From assembly GCF_000757425.2 (NCBI RefSeq), contig NZ_JPKR02000001.1:1-64000 (forward strand): a DNA stretch of 64,000 bases, in the 5' to 3' direction. A program made the translations under genes and the position numbers. Origin of the DNA: Tatumella morbirosei (GTDB lineage Bacteria; Pseudomonadota; Gammaproteobacteria; Enterobacterales; Enterobacteriaceae). Under the pieces are notes generated by a model. The model made no database searches, was not told the origin of the DNA, and saw nothing but the letters and a program-made list of their open reading frames with translations. This document shows, one piece after another, positions 1-64,000 of this stretch. Position 1 is the stretch's first letter. Each line of letters starts with the position of its first letter.

Positions 1-42
1 CATCGCGTTTTTTTATGTCTGTAATGAGCTGTCAGGAATGAT

Positions 43-1053
43 TTACAGAGATTGTGCCGCAGCCATCGCCAGTGAGAACGAGTAGATACGTGCATCAATA
101 TCGAAGATTTGCCCGTTAACCATAAACTCATCGGCCTGATATTGTTGCTGAAGAGACGCCAGTCCCTGAGCTACGGACACCTGATCGCCGACCAGTGACA
201 TACCCAGAGCACGGTCGACACCGTATTTTTCTGCCGGCGACCAGATATGATCCATATTTTCCACCGGAGCCGGTAACGGGCCGGGCATACCACGGCGCAG
301 GTTAATAAATTGCTGCTGCTGTGAGGTGAACAGATAACGCGCTCTGGCTTTACTTTCCGCGGCAATCACATTCACTCCGATCATCACATAAGGCTCAGCC
401 AGCCGCGCTGACGGACGGAATTTCTCCCGGTAGAGAGTCACTGCCTGCGACAGCATGTCCGGAGCAAAATGAGAGGCGAAAGCAAACGGCAGTCCCAGAT
501 GTGCTGCCAGCTGTGCACTGTACAGACTGGAACCCAGCAACCATAACGGGATCTGCAGGTCAGTACCTGGCACCGGCTGAACGTCAAAATGGCTGCCAGC
601 CGGTGCATCAAACCAGCGGATCAGTTGTTCAATATCCTGCGGAAAGCTGTCTTCTGCGCTGCCACTCATATGGCGGCGTAACGCCATCATAGTCCGTTGG
701 TCTGAACCAGGCGCACGGCCGATACCTAAATCAATTCTTCCCGGATATAAGGTGGCAAGGGTACCAAACTGCTCAGCAATCACCAGAGGCGCGTGGTTAG
801 GTAGCATTACGCCGCCTGAACCGAGGTGTAAGTGTTGAGTATTTGCCGCAAGGTAGCCAATCAGTACCGAAGTGGCCGCGCTGGCAATCCCGGTCATATT
901 GTGATGTTCGGCCAGCCAGTAGCGATGATACCCGGCAGACTCGGCAAATCTGGCTAATGCCAGTGAATTGGTAAACGCGGCACGCGGATCAGACTGTTCC
1001 GGAATCGGAGACAGATCCAGTACCGAAAGTTTGAAGGGCTTGAGGTCAGACAT
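43..1053 (-). CDS. yhbW: LLM-class flavin-dependent oxidoreductase YhbW
   Basis: Luciferase-like (bacterial luciferase alpha/beta fold) monooxygenase that would use reduced flavin; its substrate is unknown. The protein is collinear with E. coli YhbW, including the [20 protein letters not shown] stretch, the [21 protein letters not shown] barrel segment and [21 protein letters not shown] start two codons upstream (1059) is possible, but the AAGG ribosome site lies 7 nt before the ATG at 1053, so 1053 is preferred (336 aa). It lies last in a minus-strand run behind ubiU-ubiV, the E. coli order; a 10-bp hairpin separates it from ubiV. Ubiquinone-related function is only suggested by neighbourhood. 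Confidence 0.9.
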
Positions 1054-1096
1054 ATTCATACCTTTATCACACCGGGATCTCTGGCGTATTACCGGC

Positions 1097-1121
1097 AGAG
1101 TGATGCAAAACGCATCACTCT
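1097..1121 (-). other. Perfect 10-bp hairpin between ubiV and yhbW
   Basis: Arms AGAGTGATGC and GCATCACTCT flank a 5-nt loop. On the minus strand there is no T-run after it, so it is not a typical intrinsic terminator; it may be a processing or mRNA-stability hairpin that separates expression of yhbW from ubiUV. Confidence 0.45.
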
Positions 1122-1145
1122 CAATGTATCGGTTTTTCTGTCGGA

Positions 1146-2048
1146 TCAGCTAAGCGGATTGTGCCCCGTCGCTGTCTGCAATGCCATCCCTTCAATATTA
1201 CGCCAGTAGCCATTGCAGTGAGTTGCGTCGGTAAGATCAAAAGGCATTGTTCCTTGCTGATTATCTCTAAACTGCTGTGTCAGCGCCGGTGTTTGCATAT
1301 CTTCCGGCGACAGGCGCAACACATCAACCATTGACTGCATGCCTTTTTGCTCATTCCCCAGGTGGTAGCAATAGCCACTCATGGTCTGAATTCCGTTCAG
1401 CACAAACACCGGCTGTCCTTCCTGAGAAAGTACCTTTCTGCCCTGTGGATAATGAAGGCAGCAGGTCTCACAATGATCTTTATCGCGGTTTTCTGAACGG
1501 GCAGTAAAGCAGCGTGCCGACAAGGCCAGTGGCAGATGCCCATAACCAAACACCTCTACTTCAAACCTGTCTCTGAAACCTGCATCTTCGCACTCCTTCA
1601 GTAGTGTCTCCAGCCAGTCACGGGACAATTCTACCGGCATGCACCAGCGCACCATTCCTTGTTTCAGTAATATTTTCAGACTGGCTGCGTTGTATATATT
1701 CAGCGAATGCCCGGCGACAAACGGCAGCCGGTGCTCTGCGGCAAGATTCACGGTGCCCATATCACTGGCTTCAATCATAAACTCACCATTAGTAACATAG
1801 CGTTTCAGCTCTTTCAGTTCTGAAGGTGATTGCAGTAAGGCCAGGGTACTCAAAACCACCTGCTTACCGGCAGCGGCCAGTTGGCGGGCCATCTCCATCC
1901 ACTGCGAAAAAGAAGTAGCACGCCGTTTACTACACACCGCTTCCCCAAGATAAATAATCTCAGCATCGCAGGTCGCGGCAGCACGATAAAATTCATTCAG
2001 AGTATCGGTTGGCCAGTACCAGAGCACTGGCCCGAGTGCATATTTCAT
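1146..2048 (-). CDS. ubiV: Oxygen-independent ubiquinone hydroxylation protein UbiV
   Basis: Peptidase-U32-family protein that works with UbiU as a [4Fe-4S] heterodimer in the O2-independent hydroxylation steps of ubiquinone synthesis, with UbiT as the lipid-binding partner. The iron-sulfur cysteines are seen: C39 (EAVCSKRR) and the cluster [18 protein letters not shown], matching the four ligands known in E. coli UbiV. The longest reading frame starts at 2066, but the ATG at 2048 has AGGA spaced 7 nt upstream and gives the E. coli-like N-terminus [13 protein letters not shown] (300 aa). It begins 8 bp after the ubiU stop, so the two are almost certainly cotranscribed. Confidence 0.95.
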
Positions 2049-2056
2049 GGTGGTTC

Positions 2057-3052
2057 CTATTGCCATTGGCGGTGCAAAGCACCGAGGGTAGTTTGTGTTC
2101 CTTCGGCCAGTTCGCTCAGTTGTTGCAGCCAGCGGGGGTCAATGGCGAAGTTATTGGGGGCGTGAAGGCAACGGTCAATCGCTTGTCGCCATACCGAAGA
2201 CACCTGACGGACATATGCCGGACTGCGCTGGCGGCCTTCAATTTTTACCGACACAATACCCATTCGTTGCAGTTCCGGTAGCAGGGCCAGGGTGTTCAGG
2301 CTGGTGGGTTCTTCCAGCACGTGGTAGCGCTGCCCCTCCACCTGATAACGCCCCTTGCACAGCGTCGGATAGCCGGTATTTTCCTGCGGGCTGAACCGGT
2401 CAATCAGCACATTATTAAGCCGCGACTCCATCCCCTGAGTGGTCTCTTCCCAGCGGACAAATCTGGCCGGAGAGCAGGCACCTACGGTGTTTGGGGATTC
2501 ACCGGTCATCCAGGAGGAAAGGTAACAGCGACCTTCAGCCATAATACACAGGCTGCCAAAAGCGAAGACCTCAAGCGGGACAGTGGTTTCGCGTGCCAAC
2601 TGACGAACCTGATGCAATGACAAAACCCGCGGCAAAACCACACGGTGCACAGAGAATTCACGCTGATAAAAGCGGATAGCTTCGGTGTTAGTGACGGAGG
2701 CCTGAACGGAAAGGTGACGTTCAGTCTGTGGATAGCGGCAACAGGCATAGTCGAGCAGTGCCGGGTCGGCCATGATTAATGCATCGGCGCCGCTGTTTAC
2801 CGCAATATCTACCGCCTGTTGCCAGCGCCTGAACCCTCCGGGATGGGCAAAGGTATTAATAGCAACATGTAATTTTTTGCGTTGCTGATGCAGATATTTT
2901 GCGGCCTGTTCCAGTCGTTCAGGGGTAAAGTTCAGCCCCGTGAAATGCCGTGCATTAGTGTCATCTTTCAGGCCAACATAGACTGCGTCGGCACCGTTTT
3001 CCGCCGCTGCTTTCAGTGCGGGAAGGTTACCTGCCGGACACAACAATTCCAT
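2057..3052 (-). CDS. ubiU: Oxygen-independent ubiquinone hydroxylation protein UbiU
   Basis: Peptidase-U32-family [4Fe-4S] partner of UbiV, needed for ubiquinone synthesis without oxygen. The 331-aa protein has the conserved start MELLCPAGNLPALKAA and cysteines at 169, 176, 193 and 232 (FGSLC, EGRC, VGAC, TLCKGR), the cluster ligands of the E. coli protein. It is first of the minus-strand ubiU-ubiV pair and is divergent from ubiT, the standard enterobacterial arrangement that makes the three accessory ubi genes share one control region. Confidence 0.95.
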   Translation of the reverse strand: MELLCPAGNLPALKAAAENGADAVYVGLKDDTNARHFTGLNFTPERLEQAAKYLHQQRKKLHVAINTFAHPGGFRRWQQAVDIAVNSGADALIMADPALLDYACCRYPQTERHLSVQASVTNTEAIRFYQREFSVHRVVLPRVLSLHQVRQLARETTVPLEVFAFGSLCIMAEGRCYLSSWMTGESPNTVGACSPARFVRWEETTQGMESRLNNVLIDRFSPQENTGYPTLCKGRYQVEGQRYHVLEEPTSLNTLALLPELQRMGIVSVKIEGRQRSPAYVRQVSSVWRQAIDRCLHAPNNFAIDPRWLQQLSELAEGTQTTLGALHRQWQ

Positions 3053-3109
3053 AGATATCTCCAGATAAAAGCCGGTGAAAAAGTGTAGGGAAATTTATCA
3101 GCCTGAAAG

Positions 3110-3123
3110 TTGATTCAGGGCAG
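3110..3123. promoter_or_regulatory. Weak FNR-like site in the ubiU/ubiT intergenic region
   Basis: TTGAT, a 4-nt spacer, then GGCAG. The left half matches the FNR consensus TTGATnnnnATCAA exactly; the right half is poor. FNR control of ubiTUV under anaerobiosis is known in E. coli, so the site is plausible, but the sequence alone is weak. Confidence 0.3.
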
Positions 3124-3205
3124 TGTATGACCGGATAGTCAAAAAAATCGTCGTCCGGGCAGATAAAATAGTGCTTCTGTTTTGAGTCAAGAGGAAAGGA
3201 AGACT

Positions 3206-3730
3206 ATGTTGCAACGGTTACATCATCAACTGGTTACCGGGTTACCCAAATTAGTGGCAGGCCCGCTGGGTATTCTGCCTTTTTCCTGCAAGAAAATGTT
3301 TCTCAGACAACTGATAAACTGGCAATACCAGCAACTGATTGCGGCCGGTGATGTTGACTTTTTGCAGGACCGTCGGTTAGGGATCGATATTCGCGATCTG
3401 CGTCTGCAATGGGTGATGACCCTGCAGCAAGGTCGGATCATTATTACCGATGATACTGTCGCCGATGTGTGGTTCAGAGCAGGAATTAATGACCTGATAT
3501 TACTCGCGGCAGGTCGGAAAGACCCGGATATGTTATTCTTCCAACGCCGGCTGGTAGTTGAGGGAGATACAGAGTTGGGATTAGCGGTAAAAAACCTGAT
3601 GGATGCTATTGAACCAGAGTCTATGCCGGTGTTATTACGTAACGGGTTGCAGCATCTGGCTGCATTTACAGAAGCAGGAATGACACAGGACGCCAGCGTT
3701 ATTACGGTGCGCGAAGAGAACTCATGCTAA
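3206..3730 (+). CDS. ubiT: Ubiquinone accessory factor UbiT (SCP2 domain)
   Basis: SCP2 sterol-carrier-like lipid-binding protein that serves the O2-independent ubiquinone pathway together with UbiU-UbiV. The SCP2 domain covers roughly residues 45-145 and includes the segment around DVWFRAGINDLILLAAGRKD and FFQRRLVVEGDTELGL. The frame opens upstream at a TTG (3182), but the ATG at 3206 is preceded by a strong GAGGAAAGGA box (3191-3200) and starts like its homologs (MLQRLHHQLV), giving 174 aa. It is divergent from ubiU and overlaps yhbS by 7 bp. Confidence 0.93.
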   Translation: MLQRLHHQLVTGLPKLVAGPLGILPFSCKKMFLRQLINWQYQQLIAAGDVDFLQDRRLGIDIRDLRLQWVMTLQQGRIIITDDTVADVWFRAGINDLILLAAGRKDPDMLFFQRRLVVEGDTELGLAVKNLMDAIEPESMPVLLRNGLQHLAAFTEAGMTQDASVITVREENSC

Positions 3731-4224
3731 TTCGAACTGAAATTGGTATTGATGCACCAGGCATCGACCGTTTATTAAAAGACAGTTTCCCTTCAGATCA
3801 GGAAGCTAAACGGGTCAGAGAACTGCGTGAGCAGGGGCTGCTTACCCTGGGGATTGTGGCGACCGATGATGAGGGGCAGGTACTGGGTTACGCGGCTTTC
3901 AGCCCCGTCACGTCGGACGGCGAAGACAGTGGCTGGGTTGCATTGTACCCACTCGCGGTGAGCCATGAGTTTCAACAGCAGACACTCGACCAACAACTGG
4001 TCTGCGAAGCCCTGGATACCCTGAATGAATTTGGCTACAGCGCGGTCATTGCCGAAAACAACATGGACTGTCTGATTCCGGTCGGGTTCACTGTTTCACA
4101 GGGGCTGAACTACCAGTGCCCGAAGGGGCATTCGCCGCAAACTCTGCTGGTTTATCCGTTGGCCAATGGCCCTACCGATACTCTCAGTGGGGAACTACAG
4201 TTCTCAGCCCCTTTTTATGGCTGA
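3724..4224 (+). CDS. yhbS: GNAT-family N-acetyltransferase YhbS
   Basis: Ortholog by position and sequence of YhbS, a GNAT acetyltransferase-fold protein of unknown substrate; 166 aa starting [18 protein letters not shown], with the [17 protein letters not shown] beta-strand core. Its ATG lies inside the end of ubiT (ATGCTAA overlap), implying translational coupling. Oddity: the acetyl-CoA pyrophosphate loop, normally an R/QxxGxG/A motif after the PLAV strand, reads EFQQQTLDQ here and has lost its glycines, so acetyltransferase activity is doubtful. It converges on yhbQ with a 10-bp 3' overlap. Confidence 0.88.
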
Positions 4225-4511
4225 CCTGTCAGCCAGAGTAACAGATTGTCAGGTTGCTGCTCCACCAGTCGCAGTTTATCTGCCCGTGGCTGTTGTTTAA
4301 GCCGGTATTCAAGTTTCGATGCCCGCGACCGGTCACCGGCAGGACACTGGAAAACCAGCGTCAGTGGCCCTTTACCCCGTAAGGCTTTTGCGCCGGTGCC
4401 CTGCTGATGCTGCAAAAAACGCCGGGCAACATCGGTAGTGATCCCGGTATACAGCGCACCTGATGCGGTACGCACCATGTAAAGGAACCAGCAATCTTCT
4501 GTTGTCTGCAT
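4215..4511 (-). CDS. yhbQ: GIY-YIG nuclease superfamily protein YhbQ
   Basis: 98-aa single-domain GIY-YIG endonuclease-like protein of the UPF0213 family. The motif is seen as [20 protein letters not shown] followed by [10 protein letters not shown], with later K/R-rich [19 protein letters not shown]. YhbQ-type proteins cut DNA in vitro; the cellular role is unsettled. Convergent with yhbS, as in E. coli. Confidence 0.93.
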
Positions 4512-4591
4512 CTTTTTCCGTCCTGATCAGAGCAGGCAGTGTAGCGTGCTGTTTGTAACGATGCCATTGGTGAGTGGCTAAGGTTCTGAAT

Positions 4592-5020
4592 TTGTCTGAT
4601 TTAAAGCATTGCATTGACTATCTGAAAAAAAACCATGTACTGACCCTGTGTGCCGGGAGTGGCGAAACGCTGTGGGCCGCAAATTGTTTTTATGTCTTTG
4701 ATGAACAGAGCGTCTGTTTCTGGCTGATGACCGAAGATACCACCCGACACGGACAACTGATGTTGGAAAACCCGCGGGTGGTGGGTACAGTCACGGCGAC
4801 ACCTAAATCCGTCATGCTGATTAAAGGGGTCCAGTATGCCGGCGAGATTTTTCGCCCGCAGGGCCAAAGAGAACAGCAGGCGCTGGCCAGTTATCAGAAG
4901 AAATTTCCGATAGCTAAAGCCATGAAAGCTCCGTTGTGGGAAATTCGTCTTGATGAACTAAAAATGACCAACAACACCCTCGGATTTGGTAAAAAAATTC
5001 ACTGGCAACGCTCCTCCTAA
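4592..5020 (+). CDS. yhbP: YhbP-family pyridoxamine-phosphate-oxidase-like protein
   Basis: Small UPF0306 protein with a flavin-binding split-barrel (PNPOx-like) fold; biochemical role unknown. Characteristic segments are ANCFYVFDEQSVCFWLMTEDTTRH, KSVMLIKGVQYAGEIF and the C-terminal WEIRLDELKMTNNTLGFGKKIHW. The frame is open from a GTG at 4574, but the TTG at 4592 aligns exactly with residue 1 of E. coli YhbP and has AAGG 8 nt upstream, so a TTG start (142 aa) is preferred. Closes the yhb synteny block. Confidence 0.87.
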   Translation: MSDLKHCIDYLKKNHVLTLCAGSGETLWAANCFYVFDEQSVCFWLMTEDTTRHGQLMLENPRVVGTVTATPKSVMLIKGVQYAGEIFRPQGQREQQALASYQKKFPIAKAMKAPLWEIRLDELKMTNNTLGFGKKIHWQRSS

Positions 5021-5433
5021 TGGTTTTCTGCTCAGTTCCTGCCCGATGACATAACGATCTTTAAGCCGGTGGGTTATGTCATCTGCTGGTCCTTCCCTGC
5101 AACACACACCTCCTGTCATCCTGGTTTTATCTTACTTAAAAAACATTTTTTTAACAAGAATAAGTTTATAGCATTCATAAAGTTAAATATTATTAACTAA
5201 TTTCATTTGCAATCATCGACTGTGTTATATATTAGTTAACTCCGGCTCAGCCATCGGATGGCCTTGATCCCTGATTTAACCTGTATAACTTATTATAATT
5301 TTTTTTCGCCTGAGAATTCAGGCGCTGTGAGCAATTCACCTGCTAAATGTAAAACAGTAATTTATTTCATTATTTAATGTTTATTGAACAATGATTTATT
5401 CACAACCATCTGTTTTGAGGAAGGGGGGGATAT
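5021..5433. other. Long AT-rich intergenic region, hairpins only
   Basis: 413 bp without a credible gene. An 11-bp perfect inverted repeat (GATGACATAAC at 5045-5055, GTTATGTCATC at 5073-5083) follows yhbP and lacks a T-run. A second palindrome (CGCCTGA/TCAGGCG, 5307-5324) is preceded rather than followed by a T-tract. The 3' half is very AT-rich and ends with a G-rich ribosome site for the acyltransferase. Confidence 0.6.
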
Positions 5434-6636
5434 ATGCAAAACAGTACATCTTCTGAGCAGTCTGCCTGGTCATCGACTGCCCACCATATCGTTCAGCGTA
5501 ATGAGAAAGGAATGTTACCTAACCTGACCTCACTGAACGGTATCAGGTTTATAGCCGCCATAAGTGTATTTCTGTTTCATTCATCACTGACACCAATTCT
5601 CGCGCCGTTCTCAAATCCGGCGGTCAGCGACTGGTATTATGTCATTTTTAGTAAGACCGGTTGGGTCAGTGTGTCGATGTTTTTCATTCTTAGCGGTTTC
5701 GTGATGGGCTGGTCATCCCGGCCGGTCGATCATCCCATCCGCTTTTACATGCGCCGTTTCGCAAAAATTTACCCGGTGAATGTGGTGGTGATGCTGATAA
5801 CGCTGGTGACAGGAGTGATTAGTTTTCATCGGCCGGATATCTGGTTTCCCAACCTGTTACTGGTGCAAACCTGGATCCCGCGTGCTGAGAATTATATTGG
5901 CGGAAATACCCCCAGCTGGTTCCTCTGCGCTATTATCCTGTTTTATGTGATCTTCCCGGTGGTTTATCGCTGGGTCAAAGCCATTCCGGCCGACAAACTA
6001 TGGACCACCATTTTCCTCTGCTATGCAGGTATGATCCTGAGTCAGTTAATTATTTATTATTTCACACATAACGAAGCGCCGTTGCCGGGCTGGCCATTCC
6101 GGGTCGGTGAAATTCAATGGTGGATTTCCTACACCTTTCCACTGACCCGCGTTTTTGAGTTTGTTATTGGACTGGTTTTATCCAGGATTATTCTTGAGGG
6201 TTACTTTATCCGGATCAGCGTTGTCACCAGTACCTTGTTGCTGCTGGCAAGCTATGTGATTGATGTGAACCTGCCTTTCCAGTTCAGTTATAACCTGATC
6301 ACGTTGTATCCTTTAGTCTTCCTGCTGGGCTCGCTGGCGGTCGGGGATGTGCGTGGGAAGCGGTCATTCCTCAATTTACCGGTCATGCAGTGGTTGGGCA
6401 ACATATCGTTCGGCTTCTATATGATTCATTTTTCCGTACTGATCGTGTTGAAGCGCTGGAGTGGTGACACAAAATATGATTTTTCTCATGGGATCCTGCT
6501 GGTGGCGTTGGCCGCAGTGGTCAGTGTGCTACTCGGCTGGGCGCTGTATAAGTATGTGGAAATTCCCTGTGGCAATTATCTTAACTCACTGACCAAAGGC
6601 AAAAAAACTGCACGCACCATGACTGAAGCGGGCTGA
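5434..6636 (+). CDS. Acyltransferase-3 family membrane protein (OafA/YrhL-like)
   Basis: 400-aa integral membrane acyltransferase, typically adding acetyl or other acyl groups to surface polysaccharides or lipids. The family start motif is seen at about residues 30-50 (LTSLNGIRFIAAISVFLFHSSL, with the conserved His) and is followed by about ten hydrophobic helices and the YMRRFAKIYPVN motif near residue 105. The ATG at 5434 has a GAGGAAGGGGGGGA box. It is a single-gene unit in a long AT-rich spacer and is not part of the yhb synteny, suggesting acquisition. Substrate cannot be told. Confidence 0.88.
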   Translation: MQNSTSSEQSAWSSTAHHIVQRNEKGMLPNLTSLNGIRFIAAISVFLFHSSLTPILAPFSNPAVSDWYYVIFSKTGWVSVSMFFILSGFVMGWSSRPVDHPIRFYMRRFAKIYPVNVVVMLITLVTGVISFHRPDIWFPNLLLVQTWIPRAENYIGGNTPSWFLCAIILFYVIFPVVYRWVKAIPADKLWTTIFLCYAGMILSQLIIYYFTHNEAPLPGWPFRVGEIQWWISYTFPLTRVFEFVIGLVLSRIILEGYFIRISVVTSTLLLLASYVIDVNLPFQFSYNLITLYPLVFLLGSLAVGDVRGKRSFLNLPVMQWLGNISFGFYMIHFSVLIVLKRWSGDTKYDFSHGILLVALAAVVSVLLGWALYKYVEIPCGNYLNSLTKGKKTARTMTEAG

Positions 6637-6663
6637 CGGCAATATCGGCAGTTGCATGCCACC

Positions 6664-6689
6664 CCGTCGGCCCGGAATCGGGCCGGCGG
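6664..6689. terminator. Bidirectional hairpin between acyltransferase and nrdG
   Basis: GC-rich 11-bp stem (CGGCCCG/CGGGCCG core, one G-T pair) with a GAAT loop, placed between converging genes. No long T-run, so its efficiency is uncertain. Confidence 0.55.
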
Positions 6690-6690
6690 C

Positions 6691-7155
6691 TCAGCGCAGA
6701 TACCAGATGCGTTGGTTTTTACTGCCGCGCCATTTGAGCGTCAGATCTTTCTGGCTTTCTATAAATTTACCATCGATCAATACGTTAACGCGGCGGATGA
6801 TGTCGCGTTGTGTGTCACTTAGCCAGTGAAAACGATAGCCAGTCCATAACCAGATATCTTTGCCAGGGCATTCATCCACCACCCGGCTGACCAGTTGTCG
6901 CACCGCACTCAGATTGGCCGGATGTAAAGGATCGCCGCCGGAGAGCGACAGGCCCTGACGACGAATCCGGGTATCGTTAAGATCGGCAATAATCTGGTCT
7001 TCCAGCTCATGGGTGAACGGGTGGCCGGAATCCACCCGCCAGGTAGACTGGTTGTAGCATCCCCGGCAATGGTGCTCGCAGCCGGCAACAAACAGCGTAC
7101 AGCGGGTACCGGGCCCGTTAATCACATCCAGTGGATAATAACGGTGGTAATTCAT
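6691..7155 (-). CDS. nrdG: Anaerobic ribonucleotide reductase activating protein NrdG
   Basis: Radical-SAM enzyme that makes the glycyl radical on NrdD during anaerobic growth. The CxxxCxxC cluster motif is CEHHCRGC (residues 26-33), followed by SGGDPL, the SAM-binding GGxP-like segment. Upstream Met codons are open to 7176, but the ATG at 7155 gives the standard MNYHRYYPLDVINGPGTRC start (154 aa) and lies 4 nt after the nrdD stop. Second gene of the nrdDG operon. Confidence 0.96.
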   Translation of the reverse strand: MNYHRYYPLDVINGPGTRCTLFVAGCEHHCRGCYNQSTWRVDSGHPFTHELEDQIIADLNDTRIRRQGLSLSGGDPLHPANLSAVRQLVSRVVDECPGKDIWLWTGYRFHWLSDTQRDIIRRVNVLIDGKFIESQKDLTLKWRGSKNQRIWYLR

Positions 7156-7159
7156 GTCA

Positions 7160-9298
7160 CTACCCCGGGAAACCATTCTGCAAATGTTTCACCCGACGTT
7201 TAACCTCTTCCTGTTTACCGGCATTAAACGGCCTGGCATCCGGGCTACCTAGGTATCCGCAGACTCTGCGGGTCACTGATACTCTGGCCGAATTATGATT
7301 ACCGCATTGCGGGCAGGTAAATCCTTTACTGGTACAGCTAAATTCTCCTTTGAAACCGCAGTCGTAACATTCATCAATCGGTGTATTGGTACCATAGTAA
7401 GGAATCCGGGAATAGCTGTAGTCCCAGACATCTTCCAGGGCTTTCAGGTTATGGCGCAGATTAGGATATTCGCCGTAACAGATAAATCCGCCATTAGCGA
7501 TTTCCGGATAAGGGGCTTCGAAATCAATTTTATCGTACGGGTTCGCTGTTTTTTCCACATCCAGATGGAAACTGTTGGTGTAATAGCCTTTGTCGGTCAC
7601 ACCCTGAATCACCCCAAATTCAGCGGCATCCAGCCGGCAAAAACGGTCGCACAGGTTTTCGCTGGGTGTACTGTAAAGACTGAATCCGTAACCGGTGTCA
7701 GTTTTCCATTGATCGGTCGCCTGACGTAACCGGTGCACGATAGCCTGTGCTTTCTGTTGTAGTTCAGTGGAATCGAACAGATGTTGCCGGTTGCCGGTCA
7801 GGGCATTAATGGTCTCATGCAGGCCAATATAGCCCAGCGAAATGGAGGCCCGGCCATTGCGGAAAATCTTACCGACTTTCTCATCTGCCTGTAACCGGAC
7901 ACCACAGGCACCTTCCATATACAGAATAGGAGCCACCCGTGCACAGGTGTTTTCCAGACGACTGATACGTGTCATCAGCGCCTGCCGTGCTACTTCCAGC
8001 CGACTCTCCAGCAGAGACCAGAAGCGGGTTTCATCGCCTTCAGCCTGCAACGCGATACGTGGCAAATTCAGGCTGACCACCCCAATATTATTTCGTCCTT
8101 CATGGATTTGCTGACCGTTTTCTTCATAGACTCCCAAAAAGCTCCGGCAGCCCATAGGGGTTTTAAATGACCCCGTCACTTTGACGACCTGATCATAATT
8201 CAGGATATCGGGGTACATTCGCTGGCTGGCGCACTCCAGAGCCAGTTGCTTAATATCATAATTGATATCTTCGGGGCGATGATTCACTCCTTCCCGAATC
8301 GCGAACACCAGTTTAGGGAAAACCGCGGTTTTATGATTTTTTCCTAACCCGTTAATCCGGTTTTGCAGGATGGATATCTGTATCAGCCGGGAAGCCCGGG
8401 TGGTGCCCAAACCGAAGCCAAAGGTGACAAAGGGGGTCTGACCATTGGCCGTGTGCAGGGTATTCACTTCATATTCCAGCGACTGAAAAGCATCAAAACA
8501 CTCTTTACGGGTACGGGCATCGGCATAGCCTTCCACATCATGAATTTGCCATTCCCTGGCAATTTCACGATGCCGTTGCAGGCTGGCTTCAACATACGGG
8601 GCCAGTACTTCATCAATCCGGTTGATGGTGGTGCCGCCATAAATATGGCTGGCGACCTGGGCAATGATTTGCGCAGTGACCGCGGTGGCGGTGGCTATCG
8701 ATTTCGGTGGAGTGATTTCGGCATTACCCATTTTGAATCCGCGGGTAAGCATGCCCTGCAGATCAATCAACATGCAGTTAAACATCGGGAAGAACGGTGA
8801 ATAATCCAGATCGTGGTAGTGGATATCGCCGCGATCATGGGCCTGCATGACTGACGCAGGTAAAATATGCTGCCTGGCGTAATGCTTTGCCACAATCCCT
8901 GCCAGCAAATCCCGCTGGGTAGGAATCACTTTGCTGTCCTTATTAGCATTTTCGTTCAGCAGGGCTGCATTAGTCTGTTCGACCAGTCCCTGAATTTCCT
9001 GATGCAGGCGGCCGCGCTGTTCCCTGGCTTTATCACGGTCATGGCGGTATTCAATATAGCTTCTGGCGATGGCCGGGTAACAGCCAGCCATTAAGCCGTT
9101 TTCGACTGTTTGTTGTATCCGGCTGATATCCAGTTCCGGAAACTGGCTGAGTTCCTCACAGATTTTTGTGGTAATCGTTTCACAATAGTTATTATCTGAC
9201 ACCCCGGCAGCCCGGGCCGCCGCACAAATTGCATTGAAGATCCTTTGGCGACAAAAAGCTACCTTGCAGCCATCCCGTTTAATAACGAAGTTAATCAT
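7160..9298 (-). CDS. nrdD: Anaerobic ribonucleoside-triphosphate reductase NrdD
   Basis: Class III ribonucleotide reductase, supplying dNTPs without oxygen. It has an N-terminal ATP-cone, a conserved core (HYHDLDYSPFFPMFNCMLID, KTPMGCRSFLG) and a C-terminal zinc site (CYDCGF and CPQCGN) followed by the glycyl-radical loop RRVCGYLGSPDARPFNAGKQ near residue 680. A GTG three codons upstream (9307) is possible, but the ATG at 9298 matches the E. coli start by length (712 aa) and has GGTGAG before it. Cotranscribed with nrdG. Confidence 0.97.
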   Translation of the reverse strand: MINFVIKRDGCKVAFCRQRIFNAICAAARAAGVSDNNYCETITTKICEELSQFPELDISRIQQTVENGLMAGCYPAIARSYIEYRHDRDKAREQRGRLHQEIQGLVEQTNAALLNENANKDSKVIPTQRDLLAGIVAKHYARQHILPASVMQAHDRGDIHYHDLDYSPFFPMFNCMLIDLQGMLTRGFKMGNAEITPPKSIATATAVTAQIIAQVASHIYGGTTINRIDEVLAPYVEASLQRHREIAREWQIHDVEGYADARTRKECFDAFQSLEYEVNTLHTANGQTPFVTFGFGLGTTRASRLIQISILQNRINGLGKNHKTAVFPKLVFAIREGVNHRPEDINYDIKQLALECASQRMYPDILNYDQVVKVTGSFKTPMGCRSFLGVYEENGQQIHEGRNNIGVVSLNLPRIALQAEGDETRFWSLLESRLEVARQALMTRISRLENTCARVAPILYMEGACGVRLQADEKVGKIFRNGRASISLGYIGLHETINALTGNRQHLFDSTELQQKAQAIVHRLRQATDQWKTDTGYGFSLYSTPSENLCDRFCRLDAAEFGVIQGVTDKGYYTNSFHLDVEKTANPYDKIDFEAPYPEIANGGFICYGEYPNLRHNLKALEDVWDYSYSRIPYYGTNTPIDECYDCGFKGEFSCTSKGFTCPQCGNHNSARVSVTRRVCGYLGSPDARPFNAGKQEEVKRRVKHLQNGFPG

Positions 9299-9335
9299 CT
9301 CACTCACCCATATGTGGCGTTTTTTGTCATTTTAA

Positions 9336-9351
9336 ACACAACATATAGTGT
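9336..9351 (-). promoter_or_regulatory. NrdR box upstream of nrdD (with weaker partner 31 bp away)
   Basis: ACACAACATATAGTGT matches the NrdR consensus ACACwATATATwGTGT at all but one position. A degenerate second box lies at 9305-9320, exactly 31 bp closer to the gene, the spacing usual for paired NrdR boxes. NrdR would repress the operon when dATP/ATP is high. Confidence 0.72.
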
Positions 9352-9376
9352 TTTCTGTGGAATAGTTGGTGAGAGT

Positions 9377-9390
9377 TTGATTCAGGACAA
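9377..9390 (-). promoter_or_regulatory. Possible FNR site upstream of nrdDG
   Basis: TTGAT-tcag-GACAA agrees with TTGATnnnnATCAA in 8 of 10 defined positions and lies just upstream of the NrdR boxes. FNR activation of nrdDG is known in E. coli. Confidence 0.45.
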
Positions 9391-9482
9391 AGAAGCGCGG
9401 AAAGGAAGGATGGAGCGAATAAATGACCCGGGGTGGGGGGATAACCGTCCCCGGTAAGAGTGCCGGGAACAGTGTCGTGAAA

Positions 9483-9869
9483 TTAGCGGCGTACGGCGAT
9501 CGCTTCGATTTCGATTTTCACGTCTTTCGGTAAACGGGCTACTTCCACACAGGAACGTGCAGGGAAACTTGCCTGGTGCTCAGTGAAGAAGGCTTCATAG
9601 GTCGCGTTGACGGTGGCAAAGTCATTTAAATCTTTGACGAACACGGTGGTTTTCACAATATCACCGACAGTCAGACCCGCCTGCTCAATAATTGCCTTAA
9701 CATTAGCCAGAGACTGGCGGGTTTGCGCCGCGACATCGTCTGCAACGTCACCGGTGGCAGGATCAACAGGGATCTGTCCGGAGGTAATGATCATATTGCC
9801 GAGATCGACAGCCTGTACATACGGGCCGATAGCGGCAGGCGCTTTATCTGTGCTGATGACGCGAGACAT
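9483..9869 (-). CDS. ridA: 2-iminobutanoate/2-iminopropanoate deaminase RidA
   Basis: RidA/YjgF/YER057c/UK114 protein that hydrolyses reactive enamine/imine intermediates from PLP enzymes such as threonine dehydratase. The 128-aa sequence has the signature AGLTVGDIVKTTVFVKDLNDF and the active-site Arg in SCVEVARLPKDVKIEIEAIA. It follows pyrI as in E. coli, separated by 78 bp, and may have its own promoter there. Confidence 0.95.
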   Translation of the reverse strand: MSRVISTDKAPAAIGPYVQAVDLGNMIITSGQIPVDPATGDVADDVAAQTRQSLANVKAIIEQAGLTVGDIVKTTVFVKDLNDFATVNATYEAFFTEHQASFPARSCVEVARLPKDVKIEIEAIAVRR

Positions 9870-9947
9870 AAATTCCCCTTAATGATAGTTTCGAGGGCAA
9901 CAAGCCCTCTGTCGATGTTTTCCCCATTATAGAAGGGTCAGTGGTGA

Positions 9948-10412
9948 TTACCAGTGTCCGATAACAACATGATGCGCAAATTCTTTTTCACAGTATTTGC
10001 ATTTCAATGAGATATCCTGTGCCCGCTGGCGAACGGTAAACTCGGAATTAACCGGCTCATTATGGCTGATGCAGTTGCTGTTCGGACAGGTCAGAACCCG
10101 CTCAATTCGTTCCGGCAGTGCCGGCACAATTTTGGCGACCACGTCATAGTTATCAATTCGGTTTACCGTAGCCTGTGGTGCATAGATAGCCAGCTGATTG
10201 ATTTGGTCATCGGTCAGGAAAGTATTTTCTATTTTGATCAAATCTTTGCGCTGCATTTCACCGGACGGCAGATTCAGGCCAATGGTAATACGTTGATCGG
10301 TTTCGGTGAGGCGAAACAGTGACAGCAGCCGGAAGCCGACACGGGCAGGGATATGGTCAATCACCGTACCGCATTTAATCGCTTCTACCTGTAATTTATT
10401 ATCCTGAGTCAT
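9948..10412 (-). CDS. pyrI: Aspartate carbamoyltransferase regulatory chain PyrI
   Basis: Allosteric subunit of ATCase, binding CTP (inhibitor) and ATP (activator). The 154-aa chain has the nucleotide-binding N-domain starting [21 protein letters not shown] and a C-terminal zinc site with four cysteines (CPNSNC and CKYCEKEF) that contacts PyrB. The stop of pyrB lies 15 bp upstream of its start, so pyrBI form one operon under the pyrL attenuator. Confidence 0.97.
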
Positions 10413-10427
10413 GGCTGTCTCTCCCCG

Positions 10428-11363
10428 TTATGCTGTCAGTTGTTCATTGAGTACTAATGCCAGCAAAGCCTGGCGGGCATAGATACCGTTGCCTGCCTGC
10501 TGGAAGTACCAGGCATGCGGAGTACTGTCAACATCGGTATCAATTTCATCCACACGTGGCAGCGGATGCAGCACTTTCATCGTCTCGCGGGCACCGGTCA
10601 GATCAGCGGCTCGTAAGACAAACTGTGCCTTAACGTTGGCATACTCAGACGGGTCCAGGCGCTCTTTCTGCACCCGGGTCATATACAAAATATCGGTCTG
10701 TGGTATCACTTCTTCGATGGATGCATGGCGGGACCAGGCGATATCTTTTTCATCCAGCAAATCGGTGATATAGGAAGGCATTGCCAGCGCATCCGGGGCG
10801 ATAAAGAAGAAACGGTTATTACTGAACTTAGCTAATGCCTGGGTCAGTGAATGAACAGTACGGCCGTATTTTAAATCACCCACCATGGCAATATTCAGAT
10901 TATCCAGTCGTTGCTGTGTTTCACTGATGGTGAACAGATCCAACAGGGTCTGAGTTGGGTGCTGGTTAGCGCCATCACCGGCATTCAGTACCGGAATATC
11001 ACCGGAAAATTCGGTCGCCAGCCTCGCAGCACCTTCCTGCGGATGGCGCATAACAATAGCATCCACATAGGTACTAATCACCGAAATGGTATCTGCCAGG
11101 GTTTCACCTTTTTTACCCAGAGAGGTATTTCCGCCATCAGCGAAACCGACGACCGAGGCACCTAAGCGGTGAATGGCTGTTTCAAAAGATAACCGGGTGC
11201 GGGTGGAAGCTTCGAAGAAGCAGCTGGCAATGACTTTATGCTTCAGTAATTCCGGCCGGGGTGAAGCCTTCAGCCGGGCGGCAGTATCTAATACCAGCTC
11301 CAGCTCCTCGCGGGAGAGGTCATTGATGGAGATAATATGCTTTCGATAGAGAGGGTTAGCCAT
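10428..11363 (-). CDS. pyrB: Aspartate carbamoyltransferase catalytic chain PyrB
   Basis: First committed step of pyrimidine synthesis: carbamoyl phosphate plus aspartate to N-carbamoylaspartate. The carbamoyl-phosphate loop STRTR (in [13 protein letters not shown]), the mobile-loop segment [16 protein letters not shown] and the aspartate-binding HPLPRVDEI are all present in 311 aa. The ATG at 11363 overlaps the 3' end of the leader peptide gene by 8 nt, so leader translation reaches the pyrB start. Confidence 0.97.
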
Positions 11364-11514
11364 GAGTTATATCCTCGGCACGAACAGATGACAGGCAAAA
11401 AAAAGCCCCTGAAACAGGGGCTTTAACAGAATAGGGGTCTTCACAGGAAAAAAAAGGGCTACCACCCGCAGTCAGGCGGATACGGGCATCAGATTGTGTG
11501 ATTACCTGCGGCAT
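11356..11514 (-). CDS. pyrL: pyrBI operon leader peptide PyrL
   Basis: 52-codon leader not usually called because of its size. It starts at an ATG behind AGGGG, reads [12 protein letters not shown], continues through the U-rich pause tract encoding SPFFS, spans the attenuator hairpin encoding APVSGAFFC (E. coli PyrL has RGAFFC at the same place) and stops 8 nt inside pyrB. When UTP is low, RNA polymerase pauses in the U-tract, the ribosome catches up and prevents hairpin formation. Assigned from position, terminator and shared peptide motif; the N-terminal half is not conserved. Confidence 0.85.
11397..11423 (-). terminator. pyrBI attenuator (UTP-sensing intrinsic terminator)
   Basis: Perfect 9-bp stem AAGCCCCTG/CAGGGGCTT with AAA loop followed on the minus strand by eight T residues, just before pyrB and inside pyrL. 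This is the expected attenuator of the operon. Confidence 0.92.
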
Positions 11515-11540
11515 GTTTTTCCCCTGCAAATTTTCCGCGC

Positions 11541-11568
11541 ATTATACCGGCCTGACAGTTTCTGACAA
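11541..11568 (-). promoter_or_regulatory. pyrBI promoter
   Basis: TTGTCA (11563-11568) and TATAAT (11541-11546) with a 16-nt spacer, about 30 nt ahead of the pyrL start; the start-site region is pyrimidine-flanked as expected for a UTP-sensitive operon. Confidence 0.82.
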
Positions 11569-11610
11569 GAGTAGCGGGCGGTTAATCCTGCTTTCATATT
11601 CGTCTCCCGG

Positions 11611-12090
11611 TTACCCGGCACTGAGCAGGTGGCGGATTTGCTGATACAAAGGACCGATCTGCTGGCGATGTACCGGGGCAATCCAGACGTTATCACTGCC
11701 TGCCACCACTCCCATCATCTGTGGCAGTTGCTGACAATCGATAACTCTTGCGACCGCCCGTCCATAGCCGGCGGCAGTATGTACCAGGATAAACTCCTGA
11801 TTATAAACGATATCCACGACCATTTCGGCAATGGTACGACTTGCCCTGGGTAAGGGTTGTGCCAGTGGATTGAGGGTATAGATGCGTTGTCCGCGGCTGT
11901 TGCGTATTTTAATCACCCCCAGTGTTTTCAGTAACCTGGATATGGTGGACTGACTGACCATCGGAAATCCGGAACGTCGGACATCCTGGCGTAATGCTTC
12001 CTGGGAAATATAGCTGTTTTGCAGAATCAGCCGCTGGCACAGTGCCAGCTGTTGAAGCTCCCTGCTGGTGGCGGGGGAGGTAATAGGCAT
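11611..12090 (-). CDS. ArgR-family arginine repressor paralog
   Basis: Winged-helix DNA-binding domain (residues about 10-75; recognition helix around MVSQSTISRLLKTLG) plus a C-terminal hexamerisation/arginine-binding domain, 159 aa. The open frame extends to 12273, but the ATG at 12090 has GGAG spaced 9 nt upstream and gives ArgR-like length; 12099 is the next choice. Compared with E. coli ArgR the ligand loop GTIAGDD reads GVVAGSD and AGAAQLIARLLD reads AGYGRAVARVID, so arginine contacts are changed. It closes the arginine deiminase cluster, as in Salmonella, and is probably its local regulator, distinct from the core ArgR. Confidence 0.88.
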   Translation of the reverse strand: MPITSPATSRELQQLALCQRLILQNSYISQEALRQDVRRSGFPMVSQSTISRLLKTLGVIKIRNSRGQRIYTLNPLAQPLPRASRTIAEMVVDIVYNQEFILVHTAAGYGRAVARVIDCQQLPQMMGVVAGSDNVWIAPVHRQQIGPLYQQIRHLLSAG

Positions 12091-12200
12091 AGAGGACATC
12101 TCCGTTGTCGGGCCTGATGAGATCTGCCGGCAGAAGTTATTCCATGCCGGCAGAGACTGCCTGAATAATTGCTTTCCTCTATCAGGCAGTACGCCGGCCA

Positions 12201-13604
12201 TTATAGTAACGCGGAGACACTGAGCATAACTATGTTCATTATCACAAGAATGGCCAGTAACGGAGCGACCCATTTCAGATAACGAATGTATGGGACTCTG
12301 GCAATGGCCAGGCCGCCCATCACTACACCGGAAGTGGGTGTGATCAGATTAACCAGCCCTGAGGCTGACTGATAGACCGTCACGACCAAATCACGGCCGG
12401 TACCGGCAAAGTCTGCCAACGGCGCCAGAATCGGCATGCTGAGCACCGCCAGTCCTGAGGATGAGGGGATCAGGAATGACAGCACCACTTCAATCAGCCA
12501 GGTCACATTGATAAATACGACTGACGGTAATCCGCTGACCAGTTGTTCGGCGGCATTCAGTAATGAATGGGTAATCATGCCATTATCCATGATGACTACA
12601 ATGCCACGGGCAATACCGATGATCAGGGCAACGCCCAGCAAATCGCGGGCACCATCGATAAACGTCGAGGTAAAGTTTTCCTCACTCATCCGTGCTACCA
12701 GTCCGACCAGAATCGAGGCCGCAAGGAACATGGCAGATATTTCGGCCATCCACCAGCCCTTTACCGAAACCCCATAAATCATAATCACAAAGGCCACAGC
12801 AAACAGACCGAGAATAATTTTACGTGTCAGGGTAAAAGGTAATGGCTCATCACTCTGCTGAGATAAAAAGTAGCGCCGGTTTTCTTCAGCATGATCGGCC
12901 AGCAATGATAGTTGCGGATTTTCGCGTACACGAATGGCATAGCGACGTACCCACCAGACACACACCAGCCAGCCACTGATAAGCATGATAATGCGCAGCG
13001 TAATACCTTCGGTAAACGGAATCCCTGCGGCATTAGCGGCAATCACCGTGGCGAACGGATTAATCGTGGAACCCAAAGTGCCAATACCGGCTCCCAGCAA
13101 AACCGTTGCGGCAGCGACCAGGGGATCGAAGCGAGCCGCCATCATCACGGGCACCAGCAGTGAGTAGAACGGCAATGACTCTTCAGCCATCCCGTAAATG
13201 GTGCCACCCAGAGCAAACAGCCCCATGAGTATCGGGATCATCCACTCTTCTTTGCCATGCAGTTTCAGGGTAACCCGCTGTATCCCGGCATCGATAGCGC
13301 CGGTTTTATTGGTGACACCGAGAAACCCGCCAATAATCAGGATAAACAGCGCAACATCAATGGCACCGGCCTGGCCGGTTTTGTGGTCCCAGAGACCGTC
13401 AATCGGAGCCAGCAGAATATCGCTGAGGCCTTGCGGGCTGGGGGCGACCGTATGATAAGTTCCGGCCACTGGCACTTCTTTGCCCAGACTCTCATTCATT
13501 GCCATCTGATACTGTCCGGCAGGAATCAGCCAACTGAGGGCCGCCACCAGAATAATCAGCACAAACAGAATGGTATATGCGGAGGGGAATTTAAACGTCT
13601 TCAT
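12201..13604 (-). CDS. YfcC-family basic amino acid antiporter (arginine/ornithine)
   Basis: 467-aa inner-membrane carrier of the YfcC/DcuC-type ion-transporter superfamily with about 11-12 helices. Conserved stretches include ALGGTIYGMAEESLPFYSLLVPVMMAARFD, GAGIGTLGSTINPFATVIAANAAGIPF and LIPSSSGLAVLSMPILAPLAD. Lying between the carbamoyltransferase and ArgR-like genes of the deiminase cluster, it very likely exchanges external arginine for ornithine. It is a different family from the ArcD of Pseudomonas. A 48-bp gap separates it from the arcB stop. Confidence 0.88.
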   Translation of the reverse strand: MKTFKFPSAYTILFVLIILVAALSWLIPAGQYQMAMNESLGKEVPVAGTYHTVAPSPQGLSDILLAPIDGLWDHKTGQAGAIDVALFILIIGGFLGVTNKTGAIDAGIQRVTLKLHGKEEWMIPILMGLFALGGTIYGMAEESLPFYSLLVPVMMAARFDPLVAAATVLLGAGIGTLGSTINPFATVIAANAAGIPFTEGITLRIIMLISGWLVCVWWVRRYAIRVRENPQLSLLADHAEENRRYFLSQQSDEPLPFTLTRKIILGLFAVAFVIMIYGVSVKGWWMAEISAMFLAASILVGLVARMSEENFTSTFIDGARDLLGVALIIGIARGIVVIMDNGMITHSLLNAAEQLVSGLPSVVFINVTWLIEVVLSFLIPSSSGLAVLSMPILAPLADFAGTGRDLVVTVYQSASGLVNLITPTSGVVMGGLAIARVPYIRYLKWVAPLLAILVIMNIVMLSVSALL

Positions 13605-13652
13605 TGCACTCTCTCCCGGAGAGGTACGCCATCACGGCGTACCTGCGGTCAG

Positions 13653-14657
13653 TTAGTCTGCCAGTGTTGCGACCATCACCGCTTTGATGGTGTGCATCCG
13701 GTTTTCTGCTTCATCAAACACAATAGAATGTGCCGATTCGAAAACCTCTTCCGTCACTTCCAGTCCTTTCAGGCCGTAAGTTGCCTCGATTTCACGGCCG
13801 ACGGTGGTGTGTTCATTATGGAAAGCGGGCAGACAGTGCATAAATTTCACCGACGGGTTTCCGGTGGCCTCAATCACCTGCTGGTTAATCTGGTAAGGTT
13901 TCATCAGGCTGACACGTTGTTCCCAGGCTTCTTTGGCTTCACCCATCGAGACCCAGACATCGGTATACAGGAAGTCCACGCCTTTCACTCCTTCGCTGAC
14001 CGATTCGGTCAGGCTGATTTTGGCACCGCTGGTGGCGGCAATGGCCTGACACTACTTCACCAGCGCCTCGTCGGGCCAGAATGAGCGGGGAGCGACCAGC
14101 CGGATATCCATTCCCATGATAGCGGCGCCGACCATTAGCGAATTTCCCATATTGTTCCTTGCATCACCCAGGTAAGCAAAGCTCAGTGAAGACAACTCTC
14201 TGCCCGGCGCATGTTCCTGCATGGTCATCAAATCCGCCAGAATCTGAGTGGGATGGAACTCATCGGTCAGTCCGTTCCAGACCGGAACCCCGGCAAATTC
14301 CGCCAGCTCTTCAACAATATTCTGACCGAAGCCCCGGTATTCGATACCGTCATACATCCGGCCCAGTACTCTGGCGGTGTCTTTCATCGATTCTTTATGG
14401 CCTATCTGAGATCCGGAAGGGCCCAGATAAGTCACACAGGCGCCCTGGTCGAATGCAGCAACCTCAAAAGCACATCGGGTTCGGGTCGAACTTTTTTCAA
14501 AAATCAGCGCAATATTTCTGCCACTGAGTTTCGGTTGTTCAGTTCCTTGTTGTTTATCCTGTTTCAGTTGGCGGGCCAGATTCAACAGGTAATGGATCTC
14601 TTCGGCGGTGTAATCCAGCAGTTTCAGAAAATGGCGTTGTTTCAGAGTCACTGACAT
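13653..14657 (-). pseudogene. arcB: Catabolic ornithine carbamoyltransferase interrupted by an amber codon
   Basis: Full-length OTCase frame of 334 residues that would convert citrulline and phosphate to ornithine and carbamoyl phosphate. STRTR, HPTQ and the HCLPAFHN motif are all intact, and both halves are in one frame, but codon 202 is TAG (positions 14052-14054). In the paralog argI the same place reads VEECQA, and here it reads VK-stop-CQA, so a single G-to-T change of a Glu codon explains it. No other damage is seen, suggesting a recent mutation, amber suppression, or a sequencing error. Sits between the antiporter and arcC in the deiminase cluster; argI could cover the lost function. 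Confidence 0.9.
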
Positions 14658-14743
14658 ATCAAAGTCCTTATTTAAATTATCCGTGGGCCGGTCCTTGCCC
14701 TGAGTGGCGAACCGGCGTTGATTGGGTTGGTGCAGACGGGCAT

Positions 14744-15658
14744 TCAGCCCGGCATAATCAGCGTGCCTTTTTTACCATTGAGGATCATGCGGCCATCCTG
14801 TAATGAGCCGATACCGGCAATACCCTGACAATCCCGAACAAAGCGGCAGCAAGCCGAAACTTTCGGCCCCATCGAACCTGCATCAAACTGCAACTCCTCC
14901 AGAGAGCTGACGCTGGTCTTGCCAATGGCCTTTTGTGCCGGGGTATTCCAGTTCAGGTAGACGGCATCGGCATCGGTCAGAATCAGCAGCGCATCGGCTT
15001 TTAGCTGGCGGGCCAGCATGGCGGCAGAGAGATCTTTATCAATAACTGCCTCAACCCCCTGCAATCCCTGACCGTGTTCGGTGACCGGGATCCCGCCTCC
15101 GCCATTACAGATCACCAGATGATCTTCTGCCAGCAAGGCGGTAATGGCCGCATTTTCGACAATACTGACCGGCTGCGGAGAAGCGACGACACGGCGAAAT
15201 CCGCTGCCATCCGGTTTGACGGCCCAGTGTTTCTCTGCGGATAACTTAATCGCCTGTTCTTCGGTATACATCGGGCCGATATATTTGCACGGGTCGAGGA
15301 ATGCCGGATCTTCAGGATCGACTCTGACCTGCGTCAAAAGAGTCGTGACCTGCTGATGTGGCAGGCAGTTTTTCAGGGCCTGTTGCAGCATATAACCGAT
15401 CATCCCCTGAGTTTCTGCGCCCAGCACATCCAGCGGATAGGGTTTCACCGCCGGATAGGCTGCGTTCTGTAAAGCCAGCAGACCGACCTGTGGCCCGTTG
15501 CCATGGACCAGCACAACACGCCAGTCTGCCGTCAGTCCGGCAATGACTTCCGCAGCGGTCAGGATATTTTTTTGCTGAATTTCAGCTTCCAGAGGGTCAC
15601 CGCGCTTCAGTAACGCGTTTCCCCCCAGTGCGACAACCAGCGTGGGTTTATTTTTCAC
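14744..15658 (-). CDS. arcC: Carbamate kinase ArcC
   Basis: Makes ATP from carbamoyl phosphate and ADP, the energy-yielding last step of the arginine deiminase pathway. Amino-acid-kinase fold with [15 protein letters not shown] at the N-terminus, [17 protein letters not shown] and [15 protein letters not shown] for nucleotide and phosphate binding. The frame opens at 15712 inside arcA, but a GTG at 15658 has GGGAG spaced 7 nt upstream and begins [12 protein letters not shown], giving 304 aa; I prefer it. It begins 17 bp after the arcA stop. Confidence 0.93.
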
Positions 15659-15675
15659 TGTGATTCTCCCTGTGG

Positions 15676-16896
15676 TTAAATTCCGTCCCGTTCCAGCGGA
15701 CAACTCATACATCTGGCACCACCACGTCCTCTGCCCAGCTCATCACCGGCAATCGGCAGCACGGTAATCCCGGCCTTATCATATTTTTCGTTAGTCCAGA
15801 CGTTGCGCTCATAACCAATGACGACCCCCGGACGAACGGTCAGAACATTATTCGCGTCGTTCCACTGTTCGCGTTCTGCCTCAAAGCGGTCGCCTCCGGT
15901 AGTTATTAACCGGATCTGGTCAATGCCCAACGCCTGCTCCAGTGCTTTCAGGAAACTGCTTTCCGCCGTGCGACACAGGCCTCCATGGCCGTCCGGGGTC
16001 AGGGTCCAGCAGGTCATATTCTGATTAATGACTTGTGGATAGACAGAAAACGTATCAATATCCAGATGGGTCATGACAGTATCGAGATGCATGCAGGAGC
16101 GTTGCTGTGGCAGCTCCAGTACAATGACACGGCTGGCCTGTTGGTGTTTAAACAGCGAACTGGCGAGAAATTCTATGCCCTGCGCCGTGGTTCTTTCCGA
16201 CAAACCAATCAGGACGGTCCCTCGTCCAATCACCAGCACATCACCGCCTTCCAGGGTGGCGTGATCATAATTCAGGTTATCGTCACCGTAATAGCGGATG
16301 AAATCACCGTTGCTGAAGGCCGGATGCCAGCGATAAATGGCTCTCAGGTTATGGGTTTCACGTTGTCTGGCGACTTTGGCCATCGGGTTAATACTTACCC
16401 CCTGGTAAATCCAGCAGGAAGTATCGCGGGTAAACAGGTGGTTAGGCAGCGGACGGGTAATAAAATCATCCTGATCGGTCTGACGGCCGGCGATATTTCT
16501 GATCTCAGGAGGCAGTTCATCACAGGTCAGTCCTCCGGTCAGGTGTCGGGACAGTTCCCGGTGCGGCATCTGTCCCAGCCAGTCACGGATGTCAGCGGCA
16601 AAACATGGGCCCAGGCGATAGTCAGAAATCTGAGTTTTCAACAGCCAGTTTTTGGCTTCAGGAACGTCCAGAGTTCTGGTCAGTAAATCAGTCAGCAGCA
16701 GGACATCCACACCTTGCTGACGTAGCGTATCGGCAAATTTATCATGTTCCTCTCCGGCCCGTTCTACCGACAAAACATCGTCAAATAACAGATCCTGGCA
16801 GTTGCTGGGAGTCAGTCTCTTCAGACTGAGATTGGGACGATGTAGCAGTACAGTGCGTAATGTGCCTATTTCGGAACCGACATAATGCTTTTCCAT
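15676..16896 (-). CDS. arcA: Arginine deiminase ArcA
   Basis: Hydrolyses arginine to citrulline and ammonia, giving ATP and acid resistance. Guanidino-group-modifying enzyme fold with the usual catalytic set: [26 protein letters not shown] (catalytic His) and the nucleophile in [15 protein letters not shown] close to the C-terminus; 406 aa is the usual length. First gene of the minus-strand arcA-arcC-arcB-antiporter-argR2 run, behind a 614-bp AT-rich control region. Confidence 0.96.
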
Positions 16897-17510
16897 AGAT
16901 GCTCCTTATCGGTGGAATAAACAGCATCAGGGAAAGTAACCCTGACACTGCTCCTGAAAACAGTTTGAAAATAACCAAAAGGCGTCAGGTGAAAATGTGA
17001 TGATATTCAAAGAGTGAAATAAACTGACGGCGGATAAACTATTTGATGAGAGAGATCATTAAGTGGTGATTTGCTGATTATCAGAAAGTGAAATTAAAAA
17101 TAAATTATTGCGATAATTATTTGTATTTTCCGGATTTATAGCAAAAGTCTCCTGTCAGGATTATTTTTATCTTGATGATAAATATCAATTTATTTTTTAT
17201 TTTGCATATTTATACATTTGTGTGGCTGGTTATTTTTTTGACAGTGGTTAAGGAAGGATATTTATTCATTCTCAGTGGAATATCTGAAAAGTTATATTTA
17301 TGACCTGCGCCTGATTATTAATCATAACTGCAGGAAAACAGAGGGTTAAAAAACCATGCAGTATCATCGGTTGCCAGGGTATGCATTACTGATGAATAAA
17401 ATTACCGACGCCAAACAGAAATTTCCGGTCGCGGATAAATAATTATATCTGCACGGGCAGGAACAGGGCTCCGGCAACCCCTCAGGGAGCCGGAGACCAC
17501 AGCCAACCAG
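16897..17510. promoter_or_regulatory. AT-rich control region upstream of arcA
   Basis: 614 bp with no credible gene. Candidate sites: a CRP-like TGTGA-tgatat-TCAAA at 16996-17011; an imperfect ARG box AGGAT-attt-ATTCA at 17255-17268; and an imperfect palindrome TTGATgataaatATCAA in the 17170s whose halves resemble FNR half-sites but with a 7-nt rather than 4-nt spacer. Just after the argI stop, 7-bp arms CTCCGGC/GCCGGAG (17469-17495) form a weak hairpin. No assignment is firm. Confidence 0.4.
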
Positions 17511-18518
17511 TTACTGCTGACCCAGGGTGGCAACCATGACCGCTTTGATGGTGTGCATGCGGTTTTCTGCCTGATCAAACACAATACTGTGTTCCGATTC
17601 AAAAACCTCGTTAGTCACTTCAATGCCGTCGGTAAACCCGTACTGCTCAGCCATCTGTTTACCCACCGAAGTTTGATCATCGTGGAAGGCAGGCAGACAG
17701 TGCAGAAACTTAACTCCGGGATTGCCGCTCAGTGCCAGCATCTGTTGATTGACCTGATAAGGGCGTAGCAGGGCAATACGTTCAGCCCAAGCTTCTTTGG
17801 CTTCCCCCATGGAGACCCAGACATCGGTATAGATAAAGTCAGCGCCTTTCACCCCGTCAGCGACTGATTCAGTCAGGGTAATTTTACCGCCGGTTTGCGC
17901 TGCCGCTGCCTGGCACTCTTCCACCAAACCGTCTTCAGGCCAGCAGGCTTTGGGTGCGACCAGCCGTAAATTCAGCCCGGTCAGTGCGGCAGCTTCCAGC
18001 ATTGAATTTCCCATGTTATTTCGTGCATCCCCGACATAGACCAGGGTCATCTCAGAGAACTTTTTACCAGGCAGATGTTCCTGCATCGTCAGCAGATCGG
18101 CCAGCAACTGGGTCGGGTGAAATTCGGTGGTCAGGCCGTTCCAGACCGGAACACCGGCAAATTCTGCCAGCGTTTCAACAATATCCTGACCGTAACCCCG
18201 GTACTGAATACCGTCATACATTCTGCCCAGCACCCGAGCCGTGTCTTTAATCGATTCTTTATGTCCAATCTGGCTGCCACTGGCACCCAGCCAGGTGACA
18301 CGTGCGCCCTGGTCATAAGCGGCAACTTCGAAAGAGCAACGGGTACGGGTCGAATCTTTTTCGAAGATGAGCGCGATGTTTTTTCCCTGCAAGGCAGGTT
18401 TTTCTGTGCCCTGTTTTTTTTCTTTTTTCAGGCGGGCAGCCAGGCTCAGCAGTTGTTCGAGTTCGGCGGGGGTAAAATCTAACAGTCTCAGAAAATGACG
18501 CTGATACAGCTTACTCAT
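17511..18518 (-). CDS. argI: Ornithine carbamoyltransferase ArgI (anabolic)
   Basis: Joins carbamoyl phosphate and ornithine to citrulline in arginine synthesis. All family motifs are present: [35 protein letters not shown], the [10 protein letters not shown] segment and HCLPAFHD near residue 270. The ATG at 18518 (335 aa) has GGAG 6 nt upstream; the longer frame to 18587 would run through the operators. It is closely similar to the interrupted arcB about 3 kb away, an evident duplication. Two ARG boxes overlap its promoter. Confidence 0.96.
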
Positions 18519-18543
18519 ACATCGCTCCGGATAGTAAAAATAA

Positions 18544-18582
18544 TATGAATTAATATTCAATCTATATGTATGAATATTCATT
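18544..18582 (-). promoter_or_regulatory. Two tandem ARG boxes over the argI promoter
   Basis: Box 1 (18544-18561) contains TGAAT-taat-ATTCA, a perfect ARG core. Box 2 (18565-18582) contains TGTAT-gaat-ATTCA, one mismatch. Centres are 21 bp apart (3-bp gap), the canonical spacing for ArgR hexamer binding. A TTGAAA -35-like element on the minus strand adjoins box 2. Confidence 0.88.
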
Positions 18583-18696
18583 TTCAACCTTATTTTCAGT
18601 TATCTGGTGCTTTAGTGTAGTGCCGCGTCGGAGGCTGTGGGAAAATAGCCGTTTAGCGAAGGGGGCTGACCCCTGAGTGCACCTGAGGAACATCCG

Positions 18697-19122
18697 ATGA
18701 CTTTTGAATCCTTTATGGAAGAACAGCGCGAAGAAACACGCGAAATTATTGAAGAATTACTGGAAGATGGCAGCGATCCTGATGCGCTCTATACCATCGA
18801 ACACCATTTGTCCTGTGACAGTTTTGATGCGCTGGAAAAAGCTGCCGTTGACGCATTCAAGCTGGGCTATGAAGTGACCGACCCTGAAGAGCTGGAACTG
18901 GAAGACGGCACCACTGTCATGTGCGTGGATATCATCAGTGAAGTCGCCCTGAAAGAAGATCTGATTAATGCCCAGATCGAACAGCTGGTGAAAATGGCCG
19001 GTAAACACAACGTCGATTACGATGGCTGGGGAACTTACTTCGAAGACCCGGACGCCGAAGACGAAGAGGACGATGAGGATGACGCCGGCCCGGAACAAGG
19101 TGATACCGGCGTTCGTCACTGA
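18697..19122 (+). CDS. rraB: Ribonuclease E inhibitor RraB
   Basis: Acidic 141-aa protein that binds RNase E and changes the set of RNAs it cuts. The sequence runs closely with E. coli RraB ([55 protein letters not shown]) and ends in an Asp/Glu-rich tail before GVRH. It is divergent from argI, as in E. coli and Salmonella. Confidence 0.96.
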
Positions 19123-19220
19123 GGGTGACCGATCTCTCCTGAAAGCTACCCCCTGCCTGAGCTGGCTGCCGGGCCGGGGTGTTTTTGTTTGCTGGTTTTT
19201 TCGCTGAAAGTCGCTGAGTT

Positions 19221-19985
19221 ATGAATTACGCTGCCCTGGTTGAACCGCTGTTACAGTTTCTGCATTGCCGTACCCCGCAAGCCTGGATTGATGAAGCCAG
19301 CAAACCGGAAAATTTGCCGCTGCTGCTGACCGACCATCTGACCTGTGAACTCAAAGCCGCTCAGACGGCCGCCTGGTTAATTCGAAAATATGCAACGGAT
19401 AAACCAGGCGGGGAAGCGCTGAATCAGTGGCTGATACCTTATGAGAATTTTATTTACCGCGAACATCCGGACAGCGATTTTATTCAGGCTCATCGCAGTC
19501 TGGGCAAAAATATTCACCGTAAAGAAACCTTTCCCTGGTCGGATGAACTGATTGATAAGATGGTGCTGCTGATTAAGGAAGAGCTGCATCATTTTTATCA
19601 GGTCTGGGAGATTATGCAGGCCCGGGGAGTGGTCTACCGGAAGATCACCGCCAGCCGCTATGCCAAAGGGCTGTTGCGGGAGGTGACCACCCATGAACCC
19701 GATACGCTGGTGGATAAGCTGATTTGTGGCGCCTATATTGAGGCCCGTTCCTGTGAACGTTTTGCGGCACTGGCTCCCTGCCTGGATGCTGAACTGGCAA
19801 AGTTTTATCGTTCATTACTGCGTTCTGAAGCGCGCCATTATCAGGATTATCTTTCTCTGGCGCGTCAGATCTCGCCGTACGATATCACCGCCCGTATCCG
19901 GAAAATTGGAGAAACCGAAGCCGAGCTGATCACCTCTGCTGACCGGCAATTACGTTTCCATAGCGGACCGTTGGCAAAAATTTAA
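19221..19985 (+). CDS. miaE: tRNA 2-methylthio-N6-isopentenyl adenosine-37 hydroxylase MiaE
   Basis: Non-haem diiron monooxygenase that hydroxylates the isopentenyl side chain of ms2i6A37 in tRNA; oxygen dependent and linked in Salmonella to growth on dicarboxylates. Carboxylate/His iron-ligand pairs are visible as KEELHHFYQV and RSEARHYQDYLSLA in a four-helix bundle; 254 aa. Follows rraB as in Salmonella; E. coli K-12 lacks this gene. Confidence 0.94.
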   Translation: MNYAALVEPLLQFLHCRTPQAWIDEASKPENLPLLLTDHLTCELKAAQTAAWLIRKYATDKPGGEALNQWLIPYENFIYREHPDSDFIQAHRSLGKNIHRKETFPWSDELIDKMVLLIKEELHHFYQVWEIMQARGVVYRKITASRYAKGLLREVTTHEPDTLVDKLICGAYIEARSCERFAALAPCLDAELAKFYRSLLRSEARHYQDYLSLARQISPYDITARIRKIGETEAELITSADRQLRFHSGPLAKI

Positions 19986-20264
19986 AAGCTGATGATTCTT
20001 TTAGGTTTTTGTGGCTAACGTAAAAATTTACGGTCGTTAGTTTCATATTGTTGTTATTTTAAAAAATAAAATTCTGGTAGTTTGTCGTAATTCTTGTGTT
20101 TTTATCTGAATGTTTGTCAGTTTGTGACTGATAACCATTGTTATTCATTTATTTTGAATAAGATGAGCAATTTGTTCAGCTTTTGTCTTGTCGGTTACAG
20201 GCCTATGATTCGTTCCATCAAGGCAAACCGGCCTTCTGACAAATAAATGAATTAAGGTGAACTC

Positions 20265-20474
20265 ATGAAATCTATCAAAACTTTCGTCGCTGTTGCTGCT
20301 CTTTCCCTGGTGTCTTTCGGAAGCTTTGCACAAAGTATCACTGCCTGTGCGGATACTCTGGATGCCGCAGAAGCGCAGATCGCAGCTCAGGCCCATAAAG
20401 CGGGTGCTTCTTATAAAATCACCGAAGCTACCTATAAAAATGGCGTACATATGACTGCGGAACTGAGAAAATAA
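20265..20474 (+). CDS. Periplasmic DUF1471 (YhcN/BhsA/McbA-like) protein
   Basis: 69-aa exported stress-type protein of the family with BhsA, McbA and YhcN. Signal peptide MKSIKTFVAVAALSLVSFGSFA, cleaved before QSITAC; the mature part ends in the family signature KAGASYKITEATYKNGVHMTAEL. Preceded by AAGG and an AT-rich 280-bp spacer. A 3' relic of a second copy lies about 2 kb downstream at 22485-22541. Confidence 0.88.
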   Translation: MKSIKTFVAVAALSLVSFGSFAQSITACADTLDAAEAQIAAQAHKAGASYKITEATYKNGVHMTAELRK

Positions 20475-21042
20475 CTCCTGTCACTACAGCTCATCGTGGC
20501 TCCGGCCGCATGGGCTGTGATGGTCTGCCAGTATCCCACGTCTCCATCCTTCCATAGTAAGCCCATACTTTCGGCTAAACAGCGGTTTTTCATTAATGAC
20601 AAGCAGCACCGTGACTCCTGAGATACCTGTCTGTCGTAACGGAACCGGGCCCCTGTCGTTTACCGGCTAAACAGAGTGGCGATGTCGCGGTTGTTCTGGC
20701 GGTGACTGGCCAGCATTTACCGCTAAAGTGCAGTTAACCTCATCAGCAATCCCTCTTTGCGGGAAACTCCTCATTTTATTAACAGGCCAGAATCCGGAAA
20801 ATATCGCGGGCAGGGGAAGAATACTTCACGGCTGGTGAATCCTCTTACGAAGCCAGGAGAACACCATGAGTTTTATAAAAGGGGTTTGACGGCCAATAGT
20901 GTAAAAGACCACGATAACGAAATAACTTAATGTTTTAAAAGGAAAATGATCAACATCCAAATTGGACTTGTAAGTGGCGATTTATCACCTGATTTCGGGT
21001 AGACTTGCCTGTGATATTCTGGTTATTTTAAGGATAAAATCC
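20475..21042. other. Intergenic region with a truncated reading frame behind a strong ribosome site
   Basis: 568 bp. The only coding-like signal is AGGAG followed by an ATG at 20866 and a 7-codon frame MSFIKGV ending in TGA, which looks like the first codons of a lost gene. Otherwise nothing recognised. Confidence 0.4.
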
Positions 21043-21372
21043 ATGAAAGTGAGCGAAGAAACCCTGCTGGAGTCCGGCTTCAGTCATTCTGATCTCCAGA
21101 AAATTAAAAGCAATGTGGAAAATTTCGGGGGAACTCTTGATGAAGTGATTCAGGATTTAGCAAAACGATTTAATGTAGCTAAGTGGATAACTATTGTTGC
21201 TTTTGTCATCCTGATTTTTACATCTGTTTTATCTACAAAAAATAACACACTCTCTCTGGCTTTTTCGTTGATTGTAGGATTACCTTTTATCTGGTATTTG
21301 ACACCCGCTAAGCTTGCATTTAAAGCCTGGCGGTATAAACAATATTCTTCCGGGATTGAGGGCGATCAGTAA
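21043..21372 (+). CDS. Small two-helix membrane protein next to DUF4225 protein
   Basis: 109 aa, unidentified. Residues 1-45 are soluble and helical (SEETLLESGFSHSDLQKIKSNVENFGGTLDEVIQDLAKRFNV), then two membrane segments (about 47-64 and 70-88) and a short basic tail. The frame is open from 20974, but the ATG at 21043 has AAGGA 8 nt upstream. It converges on the DUF4225-like gene with a 53-bp overlap of coding ends. Could be an immunity-type partner; that is inference from layout only. Confidence 0.6.
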   Translation: MKVSEETLLESGFSHSDLQKIKSNVENFGGTLDEVIQDLAKRFNVAKWITIVAFVILIFTSVLSTKNNTLSLAFSLIVGLPFIWYLTPAKLAFKAWRYKQYSSGIEGDQ

Positions 21373-22165
21373 TTGTCATCAGATCAAAAATAACTTTAGC
21401 CTTTACGCCGTATCCAACAATTTTCATGGTTAGTTTTGGTCGGCTTAACATACTGACTTTCCTGTAATAATCGACTGGGATATAGCGAAATAGTCTCCAT
21501 GTTCCTTGCTTTCTTATTAAACCAAAAATGCTGTAAGCATTAGCAACAAGTGAGATTGATTTATACAAGCCTAATCCACTTTTAGAACTAAACCCCATAA
21601 ATTCAGCCGTAGACATAGCTGCATTAGCAGCAAACCCTTCAGATGTAGAATCATGAAGTACCTGATGGCTAAATTCTTTGCTTAGCCCATTGAATCCATC
21701 CACAACGAGTATTGCTCCAGCCAGTACACCTAATGGATTAGCGCTGGCAAGTAGCGTTGTTCCTAAAGCTATCTCTGTTCCCGAAAGCACCACATTCACA
21801 GCAGAAATTACATACCCAACGATTTTATTATTTTCCCGGACGAACTCCACTTTGGCATAAAGTTTCGCCGCTTTCGTGCGCAGCATTCGACCCTGTACTT
21901 CAAGATTTTCGGTCTCTGCCCTGAGTTTTTTTACACAGGCCATGCATTCTTGATCTGATTTTGCGCGCCGGACTGCAGCAAACTGCTGCTCAACAACCTC
22001 TTTTATTTCCTGCACAAACTTCATCCGGGTCAGACTATCCCGAAGATGGAAGGAGGACAGCGTATTCGCTGTATTAATCAGCTTTCTGGCCTCAAGATTA
22101 ACCATTGTTTCTGCCCAGTTTTTATTCCTGCCTGAGCGCATCATATCAGATAATGCAGCATCCAT
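21320..22165 (-). CDS. DUF4225-like protein with central hydrophobic helices
   Basis: 281 aa; the sequence reads like the enterobacterial DUF4225 family, from memory. An N-terminal helical part carries a CMACVKK pair of cysteines, then a Gly/Ala-rich hydrophobic stretch (about residues 115-165, VGYVISAVNVVLSGTEIALG then LASANPLGVLAGAILVVDGF) and a basic C-terminal part. No known enzymatic motif. The ATG has GGGAG 8 nt upstream. It lies 18 bp downstream of a truncated resolvase on the same strand, so it arrived with a mobile element. Function unknown; hydrophobic glycine-rich helices would fit a membrane-acting effector. Confidence 0.6.
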   Translation of the reverse strand: MDAALSDMMRSGRNKNWAETMVNLEARKLINTANTLSSFHLRDSLTRMKFVQEIKEVVEQQFAAVRRAKSDQECMACVKKLRAETENLEVQGRMLRTKAAKLYAKVEFVRENNKIVGYVISAVNVVLSGTEIALGTTLLASANPLGVLAGAILVVDGFNGLSKEFSHQVLHDSTSEGFAANAAMSTAEFMGFSSKSGLGLYKSISLVANAYSIFGLIRKQGTWRLFRYIPVDYYRKVSMLSRPKLTMKIVGYGVKAKVIFDLMTITDRPQSRKNIVYTARL

Positions 22166-22183
22166 TTTTGTTCTCCCTGTATA

Positions 22184-22501
22184 TTATATCGCCGATAATA
22201 CTCCTTTGTTTTCAGCTGTAAACAACCGTCGTTTTAGTCTGAAATAAGTGGATCTCGATATGCCTGTTTTCTCCGATACGGCCTTAAATGAAACGCCCTG
22301 CCGAATAAGAGTCAGAGCCGAAGCTGTCGCCGGATGGGGCTTCCTGCCGAACCGAACACCAGAGGCCATTGCAGAAACCCGTCCTTCATTGGTTCGTTCC
22401 AGAATGCGCTCACGCCCGGCTTCTGCCACAGCAGCCAGGATCTGAATGACCATCTTCCCGAGCGTGCCTTCGGTACTGAGACCATTCACCGAAGCGACCA
22501 T
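22184..22501 (-). pseudogene. 5'-truncated serine resolvase/invertase
   Basis: Only the last ~100 residues of a Tn3-resolvase/Pin-type serine recombinase: GLSTEGTLGKMVIQILAAVAEAGRERILERTNEGR (start of the long E helix) and a C-terminal HTH (GRKPHPATASALTLIRQGVSFKAVSEKTGISRSTYFRLKRRL). The catalytic N-terminal half with the nucleophilic Ser is missing. The first codons of the open frame (MVASVN) coincide with the complement of a DUF1471 gene relic, so the element broke off there. Confidence 0.82.
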
Positions 22502-22541
22502 GAATAACGAAGTGCATATGACGGCGGAGCTGAATCAATAA
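22485..22541 (+). pseudogene. 3' relic of a second DUF1471 gene
   Basis: Reads in frame TEATMNNEVHMTAELNQ-stop, matching the end of the complete copy at 20265-20474 (TEATYKNGVHMTAELRK-stop). Its upstream part is replaced by the truncated resolvase. Confidence 0.75.
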
Positions 22542-22630
22542 ACCGTTTTCGCAAAGAAAAACAGGCCTCTGAAGTGAAGAGACCTGTGACAAGGAAGGTA
22601 CCTTAACGACCGGAGGTTTAGCAGTAAAGC

Positions 22631-23650
22631 TTAGCGTACGGTCTGACCACTCAGCGCTACCTGTGGGCGATCCAGTCCGTAAACTGACCAGTGCACCACA
22701 TTATCACCGATATGGAAGAAAGCCGTTGCCAGGGTATTTTCCTGGTCCGGATCATCTTCTGCCAGCCGGTAGACCGGCAGTTCACCCACATCATCAGACA
22801 GGATCGACAGAACCTGTACCGCGGACAGATTTGTAGCCTCTGCTAACTGTCGGTCGATGGTCTGTTGCCGCGCCCCGGAGCTGTCGGTGATGACCTGACG
22901 GGTCTCCTGCTGTTGCGGATGAATAAGATGATTGGCATGACCGCGGTAACCCGCCATTTCGATAACACTGCTGCCGGTGCCGGTAGCTTCCACGCTGAAT
23001 ATTCGGTGATCGCCCGCCTGGCCCAGCGTATGGTGAAATGCGCCGGCGCGTGGCGACTGGCTGAGTATAGCGACCGCATCATCCAGCCGTTCGGCGTTCA
23101 GTGATGCTCTGGCCAACACCTGGCGGGGAAGCCCTGCCGGACGTTCCACGGCACGAATGTTATTGACCGCATTCACGATGCCATACTGATTGACAGCAAA
23201 GGTATGGCCGCAAATCGAACCCGGATAAGCAAAGCTGGTAAAAGCGGTACCTTGCTGCGGGAAAATTTCGGCAATAAAGCAATCATCACGAAGTTGGGGA
23301 AAACCATCTTCGTTATGAGCAATAAAGCCCTGACCAGCGCTGTCGCGACCGGCCAGGGTGGTACAACCATCCGAGGTCGAACGCACCAGGTCTCCCCGGC
23401 AGTTCCAGGCAAAAACTTCCTCTGGCGAGGCTTCCAGACCATAGGCCAGCCCCTGTAATTCCTGCCAGATCAGCGGGTAATCACGTTGTACCGCCAGAGC
23501 CATGGACTGCGCCTCTGGCGAGTTTTTCAGGCGGATTACCGTCTGCCACAACGCAGTCTGCGTCAGTTTCTGATGCCATGCCGCTCGTCCGGTGATACCG
23601 AGTTGTTCGCCGATGGCAAAGGCATGACCCCGGAGGGTGAGTTTTTTCAT
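22631..23650 (-). CDS. C45 family autoproteolytic acyltransferase/hydrolase
   Basis: 339-aa Ntn-hydrolase related to penicillin acyltransferase (acyl-CoA:6-aminopenicillanate acyltransferase). The expected autoprocessing Gly-Cys is G95-C96 in STSDGCTTLAGRDSAGQGFIAHNEDG, and the following NED segment, YPGSICGHTFAVNQYGIVNAVNN and HHTLGQAGDHRIFSVE match the family. Such enzymes cut or form amide bonds to amines or amino acids. Fourth gene of the glnH-glnP-glnQ-like operon (21-bp gap to the ATPase), so it likely works on the imported compound. No signal peptide: cytoplasmic. Substrate unknown. Confidence 0.85.
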   Translation of the reverse strand: MKKLTLRGHAFAIGEQLGITGRAAWHQKLTQTALWQTVIRLKNSPEAQSMALAVQRDYPLIWQELQGLAYGLEASPEEVFAWNCRGDLVRSTSDGCTTLAGRDSAGQGFIAHNEDGFPQLRDDCFIAEIFPQQGTAFTSFAYPGSICGHTFAVNQYGIVNAVNNIRAVERPAGLPRQVLARASLNAERLDDAVAILSQSPRAGAFHHTLGQAGDHRIFSVEATGTGSSVIEMAGYRGHANHLIHPQQQETRQVITDSSGARQQTIDRQLAEATNLSAVQVLSILSDDVGELPVYRLAEDDPDQENTLATAFFHIGDNVVHWSVYGLDRPQVALSGQTVR

Positions 23651-23671
23651 AAAATGTACGTCAGTTCTCTG

Positions 23672-24403
23672 TCAGGACACGTGCTGCAGGAATTCCTGCA
23701 AACGGGCACAACCATTACCGCCTTCAATCAGCTCAACCGGTGAACCATCTTCGGCAATGGTTCCGCCATCGATAAAGATTAGACGGGAAGCCACATCACG
23801 GGCAAAACCAATTTCATGAGTCACAATTACCATGGTCATACCTTCCTCCGCCAGTGACCGCATAACCTGCAGTACTTCATGACGCAGTTCCGGGTCCAGG
23901 GCTGAGGTTGGCTCATCAAACAGCATCATTTGCGGTTTTACCGCCAGTGCCCGGGCAATCGCCACACGTTGTTGCTGACCGCCTGACAGTTCAGAAGGGT
24001 AATGGTCAGCACGGGCCGCCAGGCCCACCCGCGTCAGCAGCTCCATGGCCTGCTTGCGGGCTTCGTCTTTACTGGTATGACGCACCTTGATAGGTCCGAA
24101 CATCACGTTTTCCAGCGCAGTCAGATGCGGGAACAGGTGAAACTGCTGAAACACCATGCCTGCTTCACGGCGAATATCACGCTCATTAACATGGGGATCG
24201 GTCAGATGCATACCGGCTACCATCAGGTTCCCGGAAGAGATTTCTTCCAGTTTGTTAATGCAACGCAGCAGCGTCGATTTTCCTGACCCGGAAGGCCCGA
24301 TGATCACCACAACTTCACCGGCATCAATTTTCAGATTGATATCGTGCAGCACCTGCGTTGAGCCAAAATTTTTCGAGACATTTTGAAATTCAACCATACT
24401 CAT
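23672..24403 (-). CDS. GlnQ-like amino acid ABC transporter ATPase
   Basis: 243-aa ATPase of the polar-amino-acid family: Walker [11 protein letters not shown]-loop [12 protein letters not shown], signature [15 protein letters not shown], Walker [13 protein letters not shown], switch VTHE. Very close to E. coli GlnQ. The open frame starts at 24490, but the ATG at 24403 overlaps the permease stop as ATGA, the usual coupling. Third gene of the operon. Confidence 0.92.
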
Positions 24404-25056
24404 AAGATATGCATCCTTTTTTCCAGAGTTTTTAGCAGGAAGCTCAGACACAGAGTAACAATCAGGTAAAGTGCTGCAACTGCGGTCCATACTTCAAGTG
24501 CACGGAAGTTACCGGCAATAATTTCCTGGCCCTGACGGGTCAGTTCGGCAACCCCAATCACGATAAATAATGAGGTATCTTTAATACTAATGATCCACTG
24601 GTTACCCAGCGCCGGGATCATGCGGCGTAACGCCAGCGGCATGATGATGTACCACAGTGTCTCGCGGGAAGAGAGCCCCATCGCCAGACCGGCTTCACGG
24701 AAGCCTTTATTGATAGACAATAGTGCTCCGCGGGTAATTTCGGCAATATAGGCCCCGGAGTTAATCATAATGGTGACAACGGCCGCAGTAATTGGCTCAA
24801 TATGCACCGGCAGAGCTAACGGCAGGGCGAAGTAGATAAACATCACCTGAACCATAATCGGTGTTCCGCGGATAAGTTCTACAAAAATCAAAGAGATGGT
24901 TTTTGATATCCTGCCCCCTAATGCACGGCTGACACCGGCCACCAGGCCAATGACAAATCCTCCAATTAAGCCGATGACTGAGATAAACAGGGTGAGCTTC
25001 AGCCCCTGCAACAGAATTGGCACGGCTTGCCAGACATAACTGATATCAAAATTCAT
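24400..25056 (-). CDS. GlnP-like amino acid ABC transporter permease
   Basis: 218-aa permease of the His/Glu/Gln/Arg type with the EAA loop [44 protein letters not shown] and long identity with E. coli GlnP ([51 protein letters not shown]). The ATG at 25056 gives the GlnP-like start [10 protein letters not shown] hairpin separates it from the binding-protein gene upstream. Confidence 0.93.
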
Positions 25057-25086
25057 AATGGTTATCCGCACGGTCAAAGAGAAAAG

Positions 25087-25105
25087 GGGCCAGCAGGGCT
25101 GGCCC
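25087..25105 (-). terminator. Partial terminator between glnH-like and glnP-like genes
   Basis: Perfect 8-bp hairpin GGGCCAGC/GCTGGCCC followed on the minus strand by the T-rich CTTTTCTCTTT. Probably lowers transport-membrane-gene expression relative to the periplasmic binding protein. Confidence 0.6.
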
Positions 25106-25116
25106 AAAACGACAAC

Positions 25117-25869
25117 TTATTTAGGTTCTTTGTCGAACCATTTCAGGTAAATCTTGTTATAGGTGCCGTCAGCACGTAACGCTTTCAGAGCTTCGTTAAC
25201 ACGTTTGGTGTAAGGGCTGTTTTTCTGCAGAGCGAAACCGTACTGTTGTGGCAGAACGCTGTCGTTCTCGCCGGTGGCTTTAATTTTGCCGTCACCCGCA
25301 GTTTTCACGTAGTACAGCACGTTAGGCGAGTCGTGAACTACGGCATCGATATTTCCGGCCTGCAGATCCAGGTAGGCGTTATCAATGTTCGGGAATTCAA
25401 CATAGTCTGCTTTCACATGAGCTTTCATGTAGGTTGCTGCGGCAGTACCCTGTTTCAGACCGACTTTCTTACCTGCCAGGTCGCTGAATTTATTGATACC
25501 GGTCGCTGAACTTTTGACTGCCATCAGCAGGTCCGCATTGTAGTACGGGTCGCTGAAATCAACGGCCTGGGCACGTACCGGAGTAATAGTAATACCCGCC
25601 ATTGCCACATCGATATTACGCGATTGCAGGCCTGGGATTAGACCACCGAAATCCATTGGCTGCAGTGTATATTCCACGCCCATTTTTTTGGCGATGGCAT
25701 TCCACAGGTCAATATCAAAACCGACGTATTTGTCCCCTTGTTTAAATTCAAAAGGAACAAATGCGGTATCGACACCGACGGTCAGCTTGTCTTGTGCCAT
25801 AGCACTAAAACTGAACGCACTTGCCAGTAAAGCCAGTGAGATACCAACAGTATTAATTGTTTTCAGCAT
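25117..25869 (-). CDS. GlnH-like periplasmic amino-acid-binding protein
   Basis: 250 aa, with a signal peptide cleaved after SFSAMA, and a type II periplasmic binding fold (SBP_bac_3). Closely resembles E. coli GlnH: DTAFVPFEFKQGDKYVGFDIDLW, GITITPVRAQAVDFSDPYYN, FPNIDNAYLDL, and the last residues YNKIYLKWFDKEPK. First gene of a glnH-glnP-glnQ-C45 hydrolase operon under a sigma-54/NtrC control region. It is not in the E. coli glnHPQ neighbourhood, so it may be a paralog with a different ligand. Confidence 0.9.
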   Translation of the reverse strand: MLKTINTVGISLALLASAFSFSAMAQDKLTVGVDTAFVPFEFKQGDKYVGFDIDLWNAIAKKMGVEYTLQPMDFGGLIPGLQSRNIDVAMAGITITPVRAQAVDFSDPYYNADLLMAVKSSATGINKFSDLAGKKVGLKQGTAAATYMKAHVKADYVEFPNIDNAYLDLQAGNIDAVVHDSPNVLYYVKTAGDGKIKATGENDSVLPQQYGFALQKNSPYTKRVNEALKALRADGTYNKIYLKWFDKEPK

Positions 25870-25916
25870 AACGAATCCTTTTTATAAGATCGGATGTGTG
25901 TAGTCGTATTCTAAAA

Positions 25917-25932
25917 AGCAATAACTATGCCA
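25917..25932 (-). promoter_or_regulatory. Sigma-54 promoter of the glnHPQ-like operon
   Basis: On the minus strand TGGCATAGTTATTGCT fits the sigma-54 consensus TGGCAcR-N4-TTGCw, with GG and GC exactly 12 nt apart (-24/-12). It lies about 48 nt before the start codon of the binding-protein gene. Confidence 0.85.
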
Positions 25933-26076
25933 GAAGTTGTAATAAATTATTTTCAACTAAAAATAAGTTAACTCACTGATTTAAAAAAGATAATCATGTT
26001 ATCTGGCTGTTAATGCTTAACAGAAACATAAAACGGCGGGTAATCAGATTTTCTTATAGCACACCGGATATGGGGC

Positions 26077-26124
26077 GCACTTATTTGGTGCTCCATTTTG
26101 GTACCCGGAGCACTTTTTTGGTGC
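26077..26124 (-). promoter_or_regulatory. Two NtrC enhancer sites
   Basis: GCACTTATTTGGTGC (26077-26091) and GCACTTTTTTGGTGC (26110-26124) both match the NtrC site GCAC-N7-like palindrome (GCACTATATTGGTGC in glnA). Centres are 33 bp apart, about three helical turns, and lie some 150-200 bp upstream of the sigma-54 promoter, typical of nitrogen-starvation enhancers. Confidence 0.87.
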
Positions 26125-26141
26125 GAAATATCGGCTGGGAA

Positions 26142-26699
26142 TCAAAAATCTTCCGGCGGGGAGTGTGGTGGAGTGCGGGCGACATTCATCATCATGGCCA
26201 GCAAGGCGTAATAACCATTAATCCCGGTTAAATCGATCACTGCGGTTTCACCAAACTGGCGGATAACCTGTTGCCATATCTCGTCACTGACCTGCTTTTG
26301 CTGGTGCAGTTGCTGGCAGAAATAATAAACCAGCCATTCGTCCTGTTTTAGCGAATTTTCCTGCGGTTGTTGCTGCTGGCGAATCGCAAGAATTGCCTGT
26401 TCTGAAATACCTTGCTGACGGGCAATGGGCGCATGGATTTCCCATTCCACTGGCTGGTTCCAGTAACGGGCGGTCAGAAGAATGGCCAGTTCTGACAGAC
26501 GAAGACCTATTGCACTGCGGTAGCGCAGATATTCGCCCATTCGCTGAGCATGTGACATCAGCTCAGGGCTGCGGAGCAGAACCTGAAAAGGGGGTAATAA
26601 CCCGCCGCGTGGCCCCTTAATTACCTCTTCGGCCAGCACCCGTTGCTCCTCACTCCACTGTTCCTGTGAGAGTGGCGGTAAACGGTTATTGTCGGTCAT
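26142..26699 (-). CDS. Carboxymuconolactone decarboxylase-family protein
   Basis: 185-aa AhpD/CMD-fold protein. The region RYRSAIGLRLSELAILLTARYWNQPVEWEIHAPIARQQGIS matches the CMD core, but the CxxC redox pair of AhpD is absent, so decarboxylase- or lyase-like rather than disulfide chemistry is expected. It begins 3 bp after the aminotransferase stop, so the two are coupled. Its 3' end lies next to the NtrC sites of the glnH-like operon. Confidence 0.82.
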   Translation of the reverse strand: MTDNNRLPPLSQEQWSEEQRVLAEEVIKGPRGGLLPPFQVLLRSPELMSHAQRMGEYLRYRSAIGLRLSELAILLTARYWNQPVEWEIHAPIARQQGISEQAILAIRQQQQPQENSLKQDEWLVYYFCQQLHQQKQVSDEIWQQVIRQFGETAVIDLTGINGYYALLAMMMNVARTPPHSPPEDF

Positions 26700-26702
26700 G
26701 AA

Positions 26703-28040
26703 TCAGACTCCTGCTGCCCGATGGGTTTCCTGCTGTATCACCTGCTTCAGGGTCTCCACCACAAAATCCAGCTGCTGTTCTGTCACGATAAATGGGGGAG
26801 CGATCAGGATATGATCTCCCTGCTGACCATCGATAGTGCCGCCCATAGGGTAGACCATCAGTCCTTTTTCCAGACAAGCACGTTTAATTGACGCGTGCAG
26901 TTTCAGGGCCGGATCAAAAGCGGCCTTAGTCTGCTTATCTCTGACCAGTTCAACACCGGCAAACAGTCCGCGTCCGCGGGTGTTACCGACAAATTCCAGT
27001 CCGGCTAACTCTTTTTCTAATTTTTGGAGTAAATAATTTCCCTGCTGTTGCACCTGACTTAACAAATTGTCCCGCTCTATTACCTGCTGTACCGCCAGCG
27101 CAGCCGCGGCCGCAGTAGGGTGACAGATGTAGGTATGACCGTGCTGGAATAAGCCGCTGCCGCGCCGAAGCGGCTCGATGACTTTATCGCTGACCAATAC
27201 GGCACCAATCGGCTGATAACCGCCGCCCAGGCCTTTAGCAATGGTCACGATATCCGGAACCACATCATCCTGCTCAAAGGAGTGAAGCGTTCCGGTACGA
27301 CCCATTCCACACATCACTTCATCAGCGATGTACAACAGGCCATATTGGTCACACAGTTTCCTGACTCCGGAAAAATAACCCCGGGTCGGAGGTACGGCAC
27401 CGGTAGTGGCTCCGCTAACGGTTTCGGCGACAAAACCGATAATTTTATCCGCACCGGTTTCCAGAATGGTCTGCTCGAGTTCGTTCAGCAACCGCTGCGT
27501 ATATTGTTGTTCTGTTTCATCCGGGCGCTGATCACGGTAAGCATTACAGGCAGATACCCGTGCGACATCCATCAGCAATGGCGCAAATTGTTTACGGCGC
27601 CATTCGTTCCCCCCGACCGCCAGTGCACCCAGGGTATTGCCGTGATAGCTCTGACGACGGCCAATAAAGGTGGTTTTCTGTGGCTGTCCGGTTTCCACGC
27701 AGTACTGACGCGCCAGCTTCAGGGCTGTTTCTACCGCTTCTGACCCCCCGGAGACAAAATAGACCGAATTTAGGGAACCAGGGGCGGTCCGCACCAGTTG
27801 ATCCGCCAGGCTCTCTGCGGCTTCGCTGGTAAAGAACCCGGTATGCGCATAAGCCAGGGTATCAATCTGGCGATGCATAGCCGCCAGAATATCCGGGTGA
27901 GCATGGCCCAGGCAGGAGACAGCAGCACCGCCACTGGCATCCAGATAACGTTTTCCGGAAATATCGGTGATATAAGCACCTTGCGCCGCAACGGCAACCG
28001 GTGGGGTAAAACTCAGACTGCGGTGAATAATATGGCTCAT
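26703..28040 (-). CDS. Class III PLP-dependent aminotransferase
   Basis: 445-aa fold-type-I transaminase of the omega-amino-acid/4-aminobutyrate type. PLP features: YFVSGGSEAVETALKLARQY (phosphate loop), DEVMCGMGRTG and TIAKGLGGGYQPIGAV with the Schiff-base lysine in IAKG, then QHGHTYICHPTAAAAAL. Members move amino groups from diamines, beta- or omega-amino acids. Cotranscribed with the CMD-family gene and preceded by an RpiR regulator gene; substrate not deducible. Confidence 0.88.
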   Translation of the reverse strand: MSHIIHRSLSFTPPVAVAAQGAYITDISGKRYLDASGGAAVSCLGHAHPDILAAMHRQIDTLAYAHTGFFTSEAAESLADQLVRTAPGSLNSVYFVSGGSEAVETALKLARQYCVETGQPQKTTFIGRRQSYHGNTLGALAVGGNEWRRKQFAPLLMDVARVSACNAYRDQRPDETEQQYTQRLLNELEQTILETGADKIIGFVAETVSGATTGAVPPTRGYFSGVRKLCDQYGLLYIADEVMCGMGRTGTLHSFEQDDVVPDIVTIAKGLGGGYQPIGAVLVSDKVIEPLRRGSGLFQHGHTYICHPTAAAAALAVQQVIERDNLLSQVQQQGNYLLQKLEKELAGLEFVGNTRGRGLFAGVELVRDKQTKAAFDPALKLHASIKRACLEKGLMVYPMGGTIDGQQGDHILIAPPFIVTEQQLDFVVETLKQVIQQETHRAAGV

Positions 28041-28103
28041 GATAATCCCGACACTGAGGTAGCAGGGGAAAACCCCCGATAAAGGCTATATTCTCAGATT
28101 CAA

Positions 28104-28132
28104 ATGAATCATTCAATCTAATAATGATTCAT
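28104..28132. promoter_or_regulatory. Inverted-repeat operator candidate upstream of the aminotransferase
   Basis: Arms ATGAATCATT and AATGATTCAT (10 bp, perfect) with a 9-bp spacer, located 64 bp upstream of the aminotransferase start and just after the RpiR gene. Likely operator of the neighbouring regulator. Confidence 0.55.
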
Positions 28133-28218
28133 ATGCATCATTGATGGGCGACAGTAATACCTCAAAAAGGCCGGTAAGGAATGTATTCTGTCAGCAGAAT
28201 GTCAGCTACGGGGGAGGG

Positions 28219-29073
28219 CTATTTTCCGGGCAGTATGTAGGCGCCGGAATTAATCAGATAGCGTTCTGCACTCTCAATCCGGCGGATGGCGTCTTCACCA
28301 TGCTTTGCCACCAGCGTCGCCATCAGGCACTCAGCAATCCCCATTCCGGACACCACCGAAGGAAAAAATGACGGGCTGTGGGTGGAAAAAAGCAGACTGC
28401 AACGCGCTGCCTGAGCCAGCGGTGAAACCGGCGAATCAGTCACCGCAATCACGGTGGCCCTGGCAGCCTCGGCGTAGGCAATAATCTGCAGGGTTTCCCG
28501 TGAATAGGGCGCGAATCCGACAATAACCAGCACATCACCGGCGGATATTTCACGGGTAAATATTTCCTGATTATTTGCCAGCCCGTCTATCAACGACACC
28601 TGGCGATGAAATAACCGGTAAATATAGTAAATTGACCAGGCCACCGGAAAACTGGCACGAAAACCACAAATATAGATCTGATCGGCCTGATCCAGCAGAC
28701 TGACCGCCTGTTCCAGCGACTGACGGTTATTTTCGTGGGTCTGCTGCAAATTGGCGGTAAACGTGGTGAACACTTCATCATAGAGTGCCGGATGTTGCTG
28801 CTTATCCTGCAAACCACTGGCCCGGGAAGCATAGCTGTCACCGGCCAGCCCCAGAGAGCGGATCATCGCGTCTTTCAGGTCCCCCCAGCCGGAAAACCCC
28901 AGACGTTTGGCCAGACGCAGCAAGGTCGCGGGTTTGACTCCGGCATTTGAGGCAAAAGCCCGCATCGACAAAACGACCAGTTCATTATTATGCTCCAGTA
29001 CAAATTCAGCCGCTTTCTGTAATTCCGGCGTCAGCTCAGGGTAATGGTCAACAATAATTTTGCGCGGGTCCAT
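28219..29073 (-). CDS. MurR/RpiR family transcriptional regulator
   Basis: 284 aa: N-terminal RpiR HTH (residues about 1-78, with SMRAFASNAGVKPATLLRLAKRLGFSGW) and a C-terminal SIS sugar-isomerase-fold domain (about 120-260, IYICGFRASFPVAWSIYYIYRLF, GDVLVIVGFAPYSRETLQIIAYA, VIAVTDSPVSPLA). Such regulators sense phosphosugars or related small molecules. It lies upstream of the aminotransferase-CMD genes on the same strand and presumably controls them. Confidence 0.88.
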   Translation of the reverse strand: MDPRKIIVDHYPELTPELQKAAEFVLEHNNELVVLSMRAFASNAGVKPATLLRLAKRLGFSGWGDLKDAMIRSLGLAGDSYASRASGLQDKQQHPALYDEVFTTFTANLQQTHENNRQSLEQAVSLLDQADQIYICGFRASFPVAWSIYYIYRLFHRQVSLIDGLANNQEIFTREISAGDVLVIVGFAPYSRETLQIIAYAEAARATVIAVTDSPVSPLAQAARCSLLFSTHSPSFFPSVVSGMGIAECLMATLVAKHGEDAIRRIESAERYLINSGAYILPGK

Positions 29074-29196
29074 ATCGGGCTTTCCTTTTGGGTCATTAGC
29101 TTAAGGCTGATAATACCTTGCGAAACACCTTTTGTATAAACAGGATCCGCGACCATGTTTTTACCCGGTTACCGGCCATATCACAAAGTCACAGGC

Positions 29197-29223
29197 AAAA
29201 AAAAGCCGGGACAGACCCGGCTT
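29197..29223 (-). terminator. valS intrinsic terminator
   Basis: AAGCCGGG/CCCGGCTT stem (loop ACAGA on the plus strand) followed on the minus strand by eight T residues. Confidence 0.9.
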
Positions 29224-29247
29224 GTTGAGCAGATTAATTCCCGAATA

Positions 29248-32103
29248 TTACAGGGCAGCGATAACTGCCTGCTGGTCATTAATCTTCACTTTGGCCTGTT
29301 GCAGTTCGGCCAGACGCTCACGTTCTTTTTCCACCACCGCAGCAGGGGCACGGGCGACAAAACCTTCGTTGGACAACTTAGCGTCGAGTTTTTCTATCTC
29401 GACATCCACCTTGGTCAGCTCTTTTGCCAGACGCTCCAGTTCAGCGTCTTTGTCTACCAGACCCGCCATCGGAATCAGCAACTCCGCACCGTCCACCAGT
29501 TTGGTGACAGAGACCGGTCCTTTATCGTCGGCAGCCAGCAGAGTCAGACTCTCCAGACGGGCCAGACGCTGCAGGAAGTTACGGTTAGCTTCAACACGAC
29601 GAACCACTTCCGGGGTGGCGCCACGCAGTAACAGTGCCAGTGGCTTGCTGAGTGCAATACCCATTTCGGCACGGATATTACGTACCGCCACAATCGCCTG
29701 CTTAATCCATTCAATATCTGCCAGCGCTGCGGCATCTTCTTTCGCGGCATCGTAGGCAGGGAAGGGTTGCAGCATAATGGTATCGTCACTGTTCCCGGTC
29801 AGTACTTTCACCCGTTGCCAGATGGTTTCGGTAATAAACGGAATAATTGGATGCGCAAGACGCAGCAATGCTTCCAGTACTGTTACCAGGGTATGCCGGG
29901 TACCGCGCAGTTCAGCTTCGCTACCGTTGTTCATTACCGGTTTAGTCAGTTCCAGGTACCAGTCACAGAATTGGTTCCAGGTAAAGTCATACAGCAGACC
30001 GGCGGCGATATCGAAACGATAGGTATCCAGCGCTTCACGATAGGCTTTCACGGTGTTGTTGAATTCGGTCAGGATCCAGCGATCGGCTAGCGATAGCACT
30101 TTCTCTCCGCCGTTAAAGCCACAATCCTGCTCTTCGGTATTCATCAACACGAACCGGCTGGCATTCCACAGCTTATTACAGAAGTTGCGGTAACCTTCCA
30201 GACGTTTCATATCCCAGTTGATATCACGACCGGTAGAGGCCAGTGCCGCCAGGGTAAAGCGCAGCGCATCGGTACCTGAGGGTTCAATACCGTTCGGGAA
30301 CTGTTTCTCCGTACGCTTACGGATTTTTTCCGCCAGCTGTGGCTGCATCATATTACCGGTACGTTTTTCCAGCAGCTCTTCCAGCGAAATCCCGTCCACC
30401 ATATCCAGCGGATCGATCACGTTACCTTTCGACTTGGACATCTTCTGCCCTTCGTCATCACGGATAAGTCCGGTCATATAGACGGTTTTGAAAGGAACCT
30501 GTGGTTTCCCGTTCTCATCTTTCATAAAGTGCATGGTCAGCATGATCATGCGGGCAATCCAGAAGAAGATAATATCGAAACCACTCACCACCACGCTGGT
30601 CGGGTGGAAGGTGCGTAAGGCTTCGGTATTTTCCGGCCAGCCGAGGGTAGAGAAGGTCCACAGCCCGGAAGAGAACCAGGTATCCAGAACGTCTTCGTCC
30701 TGGCGCAGGGCAACATCATCACCCAGGTTATTTTCGGCGCGAACTTCGGCTTCGCTGCGGCCGACAAACACATTACCGTGATCATCGTACCATGCAGGAA
30801 TACGGTGCCCCCACCACAGCTGACGGGAAATACACCAGTCCTGAATATCACGCATCCAGGAGAAGTACATATTTTCGTACTGTTTCGGAACAAACTGGAT
30901 GTCACCGTTTTCTACGGCTTCGACCGCGACTTTAGCCAGTGGGGCAGTACGCACATACCACTGGTCAGTCAGCATCGGTTCGATAACCACGCCGCCACGA
31001 TCGCCATAAGGCACGGTCAGGTCATGAGGCTTAATCTCTTCCAGTAATCCGGCAGCATCTACCGCGGCCACAATCGCTTTACGTGCGGCAAAACGCTCCA
31101 GTCCGGCGAATTCGGCCGGAATGGTGGCATCGTAGACGTTGCTTTCTTCACCGTTGGTATCATACACCTGGGCCAGTTGGCGGATATCGCCATCAAAGGT
31201 CAGGATATTGATCATCGGCAACTGATGACGACGTCCGACTTCGTAGTCATTAAAATCGTGGGCCGGGGTGATTTTTACACAACCGGTCCCTTTTTCCATA
31301 TCGGCGTGTTCATCGCCAACAATCGGAATACGGCGGTTGATCAGCGGTAACACCAGGTAGTGACCGATCAGATCTTTATAGCGAGGATCTTCCGGGTTTA
31401 CCGCTACGCCGGTATCACCCAGCAGGGTTTCCGGACGGGTGGTGGCGACCACCAGGTAATCTTTACCTTCAGCCGTTTTGGCACCATCGGCCAGTGGATA
31501 GCGGATATGCCACATCGAACCTTTCGATTCGCGGTTTTCCACTTCCAGATCTGAAATTGCAGTCCGCAGTTTCGGATCCCAGTTAACCAGACGTTTGCCA
31601 CGATAAATCAGGTTTTCTTTGTGCAGCCGGACGAAGACTTCTTTTACGGCATTAGAGAGGCCTTCATCCATGGTGAAACGTTCACGTTCCCAGTCCACGG
31701 AGTTGCCCAGCCGACGCATCTGGCGGGTGATGGTGCCACCGGATTCGCCTTTCCATTGCCAGATTTTGTCGATAAACGCATCACGACCATAGTCCTGGCG
31801 GGTCTTACCTTCTTCCGCAGCAATTTTACGTTCAACCACCATCTGGGTTGCGATACCGGCATGGTCAGTCCCTGCCTGCCACAGGGTATTTTTACCCTGC
31901 ATACGCTGGTAACGGATCATGGTATCCATGATGGTCTGCTGGAATGCATGTCCCATGTGCAGGCTGCCGGTGACATTCGGCGGCGGTATCATGATGCAAT
32001 AGCTTTCCTGACGGGTATCGCCATTCGGTTTGAAATAGCCTTGCTTTTCCCAGTGCTCGTAAAGCGGCTGTTCTATCTCTTGCGGATTATATGTTTTTTC
32101 CAT
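29248..32103 (-). CDS. valS: Valyl-tRNA synthetase
   Basis: Class I synthetase, 951 aa, the same length as E. coli ValS. HIGH-type motif [14 protein letters not shown], editing domain with [17 protein letters not shown], the KMSKS loop ([13 protein letters not shown]) near residue 554, anticodon-binding domain, and a C-terminal coiled coil ([29 protein letters not shown]). Starts 5 bp after the holC stop, as in E. coli. Confidence 0.98.
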
Positions 32104-32108
32104 GTCTG

Positions 32109-32567
32109 CTATGTCGTTGATGGCGCGGGGTGCGTTGCCGTATTCAATTGGAAACCGACGCTGCGATACGCTTTATAACGTTCACGCGCCAGCTGCTTCA
32201 AAGATTCTTCATCAGGAACAAAGTCTATCACTTCATGGAAAGCGGTAGCAAAATCTGCGAACCACGGCAACAGACTGATCAGTAAATCGCGGGATGCACT
32301 GCCACGTTTTTCCGGCCAGGCCAGCTCGACCGGCGCTCCGTAGCGTGGCCCTTCACCAGCAAGATTATGTGGCACAAACGCCTCAGCAGGGCGCTGCCAT
32401 AATGCTTCATCCAGCCGGATTGCCTGTTGCTCATTTTCACAGGCGACCAGAATACGCTTACCTTCACGCCAGCGTGCGGCGGCCAGCTCGCAGGCCAGTG
32501 CTTCTGTCGCTGACAGAGTCCCCTGTTGTAGATCGGGGCCCGGAAGGTAAAACGTGGCATTTTTCAT
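32109..32567 (-). CDS. holC: DNA polymerase III chi subunit HolC
   Basis: Clamp-loader accessory chi, linking the holoenzyme to SSB. The ATG at 32567 gives the family start [12 protein letters not shown] (152 aa); [25 protein letters not shown] and [14 protein letters not shown] are diagnostic. The frame opens further upstream, at 32612, without support. Between pepA and valS, the conserved order. Confidence 0.95.
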
Positions 32568-32653
32568 GCGGTTGCCTGTGTTCCATGAAGTAAAAAGAGT
32601 GACCGGAGCCACTCAGTGAATCAGTACTGCCAGCAATCGCGGCAGTTAACAAA

Positions 32654-32674
32654 ACACTCCGCAAAGCGGAGTGT
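32654..32674 (-). terminator. pepA terminator
   Basis: 9-bp stem ACACTCCGC/GCGGAGTGT with AAA loop, followed on the minus strand by TTTTGTT. Confidence 0.85.
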
Positions 32675-32688
32675 CGGCGACGGGCCGG

Positions 32689-34200
32689 TTATTCGTCAGT
32701 CCCCAGTCCGGCACGGTTCAGCAGGAACTGTGACAGTAACGGTACCGGACGTCCGGTCGCGCCTTTGGCTTTACCTGAACGCCAGGCGGTGCCGGCAATG
32801 TCCAGATGGGCCCAGTTAAATTTACGGGCAAACCGGGCCAGATAACAGCCGGCAGTAATGGCGCCACCAGGGCGGCCACCAATGTTGGCCATATCAGCAA
32901 AGTTGGATTCCAGCTGCTCCTGGTACTCATCCGCCATTGGCAGACGCCATGCACGGTCACCGGACTGCTCCGATGCACTGATCAGTTCATGGGCCAGTGG
33001 GTTATGGTTGGAAAGCAGTCCACTGATATGGTGACCCAGAGCAATCACACAGGCACCGGTCAGGGTGGCCACGTCAATCACGACATCCGGATCGAAACGC
33101 TCAACATAAGTCAGTGCATCACACAGTACCAGACGTCCTTCGGCGTCAGTATTCAGAACCTCTACGGTCTGACCCGACATGGTGGTCAGGATATCGCCGG
33201 GACGCATAGCGCGACCATCAGGCATATTTTCACAGCCAGCCAGAATGCCCACCACATTCAGTGGCAGCTTCAGTTCGGCCACCATGCGCATGACTCCGTA
33301 AACTGTCGCGGCGCCGCACATATCATACTTCATTTCGTCCATCGCTTCAGCCGGCTTCAGCGAAATGCCGCCAGCATCAAAGGTCAGACCCTTACCGACC
33401 AGCACAATCGGCCGGGCATCGGCATCCGGATGGCCTTTATATTCAATTACTGACATCAGCGATTCATTCTGCGAACCGGCACCCACCGCCAGGTAGGCAT
33501 TCATGCCCAGCTCTTTCATCTGCTGCTCACCAATCACCCGGGTGGTGATGTTCTGGCTGTAGGCATCGGCCAGCTGGCGGGCCTGAGAAGCCAGATAAGC
33601 CGGATTACAGATATTCGGTGGCATATTGCTGAGATCTTTGGCAGCTTTCACACCGGCGGACACTGCCAGCCCGTGCTGAATAGCACGTTCACCACTGGTC
33701 AGTTCACGGCGGGTGGGTACGTTAAACACCATTTTACGTAACGGACGGCGCGGTTCAGCTTTATTGCTTTTCAGCTGGTCGAAGCTGTACAGCGATTCTT
33801 TGGCCGTCTCGACAGCCTGGCGCACTTTCCAGTAGTTATTGCGGCTTTTAACATGCAATTCGGTCAGGAAACAGACGGCTTCCATTGAACCGGTGTCGTT
33901 CAGGGTATTGATGGTTTTCTGGATAATTTGCTTGTACTGACGTTCGTCCAGTTCACGCTCTTTACCACAACCAATCAGCAGAATACGCTCAGAGAGAATG
34001 TTCGGCACATGGTGCAGTAACAGGGTCTGGCCCACTTTTCCTTCCAGTTCACCACGGCGCAGCAAAGCACTGATGTAACCGTCGCTGATCTTGTCGAGTT
34101 GTTCGGCTATAGGCGACAAACGACGAGGTTCAAACACGCCGACAACAATACAGGCACTGCGTTGTTTTTCCGGGCTACCGCTTTTTACACTGAACTCCAT
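32689..34200 (-). CDS. pepA: Cytosol aminopeptidase PepA (aminopeptidase A/I)
   Basis: Leucine-aminopeptidase-family (M17) enzyme and DNA-binding accessory protein (XerCD recombination at cer; carAB control in E. coli). 503 aa; active-site signature [10 protein letters not shown] and metal ligands in [27 protein letters not shown]. Divergent from lptF as in E. coli. Confidence 0.97.
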
Positions 34201-34318
34201 GTATTCTCCTGAATCTTAAAGACAACAGCGTTGGCTATCGCTAGAATGTACAACTCTTATTCTTATTATGAAACAGTTGTACCATGACAAACACCATATC
34301 GGCGTCATAATAAGTTAA

Positions 34319-34345
34319 GATCCTGAGGTCTGATACCTCAGTATC
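34319..34345. other. Imperfect stem-loop in the pepA/lptF spacer
   Basis: CTGAGG/CCTCAG core with 7-nt loop and outer GAT/ATC pairs, followed by another CCTGAG. The 265-bp spacer otherwise holds the divergent promoters. Could be an operator; unassigned. Confidence 0.3.
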
Positions 34346-34466
34346 CTGAGAAGGTGGTCATACAATTTTAGCCATGATGGCAGCCATTGATGAATAAAAA
34401 TGGCTCATAAGCGTTGAAACTATCGACTTTCCTGCAAAAAGACAAGTTTTCACAGGCGTATTTAGC

Positions 34467-35567
34467 GTGATTATCATTAGATATCTGGTTCGGGAGACGC
34501 TCAAAAGTCAATTCGCCATTCTGTTTGTCCTGCTACTGATCTTCTTTTGTCAGAAGCTGGTCAGGATCCTCGGAGCGGCGGTAGACGGCGACATCCCGAC
34601 AAATTTAGTTCTGACCCTGCTGGGGTTAGGTGTACCAGAAATGGCAGAGCTGATTCTGCCATTAAGCCTGTTTCTGGCGATCCTGATGACGCTGGGCAGG
34701 CTGTATACAGAAAGTGAAATCACCGTGATGCATGCCTGTGGTCTGGGTAAAAGCGTACTGGTGAAAGCGGCATTACTGTTAATGCTGTTAACAGCGGTAC
34801 TGGCGGCAGTCAATGTGACCTGGCTGGGGCCATGGTCTGCCCGCTATCAGAATCAGGTGACCCAGAATGCCAGGGCGAACCCCGGGGCTGCGGCCCTGGC
34901 GGCCGGACAGTTCCGTACCTCCAGTGACGGGAATTCGGTGCTGTTTATCGAAAATGTCAAAGGCAACCAGTTTGGTAACGTCTTCCTGGCGCAGCTGCGG
35001 CCTAAAGGAAATGCCAGGCCTTCGGTAGTGCTGGCAGATCATGGTCATATGGAACAACATCCAGACGGCTCGCAGACCGTAGTGCTGGATAAAGGTACCC
35101 GTTTCGAAGGTACGGCGATGTTGCGTGATTTCCGTATCACCGACTTCACCCAATACCAGGCGATCATGGGTTATAAAGAAGCGACTCTTGACCCGAATGA
35201 CACCGACCAGGCAACGTTCAGTACCTTGTGGCATAACTCTACCGCGCCTTTCCGTGCTGAGCTTAACTGGCGGCTGACCCTGGTATTCTCGGTACTGGTA
35301 ATGGCACTGATGGTGGTTCCGCTCAGCGTGGTTAACCCACGTCAGGGGCGGGTACTGTCCATGCTGCCGGCCATGCTGTTGTATCTGATCTTTTTCCTGG
35401 TTCAGAGTTCGTTCCGTTCGAATGCCAGTAAAGGCCGTCTGGACCCGACGGTCTGGATGTGGGCGGTGAATGTGGGTTATCTGGTGCTGGCCATTGTCCT
35501 GAACCTGTGGGATACCTTACCGATGCGTCGCTTCCGTGCACGATTCAGCCGTAGTGGAGGGGTCTGA
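34467..35567 (+). CDS. lptF: LPS export ABC transporter permease LptF
   Basis: 366-aa inner-membrane subunit of LptB2FGC, which extracts lipopolysaccharide from the inner membrane. Three N-terminal helices, a periplasmic beta-jellyroll (about residues 125-260) and three C-terminal helices; starts VIIIRYLVRETLKSQFAIL from a GTG at 34467. Its stop overlaps the lptG ATG by one base. Confidence 0.96.
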   Translation: MIIIRYLVRETLKSQFAILFVLLLIFFCQKLVRILGAAVDGDIPTNLVLTLLGLGVPEMAELILPLSLFLAILMTLGRLYTESEITVMHACGLGKSVLVKAALLLMLLTAVLAAVNVTWLGPWSARYQNQVTQNARANPGAAALAAGQFRTSSDGNSVLFIENVKGNQFGNVFLAQLRPKGNARPSVVLADHGHMEQHPDGSQTVVLDKGTRFEGTAMLRDFRITDFTQYQAIMGYKEATLDPNDTDQATFSTLWHNSTAPFRAELNWRLTLVFSVLVMALMVVPLSVVNPRQGRVLSMLPAMLLYLIFFLVQSSFRSNASKGRLDPTVWMWAVNVGYLVLAIVLNLWDTLPMRRFRARFSRSGGV

Positions 35568-36643
35568 TGTTTGGCGTTCTGGACCGTTATATCGGCAAAA
35601 CCATCTTTAATACCATCATGGCGACATTGTTCATGTTGGTGTCCCTGTCGGGGATTATCAAGTTTGTCGAGCAGTTAAGGAAAACCGGCCAGGGGGCTTA
35701 TACCGCTCTTGATGCCGGTTATTTTACTCTGCTGAGTGTCCCTTCCGACCTGGAGCTATTTTTTCCGATGGCTGCCCTGTTAGGGGCGTTATTGGGGCTG
35801 GGGAATCTCGCCCAGCGCAGTGAACTGGTGGTGATGCAGGCGGCCGGTTTTACACGCTTGCAGATTGCGCTGTCGGTGATGAAAACGGCGATTCCGCTGG
35901 TATTACTCTCGATGGCGATTGGGGAATTTGTTGCGCCACAGGGTGACCAGATGGCACACAACTACCGCGCACAACAGATGCTCGGCGGGTCGTTACTCTC
36001 TACCCAGGGCGGTTTGTGGGCCAAAGACGGGAATAACTTCATCTTCATTGAACACATTCAGAGCCAGAACCAACTGAAGGGCGTCAGTATCTACCAGTTT
36101 AACGACCAGCGCCGGCTGGTGGATGTTCGTTTTGCCGCCACGGCTGACTGGGATAGTAAACAACATGAGTGGAATCTGGTGCAGGTGGATGAGTCTGACC
36201 TCAGCAATCCTCAGCAAATCACCGGTTCACAAAGTGTGGGTGGCGTCTGGAAAACCAGCCTGACCCCGGAAAAACTGAATGTGGTGGCACTGGACCCTGA
36301 TTCTCTATCGATCCGCGGTCTGGATGATTACATTAAATACCTGAAACAGAGTGGTCAGAAGGCGGGTCGTTACCAGCTAAATCTGTGGAGTAAGGTGGTT
36401 CAGCCGTTATCGGTCGCGGTGATGATGCTGATGGCCCTGTCATTTATCTTTGGTCCGCTGCGTAGTGTTTCTATGGGAATGCGGGTGGTGACAGGGATTA
36501 GCTTTGGTTTCTTATTCTATGTACTGGACCAAATCTTTGGACCGCTCAGCCTGGTGTATGGGCTGCCGCCATTCCTTGGGGCTGTGCTGCCGAGTGCGGC
36601 ATTCTTCTTTATCAGTTTCTACCTGCTGATTAAACGCCGCTGA
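35567..36643 (+). CDS. lptG: LPS export ABC transporter permease LptG
   Basis: 358-aa partner of LptF with the same 3 TM - jellyroll - 3 TM layout. MFGVLDRYIGKTIFNTIMATLFMLVSLSGIIKFVEQLR and the coupling-helix region AGFTRLQIALSVMKTAIPLVL fit the family. Overlaps lptF by 1 bp; ends in a strong terminator. Confidence 0.96.
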   Translation: MFGVLDRYIGKTIFNTIMATLFMLVSLSGIIKFVEQLRKTGQGAYTALDAGYFTLLSVPSDLELFFPMAALLGALLGLGNLAQRSELVVMQAAGFTRLQIALSVMKTAIPLVLLSMAIGEFVAPQGDQMAHNYRAQQMLGGSLLSTQGGLWAKDGNNFIFIEHIQSQNQLKGVSIYQFNDQRRLVDVRFAATADWDSKQHEWNLVQVDESDLSNPQQITGSQSVGGVWKTSLTPEKLNVVALDPDSLSIRGLDDYIKYLKQSGQKAGRYQLNLWSKVVQPLSVAVMMLMALSFIFGPLRSVSMGMRVVTGISFGFLFYVLDQIFGPLSLVYGLPPFLGAVLPSAAFFFISFYLLIKRR

Positions 36644-36658
36644 CCCGTCAGCGACAGT

Positions 36659-36691
36659 AAAAAGGGTTCACCTGACAGTGAACCCTTTTTT
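36659..36691. terminator. Bidirectional terminator between lptG and the autotransporter
   Basis: 8-bp stem GGGTTCAC/GTGAACCC, loop CTGACA, flanked by A5 and T6, so it serves both converging genes. Confidence 0.92.
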
Positions 36692-36703
36692 AACGCCTAA
36701 AGA

Positions 36704-39700
36704 TTAGAAACTGACTTCCAGACCCCCCAGTATATTCCAGTCATCAATCCCTTCTTTTTCCAGCCGTTTCTGGTATTGCAGCCGGGTCGTCAGGCGAGTC
36801 TGCGGCGTCAGGGACAACGCTGCATCGGTTTTTAACTGCACACTGTCACCACCACGTCCGGCATTGAAACGAGAAGCTGTCTGACCGTCACCGACAATAA
36901 GCTGTGGTGCCTTGCCCGGACGGTGCGTCACCCGGACATCCGCACCCAGGACCAGGGCCCCCAGATCTAACTGGTAGTTGACGCCGGTACTGATATCAGG
37001 CGCGTACTGCATCCGGTAACTTACCTGAGCCTGATCTTCATCGGTAAACGCATCGATATTCTGGTATTGCCAGCGTATGCCCAGCAGGGGTGAGATGCTG
37101 TGGGCCCCAAACTGCCAGCGTTTTCCTGCGTCCAGCCCGGCAAGCCAGCTGCCTGCTTTGGGCCTGGCGACCTGGCCGCGCAAGTCCGTGGAGATATCGC
37201 CACGGAACCTTGTATAAGCTACCGGGCTTTCCAGCCACCATCCCTCAGGATGCAGCCAGCGTAACAGGGCATGCACACCCAGCGTATTAAAATTACTATG
37301 GCTGAAACCATCAGCGGCGGAAGGTTTTACTGAAAGTGAGCCTTTACTCACTGCCAGGCCGGCACTGAGCACCTGTTGATCCGCAACAGAGAACTGCCAG
37401 CGGCTGCCCAGCATCCAGCCATTGGATTTACTGGTAAAGTTGTAGCCATAGTCTGAAAAGCCACCCGCAGAGTGATAGCGGTCTTCGCTGTGATAGCCGT
37501 AAACAAACATACCGCGACCCGGGTCCCGGACACTGTCACTGAACATGTCCTGCAGGCTGTCACTGAAATTACGGAAAGCCGCGGGCAGAGAAACGTAAGA
37601 AGCCACCTGAGGGGTGGTTGCCGGGCGTACCGGCAGCGGTGAGGGGACCGGCGACGGCACAGGGTCCGGCACCGGAGTGGGTGACGGAGAAGGCGAGGGT
37701 GACGGAGAAGGTGATGGCTCGGGTGAAGGTGCAGGATCAACCGCCGGCTCAGTATTTCCGTCACTATTCAGTAAGATATTCTGTAAGCGGTAATCCCAGT
37801 ACTGATTACCCTCTCCGGTAAGTAAGCGTTCACCTGAGGCCGATTTTCCGGGGGCAAAAGCATACAGATCATAAGCCCAGGCACCCCGGGCAACATAACC
37901 ACCCGCCAGTTTCACACTGTTGGCGGTCGATGAGCCGCCGACCTGAACCAGCGAGATACCTTCATTGTTATCGGCATGATTATTGTTGTTGGTATCACTG
38001 TTCTGCCAGCTACTTTGTGAGTAAACACTCACCATCAGCGGGGAGTCGTCGGCAGTGACTAAATCACCATCAATCAGCAGCCGGTCAGTGGCATCCTTTG
38101 TAAAGGCGGAGTTCAGGATTAACTGGTTATCCCGCCCGGCGACCAGCCTGCCTATCTTCATTACCGACCATTCATTGTCTGACTGACGATACTTACCCGG
38201 ACTAAAAGTCGCTTCCGATAAGCTGGTCACCTCACCGAAAGATCCTGCTCCTGAGAGGGTAGTATCACTACCCATGCGCACTGGCCCGGAGACGGTAGAG
38301 CGGACTTCCAGATCCCCTTCTCCAAAGTCAATTCCCCCGGTATTGGTCACGTCACCCGTCAGTGTCAGACGTCCGTCACCAGATTTGTGCAATATGCCCT
38401 GGCCGCTGATAGAGGCATTGATTTGTGAAGACATTTCCCCCTGGGTACTGATCCGTTGGCTGATATCCGCCAACATATATGAATATTCGGATAACTGCAG
38501 GCTGCCATTCAGAGTGGTTCGTGATTGCATCTGCAGGAAGCCTTCAGTGAGCACGATGTCGGAATTCAGGGTGGCATGTTCTGCCAGTATCAGCGTAGCC
38601 CCGTTGTTGGTTCTGATGGTTTCAGCCGTATAGGTTTTTTCCTGCCAGTCATTGGCGTACACAACACCGCCAGCATGTAACACCTGCTCGCCACCCAGCG
38701 ATAACGTTCCCGTATCGGCTGTCAGTTGTGCCAGATAAGCACCGCCGCTCAGCGTCCAGTTACCCTCGGTGGTCACATTCAGTTTTCCGGTGGCCTGAGC
38801 ATCACCCAGGTTGCCGGCAAACGACTGGTTTTTCCCGTCCAGTATCAGTTCAGAAACCTGACCGGCATTGTTATTTAATAACCGGGCGCCGCTATCATTG
38901 TGCTTAATCTCACTAAAGCTGAGCGACTGGCCGTTCATATCCAGTGTTCCGCCACGGTAGCCAAACTGAATATTCTCAGTGCTGACCTGATCGGCACTGT
39001 TCAGAATGACTGTCGGGCGACCGCTGACCAGGGTGACAGAGGAAAAGGCCTGTTTCTTACCGTCGGCATCTGCCTGCTGATCGAGGATCACCGTACCATC
39101 ACCGGTATTCAGTGCTCCCTGGTTTTCACCGCTGGCATGGACCCACAATGTTCCCGCCCCGATTTTATGCAGAGTATCTCCGGCCTGGCCGTTGACCTGC
39201 CAGTCAACCGTCGCGTTTTCGTCCACTTCAACTCCGCCGCCGACCCAGTGCGCACTGTCGGCATCTTTGCCGGTCACTTGATAATCTGCGGAGAACTGTA
39301 ATTTTGCCGCACCGTGGTTTACGGCCTGCTGCAACACAATGGTGCCGCCGTCACCGTTAAACCGCAGGTCTTTACTGGCATCCAGTTGCGCGTTACTGGC
39401 TTGTGATGGCAGCAGGGTATCAACGCCGTGCCATTGCCACTGCTGGTTGCCCTGAGTAATCTGGTCTGCACTCCACAGAATGTCACCCTGTGATTTTTGG
39501 TCCGTGACGGCCGGGTCGGTATTATTTTGCTGAACCGCAGCAATCAGTTCTTCCTGGATGAACTGAACATAGGCCCGCATATTATAAGGAGGATTTCCGG
39601 CCGTCGCGCTTGAGACTCCGGCCAGTTTCCAGGTCTTTTCCAGACTGTCATACACGTAGACCGGACTGCCACTGTCACCCGGGCGCAGAGCGGAATCTAA

Positions 39701-40375
39701 TGGCTGAACCCGCGGGTCATCCGGAGCATAGTTATACCAGCGAAAACGCCATGCTTCGAAGGTCGGTTTAGTGATGGTTCCCCCGCTTTTCCATTGGTAA
39801 GCACCGGCCAGCCAGACAGGGGTCTGGGTTTCAGCATCAACCTGATACTGATAGCCAGAGCCAACCCGCGCATACCATTGATAACGGTCAGTATTACTGG
39901 CCAGGTCACTCCCCCTGACCCAGGTGAGTGGCACGGCTTCGGTGACCACTTTATTCAGCCGGGGAACATGAAAATCCCTGGTCTGGGAGTCATTGCGGTT
40001 AATTAATTTATAGGTGGTTTTAAATTTCGCGTTATTACCAAAATCAACTTCTTTATAGCCGCCATTATGTTCCACACTGACAATATAAGAGGGACCGATA
40101 ACGGTGGCGTATCCTTCAGTATTCACGGCCGAGAAATCGGGCATTGGATATTGCAGTATTCCGGCGACGCTGCCATCTTTTTTTAACACACTGATATTTT
40201 CGCGACCCGGGCGATATTTCCCCAGATTCTCTGCAAAATCACGGTATTCCTGGACGGGGACATCTTCGCGCATAATTCCGGCATTGCCGGTGGCAGGTAG
40301 CATTGAAGCTGAACACAACAATGTCAAAGAGAGTCGTTTCACAACTGATATCCTTATCATTGGGGTAGAGGTCAT
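36704..40375 (-). CDS. S6-family serine protease autotransporter
   Basis: 1223-aa type Va secreted protease. Signal peptide (about 1-32), then a chymotrypsin-like S6 domain with catalytic H103 (SVEHNGG), D134 (RDFHVPRL) and S235 (RPGDSGSPVY), a long beta-helix passenger (about 300-880), a Pro-Ser repeat linker (about 905-945, PEPSPSPSPSPSPSPTP) and a C-terminal 12-strand beta-barrel ending LEVSF. The SPATE autocleavage motif EVNNLNKRMGDLRD is not found, so release of the passenger may differ from classical SPATEs. The ATG at 40375 has GAGG 6 nt upstream. Likely a surface or secreted host-interaction protease; absent from the E. coli core at this position. Confidence 0.9.
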   Translation of the reverse strand: MTSTPMIRISVVKRLSLTLLCSASMLPATGNAGIMREDVPVQEYRDFAENLGKYRPGRENISVLKKDGSVAGILQYPMPDFSAVNTEGYATVIGPSYIVSVEHNGGYKEVDFGNNAKFKTTYKLINRNDSQTRDFHVPRLNKVVTEAVPLTWVRGSDLASNTDRYQWYARVGSGYQYQVDAETQTPVWLAGAYQWKSGGTITKPTFEAWRFRWYNYAPDDPRVQPLDSALRPGDSGSPVYVYDSLEKTWKLAGVSSATAGNPPYNMRAYVQFIQEELIAAVQQNNTDPAVTDQKSQGDILWSADQITQGNQQWQWHGVDTLLPSQASNAQLDASKDLRFNGDGGTIVLQQAVNHGAAKLQFSADYQVTGKDADSAHWVGGGVEVDENATVDWQVNGQAGDTLHKIGAGTLWVHASGENQGALNTGDGTVILDQQADADGKKQAFSSVTLVSGRPTVILNSADQVSTENIQFGYRGGTLDMNGQSLSFSEIKHNDSGARLLNNNAGQVSELILDGKNQSFAGNLGDAQATGKLNVTTEGNWTLSGGAYLAQLTADTGTLSLGGEQVLHAGGVVYANDWQEKTYTAETIRTNNGATLILAEHATLNSDIVLTEGFLQMQSRTTLNGSLQLSEYSYMLADISQRISTQGEMSSQINASISGQGILHKSGDGRLTLTGDVTNTGGIDFGEGDLEVRSTVSGPVRMGSDTTLSGAGSFGEVTSLSEATFSPGKYRQSDNEWSVMKIGRLVAGRDNQLILNSAFTKDATDRLLIDGDLVTADDSPLMVSVYSQSSWQNSDTNNNNHADNNEGISLVQVGGSSTANSVKLAGGYVARGAWAYDLYAFAPGKSASGERLLTGEGNQYWDYRLQNILLNSDGNTEPAVDPAPSPEPSPSPSPSPSPSPTPVPDPVPSPVPSPLPVRPATTPQVASYVSLPAAFRNFSDSLQDMFSDSVRDPGRGMFVYGYHSEDRYHSAGGFSDYGYNFTSKSNGWMLGSRWQFSVADQQVLSAGLAVSKGSLSVKPSAADGFSHSNFNTLGVHALLRWLHPEGWWLESPVAYTRFRGDISTDLRGQVARPKAGSWLAGLDAGKRWQFGAHSISPLLGIRWQYQNIDAFTDEDQAQVSYRMQYAPDISTGVNYQLDLGALVLGADVRVTHRPGKAPQLIVGDGQTASRFNAGRGGDSVQLKTDAALSLTPQTRLTTRLQYQKRLEKEGIDDWNILGGLEVSF

Positions 40376-40529
40376 CCTGACCTCGCGGATTTATAACGGA
40401 TAATGCAAAAATAGTCCAGCGACTACGATCACGAAAAAATAATATTATATCGGGAGTTAATAATATCATTTTTATTAATCATTTATTTATCGGATATTTT
40501 TCTCTGATCACCGGCGTCGGTTATTTTTA

Positions 40530-41855
40530 TTATCCTGGCAGCCACTGGCGGAAATATTGAATAAACAACGGCAGTTGTGAGACCCCAAACAGTAATAATC
40601 CGAGTATGCCGCCGACCAGCGTGCCGTTAATCCGGATAAACTGTAAATCACGCCCAATATTTTGCTCAATCTGTGCCGACAACTGGCGGTTATCCCAGCT
40701 CTTTATGGTATCGCTGATGTGCCGGGTCAGGAACCGGGCAAACTCAGGCCCGGCCTGCAATGCCGCCTGTTCCAGATGCTGATTTAGCGAGGCCCGCAGC
40801 TGTGGATCATTTTGCAGTGCTTTGCCGGCCCATTGTGTGGCCTGGCTAATTTGTCTGGCAGTGGCGGAATCCTCGCGTTGCATATCTTCCGTCAGCCAGC
40901 GACGTAAATCATCCCACAGTCCGACGGTGTACTGACTGAAGGTCTCGTCCTCTTTCAGCCAGGTTTTTAGCTGCTCTGCACGGCGCTGCATTTGCGGGTC
41001 GTTTTTCAGGGCATCAATAAAGCGGTTCACACTGCGGTTAACCCCGTCCCGTAGCTGGTGATGCTGATCCTGTGCCACATCCAGCAACAAAGCATCGACC
41101 ATGGAGGTGACTTTATCGGCGCCTTTTTCCCCCAGCCATTCCACCGAGACCAGTCGTGCCATCGTCGGGTACTCCTGGCGGAACCAGCGGCTGATCTGCC
41201 CGGCAATAAACTGCCGCGACTCAGGATTATCCAGCACCCGCACCACCTGCTCAATCAGTGCATCCAGCAACGCCTGATGGCGGTTCTCGCGGGTCATACT
41301 TTCCAGCAACAGCACCGCAGTATGCCGGAAATCGACACTATCGATAGCCCGCAGGATCCCCTGGCGCAGAAAGCGCCGGATATGCTGGTCGTTACCGGCA
41401 TTCAGGAAACCGGCAATCAGCTGACACGTCAGGCGGCTTAACCGTCCGGCATTGTCGGGAATGACTAACCAGCCCGCCAGTTTTTCTGCCGGTGCCTGGC
41501 GTCGCAACAGGGCAATCATACTGTCGGTACTGAGAAATTTCTCCTCGACAAAGCGCCCGAGATTATCGGCAATCCGCTGTTTATTGCGCGGAATAATCGC
41601 GGTATGCCGGCCGATCAGCGGCAGAGGAATACGGTGGAACAGGGCACTGACGGCAAACCAGTCTGCCAGTGCACCGACCATCGAAGCTTCAGCCACCGAT
41701 TTAATCGCCTGTACCACCAGGCTCTGCGGCAGAAACAGCGTGCTAATGAAGACGATACTGGCAATGATTAACAGGCATAACGCCAGCCGTTTGGTTTTCT
41801 TTAAGCCGGAAGTTTTATCCATAGAAAGGCCCGGAAAATCATAAAGTGAAGCCAT
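40530..41855 (-). CDS. DUF445 (YjiN-like) inner-membrane protein
   Basis: 441 aa with hydrophobic ends (about residues 25-50 and 415-435) and a long helical middle. Family features: VVQAIKSVAEASMVGALADWFAVSALFHRIP LPLIGRHTAIIPRNK region and C-terminal GTLVGGILGLLLFGVSQLPLF. Function unknown. Start uncertain: a second Met at 41822 is possible; neither has a good ribosome site. Confidence 0.85.
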   Translation of the reverse strand: MASLYDFPGLSMDKTSGLKKTKRLALCLLIIASIVFISTLFLPQSLVVQAIKSVAEASMVGALADWFAVSALFHRIPLPLIGRHTAIIPRNKQRIADNLGRFVEEKFLSTDSMIALLRRQAPAEKLAGWLVIPDNAGRLSRLTCQLIAGFLNAGNDQHIRRFLRQGILRAIDSVDFRHTAVLLLESMTRENRHQALLDALIEQVVRVLDNPESRQFIAGQISRWFRQEYPTMARLVSVEWLGEKGADKVTSMVDALLLDVAQDQHHQLRDGVNRSVNRFIDALKNDPQMQRRAEQLKTWLKEDETFSQYTVGLWDDLRRWLTEDMQREDSATARQISQATQWAGKALQNDPQLRASLNQHLEQAALQAGPEFARFLTRHISDTIKSWDNRQLSAQIEQNIGRDLQFIRINGTLVGGILGLLLFGVSQLPLFIQYFRQWLPG

Positions 41856-41920
41856 TCACTGGCGGTTATTGTTTTTTAGCATAGCAATCAACGGGCTGGT
41901 TTACCGGGAAAATAGGTGAT

Positions 41921-42853
41921 TCAGCCGCCGGTGACGTCAGAGTCGGCGGAAAATTGTTCATGCTGCTGCTGCAACTGATCAGTGATAAAGCCGAGAAACA
42001 GTTTAAGTGCGGCAGACTGCTGACGTCCGGGCAACAGATGGATCTGCAGTGTACGCTGGGTCAGCGCATTAATCGCCAGGCTACGGACCGCCAGTGGGTG
42101 TCCGGCCGGGTGATACAGCAGGGAATAACGACTGCACAGAGTGACGGTCAGTGGATTCAGGGTTAAGAAGTGGTACAGCGAGCCAAAATTATTGCAGGTG
42201 ATGGTGGGTTCGATAAATACCCCGTTCATCTGACAGGACAAATCAAATAACTGGCGCACGGTAGTACTCTGATCTGGCAGCGCCACCGGATAGCTGCTGA
42301 GGTCCTGTAACTGAAACGCCTTACCAGCCAGCGGATGGCTGGCAGACATCACCACCAGTATCGGGGCGGGCCAGCTACCGGCCACCTGTACCCCGCGTTC
42401 GGCGTGCAGACAGAACTGCAACGCCAGGTCGCACTCACCACGATGCAGGCTCTCGGCCACCTGGCGGGTATTTCCCACCTGCAAATGAAAGCTCACCGAA
42501 GGATATTGCTGTCGAAACTGAGAACAGAGGGCCGGTAACAGATGCCATGCCAGCCCGTCGGTACAGACAATGCGGATTGCGGTACGGCGGATGGCGGTCA
42601 GACCTTTAATCTCCGACAGGGTGCTGTCCATTTCCCGCATGCTCTGACGTATCCGGTGTTCAAACATCCGCCCGGCATCGGTCAGAACCATCCCCCGGGC
42701 ATGACGTTCAAATAACGTCACGCCGGTATCCTGTTCCAGTCGCTGAATTTGTCGGCTGATGGCGGAGGTCGCGACAAATAATTGCTGGCTGGCGGCGGTC
42801 AGCGAACCGCAGTCAGCGACCGCCAGGAAATAACGGATTTCGGTACTTAGCAT
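41921..42853 (-). CDS. LysR-family transcriptional regulator
   Basis: 310 aa with the LysR winged HTH (LSTEIRYFLAVADCGSLTAASQQLFVATSAISRQIQRLEQDTGVTLFERHARG) and a substrate-binding-like effector domain. Divergent from the M20 peptidase-MFS pair across a 154-bp spacer, which fits a local regulator of those genes; inducer unknown. Confidence 0.93.
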   Translation of the reverse strand: MLSTEIRYFLAVADCGSLTAASQQLFVATSAISRQIQRLEQDTGVTLFERHARGMVLTDAGRMFEHRIRQSMREMDSTLSEIKGLTAIRRTAIRIVCTDGLAWHLLPALCSQFRQQYPSVSFHLQVGNTRQVAESLHRGECDLALQFCLHAERGVQVAGSWPAPILVVMSASHPLAGKAFQLQDLSSYPVALPDQSTTVRQLFDLSCQMNGVFIEPTITCNNFGSLYHFLTLNPLTVTLCSRYSLLYHPAGHPLAVRSLAINALTQRTLQIHLLPGRQQSAALKLFLGFITDQLQQQHEQFSADSDVTGG

Positions 42854-43007
42854 GCGGTTGCCTCATCACGGTGCGTGCTGCCTTTTTGTGCAGTCAAACG
42901 TTGCTTTCAAAGCAAAGCTTGTTTGATATTTTGATAATTGTGGCAAAGCAGAAGAGTAGCTTAGATTGACGGTATAACAAAATAAACAAACGATACCGGA
43001 CAGACAA

Positions 43008-44438
43008 ATGACAGCAGAAAAAGTAATGGCCGCCGCAGCGGCCTGGTTTGACAGCGGGGAGTTTAAAACCACTCTGGCGCGACGCGTCGCTATCCATTCC
43101 GAAAGCCAGCGGGACGACCGTGATGAAGAGATCCGCCGCTATCTGAACGAGGAAATCTCCCCGGCCATGACCGCCATGGGCTTTACTCTGACAGAACTGG
43201 TCAACCCGGCGGCACCATTGCGCCCGATGCTGCTGGCCACCCGCATTGAAGATCCGGCACTGCCGACGGTACTGTGTTACGGACACGGCGATGTGGTGTT
43301 TGGTGATGATGACAACTGGCGCCAGGGGCTGAATCCGTGGCAACTGACCGAAGAGGGCGACCGCTGGTACGGACGTGGCAGCGCCGATAACAAAGGTCAG
43401 CATTCGGTGAATATCGCCGCGCTGGAGCAAATTTTTGCCGCCCGCCACGGCAGTCTGGGATTTAACTGCAAATTCCTGTTTGAGATGGGGGAAGAGATCA
43501 GTTCCCCGGGGCTGGCAGAGATTTGCCGGCAACACCAGGCATTGCTGGCGGCAGATGTCTTTATCGCCTCTGACGGACCACGCTTGTCGGCCGAACGTCC
43601 GACGCTGTTTCTGGGGTCACGCGGGGCGGTCAATGTGCGCCTGACCATCAATGCCCGTGAGCGCGATTACCATTCCGGTAACTGGGGCGGTCTGCTGACA
43701 AATCCGGCCATCCGGCTGACAAATGCCCTGTCGACGCTGGTGAATCAGCATGGACAGTTGCAGGTCAGTGCCCTGAAACCGCCGGAGATTTCTGCGCAGG
43801 TGCGGGAAATTCTCAGTGATATTCAGTTGCAACCGGTTGACGGTGATCCGCAGATCGATGAGCAGTGGGGAGAGGCCGGCCTGACGCCAGTAGAACGGCT
43901 GTATGGCTGGAATACCCTGGAAATTTTGGCGATGGTCAGCGGCAATCCGCAACGACCGATGAACGCCATTCCCGGCAGTGCCACCGCGGTGTGTCAGCTA
44001 CGGTTTGTGGTGGGGACTGACTGGGAAAATATCGACACACATCTGAGCGCCTACCTGGCCGCACAGGGATTCGCGGATGTGCAGGTGGAACTGCTACGTG
44101 GTTCCCCGGCGACCCGGCTGGATCCCCGTTCGCCGCTGGTCGGTTGGGCGTTGGATTCGCTGCAACAGAGCAGCGGTAAAAAACCGGCGCTGCTGCCGAA
44201 CCTGGGCGGCTCGCTACCTAATGATGTGTTTGCCAATATTCTGCAACTGCCGACTCTGTGGGTTCCGCACTCTTATCCGGCCTGCGGACAACACGCGGCG
44301 GATGAACATATGCTGAAATCGATAGCCCGTGAAGGACTGCTGATGATGACGCATCTGTTATGGGATTTCGGTGAGCAGGGGACTCAACTGATTGCCAGCC
44401 AGCAGGCTTACCGTCAGACTCAGGAGCCGCATTCATGA
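43008..44438 (+). CDS. M20-family metallopeptidase (dipeptidase-like)
   Basis: 476-aa di-zinc amidohydrolase of the M20/ArgE/DapE/carnosinase type. Metal-site motifs: CYGHGDVVFGD, GRGSADNKGQHSVN, FEMGEEISSPGLAEI, plus the lid domain (RLTINARERDYHSGNWGG). Likely cleaves an imported peptide or N-acyl amino acid. Starts downstream of the divergent LysR gene and overlaps the transporter gene by 4 bp. Confidence 0.9.
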   Translation: MTAEKVMAAAAAWFDSGEFKTTLARRVAIHSESQRDDRDEEIRRYLNEEISPAMTAMGFTLTELVNPAAPLRPMLLATRIEDPALPTVLCYGHGDVVFGDDDNWRQGLNPWQLTEEGDRWYGRGSADNKGQHSVNIAALEQIFAARHGSLGFNCKFLFEMGEEISSPGLAEICRQHQALLAADVFIASDGPRLSAERPTLFLGSRGAVNVRLTINARERDYHSGNWGGLLTNPAIRLTNALSTLVNQHGQLQVSALKPPEISAQVREILSDIQLQPVDGDPQIDEQWGEAGLTPVERLYGWNTLEILAMVSGNPQRPMNAIPGSATAVCQLRFVVGTDWENIDTHLSAYLAAQGFADVQVELLRGSPATRLDPRSPLVGWALDSLQQSSGKKPALLPNLGGSLPNDVFANILQLPTLWVPHSYPACGQHAADEHMLKSIAREGLLMMTHLLWDFGEQGTQLIASQQAYRQTQEPHS

Positions 44439-45697
44439 GTGGCGCGATGGCCCGGCCAGCACCGAATCTGTATAAAACCCTGTTCTCGACCTGTGTCGGC
44501 AATGCTCTGGAATGGTTCGATATTGCGGTGTATGCCTTTTTTGCCCGCTACATTGCCCATGAGTTTTTCCCTACCGAGGATCCTTCTGTCTCACTGCTGC
44601 TGACCTTCGGCAGCTTCGGGGTGTCGTTCCTGATCCGCCCGTTAGGCGCTATCGTACTCGGCAGCTATGCCGACCGGCATGGCCGTAAGAACGCGCTGCT
44701 GCTGTCGATAGCGCTGATGACTCTCGGCTGCGCGATGATTGTCTTTATGCCGGGTTATGCCACCCTCGGTCTGGCTGCCCCGGTATTGATCCTGCTGGCC
44801 AGGCTGATTCAGGGCTTTTCGGCCGGTGGTGAGTTTGGCAGTTCGACGGCTTTTCTGGTGGAGCATTTCCCTCAACGTAAAGCCTTTATTGCCAGTTGGC
44901 AGTTTGCCACCCAGGGGGCCAGCACCTTACTGGCCTCGGCGTTCGGGCTTGGTCTGACCCAGTGGCTGACGGACGCGCAGATTCAGCAATGGGGCTGGCG
45001 TATTCCGTTTCTGTTCGGGCTGCTGATAGGCCCGGTAGGGCTGTATATCCGCCGCCATGTCTATGAACCTGAACAGTCGGTACAACAGCGGGCGACACAT
45101 TCTCCGTTGAAACAGCTGTTTTCCGGCCAGAGCCATCTGTTATTGCTGGCGGTCGGGCTGATGGTGATCTCTACCGGGATTAACTACATGCTGAATTATG
45201 TCCCGACCTATGCCACCAAAAACCTGCATCTGGCGGGAAAAACGGCCTTTACCGCCACCCTGCTGGCCGGGGTGATTCTGACGGTTGTGACCCCGCTGGC
45301 GGGGCTACTGGCTGAGAAAACCGGCCGCCGGCCGCTGATGTGGACAGCTCTGGTATTGCTGCTGGTGACGATTTATCCGGCGTTTCTGCTGGTGGTTCGC
45401 CATCCGGATGGCGGTATGCTGATTTTGCTGGTCTGCTGGCTGGCGTTACTAAAATCCTGTTACTTTGCCACGGTGCCGTCGATGATGGCGGATCTGTTTC
45501 CGGTCAGCACCCGGGCCAGCGGAATGTCTGTCAGCTACAATATTGCGGTGACGGTATTTGGCGGATTTGCCCCGCTGATTTGTAGCCTGCTGATTACGGC
45601 CACCGGAACCCGCCTGGCTCCGGGATATTATCTGATGGCACTGGCAGTGCTGAGTTGTGGGGCGTTGGCGCGAAGTAAACGCTACCAGGCAAACTGA
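44435..45697 (+). CDS. MFS transporter, metabolite:H+ symporter type
   Basis: 420-aa carrier with 12 helices. MHS-family signatures: STCVGNALEWFDIAVYAFFARYIA near the start, RPLGAIVLGSYADRHGRKNALLLSI (MFS loop 2-3 motif) and LIQGFSAGGEFGSSTAFLVEH. Translationally coupled (ATGA) to the M20 peptidase, so it presumably brings in that enzyme's substrate. Confidence 0.92.
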   Translation: MSGAMARPAPNLYKTLFSTCVGNALEWFDIAVYAFFARYIAHEFFPTEDPSVSLLLTFGSFGVSFLIRPLGAIVLGSYADRHGRKNALLLSIALMTLGCAMIVFMPGYATLGLAAPVLILLARLIQGFSAGGEFGSSTAFLVEHFPQRKAFIASWQFATQGASTLLASAFGLGLTQWLTDAQIQQWGWRIPFLFGLLIGPVGLYIRRHVYEPEQSVQQRATHSPLKQLFSGQSHLLLLAVGLMVISTGINYMLNYVPTYATKNLHLAGKTAFTATLLAGVILTVVTPLAGLLAEKTGRRPLMWTALVLLLVTIYPAFLLVVRHPDGGMLILLVCWLALLKSCYFATVPSMMADLFPVSTRASGMSVSYNIAVTVFGGFAPLICSLLITATGTRLAPGYYLMALAVLSCGALARSKRYQAN

Positions 45698-45705
45698 TAG
45701 CCGCT

Positions 45706-45735
45706 TACTCTGCGGAGCGATGGCTCCGCAGAGTA
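45706..45735. terminator. 13-bp hairpin between converging MFS and yjgR genes
   Basis: TACTCTGCGGAGC and GCTCCGCAGAGTA flank a GATG loop: a perfect 13-bp stem placed between convergent ends. No long T-tract. Confidence 0.65.
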
Positions 45736-45745
45736 TCCGAAGTGA

Positions 45746-47245
45746 TTACTTACGTCCGCCAAACAAACTGCCCAGCACGCCGCGCAGAATCTGGTTAGTT
45801 ACCTGGCGGGTCGCGGTTTTCGCCATGGTCTGCACCACGCCGTCGTGTTTACCGCCACGGGGGCCGGTATATCCAAACAGGATATTTTTCAGACCATCCA
45901 TCACCGTATTTTCCACGCCACTGTCATTGCCTTTGGCCTGCGGTGCATCCGACTGCTGAGGCGCATTCTGAATCCCTTTCTGCAGCAGTTCATAAGCGGA
46001 CTCTCTGTCCACCACATCATCGTACTTGCCGTACAGCGCTGAATGGTTAATCAGGCTGTTACGTTCATCACTGTTCAATGGCCCCATCCTGGAACCGGGG
46101 GCAATCACCATCGCCCGCTCCACCACTGACGGGCTGCCTTTTTCGTCCAGGAAAGAAATCAGGGCTTCGCCGGTGCCCAGTGACTGGATAGCTTCTTCGG
46201 TATTAAACGCCGGATTAGCGCGCATGGTGGTCGCGGCGGCTTTCACCGCTTTCTGATCTTTAGGAGTAAAGGCCCGCAGTGCATGCTGCACGCGGTTACC
46301 CAACTGACCCAGCACGGTATCCGGCACATCGGAAGGATTCTGGGTGACAAACCAGACGCCCACCCCTTTGGAGCGGATTAAGCGAATCACCTGCTGAATT
46401 TTTTCCAGTAATACGTCAGGAACATCATCAAACAGCAGATGGGCTTCATCGAAGAAAAACACCAGTTTAGGTTTTTCGACATCCCCGACTTCCGGCAACT
46501 GCTCATACAGTTCTGACAGCATCCACAGCAGGCTGGTGGCATACAGTTTTGGCATCTGATAAAGCTTTTCGGCGCTCAGGATATTAATGATGCCACGTCC
46601 CTGATCGTCGGTACGCATCCAGTCTTTAATATCCAGCATCGGTTCGCCAAAGAAGTATTCGGCTCCCTGTTGTTCCAGTGCCAGCAGACCACGCTGAATC
46701 GCCCCGACAGAAGTGGTACTGATATTGCCGTATTCGGTGGTAAACGCCTTCGCGTTATCACCGATATACTGCACCATCGCACGAAGATCTTTGAAATCCA
46801 GCAGTAACATGCCCTGATCGTCGGCGATCCGGAAGATTATCTGTAACACCCCGGACTGGATCTCGTTAAGGTTTAACAGCCGTGCCAGCAGCAGCGGGCC
46901 GAGATCCGACACGGTAGCCCGCACCGGATGCCCCTTTTCACCGAAAATATCCCACAGCACCACCGGATTATCCTGTGGCTGCCAGTCAGTCACGCCGATT
47001 TTTTCCAGCCGCGCCTGCAGTTTCTCTGAGCTTTCGCCGGCTTTGGCAATGCCGCTTAAATCCCCTTTCACATCGGCCATAAACACCGGCACGCCAATGG
47101 CCGAGAACGACTCAGCTATTTTTTGGAGTGTGACGGTTTTTCCGGTGCCGGTCGCGCCGGTAATCAGGCCGTGGCGGTTAGACATGGCCGGCAACAGATT
47201 CAGGGTCAGTTCCGGGGTTCGGGCAATCAGTAAGGGTGCAGTCAT
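45746..47245 (-). CDS. yjgR: HerA-like ATPase YjgR (DUF853)
   Basis: 499-aa housekeeping HerA/FtsK-type P-loop ATPase, near E. coli YjgR in length. Walker [11 protein letters not shown] (about 31-40), Walker [18 protein letters not shown], and [31 protein letters not shown] (sensor/Arg region). Cellular role unknown. This is a core gene and unrelated to the defence-type HerA at 55.9 kb. Confidence 0.93.
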
Positions 47246-47632
47246 ACGGTGTCAGTCTCTGGAAGTTAGCAGTTGTCAGCATCCCGCAACGGGAGCCAGC
47301 CTTCAATCGGTATTATCCGCAATCTTTGGCGGTAAGGGGGAGCAGTTCCGCTCCAGCCCCGTGGTTATAATGCAAACTATAGTCAGGGACGGGGAAAAAA
47401 TATACCCAACATTTTCACACAGATAGTGAGCATTTTGCCGTTAAAAGGCTGCGCCTTGCGCACTACTGCCCGGCATTTTGTGCGCAAAATCCCTTCACTT
47501 GTTGGGTAATTATTAATATTGTTATAATTATGCTGTATTGTAAGCGCTATCATTGCGATGTAATCGTTACCACATTCCTGTTTCTACCAGGTAAATAATA
47601 AATACACTGTGAGCCAATGAGAGTCGTTAATT
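47246..47632 (+). promoter_or_regulatory. Control region of the gluconate dehydrogenase operon
   Basis: 387 bp without a gene. A promoter is seen at TTGTTG (47499-47504), 18-nt spacer, TATAAT (47523-47528). A 9-bp inverted repeat TACCCAACA (47403-47411) / TGTTGGGTA (47500-47508) has one arm over the -35. TGTAAGCGCTATCA (47539-47552), just after the -10, resembles a LacI/GalR-family operator. Binding proteins are unknown. Confidence 0.55.
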
Positions 47633-48361
47633 ATGCTTTTGCAAAAAAACACCACGCGCCGCAAATTCCTGCTCGGTTCGCTGATGGCTTTGCCACTCAC
47701 CGAACTGGTGCTTAAGGGTTTGACTGCGGCACAGGCAGCGGAAATGGCCGCGCCTGAACTGACCAGCTATAAACCGGTTTTTTTCACCGCTGACGAATGG
47801 CAGTTTATTCTGGCCGCCACCGATCGCATTATCCCTGCGGGTGGCCCGGGCAAAGCCCCGGGTGCACTGGAAACTAACGTCCCGATATTTATCGACCAGC
47901 AACTCCATGACGAGCAATTCGGTAAAGAAATCTACATGGAAGGGCCATTTAACCCTCATGCCCCTGCCACCATGGGCTATCAGGTGCCACTCTATCCGCA
48001 ACAGATTTATCAGACCGGCATCCGACTGACTAACCAGTGGAGCCAGCAAAACCTGCAGAAACCTTTCCATCAGCTTTCAGAGGCAGATAAGGACAAGGTG
48101 CTGACCGCATTACAGAAAAATACCCTCGATTTCGCAGCTCTGGGTGAAAACACCCTGAAAGGCTCACTGTTTTTCAGCCAGTTGCTGGGAGAAACCAAAC
48201 ACGGTTACCTCGCCGACCCGATGTATGGCGGCAATAAGGGGATGAAAGCGTGGATTGCCATCGGTTTCCCCGGGGCCCGCGCCAGCTACCTGGAATGGGT
48301 AAAACAACACAATGTGAAGTATCCCCTCGGGCCGGTCAGCCTGCTGGGTGAGACTGCGTGA
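47633..48361 (+). CDS. Gluconate 2-dehydrogenase small (gamma) subunit
   Basis: 242-aa subunit 3 of the membrane-bound gluconate/2-ketogluconate dehydrogenase complex. N-terminal Tat signal (TTRRKFLLGSLMALPLTELVL) and the domain YKPVFFTADEWQFILAATDRIIPAGGPGKAPGALETNVP typical of the family. It carries the flavoprotein to the periplasm by hitchhiking in related systems. First gene of the operon. Confidence 0.93.
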   Translation: MLLQKNTTRRKFLLGSLMALPLTELVLKGLTAAQAAEMAAPELTSYKPVFFTADEWQFILAATDRIIPAGGPGKAPGALETNVPIFIDQQLHDEQFGKEIYMEGPFNPHAPATMGYQVPLYPQQIYQTGIRLTNQWSQQNLQKPFHQLSEADKDKVLTALQKNTLDFAALGENTLKGSLFFSQLLGETKHGYLADPMYGGNKGMKAWIAIGFPGARASYLEWVKQHNVKYPLGPVSLLGETA

Positions 48362-48392
48362 TTGCCGTTTTTTCTGAATAACAGGGTTTTTT

Positions 48393-50162
48393 ATGGCTCA
48401 GATAACAAATAAAGAAGTCGATGTCGTGGTTTGCGGATTCGGCTGGGCAGGTTCACTGATGAGCATTGAACTGGCCATGGCGGGGCTGACAGTGCATGCA
48501 CTGGAAAAGGGTCCGGAACGCGATTATGAAGCTTTCGCCTACCCAAAACCGGCGGATGAATATGCCTACGCGGTACGTAACAAGGTCATGACCACTCCGG
48601 CTGACTCAGCGGTCACGGTGCGTTACACCATGCAGGACACCGCGCTGCCGACCCGTAAGTGGGGGGCTTTTGTGCCTGGCGGTGGTGTGGGTGGTGCCGG
48701 TATGCACTGGACCGGGGTATTGCTGCGACCCACCCCGACCGATATCAAGCTCAAAACCTATGCCGATGAGGCTTACAAACCCGGCGTATTACAGGAAGAT
48801 ATGCGGGTCAAAGATTTCCCGTTTACCTGGGATGAAATTGAACCCTGGTTTGAAAAGTTTGAGCGTATCTGCGGATTATCCGGCAACACCGGTAACCTGC
48901 GCGGTCAGATTATGGAAGGCGGTGACCCGTTTGAAGGCCCCCGGGCGAACCCGATGCCATTGCCGGCGCTGGAAAACACGCTAAATAACGTGATGTTTGG
49001 CGATACGGTCAAAAAAATGGGCTACCACCCGTTTACCATTCCGTCGGCTGCGGCTTCCCGCGTCTGGACTAACCCGTACGGTAACACCATTGCACCATGT
49101 AACTATTGCGGTTACTGCTCGAAATATCCCTGCCTTAACTACTCCAAAGCTTCGCCACAGACGGCGGTGCTGGATTCACTGAAGCAGATGAAAAACTTCT
49201 CTTATGAAGTGAATGCCGAAGTGTTGCGGGTCGTACTGCACGATGACAAAAAGACCGCCAAAGGCGTGATCTACATCGATGAGCAGGGCAACGAGCGTTT
49301 CCAGCCGGCGAAGATTGTCATCCTCAGTAGCTTCCAGTTCTACAATGTGCGCCTGATGTTACTGTCCGGCATCGGTCAGCCGTATAACCCGATTACCGAA
49401 GAAGGGGTGATTGGTCGTAACTATGCCTTCCTGAGTAACGGTGCGGCGACCCTGTTCTTTAAAGACAAAAACTTTAATCCGTTTGCCACCTCAGGCCCGA
49501 CCGGGATGCAGTTTAACGATATCTCGCCGGGTAACTTTGATGGCCCGGGGCTGGGCATTATTGGCGGGGCTAAAATTCAGAGTGCGCAGTCCACCGGCAC
49601 ACCGATCAGCACCGCACTGCCACCGGGTACCCCGTCGTGGGGGGCTGGCTGGAAAGAGGGGCTGGAAAACTGGTACGGCCATTCGATGAAAGTGGGTATC
49701 ACCACCTCCTGCATGTCTTACCGCGATGTTTATCTGGACCTGGACCCGACCTATAAAGACCGCCACGGCCAGCCACTGCTGCGAATGACTTTTAACTGGA
49801 AACGCAACGAACTGCAGCTCCAGCAATACCTGAAAGGGATTGTCGGCAACATTGTTAAAGAGATGAACCCTGACAGTTACAGTATGAGTTTCCTGCCGAT
49901 GGGCGCGGACTTTGACCTGACCAAGTATGTCTCTACCCATAACGTGGGCGGGGCCATTATGGGTGATGATCCGAAAACCTCGGCCCTGAACCGTTATCTG
50001 CAAAGCTGGGATGTTCATAACGTATTTGTGCCCGGAGGTAATGCATTCCCGCAGAACTTCCAGTCCAACCCGACCAACACTATCGGGGCAATTACGCTGA
50101 TGGCAGCCAATGCCATTAAAGAACAGTATCTGAAAAATCCCGGCCCAATGGTACAGGTGTAA
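48393..50162 (+). CDS. Gluconate 2-dehydrogenase FAD subunit (GMC oxidoreductase)
   Basis: 589-aa GMC-family catalytic subunit oxidising gluconate (or keto-gluconate) in the periplasm. FAD-binding VDVVVCGFGWAGSL (residues 9-22), CNYCGYCSKYPCLNY (a Cys-rich segment typical of three-subunit sugar dehydrogenases) and the active-site end STHNVGGAIMGDDPKTSALN. No signal peptide of its own, consistent with Tat export with the gamma subunit. Whether the substrate is gluconate or 2-ketogluconate cannot be told. Confidence 0.92.
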   Translation: MAQITNKEVDVVVCGFGWAGSLMSIELAMAGLTVHALEKGPERDYEAFAYPKPADEYAYAVRNKVMTTPADSAVTVRYTMQDTALPTRKWGAFVPGGGVGGAGMHWTGVLLRPTPTDIKLKTYADEAYKPGVLQEDMRVKDFPFTWDEIEPWFEKFERICGLSGNTGNLRGQIMEGGDPFEGPRANPMPLPALENTLNNVMFGDTVKKMGYHPFTIPSAAASRVWTNPYGNTIAPCNYCGYCSKYPCLNYSKASPQTAVLDSLKQMKNFSYEVNAEVLRVVLHDDKKTAKGVIYIDEQGNERFQPAKIVILSSFQFYNVRLMLLSGIGQPYNPITEEGVIGRNYAFLSNGAATLFFKDKNFNPFATSGPTGMQFNDISPGNFDGPGLGIIGGAKIQSAQSTGTPISTALPPGTPSWGAGWKEGLENWYGHSMKVGITTSCMSYRDVYLDLDPTYKDRHGQPLLRMTFNWKRNELQLQQYLKGIVGNIVKEMNPDSYSMSFLPMGADFDLTKYVSTHNVGGAIMGDDPKTSALNRYLQSWDVHNVFVPGGNAFPQNFQSNPTNTIGAITLMAANAIKEQYLKNPGPMVQV

Positions 50163-50166
50163 CATC

Positions 50167-51444
50167 ATGAAAAAGATGACATTTAAACGCCTGTTATTGG
50201 CGAATACGGTAGTGCTGGCCTGCGGGCTGGCAGGGGCAGCACAGGCTGCCGACGCACCCAATCAGGATCAGCTGGTAAAACAGGGAGAGTACCTGGCGCG
50301 GCTCGGGGATTGTATGGCCTGCCACACCGCGTCCGGACGACCGGATTATGCCGGCGGTCTGGCGATAAAATCAGATCTCGGGACCATTTATTCCACCAAT
50401 ATCACCCCGGATAAACAGTACGGGATCGGTAATTACACCGAACAGCAGTTTGCCGATGCGGTACGCAAAGGGGTTCGTCCGGATGGCAGTTTCCTCTATC
50501 CGGCCATGCCTTATCCGGACTATGCCAAAATCAGTGATGCTGATATTCATGCCCTGTACAGCTACTTTATGCACGGTGTGACCGCCAGCAACAGCCAGCC
50601 GCCACAGACCGACCTTAGTTTTCCGTTCAGCCAGCGTTGGGGGATGCGTTTCTGGAATATGGTGTTTACCTCCGATAAGCCATTCCAGCCGATTGGCGGG
50701 GCTTCTGAACAGGTCAATCGCGGGGCTTATATTGTGGAGTCTCTGGGCCACTGTGGCAGTTGCCATACACCGCGGGGTGTGGCGATGGAAGAGAAAGCAC
50801 TGGACAGCAGCGACAACAACTTCCTGTCGGGCGGCAACCTGAATGGCTGGGATGTGCCATCGTTACGGGGTATTGCCCGCTGGAGCCCGGCAGAGATTGT
50901 CGATTACCTGCAAAGCGGCCGTAACGACAAGGCGGGGGTTGCCGGTGAGATGACTTCGGTGGTGAAAAACAGTACTTCGCACATGACCGATGACGACCTG
51001 CAGGCGATTGCTGCTTATCTGAAATTCCTTGGCGGCAACCCGCCGTTGCAGGCCTATGATCAGCAGAAAAATCAGGCTACCACCGCCAAACTGACGGCGG
51101 CGGTGGATCTGAGTGAAGGGCAGACTCTCTACCTGAACAACTGTGGTGCCTGCCACTTTGTGAACGGACTGGGTGCTGCACGGGCCTTCCCGCAGCTGGA
51201 TCAGGCATCCATCGTGAATGCCAAAGATCCACAGGGGCTGATTCACATTATTCTGCAAGGGGCGCAGTTACCGGCCACCGCCAAATCACCCTCCATGCTG
51301 AAAATGCCTGGCTTCGGACATCGTTTGTCTGACGACCAGGTGGCTAAACTGGCGACCTTTGTACGTCAGGGCTGGAGTAACGATGCATCGGCAGTGACGG
51401 CCGACCAGGTGAAAAAAGTCCGTGCCGGACTGGAACAACACTGA
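50167..51444 (+). CDS. Gluconate 2-dehydrogenase triheme cytochrome c subunit
   Basis: 425 aa; Sec signal cleaved after GAAQA, then three CxxCH haem sites: CMACH (49-53), CGSCH (about 196) and CGACH (about 325). Passes electrons from the flavoprotein to ubiquinone at the outer face of the inner membrane. Follows the FAD subunit by 4 bp. Confidence 0.94.
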   Translation: MKKMTFKRLLLANTVVLACGLAGAAQAADAPNQDQLVKQGEYLARLGDCMACHTASGRPDYAGGLAIKSDLGTIYSTNITPDKQYGIGNYTEQQFADAVRKGVRPDGSFLYPAMPYPDYAKISDADIHALYSYFMHGVTASNSQPPQTDLSFPFSQRWGMRFWNMVFTSDKPFQPIGGASEQVNRGAYIVESLGHCGSCHTPRGVAMEEKALDSSDNNFLSGGNLNGWDVPSLRGIARWSPAEIVDYLQSGRNDKAGVAGEMTSVVKNSTSHMTDDDLQAIAAYLKFLGGNPPLQAYDQQKNQATTAKLTAAVDLSEGQTLYLNNCGACHFVNGLGAARAFPQLDQASIVNAKDPQGLIHIILQGAQLPATAKSPSMLKMPGFGHRLSDDQVAKLATFVRQGWSNDASAVTADQVKKVRAGLEQH

Positions 51445-51467
51445 TTCAGAAAGCTGTGCAGTAAAAA

Positions 51468-51491
51468 CCGGGGCAATGCCCCGGTTTTTTT
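51468..51491 (+). terminator. Gluconate dehydrogenase operon terminator
   Basis: CCGGGGC/GCCCCGG stem with AAT loop followed by seven T residues; the converging marC gene also ends here. Confidence 0.92.
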
Positions 51492-51492
51492 G

Positions 51493-52167
51493 TTATTTCA
51501 GATGGGTCGCCACATCCAGAACGCCGTTAATCACGAACTGAACTCCCATACAAACCAGCAGGAAGCCCATCAGGCGGGAAATTGCTTCGATCCCTCCTTT
51601 ACCGACCAGCCGCATAATGGCCCCGGAACTGCGCAGACACAGCCAGAGAATGACTGCGACCAGCAGAAAAGTCAGCACAGGGGCGACATGCAGTACCCAT
51701 GCCGGGAAATCCCCGGTTTTCACGGTAGAGGCAGTACTGATAATCATCGCAATGGTACCGGGCCCGGCAGTACTTGGCATAGCAATCGGCACAAAAGCGA
51801 TATTGACCTGGGTATCCTGATGCTCTGCGGCATCTATCTCTTCCTGTTTATGCTGAACTTCCAGGGTATCGTGCAGCTTCTGCACCGGAAACAGCATCCG
51901 GAAACCGATAAAGGCGACAATCAGCCCCCCGGCAATTCGCAGCCCCGGAATGGAGATGCCAAAGGTATCCAGCACCGCATTACCGGCGTACCACGCCACC
52001 ATCATAATCAGAAAAACGTACACTGAAGCCTGAAATGCCTGGCGATTACGTTCGGTAAAATTCATCTCGCCAGATAAGCCGAGGAACAGTGCGACACTGG
52101 TCAGCGGGTTCGCCAGTGGCAACAGCACCACCAACCCCAGCCCGACAGCCTTGATGAGTTCCTGCAT
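51493..52167 (-). CDS. marC: MarC family inner-membrane protein
   Basis: 224-aa UPF0056 protein with six helices. Very close to E. coli MarC ([94 protein letters not shown]). ATG at 52167 has GAGGG 5 nt upstream; an upstream TTG is less likely. Function unknown despite its name. Confidence 0.94.
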
Positions 52168-52416
52168 ATTAACCCTCAAATTATTCTTTGCTCCGTCCGC
52201 TGCTAATGCTGCGGCGCGGTACGATTAATAACATCAGCAGGCAGTTGCCTGTGCGGCGCACAGTATAGTGGTTAGTGAATAACCGACAGGGGCGAAAGTT
52301 GCTCCGGCAGCTAAAGTGTAGCAGTAACAGGAAAAGGGAAGGAATGAACAGAGAATAAACAGGAAGAAAGAGTCCGGAACCGGTCACTGACCGGCTCCGG
52401 CAAGGGGAGGGGGGAA

Positions 52417-52932
52417 TTACATACCGAGGTATTTTTTACCCTGTTCCAACACCACGTTACAGGCCTTGGTTTTCAGTTTTTCACCCATCGGGGTATTGCT
52501 CAGGCTTTTCAGGCTAATCTGCTGACCCTTACCGGTATTCAGCAGACCTTCCAGACCCTGCGCATAACCGGTTTCCTGTGTCTGTTCAGAGGTATCGGTC
52601 AGGCCCAGCTTACTTTTCAACTGGTCAGTGACCGAGGAAACGTTGTTTTTCACCAGGTTATTCTCAGCACAGTACTGCAGAATACCGGTGACATTACTCA
52701 TGCTGTTTGAACTGACTGCATTATTACCGCCATTCAGCAGGCCAGTAATCGAGGACAGAGACAACCCGCCTTCAGAACCTGCAGACTGGCCGGAGGTAGC
52801 AGAAGAAGAATTCATCAGGTCTGATGCGCTGCTGCTCAGCTTATCCTGCCAGCTGGCCGCACTGGCCGCTCCGCTGATCAGTGCGGCAACTAAACCCATT
52901 GCCAGCAACGGTGTGTGTGTCATTTTTTTCAT
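52417..52932 (-). CDS. DUF2501 (YjjA-like) exported protein
   Basis: 171-aa periplasmic protein: signal peptide to ISGAASA, Ser-rich linker, then LSSITGLLNGGNNAVSSNSMSNVTGILQYCAENNLV and a C-terminal domain with a second Cys (KTKACNVVLEQGKKYL). Start at 52932 has GAGG 8 nt upstream. Role unknown. Confidence 0.87.
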   Translation of the reverse strand: MKKMTHTPLLAMGLVAALISGAASAASWQDKLSSSASDLMNSSSATSGQSAGSEGGLSLSSITGLLNGGNNAVSSNSMSNVTGILQYCAENNLVKNNVSSVTDQLKSKLGLTDTSEQTQETGYAQGLEGLLNTGKGQQISLKSLSNTPMGEKLKTKACNVVLEQGKKYLGM

Positions 52933-53184
52933 TAAAACAGCCTCATTCAGGTTATTTTTTTGCATTGCTCGCTATTTTAGTCCGTCACCCCCACCGTAAG
53001 TTCCTTTTTCCGGTTTCTGCCCCGCGAATCGGAAATCTCCGACCACTTCGACGCACAAAATGTGCATTTGTGCTGTAGGGCAAGGGCAAGGGAGATCTGG
53101 CGAGGCGGTGTAGTCTCAGCGGAGGGTGGAACAGGGTGAGTGATTGTTTTTTCGGCAGTTAACCGACAACTGCACGGATTCACC

Positions 53185-53212
53185 TTGCACCCGCCACGAC
53201 TCAGGGTATAAT
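53185..53212 (+). promoter_or_regulatory. leuX promoter
   Basis: TTGCAC (53185-53190), 16-nt spacer, TATAAT (53207-53212), about 28 nt before the tRNA 5' end. Confidence 0.8.
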
Positions 53213-53239
53213 CCCGTTGTTTTCCGCATACCCTTCAGT

Positions 53240-53324
53240 GCCGAAGTGGCGAAATCGGTAGACGCAGTTGATTCAAAATCAACCGTAGAAATACGTGCCG
53301 GTTCGAGTCCGGCCTTCGGCACCA
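53240..53324 (+). tRNA. leuX: tRNA-Leu (anticodon CAA)
   Basis: 85-nt leucine tRNA with a long variable arm and encoded CCA end; 7-bp acceptor GCCGAAG/CTTCGGC, anticodon loop TTCAAAA, T-arm GGTTCGAGTCC. It appears identical to E. coli leuX. The gene is a classic integration site of genomic islands and marks the start of an accessory region here. Confidence 0.97.
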
Positions 53325-53338
53325 TAAGTATGCAAAGT

Positions 53339-53363
53339 AAGTCGCTCAGGAGCGGCTTTTTTT
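53339..53363 (+). terminator. leuX terminator
   Basis: Stem AAGTCGCTC/GAGCGGCTT (one G-T pair) followed by a run of T residues, directly after the tRNA. Confidence 0.8.
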
Positions 53364-53727
53364 GTGTCTGAAATCTCCCTCCTCCATCAGAATTTTATTG
53401 TTTATTGCACAATGTACAGCCTCGTAAAATGTAGATATCCCTTAGGTTGTTGGACTGTCTAAGTTCAGACCTGCCGTTAAGAGCTGTCAATTTGGTTACC
53501 GGACTTGTGAATCCTCTTTATGGCCTGGTTTAAGTGGCATCCTGATGAATTACCAACAGTTACTCCATCCCCTCCGGATATTTTTAACCCTGACGGGCTG
53601 ATGATGGCAGGGATTGCCCGGTTAAAAATAAGGCAGAAATTTGCTGACTTTATGTGCTTTCCATTAGCGGATAACAGGAGTAGTATAACACCAGGTGCTA
53701 CATATAAGGTAACAGGATGTCAGCCTT
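53364..53727. other. Left border of the leuX island
   Basis: About 360 bp between the tRNA terminator and the first island gene, where a P4-type integrase would be expected. None is seen. Near its right end an imperfect palindrome centred at 53693 (TATAACACCAGGTGCTACA, 53684-53702) lies before the toxin gene and is a likely autorepressor site. Confidence 0.5.
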
Positions 53728-54087
53728 ATGCGAATTTTTAAAACAAAATGGTTCAGCAAAGCAGCTAAAGCTCACGCAATTAAAGATAGTGAGTTATGCC
53801 AGGCTATGGAGACGGTAATGCAGGGAAAGGCTGATGATTTTGGCGGTGGTGTTTACAAGAAACGACTAAACCAGAATCGTGATCGTGCCATTATCCTGGC
53901 TAAAGGCGGAAAGCATTGGTTTTACACGTTCCTGTATGCCAAACAGGATATGGCAAACATCGATAATCGCGAACTGGCCGGATTCCGCGAGTTAGCAAAG
54001 CACTACGCTGCCCTTGCTGATGAAAAGATTACGGCACTGATTAAGAATAAAGAACTGGTGGAGATTTGCCATGACTGCAAAAAGTAA
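53728..54087 (+). CDS. RelE/HigB-type toxin
   Basis: 119-aa mRNA-interferase-like toxin of the HigB family (PF06296 type): FSKAAKAHAIKDSELCQAM, GGGVYKKRLNQNRDRAIILAKGGKHWFYTFLYAK. Toxin gene first, antitoxin second (overlap 17 bp), the HigBA order. First intact gene of the leuX island; a stabilising module. Confidence 0.88.
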   Translation: MRIFKTKWFSKAAKAHAIKDSELCQAMETVMQGKADDFGGGVYKKRLNQNRDRAIILAKGGKHWFYTFLYAKQDMANIDNRELAGFRELAKHYAALADEKITALIKNKELVEICHDCKK

Positions 54088-54394
54088 GTTTAAGAGTCCT
54101 GCATTTGAGGCCATCCACAGCGCGGCTTCCGGATTATTCAGCGTCGATGCTATCCCGCAGGAAACAATGCGCAACTTTGATAAAGCGTGCCTTAATAACG
54201 TGGATGACTTACAGCCTGTTGAAATTAAGGCATTGCGCGAGAAGCTGAACGTCAGTCAGCCGGTTTTTGCCAGTTACCTGAACACCAGCCTTTCAACGGT
54301 GCAGAAATGGGAAAGTGGTGCAAAACGCCCAAGTGGGGTATCCCTTAAACTGCTTACTGTGGTTCAGAAGCATGGGTTGAAGGTGTTGGTTTGA
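54071..54394 (+). CDS. XRE-family antitoxin (HigA-like)
   Basis: 107 aa with an HTH at about residues 55-90 (REKLNVSQPVFASYLNTSLSTVQKWESGAKRP). Neutralises the upstream toxin and represses the operon. Its start lies inside the toxin gene, so the two are coupled. Confidence 0.9.
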   Translation: MTAKSKFKSPAFEAIHSAASGLFSVDAIPQETMRNFDKACLNNVDDLQPVEIKALREKLNVSQPVFASYLNTSLSTVQKWESGAKRPSGVSLKLLTVVQKHGLKVLV

Positions 54395-54733
54395 GTTAGA
54401 GCGCTGGTTATTTGGAAAATATTTTTAAGGTGAATTGACGAGCGGTTTAGTGTCAGAAGAGGACGTTGCTGACATCAGTTTTTTTGATAACTGGGGCGCA
54501 GTCACACTAGAGCTTGTTTTTATCTATTGCTATGGTGGTTTTCGCTATGGCAGGCTCTGAGGACAATGGAGTCTTAAATGACAGTGCTGAAGTTTCCATT
54601 ACTCAGAGCACCAGATCCAAAAATTTATTAATATTATTAATGTCAATCTGGCAAAATCTGAGTTGTCAGATTATAGTGTTACGCAATGTGAAAGTGCAGC
54701 CAGCATCTGACGTTGTTACATACTGAGGTCAAA

Positions 54734-55912
54734 ATGGGACGTTCGGCCGATTACACCATCCAAGGGTTTCTGTATCAGTTCAATATGACGCTCTGTGAAC
54801 TGCTTAAAGCGGCAGACGAGGCAGAAATTACAATTGAAGGAATTGTAGAAGATATTGAGGTGGCTACATTTTCAGGTACTAAAGCCATACAATGTAAATA
54901 CCATGAGACGCAGTCTAAGTATTCCATAAGCATACTTTATGACCCTTTGCTTCAGATGATGAAACACTTTAAGTCAAATCCAACTGCAAAAATAAAATAT
55001 CACCTCTTCGCGCACTTCCCAAACAGTCCCACGGTGACTATAACCGATGTTGAACTTAAAAGTGCTCTGAACTCAAGTAATCAAAATTTAAAAACACTTA
55101 TAGCTGATGCAAAAGGTGTTGATATTAAAAAGTTTCTTGACGTATTCTCCATTACTATTACACCAAAATATGACGATTTGATGGAGCAAAACACTAAACT
55201 TCTCATCGATTTGGGATTCAGTAAGAGTGAGGTTGAAGCATTATTTTATCCTAATGCCATTCAGATAATTGGTGATCGAAGTATCAAACATGATGAAAGT
55301 TTGAGGAAAATCACTAAAAAATTCTTTCTGGAAGAATTGCGTCGCATTAGATCTACAGCTATTTCACAATGGACCCTTGCATTAAAAACGCGACAGAAGG
55401 TTTTGGATTCACGACGAAAGCAACTGAAAGAAAATCTAAGTTTAAATGCTCGCCTGCGTTTCCTAGTTGTATTCCCCGAACTCCTTGAAGAGTTCGATAA
55501 CCAGATAGTTCTTTTTATAAAATCATTTATTGATAAATATCATTTTAAACAAGCTCACACCCACACTCCCATTTTTATATTGGATGTTTCTCAATCCGAA
55601 TTTGATGATATTGCAGAACGATTATACAGCAAAGATGTGATCCCAAATATCGGACGCCATGTTAAATCCTTCTCCGAAAAAAAGTTTTTCAGTGAACCTA
55701 TAGTTACCCGAGATAAAAAAGAATTTGTTCTTCGCTTTATTCGCTGGGATGATTACAAAAATCTTCATCCCAAAGTTAAGGCGGATGATTTTTTTGTAAT
55801 TGGAGATGGAGATGTGACAGAGCTGGATCTTCGGGATGTAAATCTTGAGGCTTTGGGTGCCGAAAAATTTGATGAAATTAAATATATGATGGGGATCAGT
55901 AATGGCTACTAA
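54734..55912 (+). CDS. Restriction-endonuclease-like protein paired with HerA (candidate defence nuclease)
   Basis: 392 aa, AT-rich. The N-terminal part has the pattern of a PD-(D/E)xK/Mrr-type nuclease as in DUF4297/Cap4 proteins: DYTIQGFLYQFNMTLCELL, then E35, VEDIEV with D40, and AIQCKY with Q53-x-K55. The rest is helical with a long charged region (about 200-250) and no named domain that I recognise. The ATG at 54734 follows GAGGT; a TTG at 54713 is less likely. Its stop overlaps the HerA start by 11 bp. A known defence type pairs DUF4297 nuclease with HerA, and this looks like a member or relative; identity of the C-terminal half is open. Confidence 0.72.
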   Translation: MGRSADYTIQGFLYQFNMTLCELLKAADEAEITIEGIVEDIEVATFSGTKAIQCKYHETQSKYSISILYDPLLQMMKHFKSNPTAKIKYHLFAHFPNSPTVTITDVELKSALNSSNQNLKTLIADAKGVDIKKFLDVFSITITPKYDDLMEQNTKLLIDLGFSKSEVEALFYPNAIQIIGDRSIKHDESLRKITKKFFLEELRRIRSTAISQWTLALKTRQKVLDSRRKQLKENLSLNARLRFLVVFPELLEEFDNQIVLFIKSFIDKYHFKQAHTHTPIFILDVSQSEFDDIAERLYSKDVIPNIGRHVKSFSEKKFFSEPIVTRDKKEFVLRFIRWDDYKNLHPKVKADDFFVIGDGDVTELDLRDVNLEALGAEKFDEIKYMMGISNGY

Positions 55913-57668
55913 AATTGGAGCTGTACTATCGTGCGCACCAGAGGCTGTCATCGTTGCAATAGATAGTCTTGAAACATTTGAAGCAAATAAAGAAAACCTT
56001 CAGGTTGGGCGCTTTCTGAAAATTGCCCAAGGTAATCACGATTTTACAATTGTCACCATCCGTAATATCAAAGGTACTAACACCACTGATCCAGAAGGCA
56101 AGCCAGACTGGAGCTTCCAAATAGAGTGTCAGGCTATCGGAACGTTGGTGGATGATAAAAATTTTGACCGCAGTAGTCTGCTGCTGCCAGTCCCAACTGA
56201 GCATGCATTCATTGCTGAAAATGACACTTTAGACAAAATCTTTTCAGCTGATAGTGAGCACGACTTCCCTCTCGGCAAACTTTCTATGAATAAAGATACC
56301 GACCTCATGATCAGCGGTAACAGATTCTTCAGTAAACACATTGCTATCGTAGGTTCCACGGGGTCTGGTAAGTCATGCACTGTTGCAAGCGTTTTGCAGA
56401 GGATTGTTGGAATTACTGAGTGTAAAAACAGCAATAAAGATCGGCAGAATAACTCGCATGTGGTGATTTTCGATATTCACGATGAGTATTCTGCCGCATT
56501 CGATTTGCATGAAGAGGAATCGTTCACTCTCTCTCGGCTGGATATTGATACCTTACAACTACCCTACTGGCTAATGAACGCAGAAGAACTTGAAAGCATG
56601 TTCATCGAAAGTAATGAGAACAACTCCCATAATCAGGTTAGTCAGTTCAAGCATGCCGTTGTATTAAATAAAGAAAAGTATAACCCAGCAGTTCCGGAAG
56701 TAACGTATGACACGCCAGTGTACTTCTCAATTAATGAAGTCTATTACTACATTGAAAACATGAATCGAGAGGTTATTGGTAGGATTGCGGGGGAGGATAA
56801 ACCGAAGCTGGCTGATGGAACTCTGGTCACCGATAGATCTATTTATTTTGACAAAATATACGATTTTATCGCAACCTCGAACTCCGGGGGAGCCAAGGCT
56901 ACCAACGGGCCTTTTACTGGCGAGTTCAACAGGTTCGCCTCGCGGCTTGAGGCCAAACTAACAGATAAACGTCTCCGATTTCTGTTGAATGCCAAGAAGG
57001 CTGACGGGAATACACATGTCACAGAGGATTTCGAGACGCTGATGAAGCAATTCATTGGCTATCTGGATAAATCGAACGTCACTGTCATCGATTTGAGCGG
57101 GGTGCCATTTGAAGTTCTCAGCGTTACAGTCAGTCTGATCTCTCGCCTGATTTTCGATTTTTGCTTCCATTATTCAAAGTTGCAGCATGCCAGCCACAAG
57201 CTTAATGACATCCCGGTGATGTTGGTTTGTGAAGAGGCACATAACTATGTACCTAGGGACGGACACGCATCTTATCGGGCATCAAGAAAATCTATTGAAC
57301 GCATAGCAAAAGAAGGCAGAAAATATGGCTTGTGCCTTATGGTAGTAAGCCAGCGTCCCTCAGAGGTCTCAGAAACCATTTTTGCTCAATGCAACAACTT
57401 CATCTCGCTGCGTCTGACAAATGATGCCGATCAGTCCTATGTTCGACGACTATTTCCTGATAATTCTAATGGTATCACCGAGATTTTACCAAACCTGGCT
57501 CCTGGTGAATGTGTGGTAGTGGGTGATGCGGTGCTACTGCCTGCAGTTATCAAAATGCCACTTCCGGTGCCAGAACCTCACTCCCAAAGCGTTAAAGTTC
57601 ATAATGAGTGGCAAACGCTTTGGCGCGATGTGGCTTTCGCAAAGGTCATCGAACGATGGAGAAAGTGA
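55902..57668 (+). CDS. HerA-family hexameric ATPase (defence type)
   Basis: 588 aa: N-terminal HAS-barrel (about 1-100), RecA-like motor with Walker A GSTGSGKS (151-158), Walker B VMLVCEEAHNYVP (about 440-452) and SQRPSEVSETIFAQCNNFISLRLTND (sensor/Arg-finger region), then a C-terminal brace ending VHNEWQTLWRDVAFAKVIERWRK. HerA rings pair with nuclease or SIR2 partners in phage defence; the overlapping upstream nuclease-like gene implies one complex. Distinct from YjgR at 45.7 kb. Confidence 0.9.
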   Translation: MATKIGAVLSCAPEAVIVAIDSLETFEANKENLQVGRFLKIAQGNHDFTIVTIRNIKGTNTTDPEGKPDWSFQIECQAIGTLVDDKNFDRSSLLLPVPTEHAFIAENDTLDKIFSADSEHDFPLGKLSMNKDTDLMISGNRFFSKHIAIVGSTGSGKSCTVASVLQRIVGITECKNSNKDRQNNSHVVIFDIHDEYSAAFDLHEEESFTLSRLDIDTLQLPYWLMNAEELESMFIESNENNSHNQVSQFKHAVVLNKEKYNPAVPEVTYDTPVYFSINEVYYYIENMNREVIGRIAGEDKPKLADGTLVTDRSIYFDKIYDFIATSNSGGAKATNGPFTGEFNRFASRLEAKLTDKRLRFLLNAKKADGNTHVTEDFETLMKQFIGYLDKSNVTVIDLSGVPFEVLSVTVSLISRLIFDFCFHYSKLQHASHKLNDIPVMLVCEEAHNYVPRDGHASYRASRKSIERIAKEGRKYGLCLMVVSQRPSEVSETIFAQCNNFISLRLTNDADQSYVRRLFPDNSNGITEILPNLAPGECVVVGDAVLLPAVIKMPLPVPEPHSQSVKVHNEWQTLWRDVAFAKVIERWRK

Positions 57669-58608
57669 ATATCATGCCGGAATTCTTTTTCTTAAAGGAG
57701 CCGGATTTGGGGGCAGGGCCAGCTTGACCTGCTCCCCCTTGATTCACACAGAATGCTGTTAGCAATGTCCATTATTCGCTCTTAGCGGTCCGTCAGATTT
57801 GCTAACCTATTTTGTATGAAGAAAGCTGATCTTCCCTCTTATCCGTTGTAAAGACTGGCGAATTCCACATTATATAAATCAATATGGGGGTCATTATGGT
57901 GGTCAATAAAATAATCATTTTATTAAAAACCATAAAAATCAATTCAATGATATTTATAACAAGTCAGGTCTTCGCATAATTCAGTTTAATTCCTTATAAA
58001 ACAGCAAGTTATATGTAAATTTCTATCTCTCTTATATGTAAGAAATGATTTAAAGTTTCACCAGAAATTGCCGCTTAGTTTAGTAGTAGTAGATATCGGG
58101 AATACTAACTCATAGCGGCGTGTCGTTCCAAGCTTCAAACACGTACAGTTTGTTAACTTGAACAGCTATGACGTTAACCACGTCTCTAAATATCCCAAAA
58201 CAGTTTTATATCACGCATTCAAGCCCGATGCGTGGCGTTGTTCAGCCCAAAACAGGTCTATGGTGGTAAGCTTACCTGCACACGAAATGCAGGCTCTGCC
58301 AGAGTCTCAGCTACGCTCCCGAAAAGGTACACGGTTATCCTGATAAGGTGTGATCACTCTGGACAGTTGAGGAAGTCACTACGCTCCACTTGTTGTTAGT
58401 ACCACCAACGGGGCTTTATGGCTACTATTGCTTTTTACAAGGACCATTTAATTAAGCTATAAAAACACACAGAAGTTGATGAGCAGAGTGTTTGCAAGTA
58501 ACATCACTAGTAAATAAATTTGGTATTACAAAAAGCGAATGTCCCTTAGCACGAAAGTCTCTAGCGTGCGTTGTATGGTGATAGCATTTATTGATAAGGA
58601 AGTTTACC
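57669..58608. other. 940-bp AT-rich stretch without a convincing gene
   Basis: Starts with a bulged GC-rich hairpin (GGGGGCAGG 57709-57717 with CCTGCTCCCCC 57728-57738) that may end the HerA operon. GTTAGCAA/TTGCTAAC arms lie at 57758-57765 and 57799-57806. A 27-codon frame at 57896 is noted separately. The rest shows only scattered short frames and looks like decayed DNA. Confidence 0.45.
57896..57979 (+). CDS. Possible 27-aa hydrophobic peptide
   Basis: ATG behind GGGGG (spacing 6); reads MVVNKIIILLKTIKINSMIF and ends SQVFA. Could be a small membrane peptide or the lost signal peptide of a vanished gene. Weak evidence. Confidence 0.25.
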   Translation: MVVNKIIILLKTIKINSMIFITSQVFA

Positions 58609-59460
58609 TTGCTTGATAAAATCAGCGAAAATCGTATTGATCCTCATAAAGTTACGAAGCCGATTCAGCTTTTAGCTGCTTGGATGGTTGGCCTTGTAAT
58701 TACGAATAGCTCATTCCTAATAGCATCAATTCAAATGGATGCTAACAGCTGGGAAAAGGGAGCTTTAGTTGTCGCTTCGATTTGTAATGTCCCGATTTTT
58801 CTTTTTGCTTTATTCCTACTTCAAACTCGATTTAGGGCGGAATTGCAAGAAGATACCTTTTATTCAGAGTATTTAAGTAAAAAAACATCAACAACAATAC
58901 TTGTTGATAAAAAATTAGATACAAAGACCAGGCTAGAAAGGATTGAGAATCAGATTTCCCAACATCCTATTTCTACTGGCATTGCTTGTACTAATTGTGA
59001 AAGCATAGATGAGGTCGATTGGAAAGGATGGGCAGTTGCTCTTAATATATTGCACCCACGTTTCAAAGAAATAAGAATGTCGCTCAGAGAATCAAAAATC
59101 CCCCTTAAAACTTTTTTTGGAAACAAAGCGGATCTACCTAAAAACTGGGTTGTTTCTGTGAGTAATTTTTTGCCATTTGAGAACAAGATTGCTATTTTAA
59201 AAGCAATTTATAAGTACGAATTTGATGGTTTTGTCTTTTGGGATCCAATTAGGGAAGCAGAAGAAACTGAAGATGTATACATTGGAAGTTATGGTACAGC
59301 AAGATTCGCGCCTTTTAATGAGGATTTCAACGAGTTGATCGAAAATGACAATGAAGAAGTTGACCTAGCGTATTTTTATCAACAGATGATGAGCGGAAGT
59401 AGGCAGATTAGGTGTAAAGTTATTACATCGAAATATGAAGAACAAGCTGACGAAAATTAG
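58609..59460 (+). CDS. Unidentified two-helix membrane protein in the defence region
   Basis: 283 aa, low GC. Two membrane segments (about residues 15-40 LLAAWMVGLVITNSSFLIAS and 53-74 VVASICNVPIFLFALFLLQ), then a ~200-residue cytoplasmic domain: a charged linker with CTNCESIDEVDW, NILHPRFKEIRMSLRESKIPLKTFFG, FLPFENKIAILKAIYKYEFDGFVFWDPIREAEE and an acidic stretch. No family recognised. The frame is open from a TTG at 58591, but the TTG at 58609 has AAGGAAG 6 nt upstream. Its place beside a HerA/nuclease pair suggests a defence or stress role; inference only. Confidence 0.65.
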   Translation: MLDKISENRIDPHKVTKPIQLLAAWMVGLVITNSSFLIASIQMDANSWEKGALVVASICNVPIFLFALFLLQTRFRAELQEDTFYSEYLSKKTSTTILVDKKLDTKTRLERIENQISQHPISTGIACTNCESIDEVDWKGWAVALNILHPRFKEIRMSLRESKIPLKTFFGNKADLPKNWVVSVSNFLPFENKIAILKAIYKYEFDGFVFWDPIREAEETEDVYIGSYGTARFAPFNEDFNELIENDNEEVDLAYFYQQMMSGSRQIRCKVITSKYEEQADEN

Positions 59461-59814
59461 AGCTTGAAGGAACTATAAAGTATTCAACATTTGGAGTTAA
59501 TCAGTAGTTAAAATTGTAATTTAAAAATTATTTATTAAGAGATACATAGTAATAAGAAAAATCGAATCTAGATACTGTGAAAATACGCTTCTCATATTAA
59601 ACGCTGGGAACCGTATCAATACTATTACATCTTTGTAGCAAATTATCACTTAGACGTGGACTGTATCCCACCATTTCAAAGGCCGTACTATCAAGCGCCG
59701 TCAATTCCCCCCGCAAACGATTGTGCGAAATTTGTGCGAAATATCTTAGCTAATTTTCGTCTATTAAGTTTCCAAGTCGTCCTGTAAGCATACCTGTTTT
59801 TAGTTCCAGACACT
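59461..59814. other. Spacer with an 11-bp tandem repeat
   Basis: About 350 bp with no gene. TTGTGCGAAAT occurs twice head to tail at 59721-59742. No RNA or promoter recognised. Confidence 0.5.
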
Positions 59815-61040
59815 TTTTAAGCTTTCCGGTTTTTCAGTCATCAACCGGTATTCTTCCGGCGTCAGGTTATTAAGGGATTCATGAGGTCGCTCGCTGTTAT
59901 ATTCTGTCAGCCAGCGATTGTGATTTCCCGCACTTCATTCAGTGTTCTGAACAGATAAAATCGAGTATTTCAGTTCTGTATGTCCGGTTAAATTGTTCAA
60001 TAAAAGCATTCTGAGTGGGTTTCCTGGGCAGAATAAACTCCAGATGTACACCATGCTCTTCAGCCCATTGAGCCAGTGTCAGTGAGATAAATTCCGGCCT
60101 GTGGTAAGCATATCTATAAGCCAGAAGTAATGATCAGTATCGGATACAAAAATGGCTATCATCTCGTTATTAGAGGGGAGTATCCCTGCGCGTAAAATAG
60201 TTGACTCAGACGGTAGTCCGTTATCCATCCTCAGTTTCAGCGGGTAACCACGGTGAGCACCGATCCGACCCAACACTCTGATGACATGCTGAGCCGGAAA
60301 ACTCAGGTTAATTTCTATGGACAGTGCCTCACGATTATAGTCATTTGCCCCATTGAATGCCCAGAAATGTCTGACACTGACCAGTCCATCATTCATAAAA
60401 TCAACCGACCAGCTCTGTTTTATTGCCTCAGGTGTCGCCAGCCGCGCCGAATTACGTACCGGCAAATGTTGCTTTCCTTTACGCCGAGAGTGCAGTTTCA
60501 GCAGGCAGTAAATCCGGTGAACCCGCTTATGATTCCATATATGGCCCTGACGGCGAATGACCTGAAATAGTTTCTTAAAACCGTATCGCGGATAGAGCTT
60601 AGCCAGTTCTATCAGGACCCCGATGACTGGGTCATTGCGCTGTGTATCCGGCTGGTAAAAAAATACCGTCCTGCTCAGTGATAATGTCCTGTAAGCCTTG
60701 CGCGCGCTCATTTTATGCTGCGAGATCAGATAATGGGAGAGTTCACGCTTTATCACTGGTTTTAAAGCTTTTTTCGATAACGTCTTTCAGTGCACGGTTC
60801 TCAGGACTCAGATTAACGAACATCTGTTTGAGACACCGGTTCTCATCTTCCAGGTCTTTCATTTTCCTGATATCAGAAGCTTCCATCCCGCCATATTTCG
60901 CTTTCTGGTTGTAATAGCCGGCTGCTGAAATTGCGGTCTCTCAGCAGACATCTTTTACCCTCCGGCCGACTTCTACAGACTTCAGAACGGCGATAATCTG
61001 TGTTCAGTAAATCGGGCTTTACGCATAGCGAGCTCTTTCA
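59815..61040 (-). mobile_element. Degraded IS3-family insertion sequence
   Basis: Minus-strand remnant of an IS3-family element of the IS51/ISEhe3-like kind. orfB pieces: KREL.SHYLISQHKMSARKAYR, the long YPRYGFKKLFQVIRRQGHIWNHKRVHRIY region and the DDE-domain start SWSVDFMNDGL with NDYNREALSIEI. The C-terminal part (LTLAQWAEEHG, KPTQNAFIEQFNRTYRTEILDF, NNLTPEEYRL) continues to 59830 but in shifted frames. orfA (start near 61026, MRKARFTEH) is also frameshifted. A ~119-bp extra segment interrupts the DDE domain at about 60099-60217. No transposition capacity remains. Confidence 0.85.
60079..60756 (-). pseudogene. IS3 transposase orfB fragment
   Basis: Open 225-codon part of the transposase. 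It carries the HTH_21/rve start including the first catalytic Asp (SWSVDFM) and the second (RMDNG), but the sequence after RMDNG, where PEF should follow, is replaced by an unrelated in-frame stretch, so the catalytic Glu part is cut off. Confidence 0.8.
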
Positions 61041-61126
61041 GGAAACATATTCAGTACGTCCGAAGATCTCTAAAAGTGAACAGTTCTTTTTGCAGGGATT
61101 TTACAATTGTAACTTGCTTTTGGGGG

Positions 61127-61326
61127 CTACATTTCATTTTTTTTTCTTTTTGATGCAGAGTGAATCATGCCAATCTCATCATCATCTTTAACACTACGCC
61201 CTGCAAAATTTAGTAATTGACGAGCTTGTTTGATTCATGGCACCAATATCGAAGAGTCATTATGACATCACAATACTTGTCCAAAAGATGAGCGTCAATA
61301 CCGAATGTATTCTCGAGCGCTGGTTC
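61127..61326 (-). pseudogene. Frameshifted remnant of an unidentified gene
   Basis: Minus strand; one frame reads EPALENTFGIDAHLLDKYCD and onward VIMTLRYWCHES, then the next frame continues ARQLLNFAGRSVKDDDEIGM and IHSASKRKKNEM-stop. The composition is protein-like and the break is a single shift. Lies between the methylase gene and the IS remnant on their strand; looks like the C-terminal end of a lost gene. Family not recognised. Confidence 0.4.
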
Positions 61327-61378
61327 TTAAGGGAAAAGTGCTGATATCACATCATACTTATCGCGGGGAACTGGTAAG

Positions 61379-61413
61379 ATAGTCAAAACGCTACATTATG
61401 GCGTTTTGACTAT
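61379..61413 (-). terminator. 13-bp perfect hairpin downstream of the methylase gene
   Basis: ATAGTCAAAACGC and GCGTTTTGACTAT around a 9-nt loop, 28 bp after the methylase stop. The stem itself carries T4/A4 but no free T-run follows; likely a transcript end or stabiliser. Confidence 0.6.
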
Positions 61414-61440
61414 AAATATTTAATCTATGAGGAAAGGAAA

Positions 61441-64000
61441 TTATTCGGGAAGTTTGTTACTCCATTTTGTCAATATTTTTTCAGCCAATTGTTTTGCTTC
61501 TTCCACGATAAAGTTACGTTTCTCATTATTGTGCTCCTGATGAGCAGACATTACTTTTTGTGCCAGAGCGATATGTTGATGGTCTTCATTTCGAAACTCA
61601 GGTAAATCTAAGTGTTTGAACACGTCAGCAACCTGTATAGAAACATTATGTGCATTAATCCACTCTTGAACTGTTTGTGAATTCAAAAGCCCGCATAAAT
61701 AGTAAGCACTTTCTTTGTCATCAAAAGCTGAAAAATAAACTTTATGATCAGGTATGTAGGGGCGATTACCTAGCAAGGGAACATCAGCGCTTCCAGCTAC
61801 GGCTGCATAGAATGACGAAGACATTTCAGGCCAGATAACCTTCCATGGTTTAAATGTGTAATCACCAACGTTATATACGGCATGGAAAGGTGCTCCTTTC
61901 ATTTGTCTGCGATAAGTTGAACGTGCTTGCAGAATTGATTGAAATGAATCGAACCAGGCTGCAGTTTTTCTTAGCTCATGCCTATTTAGACGTTCTTCTG
62001 CTTCAGCATACTCGGCAGCTGATATCCCAGTATTGGGCACAAATGTGTAAAGACGGTCTTTGTTGTCAAAATTAGGTGCATTGATTTTGAGATAGCACTC
62101 TTCAAAATCACCTGCCCCTTTAATAAGGGGGTAGAGATCTGTAGGCTCTACCCAAGCCTGTTTAACCGGGCCTATGTCTTTTTTACCAGCCTCTGGTCGA
62201 CTTCGAATTTGAACATGTGTTTCATTCACATTGAGGATAGGTACAAAGAAAACACCGTTAAGATCGGTCGTAATTCCCTTCCTGCCCTTGGTCCATGAGC
62301 ATTGACGAGATAAATATTTTATCGATTCAAATCGGTCTGGTGCTAATATCGCCCATGGTGAACCGGGTTCATTAACAGGAAAGGCCTCTTTTTCTTCATA
62401 CTGGATAGTGCCCATGACCTCTTCAAGAGTCTGCGAAGATTTTATAGCCCGTTTTTTACCGACGCTAGGACCCCATACTCGATATGAGACGGGATATTCA
62501 GGCGTATTTTTTGACTTTTCAAAAATAGCAATTGTTGTGTGGTTACTGGCATCTTCAAAAGGCTTGAGACCTTTCATATCATCAACAGATATCGGTTGAA
62601 TATATAATGAATCCTCACGAGAAGGCTCGATTTTGAATGTTCTGAAACCAGCTGATGATGGATTCTTAAATAATGTACCTGTGATGACAAATGCCAAACG
62701 TCCACCATTGTTAAGCCATTTGTCTGCGACTGTATAGGTGATCATAGCGGAAATATCTAGTTCATTGCCACCGTGCATTCGAGTATTCGAGAAAATCCCG
62801 TATTGCTCGCAGGTCGGTTTTACACGCTCGCGATATAAGTCTGGTAATTTAGACCATCTCACCCATGGCGGATTACCAATCACTATGTCGAAATGTCCTG
62901 CAGTAGCTGACCAGAAAAAGTTCCTTACAATCCTGAACCATATTCCGTTCCAATTCTGACGATGCAGATTCAATATTTGATCGTATGTGTAACGCAGAGG
63001 AGCATCCCATTCTTTTAGCTTATCATCGGAAAAGTAATTCCCTTTCCTAACCTTCTCCATAGACTCATCAAAATCGAGTCCCAGTTCGACATCTTTACCC
63101 ATGCGATTAAACATGATATCAAGGTTTTTGCGATCAAGCGCTAGTGCAGCTGGCAAGTGAATATCAAGTTTTGCAAACTGGCTGCCAATACGATACTGAA
63201 TGATGGAGTCAGTTGCTTTAGGTGTCGACGCTGGGGAATATATCGCATCAGCCATTAGAACAGGGACCTCCAATTCTTGGCCCGGGCATTGCGATAATAA
63301 ATCGGCGACTTCAATAAGAAAGTTTACTCTTGCCGTCTGTACAGCTAGTGGATTGAGATCAAAACCCCATACGGTGTCACAGACAAGTTTCAATGTTTCT
63401 TTAGCGCTCAGATTTTTCTCTTTGGCTAATTGACGCTTATTGCGAATAACAGCCAGTAAAAAGGCCCCCGACCCACATGTTGGATCAAGGACTCTTTTTG
63501 TCATAAGGCTCGGATCACTGACTTTATTCAAGGTAAAGTCAACTAGCCAGTCTGGTGTATAAAACTCACCTAGACTCTGACGCAATTTACCCGGCACTAA
63601 TCCTTGATACAAATCACGTAACACGTCACGTGTTTGAGAGAGCTGATCAAGACGATAAAGTGATAAGACAGAAAGTAAGCGTCTTAGGGTTGGTAACAAT
63701 TCAGGGACCGTATTCAAGCTGGCTACGTCGAGATACCAACTGAAAATGGCTTCCTCAACGAAGCCATTAATTCCTGCCTCTTGGAAAAGAGTGGAGCGTT
63801 CTATCGCTGAACTTAGGAATTCAAGCATCTGAGCATCATTCTTCAATGCAGCCATGCTTTGCGCTGGCTGTTCTATTGACGTCAGCCCATGTGCTGAGAC
63901 TATCTCCGCTGCCAGCAGTTTTATCAACATGGAGTTGTAGGTATGAAGAACGAAGAGCCGCGCAGAGATAGAATCTGATGGTGATCCAGACCAGGTAAAT
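61441..64000 (-). CDS. N6-adenine DNA methylase, large, 5' end beyond the window
   Basis: At least 853 codons; the frame stays open past the Met at 63930 (reading SARLFVLHTYNSMLIKLLAA) to the window edge, so the true start is outside. SAM motif I LDPTCGSGAFLLAVI (about 148-162 from that Met), catalytic NPPW at about 353 (VIGNPPWVRWS), LGEFYTPDWLVDF before motif I, and a long target-recognition part. The architecture is that of Eco57I/PglX/DISARM-type single-chain methylases. Which restriction or defence system it serves depends on genes outside the window. Confidence 0.85.
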   Translation of the reverse strand, partial: FTWSGSPSDSISARLFVLHTYNSMLIKLLAAEIVSAHGLTSIEQPAQSMAALKNDAQMLEFLSSAIERSTLFQEAGINGFVEEAIFSWYLDVASLNTVPELLPTLRRLLSVLSLYRLDQLSQTRDVLRDLYQGLVPGKLRQSLGEFYTPDWLVDFTLNKVSDPSLMTKRVLDPTCGSGAFLLAVIRNKRQLAKEKNLSAKETLKLVCDTVWGFDLNPLAVQTARVNFLIEVADLLSQCPGQELEVPVLMADAIYSPASTPKATDSIIQYRIGSQFAKLDIHLPAALALDRKNLDIMFNRMGKDVELGLDFDESMEKVRKGNYFSDDKLKEWDAPLRYTYDQILNLHRQNWNGIWFRIVRNFFWSATAGHFDIVIGNPPWVRWSKLPDLYRERVKPTCEQYGIFSNTRMHGGNELDISAMITYTVADKWLNNGGRLAFVITGTLFKNPSSAGFRTFKIEPSREDSLYIQPISVDDMKGLKPFEDASNHTTIAIFEKSKNTPEYPVSYRVWGPSVGKKRAIKSSQTLEEVMGTIQYEEKEAFPVNEPGSPWAILAPDRFESIKYLSRQCSWTKGRKGITTDLNGVFFVPILNVNETHVQIRSRPEAGKKDIGPVKQAWVEPTDLYPLIKGAGDFEECYLKINAPNFDNKDRLYTFVPNTGISAAEYAEAEERLNRHELRKTAAWFDSFQSILQARSTYRRQMKGAPFHAVYNVGDYTFKPWKVIWPEMSSSFYAAVAGSADVPLLGNRPYIPDHKVYFSAFDDKESAYYLCGLLNSQTVQEWINAHNVSIQVADVFKHLDLPEFRNEDHQHIALAQKVMSAHQEHNNEKRNFIVEEAKQLAEKILTKWSNKLPE

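Follow-up and report, generated by a model that had tools for sequence, protein, structure and literature searches.

The locus described here lies on the minus strand of the window, by which we mean the whole stretch of 64,000 nucleotides that was analysed. It encodes a glnH-like periplasmic binding protein (25117..25869; 250 residues counting the stop), a glnP-like permease (24400..25062; 220 residues), a glnQ-like ATPase (23672..24400; 242 residues) and a C45 Ntn-hydrolase (22631..23650; 339 residues; PF03417, 130.2 bits; NF040521, 247.6 bits). All three transporter proteins score above the NCBIfam equivalog cut-offs for GlnH, GlnP and GlnQ, with 330.7 bits against NF007029 (cut-off 303), 375.9 bits against NF007028 (cut-off 303) and 451.4 bits against NF007027 (cut-off 379). 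An earlier note on this DNA covered this half of the locus; upstream, on the same strand, are an RpiR-family regulator with HTH_6 and SIS domains (28219..29073; 284 residues), a class-III aminotransferase (AT3; 26703..28040; 445 residues; NF005685, 741.3 bits, cut-off 485) and a CMD-like protein (26142..26699; 185 residues). The last merely resembles the carboxymuconolactone decarboxylase (CMD) family, its 21.2 bits for PF02627 lying under the gathering score of 23.0, and a search of solved structures gave no match for it.

Downstream of C45 are a resolvase piece (22184-22501, minus strand), which matches just the end of the Pfam resolvase domain, and a DUF4225 protein (21320-22165, minus strand); both are perhaps remains of a mobile element. 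In genome G098 the next clear gene downstream of C45 is MiaE-like, as read by eye. Elsewhere in the window, at 52001-64000, the G+C content drops from about 0.54 to 0.40-0.44, which suggests foreign DNA.

The elements of a nitrogen-type promoter precede glnH. Along the minus strand two NtrC-like enhancer sites come first, the distal GCACTTTTTTGGTGC at 26110..26124 and the proximal GCACTTATTTGGTGC at 26077..26091 (neither assigned a strand), each with 9 of the 10 fixed letters of GCACC-N5-GGTGC and 33 bp apart from start to start. They are followed by an IHF-like site, AATCAGTGAGTTA (25969..25981, minus strand), by a sigma-54 -24/-12 element, TGGCATAGTTATTGCT (25917..25932, minus strand), with GG and GC at the standard spacing, and then by glnH-glnP-glnQ-C45. 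The earlier note had described this gene order, the pair of near-identical palindromes 33 bp apart and the -24/-12 element before the glnH-like gene; reading frames and profiles bear out the order, and both signals lie where it had placed them.

The NtrC pattern GCACYNNNNNRGTGC has two perfect matches in the 64 kb, both at this promoter, and TGGCATAGTTATTGCT is the only match in the window within one mismatch of the sigma-54 pattern TGGCAYRNNNNTTGCW. Over 300 dinucleotide-preserving shuffles of the window the mean counts were 0.33 for the NtrC pattern and 0.16 for the sigma-54 pattern, and no shuffled window (0/300) held two NtrC matches within 60 bp; with one mismatch allowed, GCACYNNNNNRGTGC has 8 matches in the window, not above the shuffle level. 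Both window sites also match 10 of 12 letters of the 15-bp NtrC core GCACCAnnnTGGTGC printed in the excerpted text of PMC8743547. The NtrC box printed in that excerpt stresses TnnTGC; both window sites have an A in place of the stressed T, and of the six Tatumella genomes L036 alone has the T in its proximal site. Genome-wide, the sigma-54 pattern has 28 matches against 4 for a reversed control pattern, and the NtrC pattern 22 against 12 for its control. Some of the 28 precede nitrogen genes, among them a PII gene (glnK-like) with a 10/10 NtrC site and, with the proteins read by eye, a guanine deaminase, a nitrate-transport-like protein and others; the remainder lie before a PspA-like protein, regulators and transporters of other kinds, or inside genes (likewise read by eye).

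Conservation is stronger evidence for the putative promoter than these pattern counts. In all six Tatumella genomes, which form one lineage and so do not give independent counts, the proximal NtrC-like site retains 9-10 of 10 letters and both half-sites, GCACC and GTGC; the -24/-12 element retains 10-11 of 12 letters; the distance between the two is 159-160 bp; and an IHF-like AATCA[TG]-N4-TTA, one letter off the IHF consensus, is present. The distal site has 9-10 of 10 letters in three of these genomes, 8 in two and fewer than 8 in one. NtrC (TIGR01818, 805-809 bits) and RpoN (PF04552) are encoded in all six. Upstream of glnH in the cluster loci of other Enterobacterales, a sigma-54 match of at least 9/12 or an NtrC match of at least 8/10 is found in none of 15. 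Scanning whole clusters in these bacteria gave isolated 10/12 sigma-54 matches elsewhere (in L038, L040, L043 and L082 among others) and 9/10 NtrC matches inside genes of some clusters, with no match to either pattern in the CMD-glnH gap. In five Tatumella loci, for which a common start was used, this gap spans 269-279 bp; outside the genus, taken from the first start codon and thus a lower bound if the true start is further in, it is 15-138 bp in 14 of 15 loci and 227 bp in L082. Control of glnHPQ-C45 by NtrC and RpoN is well supported as a prediction, since the promoter is kept in all six Tatumella genomes, ntrC and rpoN are present in each, and some of the sigma-54 matches precede nitrogen genes. 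Two Acinetobacter loci (L074 and L092) have an 11/12 sigma-54 match 57-70 bp before glnH; a common GT.CTAAA.TAGTGC further up, read by eye, may be an enhancer of their own.

Another putative control region lies upstream of AT3, with candidate RpiR operators at 28097..28110 (GATTCAAATGAATC) and, 29 bp away, at 28126..28139 (GATTCATATGCATC), neither assigned a strand. All 25 loci examined for this, 24 from Enterobacterales and one on a Pseudomonas plasmid, have palindromes of the GATTCANNTGAATC type (at least 10 of 12 letters) in the gap between RpiR and AT3, usually as two or three copies at a spacing of about 29-30 bp. There are 57 matches in 5,985 bp of these gaps, compared with 26 in 433,071 bp elsewhere. 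None falls in the CMD-glnH gaps of the loci examined, and most of the Pseudomonas and alphaproteobacterial loci checked are without such a palindrome. In Pantoea sp. A4 (L142) a cluster-type glnHPQ stands apart from C45, with a palindrome of this type upstream. The palindromes are perhaps RpiR operators, an assignment that we treat as a hypothesis because the pattern was found after looking.

C45 alignment yielded 127 confirmed loci, and tallies were made by tblastn (an ORF-based table had lost C45 in 4 loci) on the best 80 of the 127, so that they lean to close relatives. The nearest named loci are four from Tatumella (L034-L037), which places the window in a species of this genus. Among these best 80 of 127, 66 loci from several proteobacterial groups have glnQ immediately before C45 and 14, a few of them near contig ends, do not; glnH, glnP and glnQ are all present in 65; an RpiR-like gene is in the fetched stretch of 69; and 11 loci either have none of glnH, glnP, glnQ and RpiR or are missing RpiR alone. 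Within the same best 80 of 127, the fetched stretch includes AT3 in 54 loci, a CMD-like gene in 44, always with AT3, and a gene resembling that of beta-keto acid cleavage enzyme (BKACE-like) in 7, all alphaproteobacterial by record title and 6 of them with AT3; no locus has CMD and BKACE together. Two of the seven BKACE-like genes were confirmed as PF05853, and the BKACE search gave the 3-keto-5-aminohexanoate cleavage enzyme as the nearest relative. Gammaproteobacterial loci carry CMD in place of BKACE; the choice follows taxonomy and may reflect history rather than function.

The earlier note had placed C45 outside any known glnHPQ operon and thought it unusual. That view has to be given up, as C45 is a regular cluster member that adjoins glnQ in 66 of the best 80 of 127 loci; judged from gene neighbourhoods, it belongs to a widespread cluster with RpiR, AT3 and CMD and is no odd addition to glnHPQ. 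The same count bears on C45 homologues scattered without a transporter, which the note had named as evidence against its reading; that objection is not borne out. Nine C45 relatives (L053, L085, L091 and L098 among them) have no cluster companion in the stretch examined, and three genomes, G027, G163 and G017, have RpiR-AT3-CMD-C45 with no transporter genes in between, the aminotransferase of G017 being incomplete. In Pantoea coffeiphila (L053) and Erwinia sp. JUb26 (L055) a C45 relative (55-57%) without transporter or RpiR lies between a TonB-receptor-like gene and a possible activator of 672 residues, as read by eye. A Tatumella genome, G225 (L193, G225:C1:275500-282500, with L192), carries upstream of AT3 a further ABC transporter for polar amino acids together with M81-like and amidase-like proteins (read by eye), and no RpiR within the DNA fetched there.

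The canonical dps-linked glnHPQ is absent from all six Tatumella genomes. The GlnH family model (E <=1e-60) gives one match in each, at 320-330 bits, and this is the C45-linked gene. In all six, dps adjoins a gene read as rlmF (from reading frames in three and a marker peptide in six); at the corresponding place in Pantoea glnHPQ adjoins dps, and in E. coli rlmF lies beyond glnHPQ. The 21 other Enterobacterales genomes with C45 have a canonical GlnH of 469-500 bits in 20 cases and a partial one in G204. Across 198 genomes of the family, with at most 12 candidates scored per genome, the GlnH model has a match in 103, and the best match is no higher than about 330 bits only in G000, G098, G154 and G028. 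The last of these was rejected as a genome with a low-scoring GlnH alone, its copy beside dps being broken or poorly assembled. Equivalog cut-offs can call the cluster transporter GlnHPQ, and since 20 of the 21 other Enterobacterales C45 genomes also have a full canonical GlnH, genomes with the cluster may bear an incomplete function label.

The GlnH tree places canonical GlnH in a group of their own (99/99) and the enteric C45-linked GlnH, with those of Tatumella and Acinetobacter, in another (100/100). A third set, with weak support, comprises the C45-linked GlnH of Pseudomonas, rhizobia and others, and a single origin of all C45-linked GlnH was not recovered. The window GlnH falls outside the canonical group, its gene is not beside dps, and it is not orthologous to the canonical dps-linked protein; it may work like GlnH but on this evidence is a paralogue.

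The binding pocket is largely retained. In E. coli GlnBP the glutamine contacts include Phe13, Phe50 and His156. Contacts at Asp10, Ala67, Gly68, Thr70, Arg75, Lys115, Gly119 and Asp157 are given in the excerpted text of PMC7400645. The window GlnH retains 10 of these 11 positions, the exception being G119A, and over 14 pocket positions the Tatumella GlnH agree with canonical GlnH except at 119. This position is Gly in 20/20 canonical GlnH and Ala or Ser in 66/66 C45-linked ones, and for that reason the identity of the ligand is not certain. Elsewhere among C45-linked GlnH, Lys115 is replaced by Arg in 8 and Ala67 by Ser in 1. The genome has 26 other binding-protein matches, and the nine most similar all lack Lys115 and His156. 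Because the glutamine contacts are kept in the genome's only GlnH-family match, nitrogen control would fit glutamine uptake and need not concern the substrate of C45.

Rates of amino acid replacement also set the Tatumella transporter apart. For five of the six Tatumella genomes and 15 other loci, with synonymous sites near saturation, mean dN for glnH/glnP/glnQ is 0.031/0.042/0.029 in Tatumella compared with 0.065/0.064/0.048 elsewhere. AT3 is similar in the two sets (0.070 and 0.077), and three genes evolve faster in Tatumella, namely CMD (0.204 vs 0.076), RpiR (0.120 vs 0.083) and C45 (0.240 vs 0.199). Dividing transporter dN by that of the remaining four genes gives 0.16-0.33 for 10 pairs within Tatumella and 0.35-0.85 for the 105 pairs outside it; the pairs share branches and so give a contrast between groups rather than a test on 115 independent points; against AT3 alone the ranges overlap (0.36-0.62 in Tatumella, 0.37-1.60 in the others). 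Relaxed constraint on the enzymes could produce this contrast just as tighter constraint on the transporter could.

In G154, which belongs to another genus of the family, the order at the same chromosomal site is valS-RpiR-glnHPQ, followed by a MiaE-like gene (read by eye). AT3, CMD and C45 are missing from the site, no C45 match was found in the genome, and there is one GlnH match. A 10/12 sigma-54 match, TGGCATAGCTTTTGCT, lies 63 bp before glnH, the same distance as in the window; no NtrC-like site above 6/10 was found within 500 bp, and no palindrome resembling the RpiR operators. This arrangement suggests that a transporter under sigma-54 can be retained in its own right.

The C45 model (mean pLDDT 94.5) matches the isopenicillin N acyltransferase structures 2x1c, 2x1d and 2x1e over its full length (TM 0.80-0.82); query TM values are 0.59-0.68 for acid ceramidase and NAAA, compared as uncleaved chains, and 0.40-0.46 for bile salt hydrolases. 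Asp94-Gly95-Cys96-Thr97 and 50 other positions are invariant (47 aligned of 81 sequences), and self-cleavage is predicted before Cys96 in DGCTT. C45 is an open reading frame in all six Tatumella genomes, with the invariant residues kept in the five aligned, and for this reason the cluster has not simply turned into a glutamine importer. The amide cut by isopenicillin N acyltransferase is that of an alpha-amino dicarboxylic acid. That chemistry, taken with the glutamine-type binding protein, would point to a gamma-glutamyl amide as candidate substrate. The earlier note had proposed import of an N-acylated or amide compound. The contacts to the alpha-amino group are kept, which makes an N-acylated amino acid look unlikely and weakens that half of the proposal; an imported amide is possible as the C45 substrate, a side-chain (gamma-glutamyl) amide being more likely than an N-acyl one. 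The released amine might, as a weak inference, be a beta-amino acid, which would fit AT3 and the BKACE or CMD partners.

A broader proposal, conceivable but in our judgement doubtful, is that the C45-linked GlnHPQ of proteobacteria is not by origin a glutamine importer and instead forms the entry to an unrecognised pathway for gamma-glutamyl amides (N5-substituted glutamine). C45 would release glutamate and an amine, AT3 would convert the amine (a beta-amino acid) to a beta-keto acid, and the CMD-like protein or BKACE would dispose of the product; in Tatumella the transporter would have been recruited for nitrogen-controlled glutamine uptake after loss of the housekeeping system.

We think it likely that a widespread catabolic cluster has been rewired in Tatumella, its transporter having taken over from the housekeeping importer and come under nitrogen control. 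In other Enterobacterales the cluster would probably be a single RpiR-controlled transcript from the tandem GATTCANNTGAATC operators before AT3, with a separate housekeeping glnHPQ beside dps. In Tatumella the housekeeping glnHPQ is missing, perhaps lost before the putative NtrC/IHF/sigma-54 promoter arose between CMD and the cluster glnH; nitrogen starvation would then switch on glnHPQ-C45, and the paralogous transporter would serve as glutamine importer. C45 would presumably hydrolyse a side-chain amide from the same importer (a gamma-glutamyl amide is a guess), and the amine might pass to AT3. This reading draws on the promoter, present in 6/6 Tatumella genomes and 0/15 other loci, on the one GlnH in each Tatumella genome, on the pocket, the dN ratios and G154, and on the enrichment of RpiR-operator-like palindromes. 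Tatumella would be an apparent example from nature of regulation rewired once a gene had been lost, and, if the reading is true, one in which a catabolic paralogue has displaced a housekeeping transporter; among its relatives the state before is represented by the 15 loci, and a lineage without the enzymes by G154.

That glnQ adjoins C45 in 66 of the best 80 of 127 loci makes it very probable that importer and hydrolase had a common substrate in the ancestral cluster. The same count also favours a dedicated nitrogen-starvation operon in which an N-acylated or amide nitrogen source would be imported and cut by C45, glutamine uptake being secondary, and the intact C45 of Tatumella speaks for the same. 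We nevertheless regard such an operon as rather unlikely. Constraint on the Tatumella transporter far exceeds that on C45 and CMD, G154 lacks the enzymes at the site yet retains the transporter with its regulator and a sigma-54 match, the glutamine contacts of GlnH are kept, and the nitrogen signals occur just where the housekeeping importer is absent. Still less likely is a joint transfer of promoter and transporter between Acinetobacter and the lineage of Tatumella, as opposed to an origin within Tatumella. Both Acinetobacter loci have their 11/12 sigma-54 match in the same place, and Tatumella and Acinetobacter group in the trees of GlnH (99/99) and of concatenated GlnHPQ (99/98), but this grouping is absent from the AT3, CMD, GlnQ and C45 trees (which include one of the two Acinetobacter loci), the AU test does not reject a tree that keeps the Enterobacterales as one group (p 0.254), and no enteric-type NtrC site reaches 8/10 in the Acinetobacter loci.

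The palindromes might alternatively form an RNA hairpin that ends the AT3-CMD transcript, in which case the -24/-12 element would serve a different enhancer-binding protein or have no use. Folding z-scores are -4.3, -5.1, -3.9 and -5.3 in four of the six species and -2.5 and -1.0 in the others, and the paired sequences between the two sites differ among species: at 26085-26116 the inter-site arms pair with different sequences in several Tatumella (GTGCTCC/GGAGCAC, GGTGCTTCAT/ATGAAGCACC), a hint that a hairpin may form in the RNA too. Yet the fold is not the same from species to species and in L036 lies close to chance, while the half-sites of the proximal NtrC-like site never vary and stand at a fixed distance from the -24/-12 element; moreover, no T-run follows the palindromes on the transcribed strand, and the one terminator predicted at the sites lies on the other strand. 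The hairpin or terminator reading is thereby weakened, and we consider it highly improbable.

As to the cluster itself, among the publications listed by literature searches we recognised none as treating its function. Part of it is named in the excerpted text of PMC12670165, where chromosomal aphA1 of K. michiganensis is placed near a C45 family peptidase, glnQ, glnP, glnH and rpiR. That region is probably the same cluster as our K. michiganensis locus L082; the excerpt concerns the origin of the resistance gene and is silent on cluster function. L082 differs from the window in having no sigma-54 or NtrC signal upstream of glnH. An ORF of 273 residues lies downstream of its C45. The likeness to BKACE catabolic gene sets lies in the BKACE-like gene near the cluster in 7 of the best 80 of 127 loci; the difference is that gammaproteobacterial loci carry CMD instead. 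The likeness to the isopenicillin N acyltransferase of Penicillium (C45/AAT) lies in the fold, in a profile match with E 3.9e-13 and in the alignment of DGCTT with DGCTT of 2x1d; identity is 16-17%, and the window enzyme is bacterial and linked to an importer.

The closest comparison is with glnHPQ of E. coli, whose promoter, glnHp2 (NtrC/IHF/sigma-54), needs IHF. The likeness extends to the type of transporter, to the regulators as judged by sequence and to enhancers upstream of a -24/-12 element before glnH. The NtrC sites are at -255 and -222 in the window (33 bp apart) and typically at about -171 and -158 in canonical promoters (13 bp apart), where an NtrC match of at least 8/10 occurs in 19 of 20; the -12 box is TTGCT in the window and of the TTTCAT form in 19 of 20 canonical promoters, that of L131 being TTGCT. 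With NtrC positions, spacing and -12 box differing in this way, transplantation of a canonical glnH promoter is unlikely as a simple explanation, although canonical L131 has TGGCACGTTTATTGCT at the same distance. In E. coli K-12 the glnHPQ genes adjoining dps are listed as a target of RpoN and NtrC in the excerpted text of PMC8743547. The canonical system lies beside dps, whereas the window transporter is a paralogue beside C45, AT3, CMD and RpiR.
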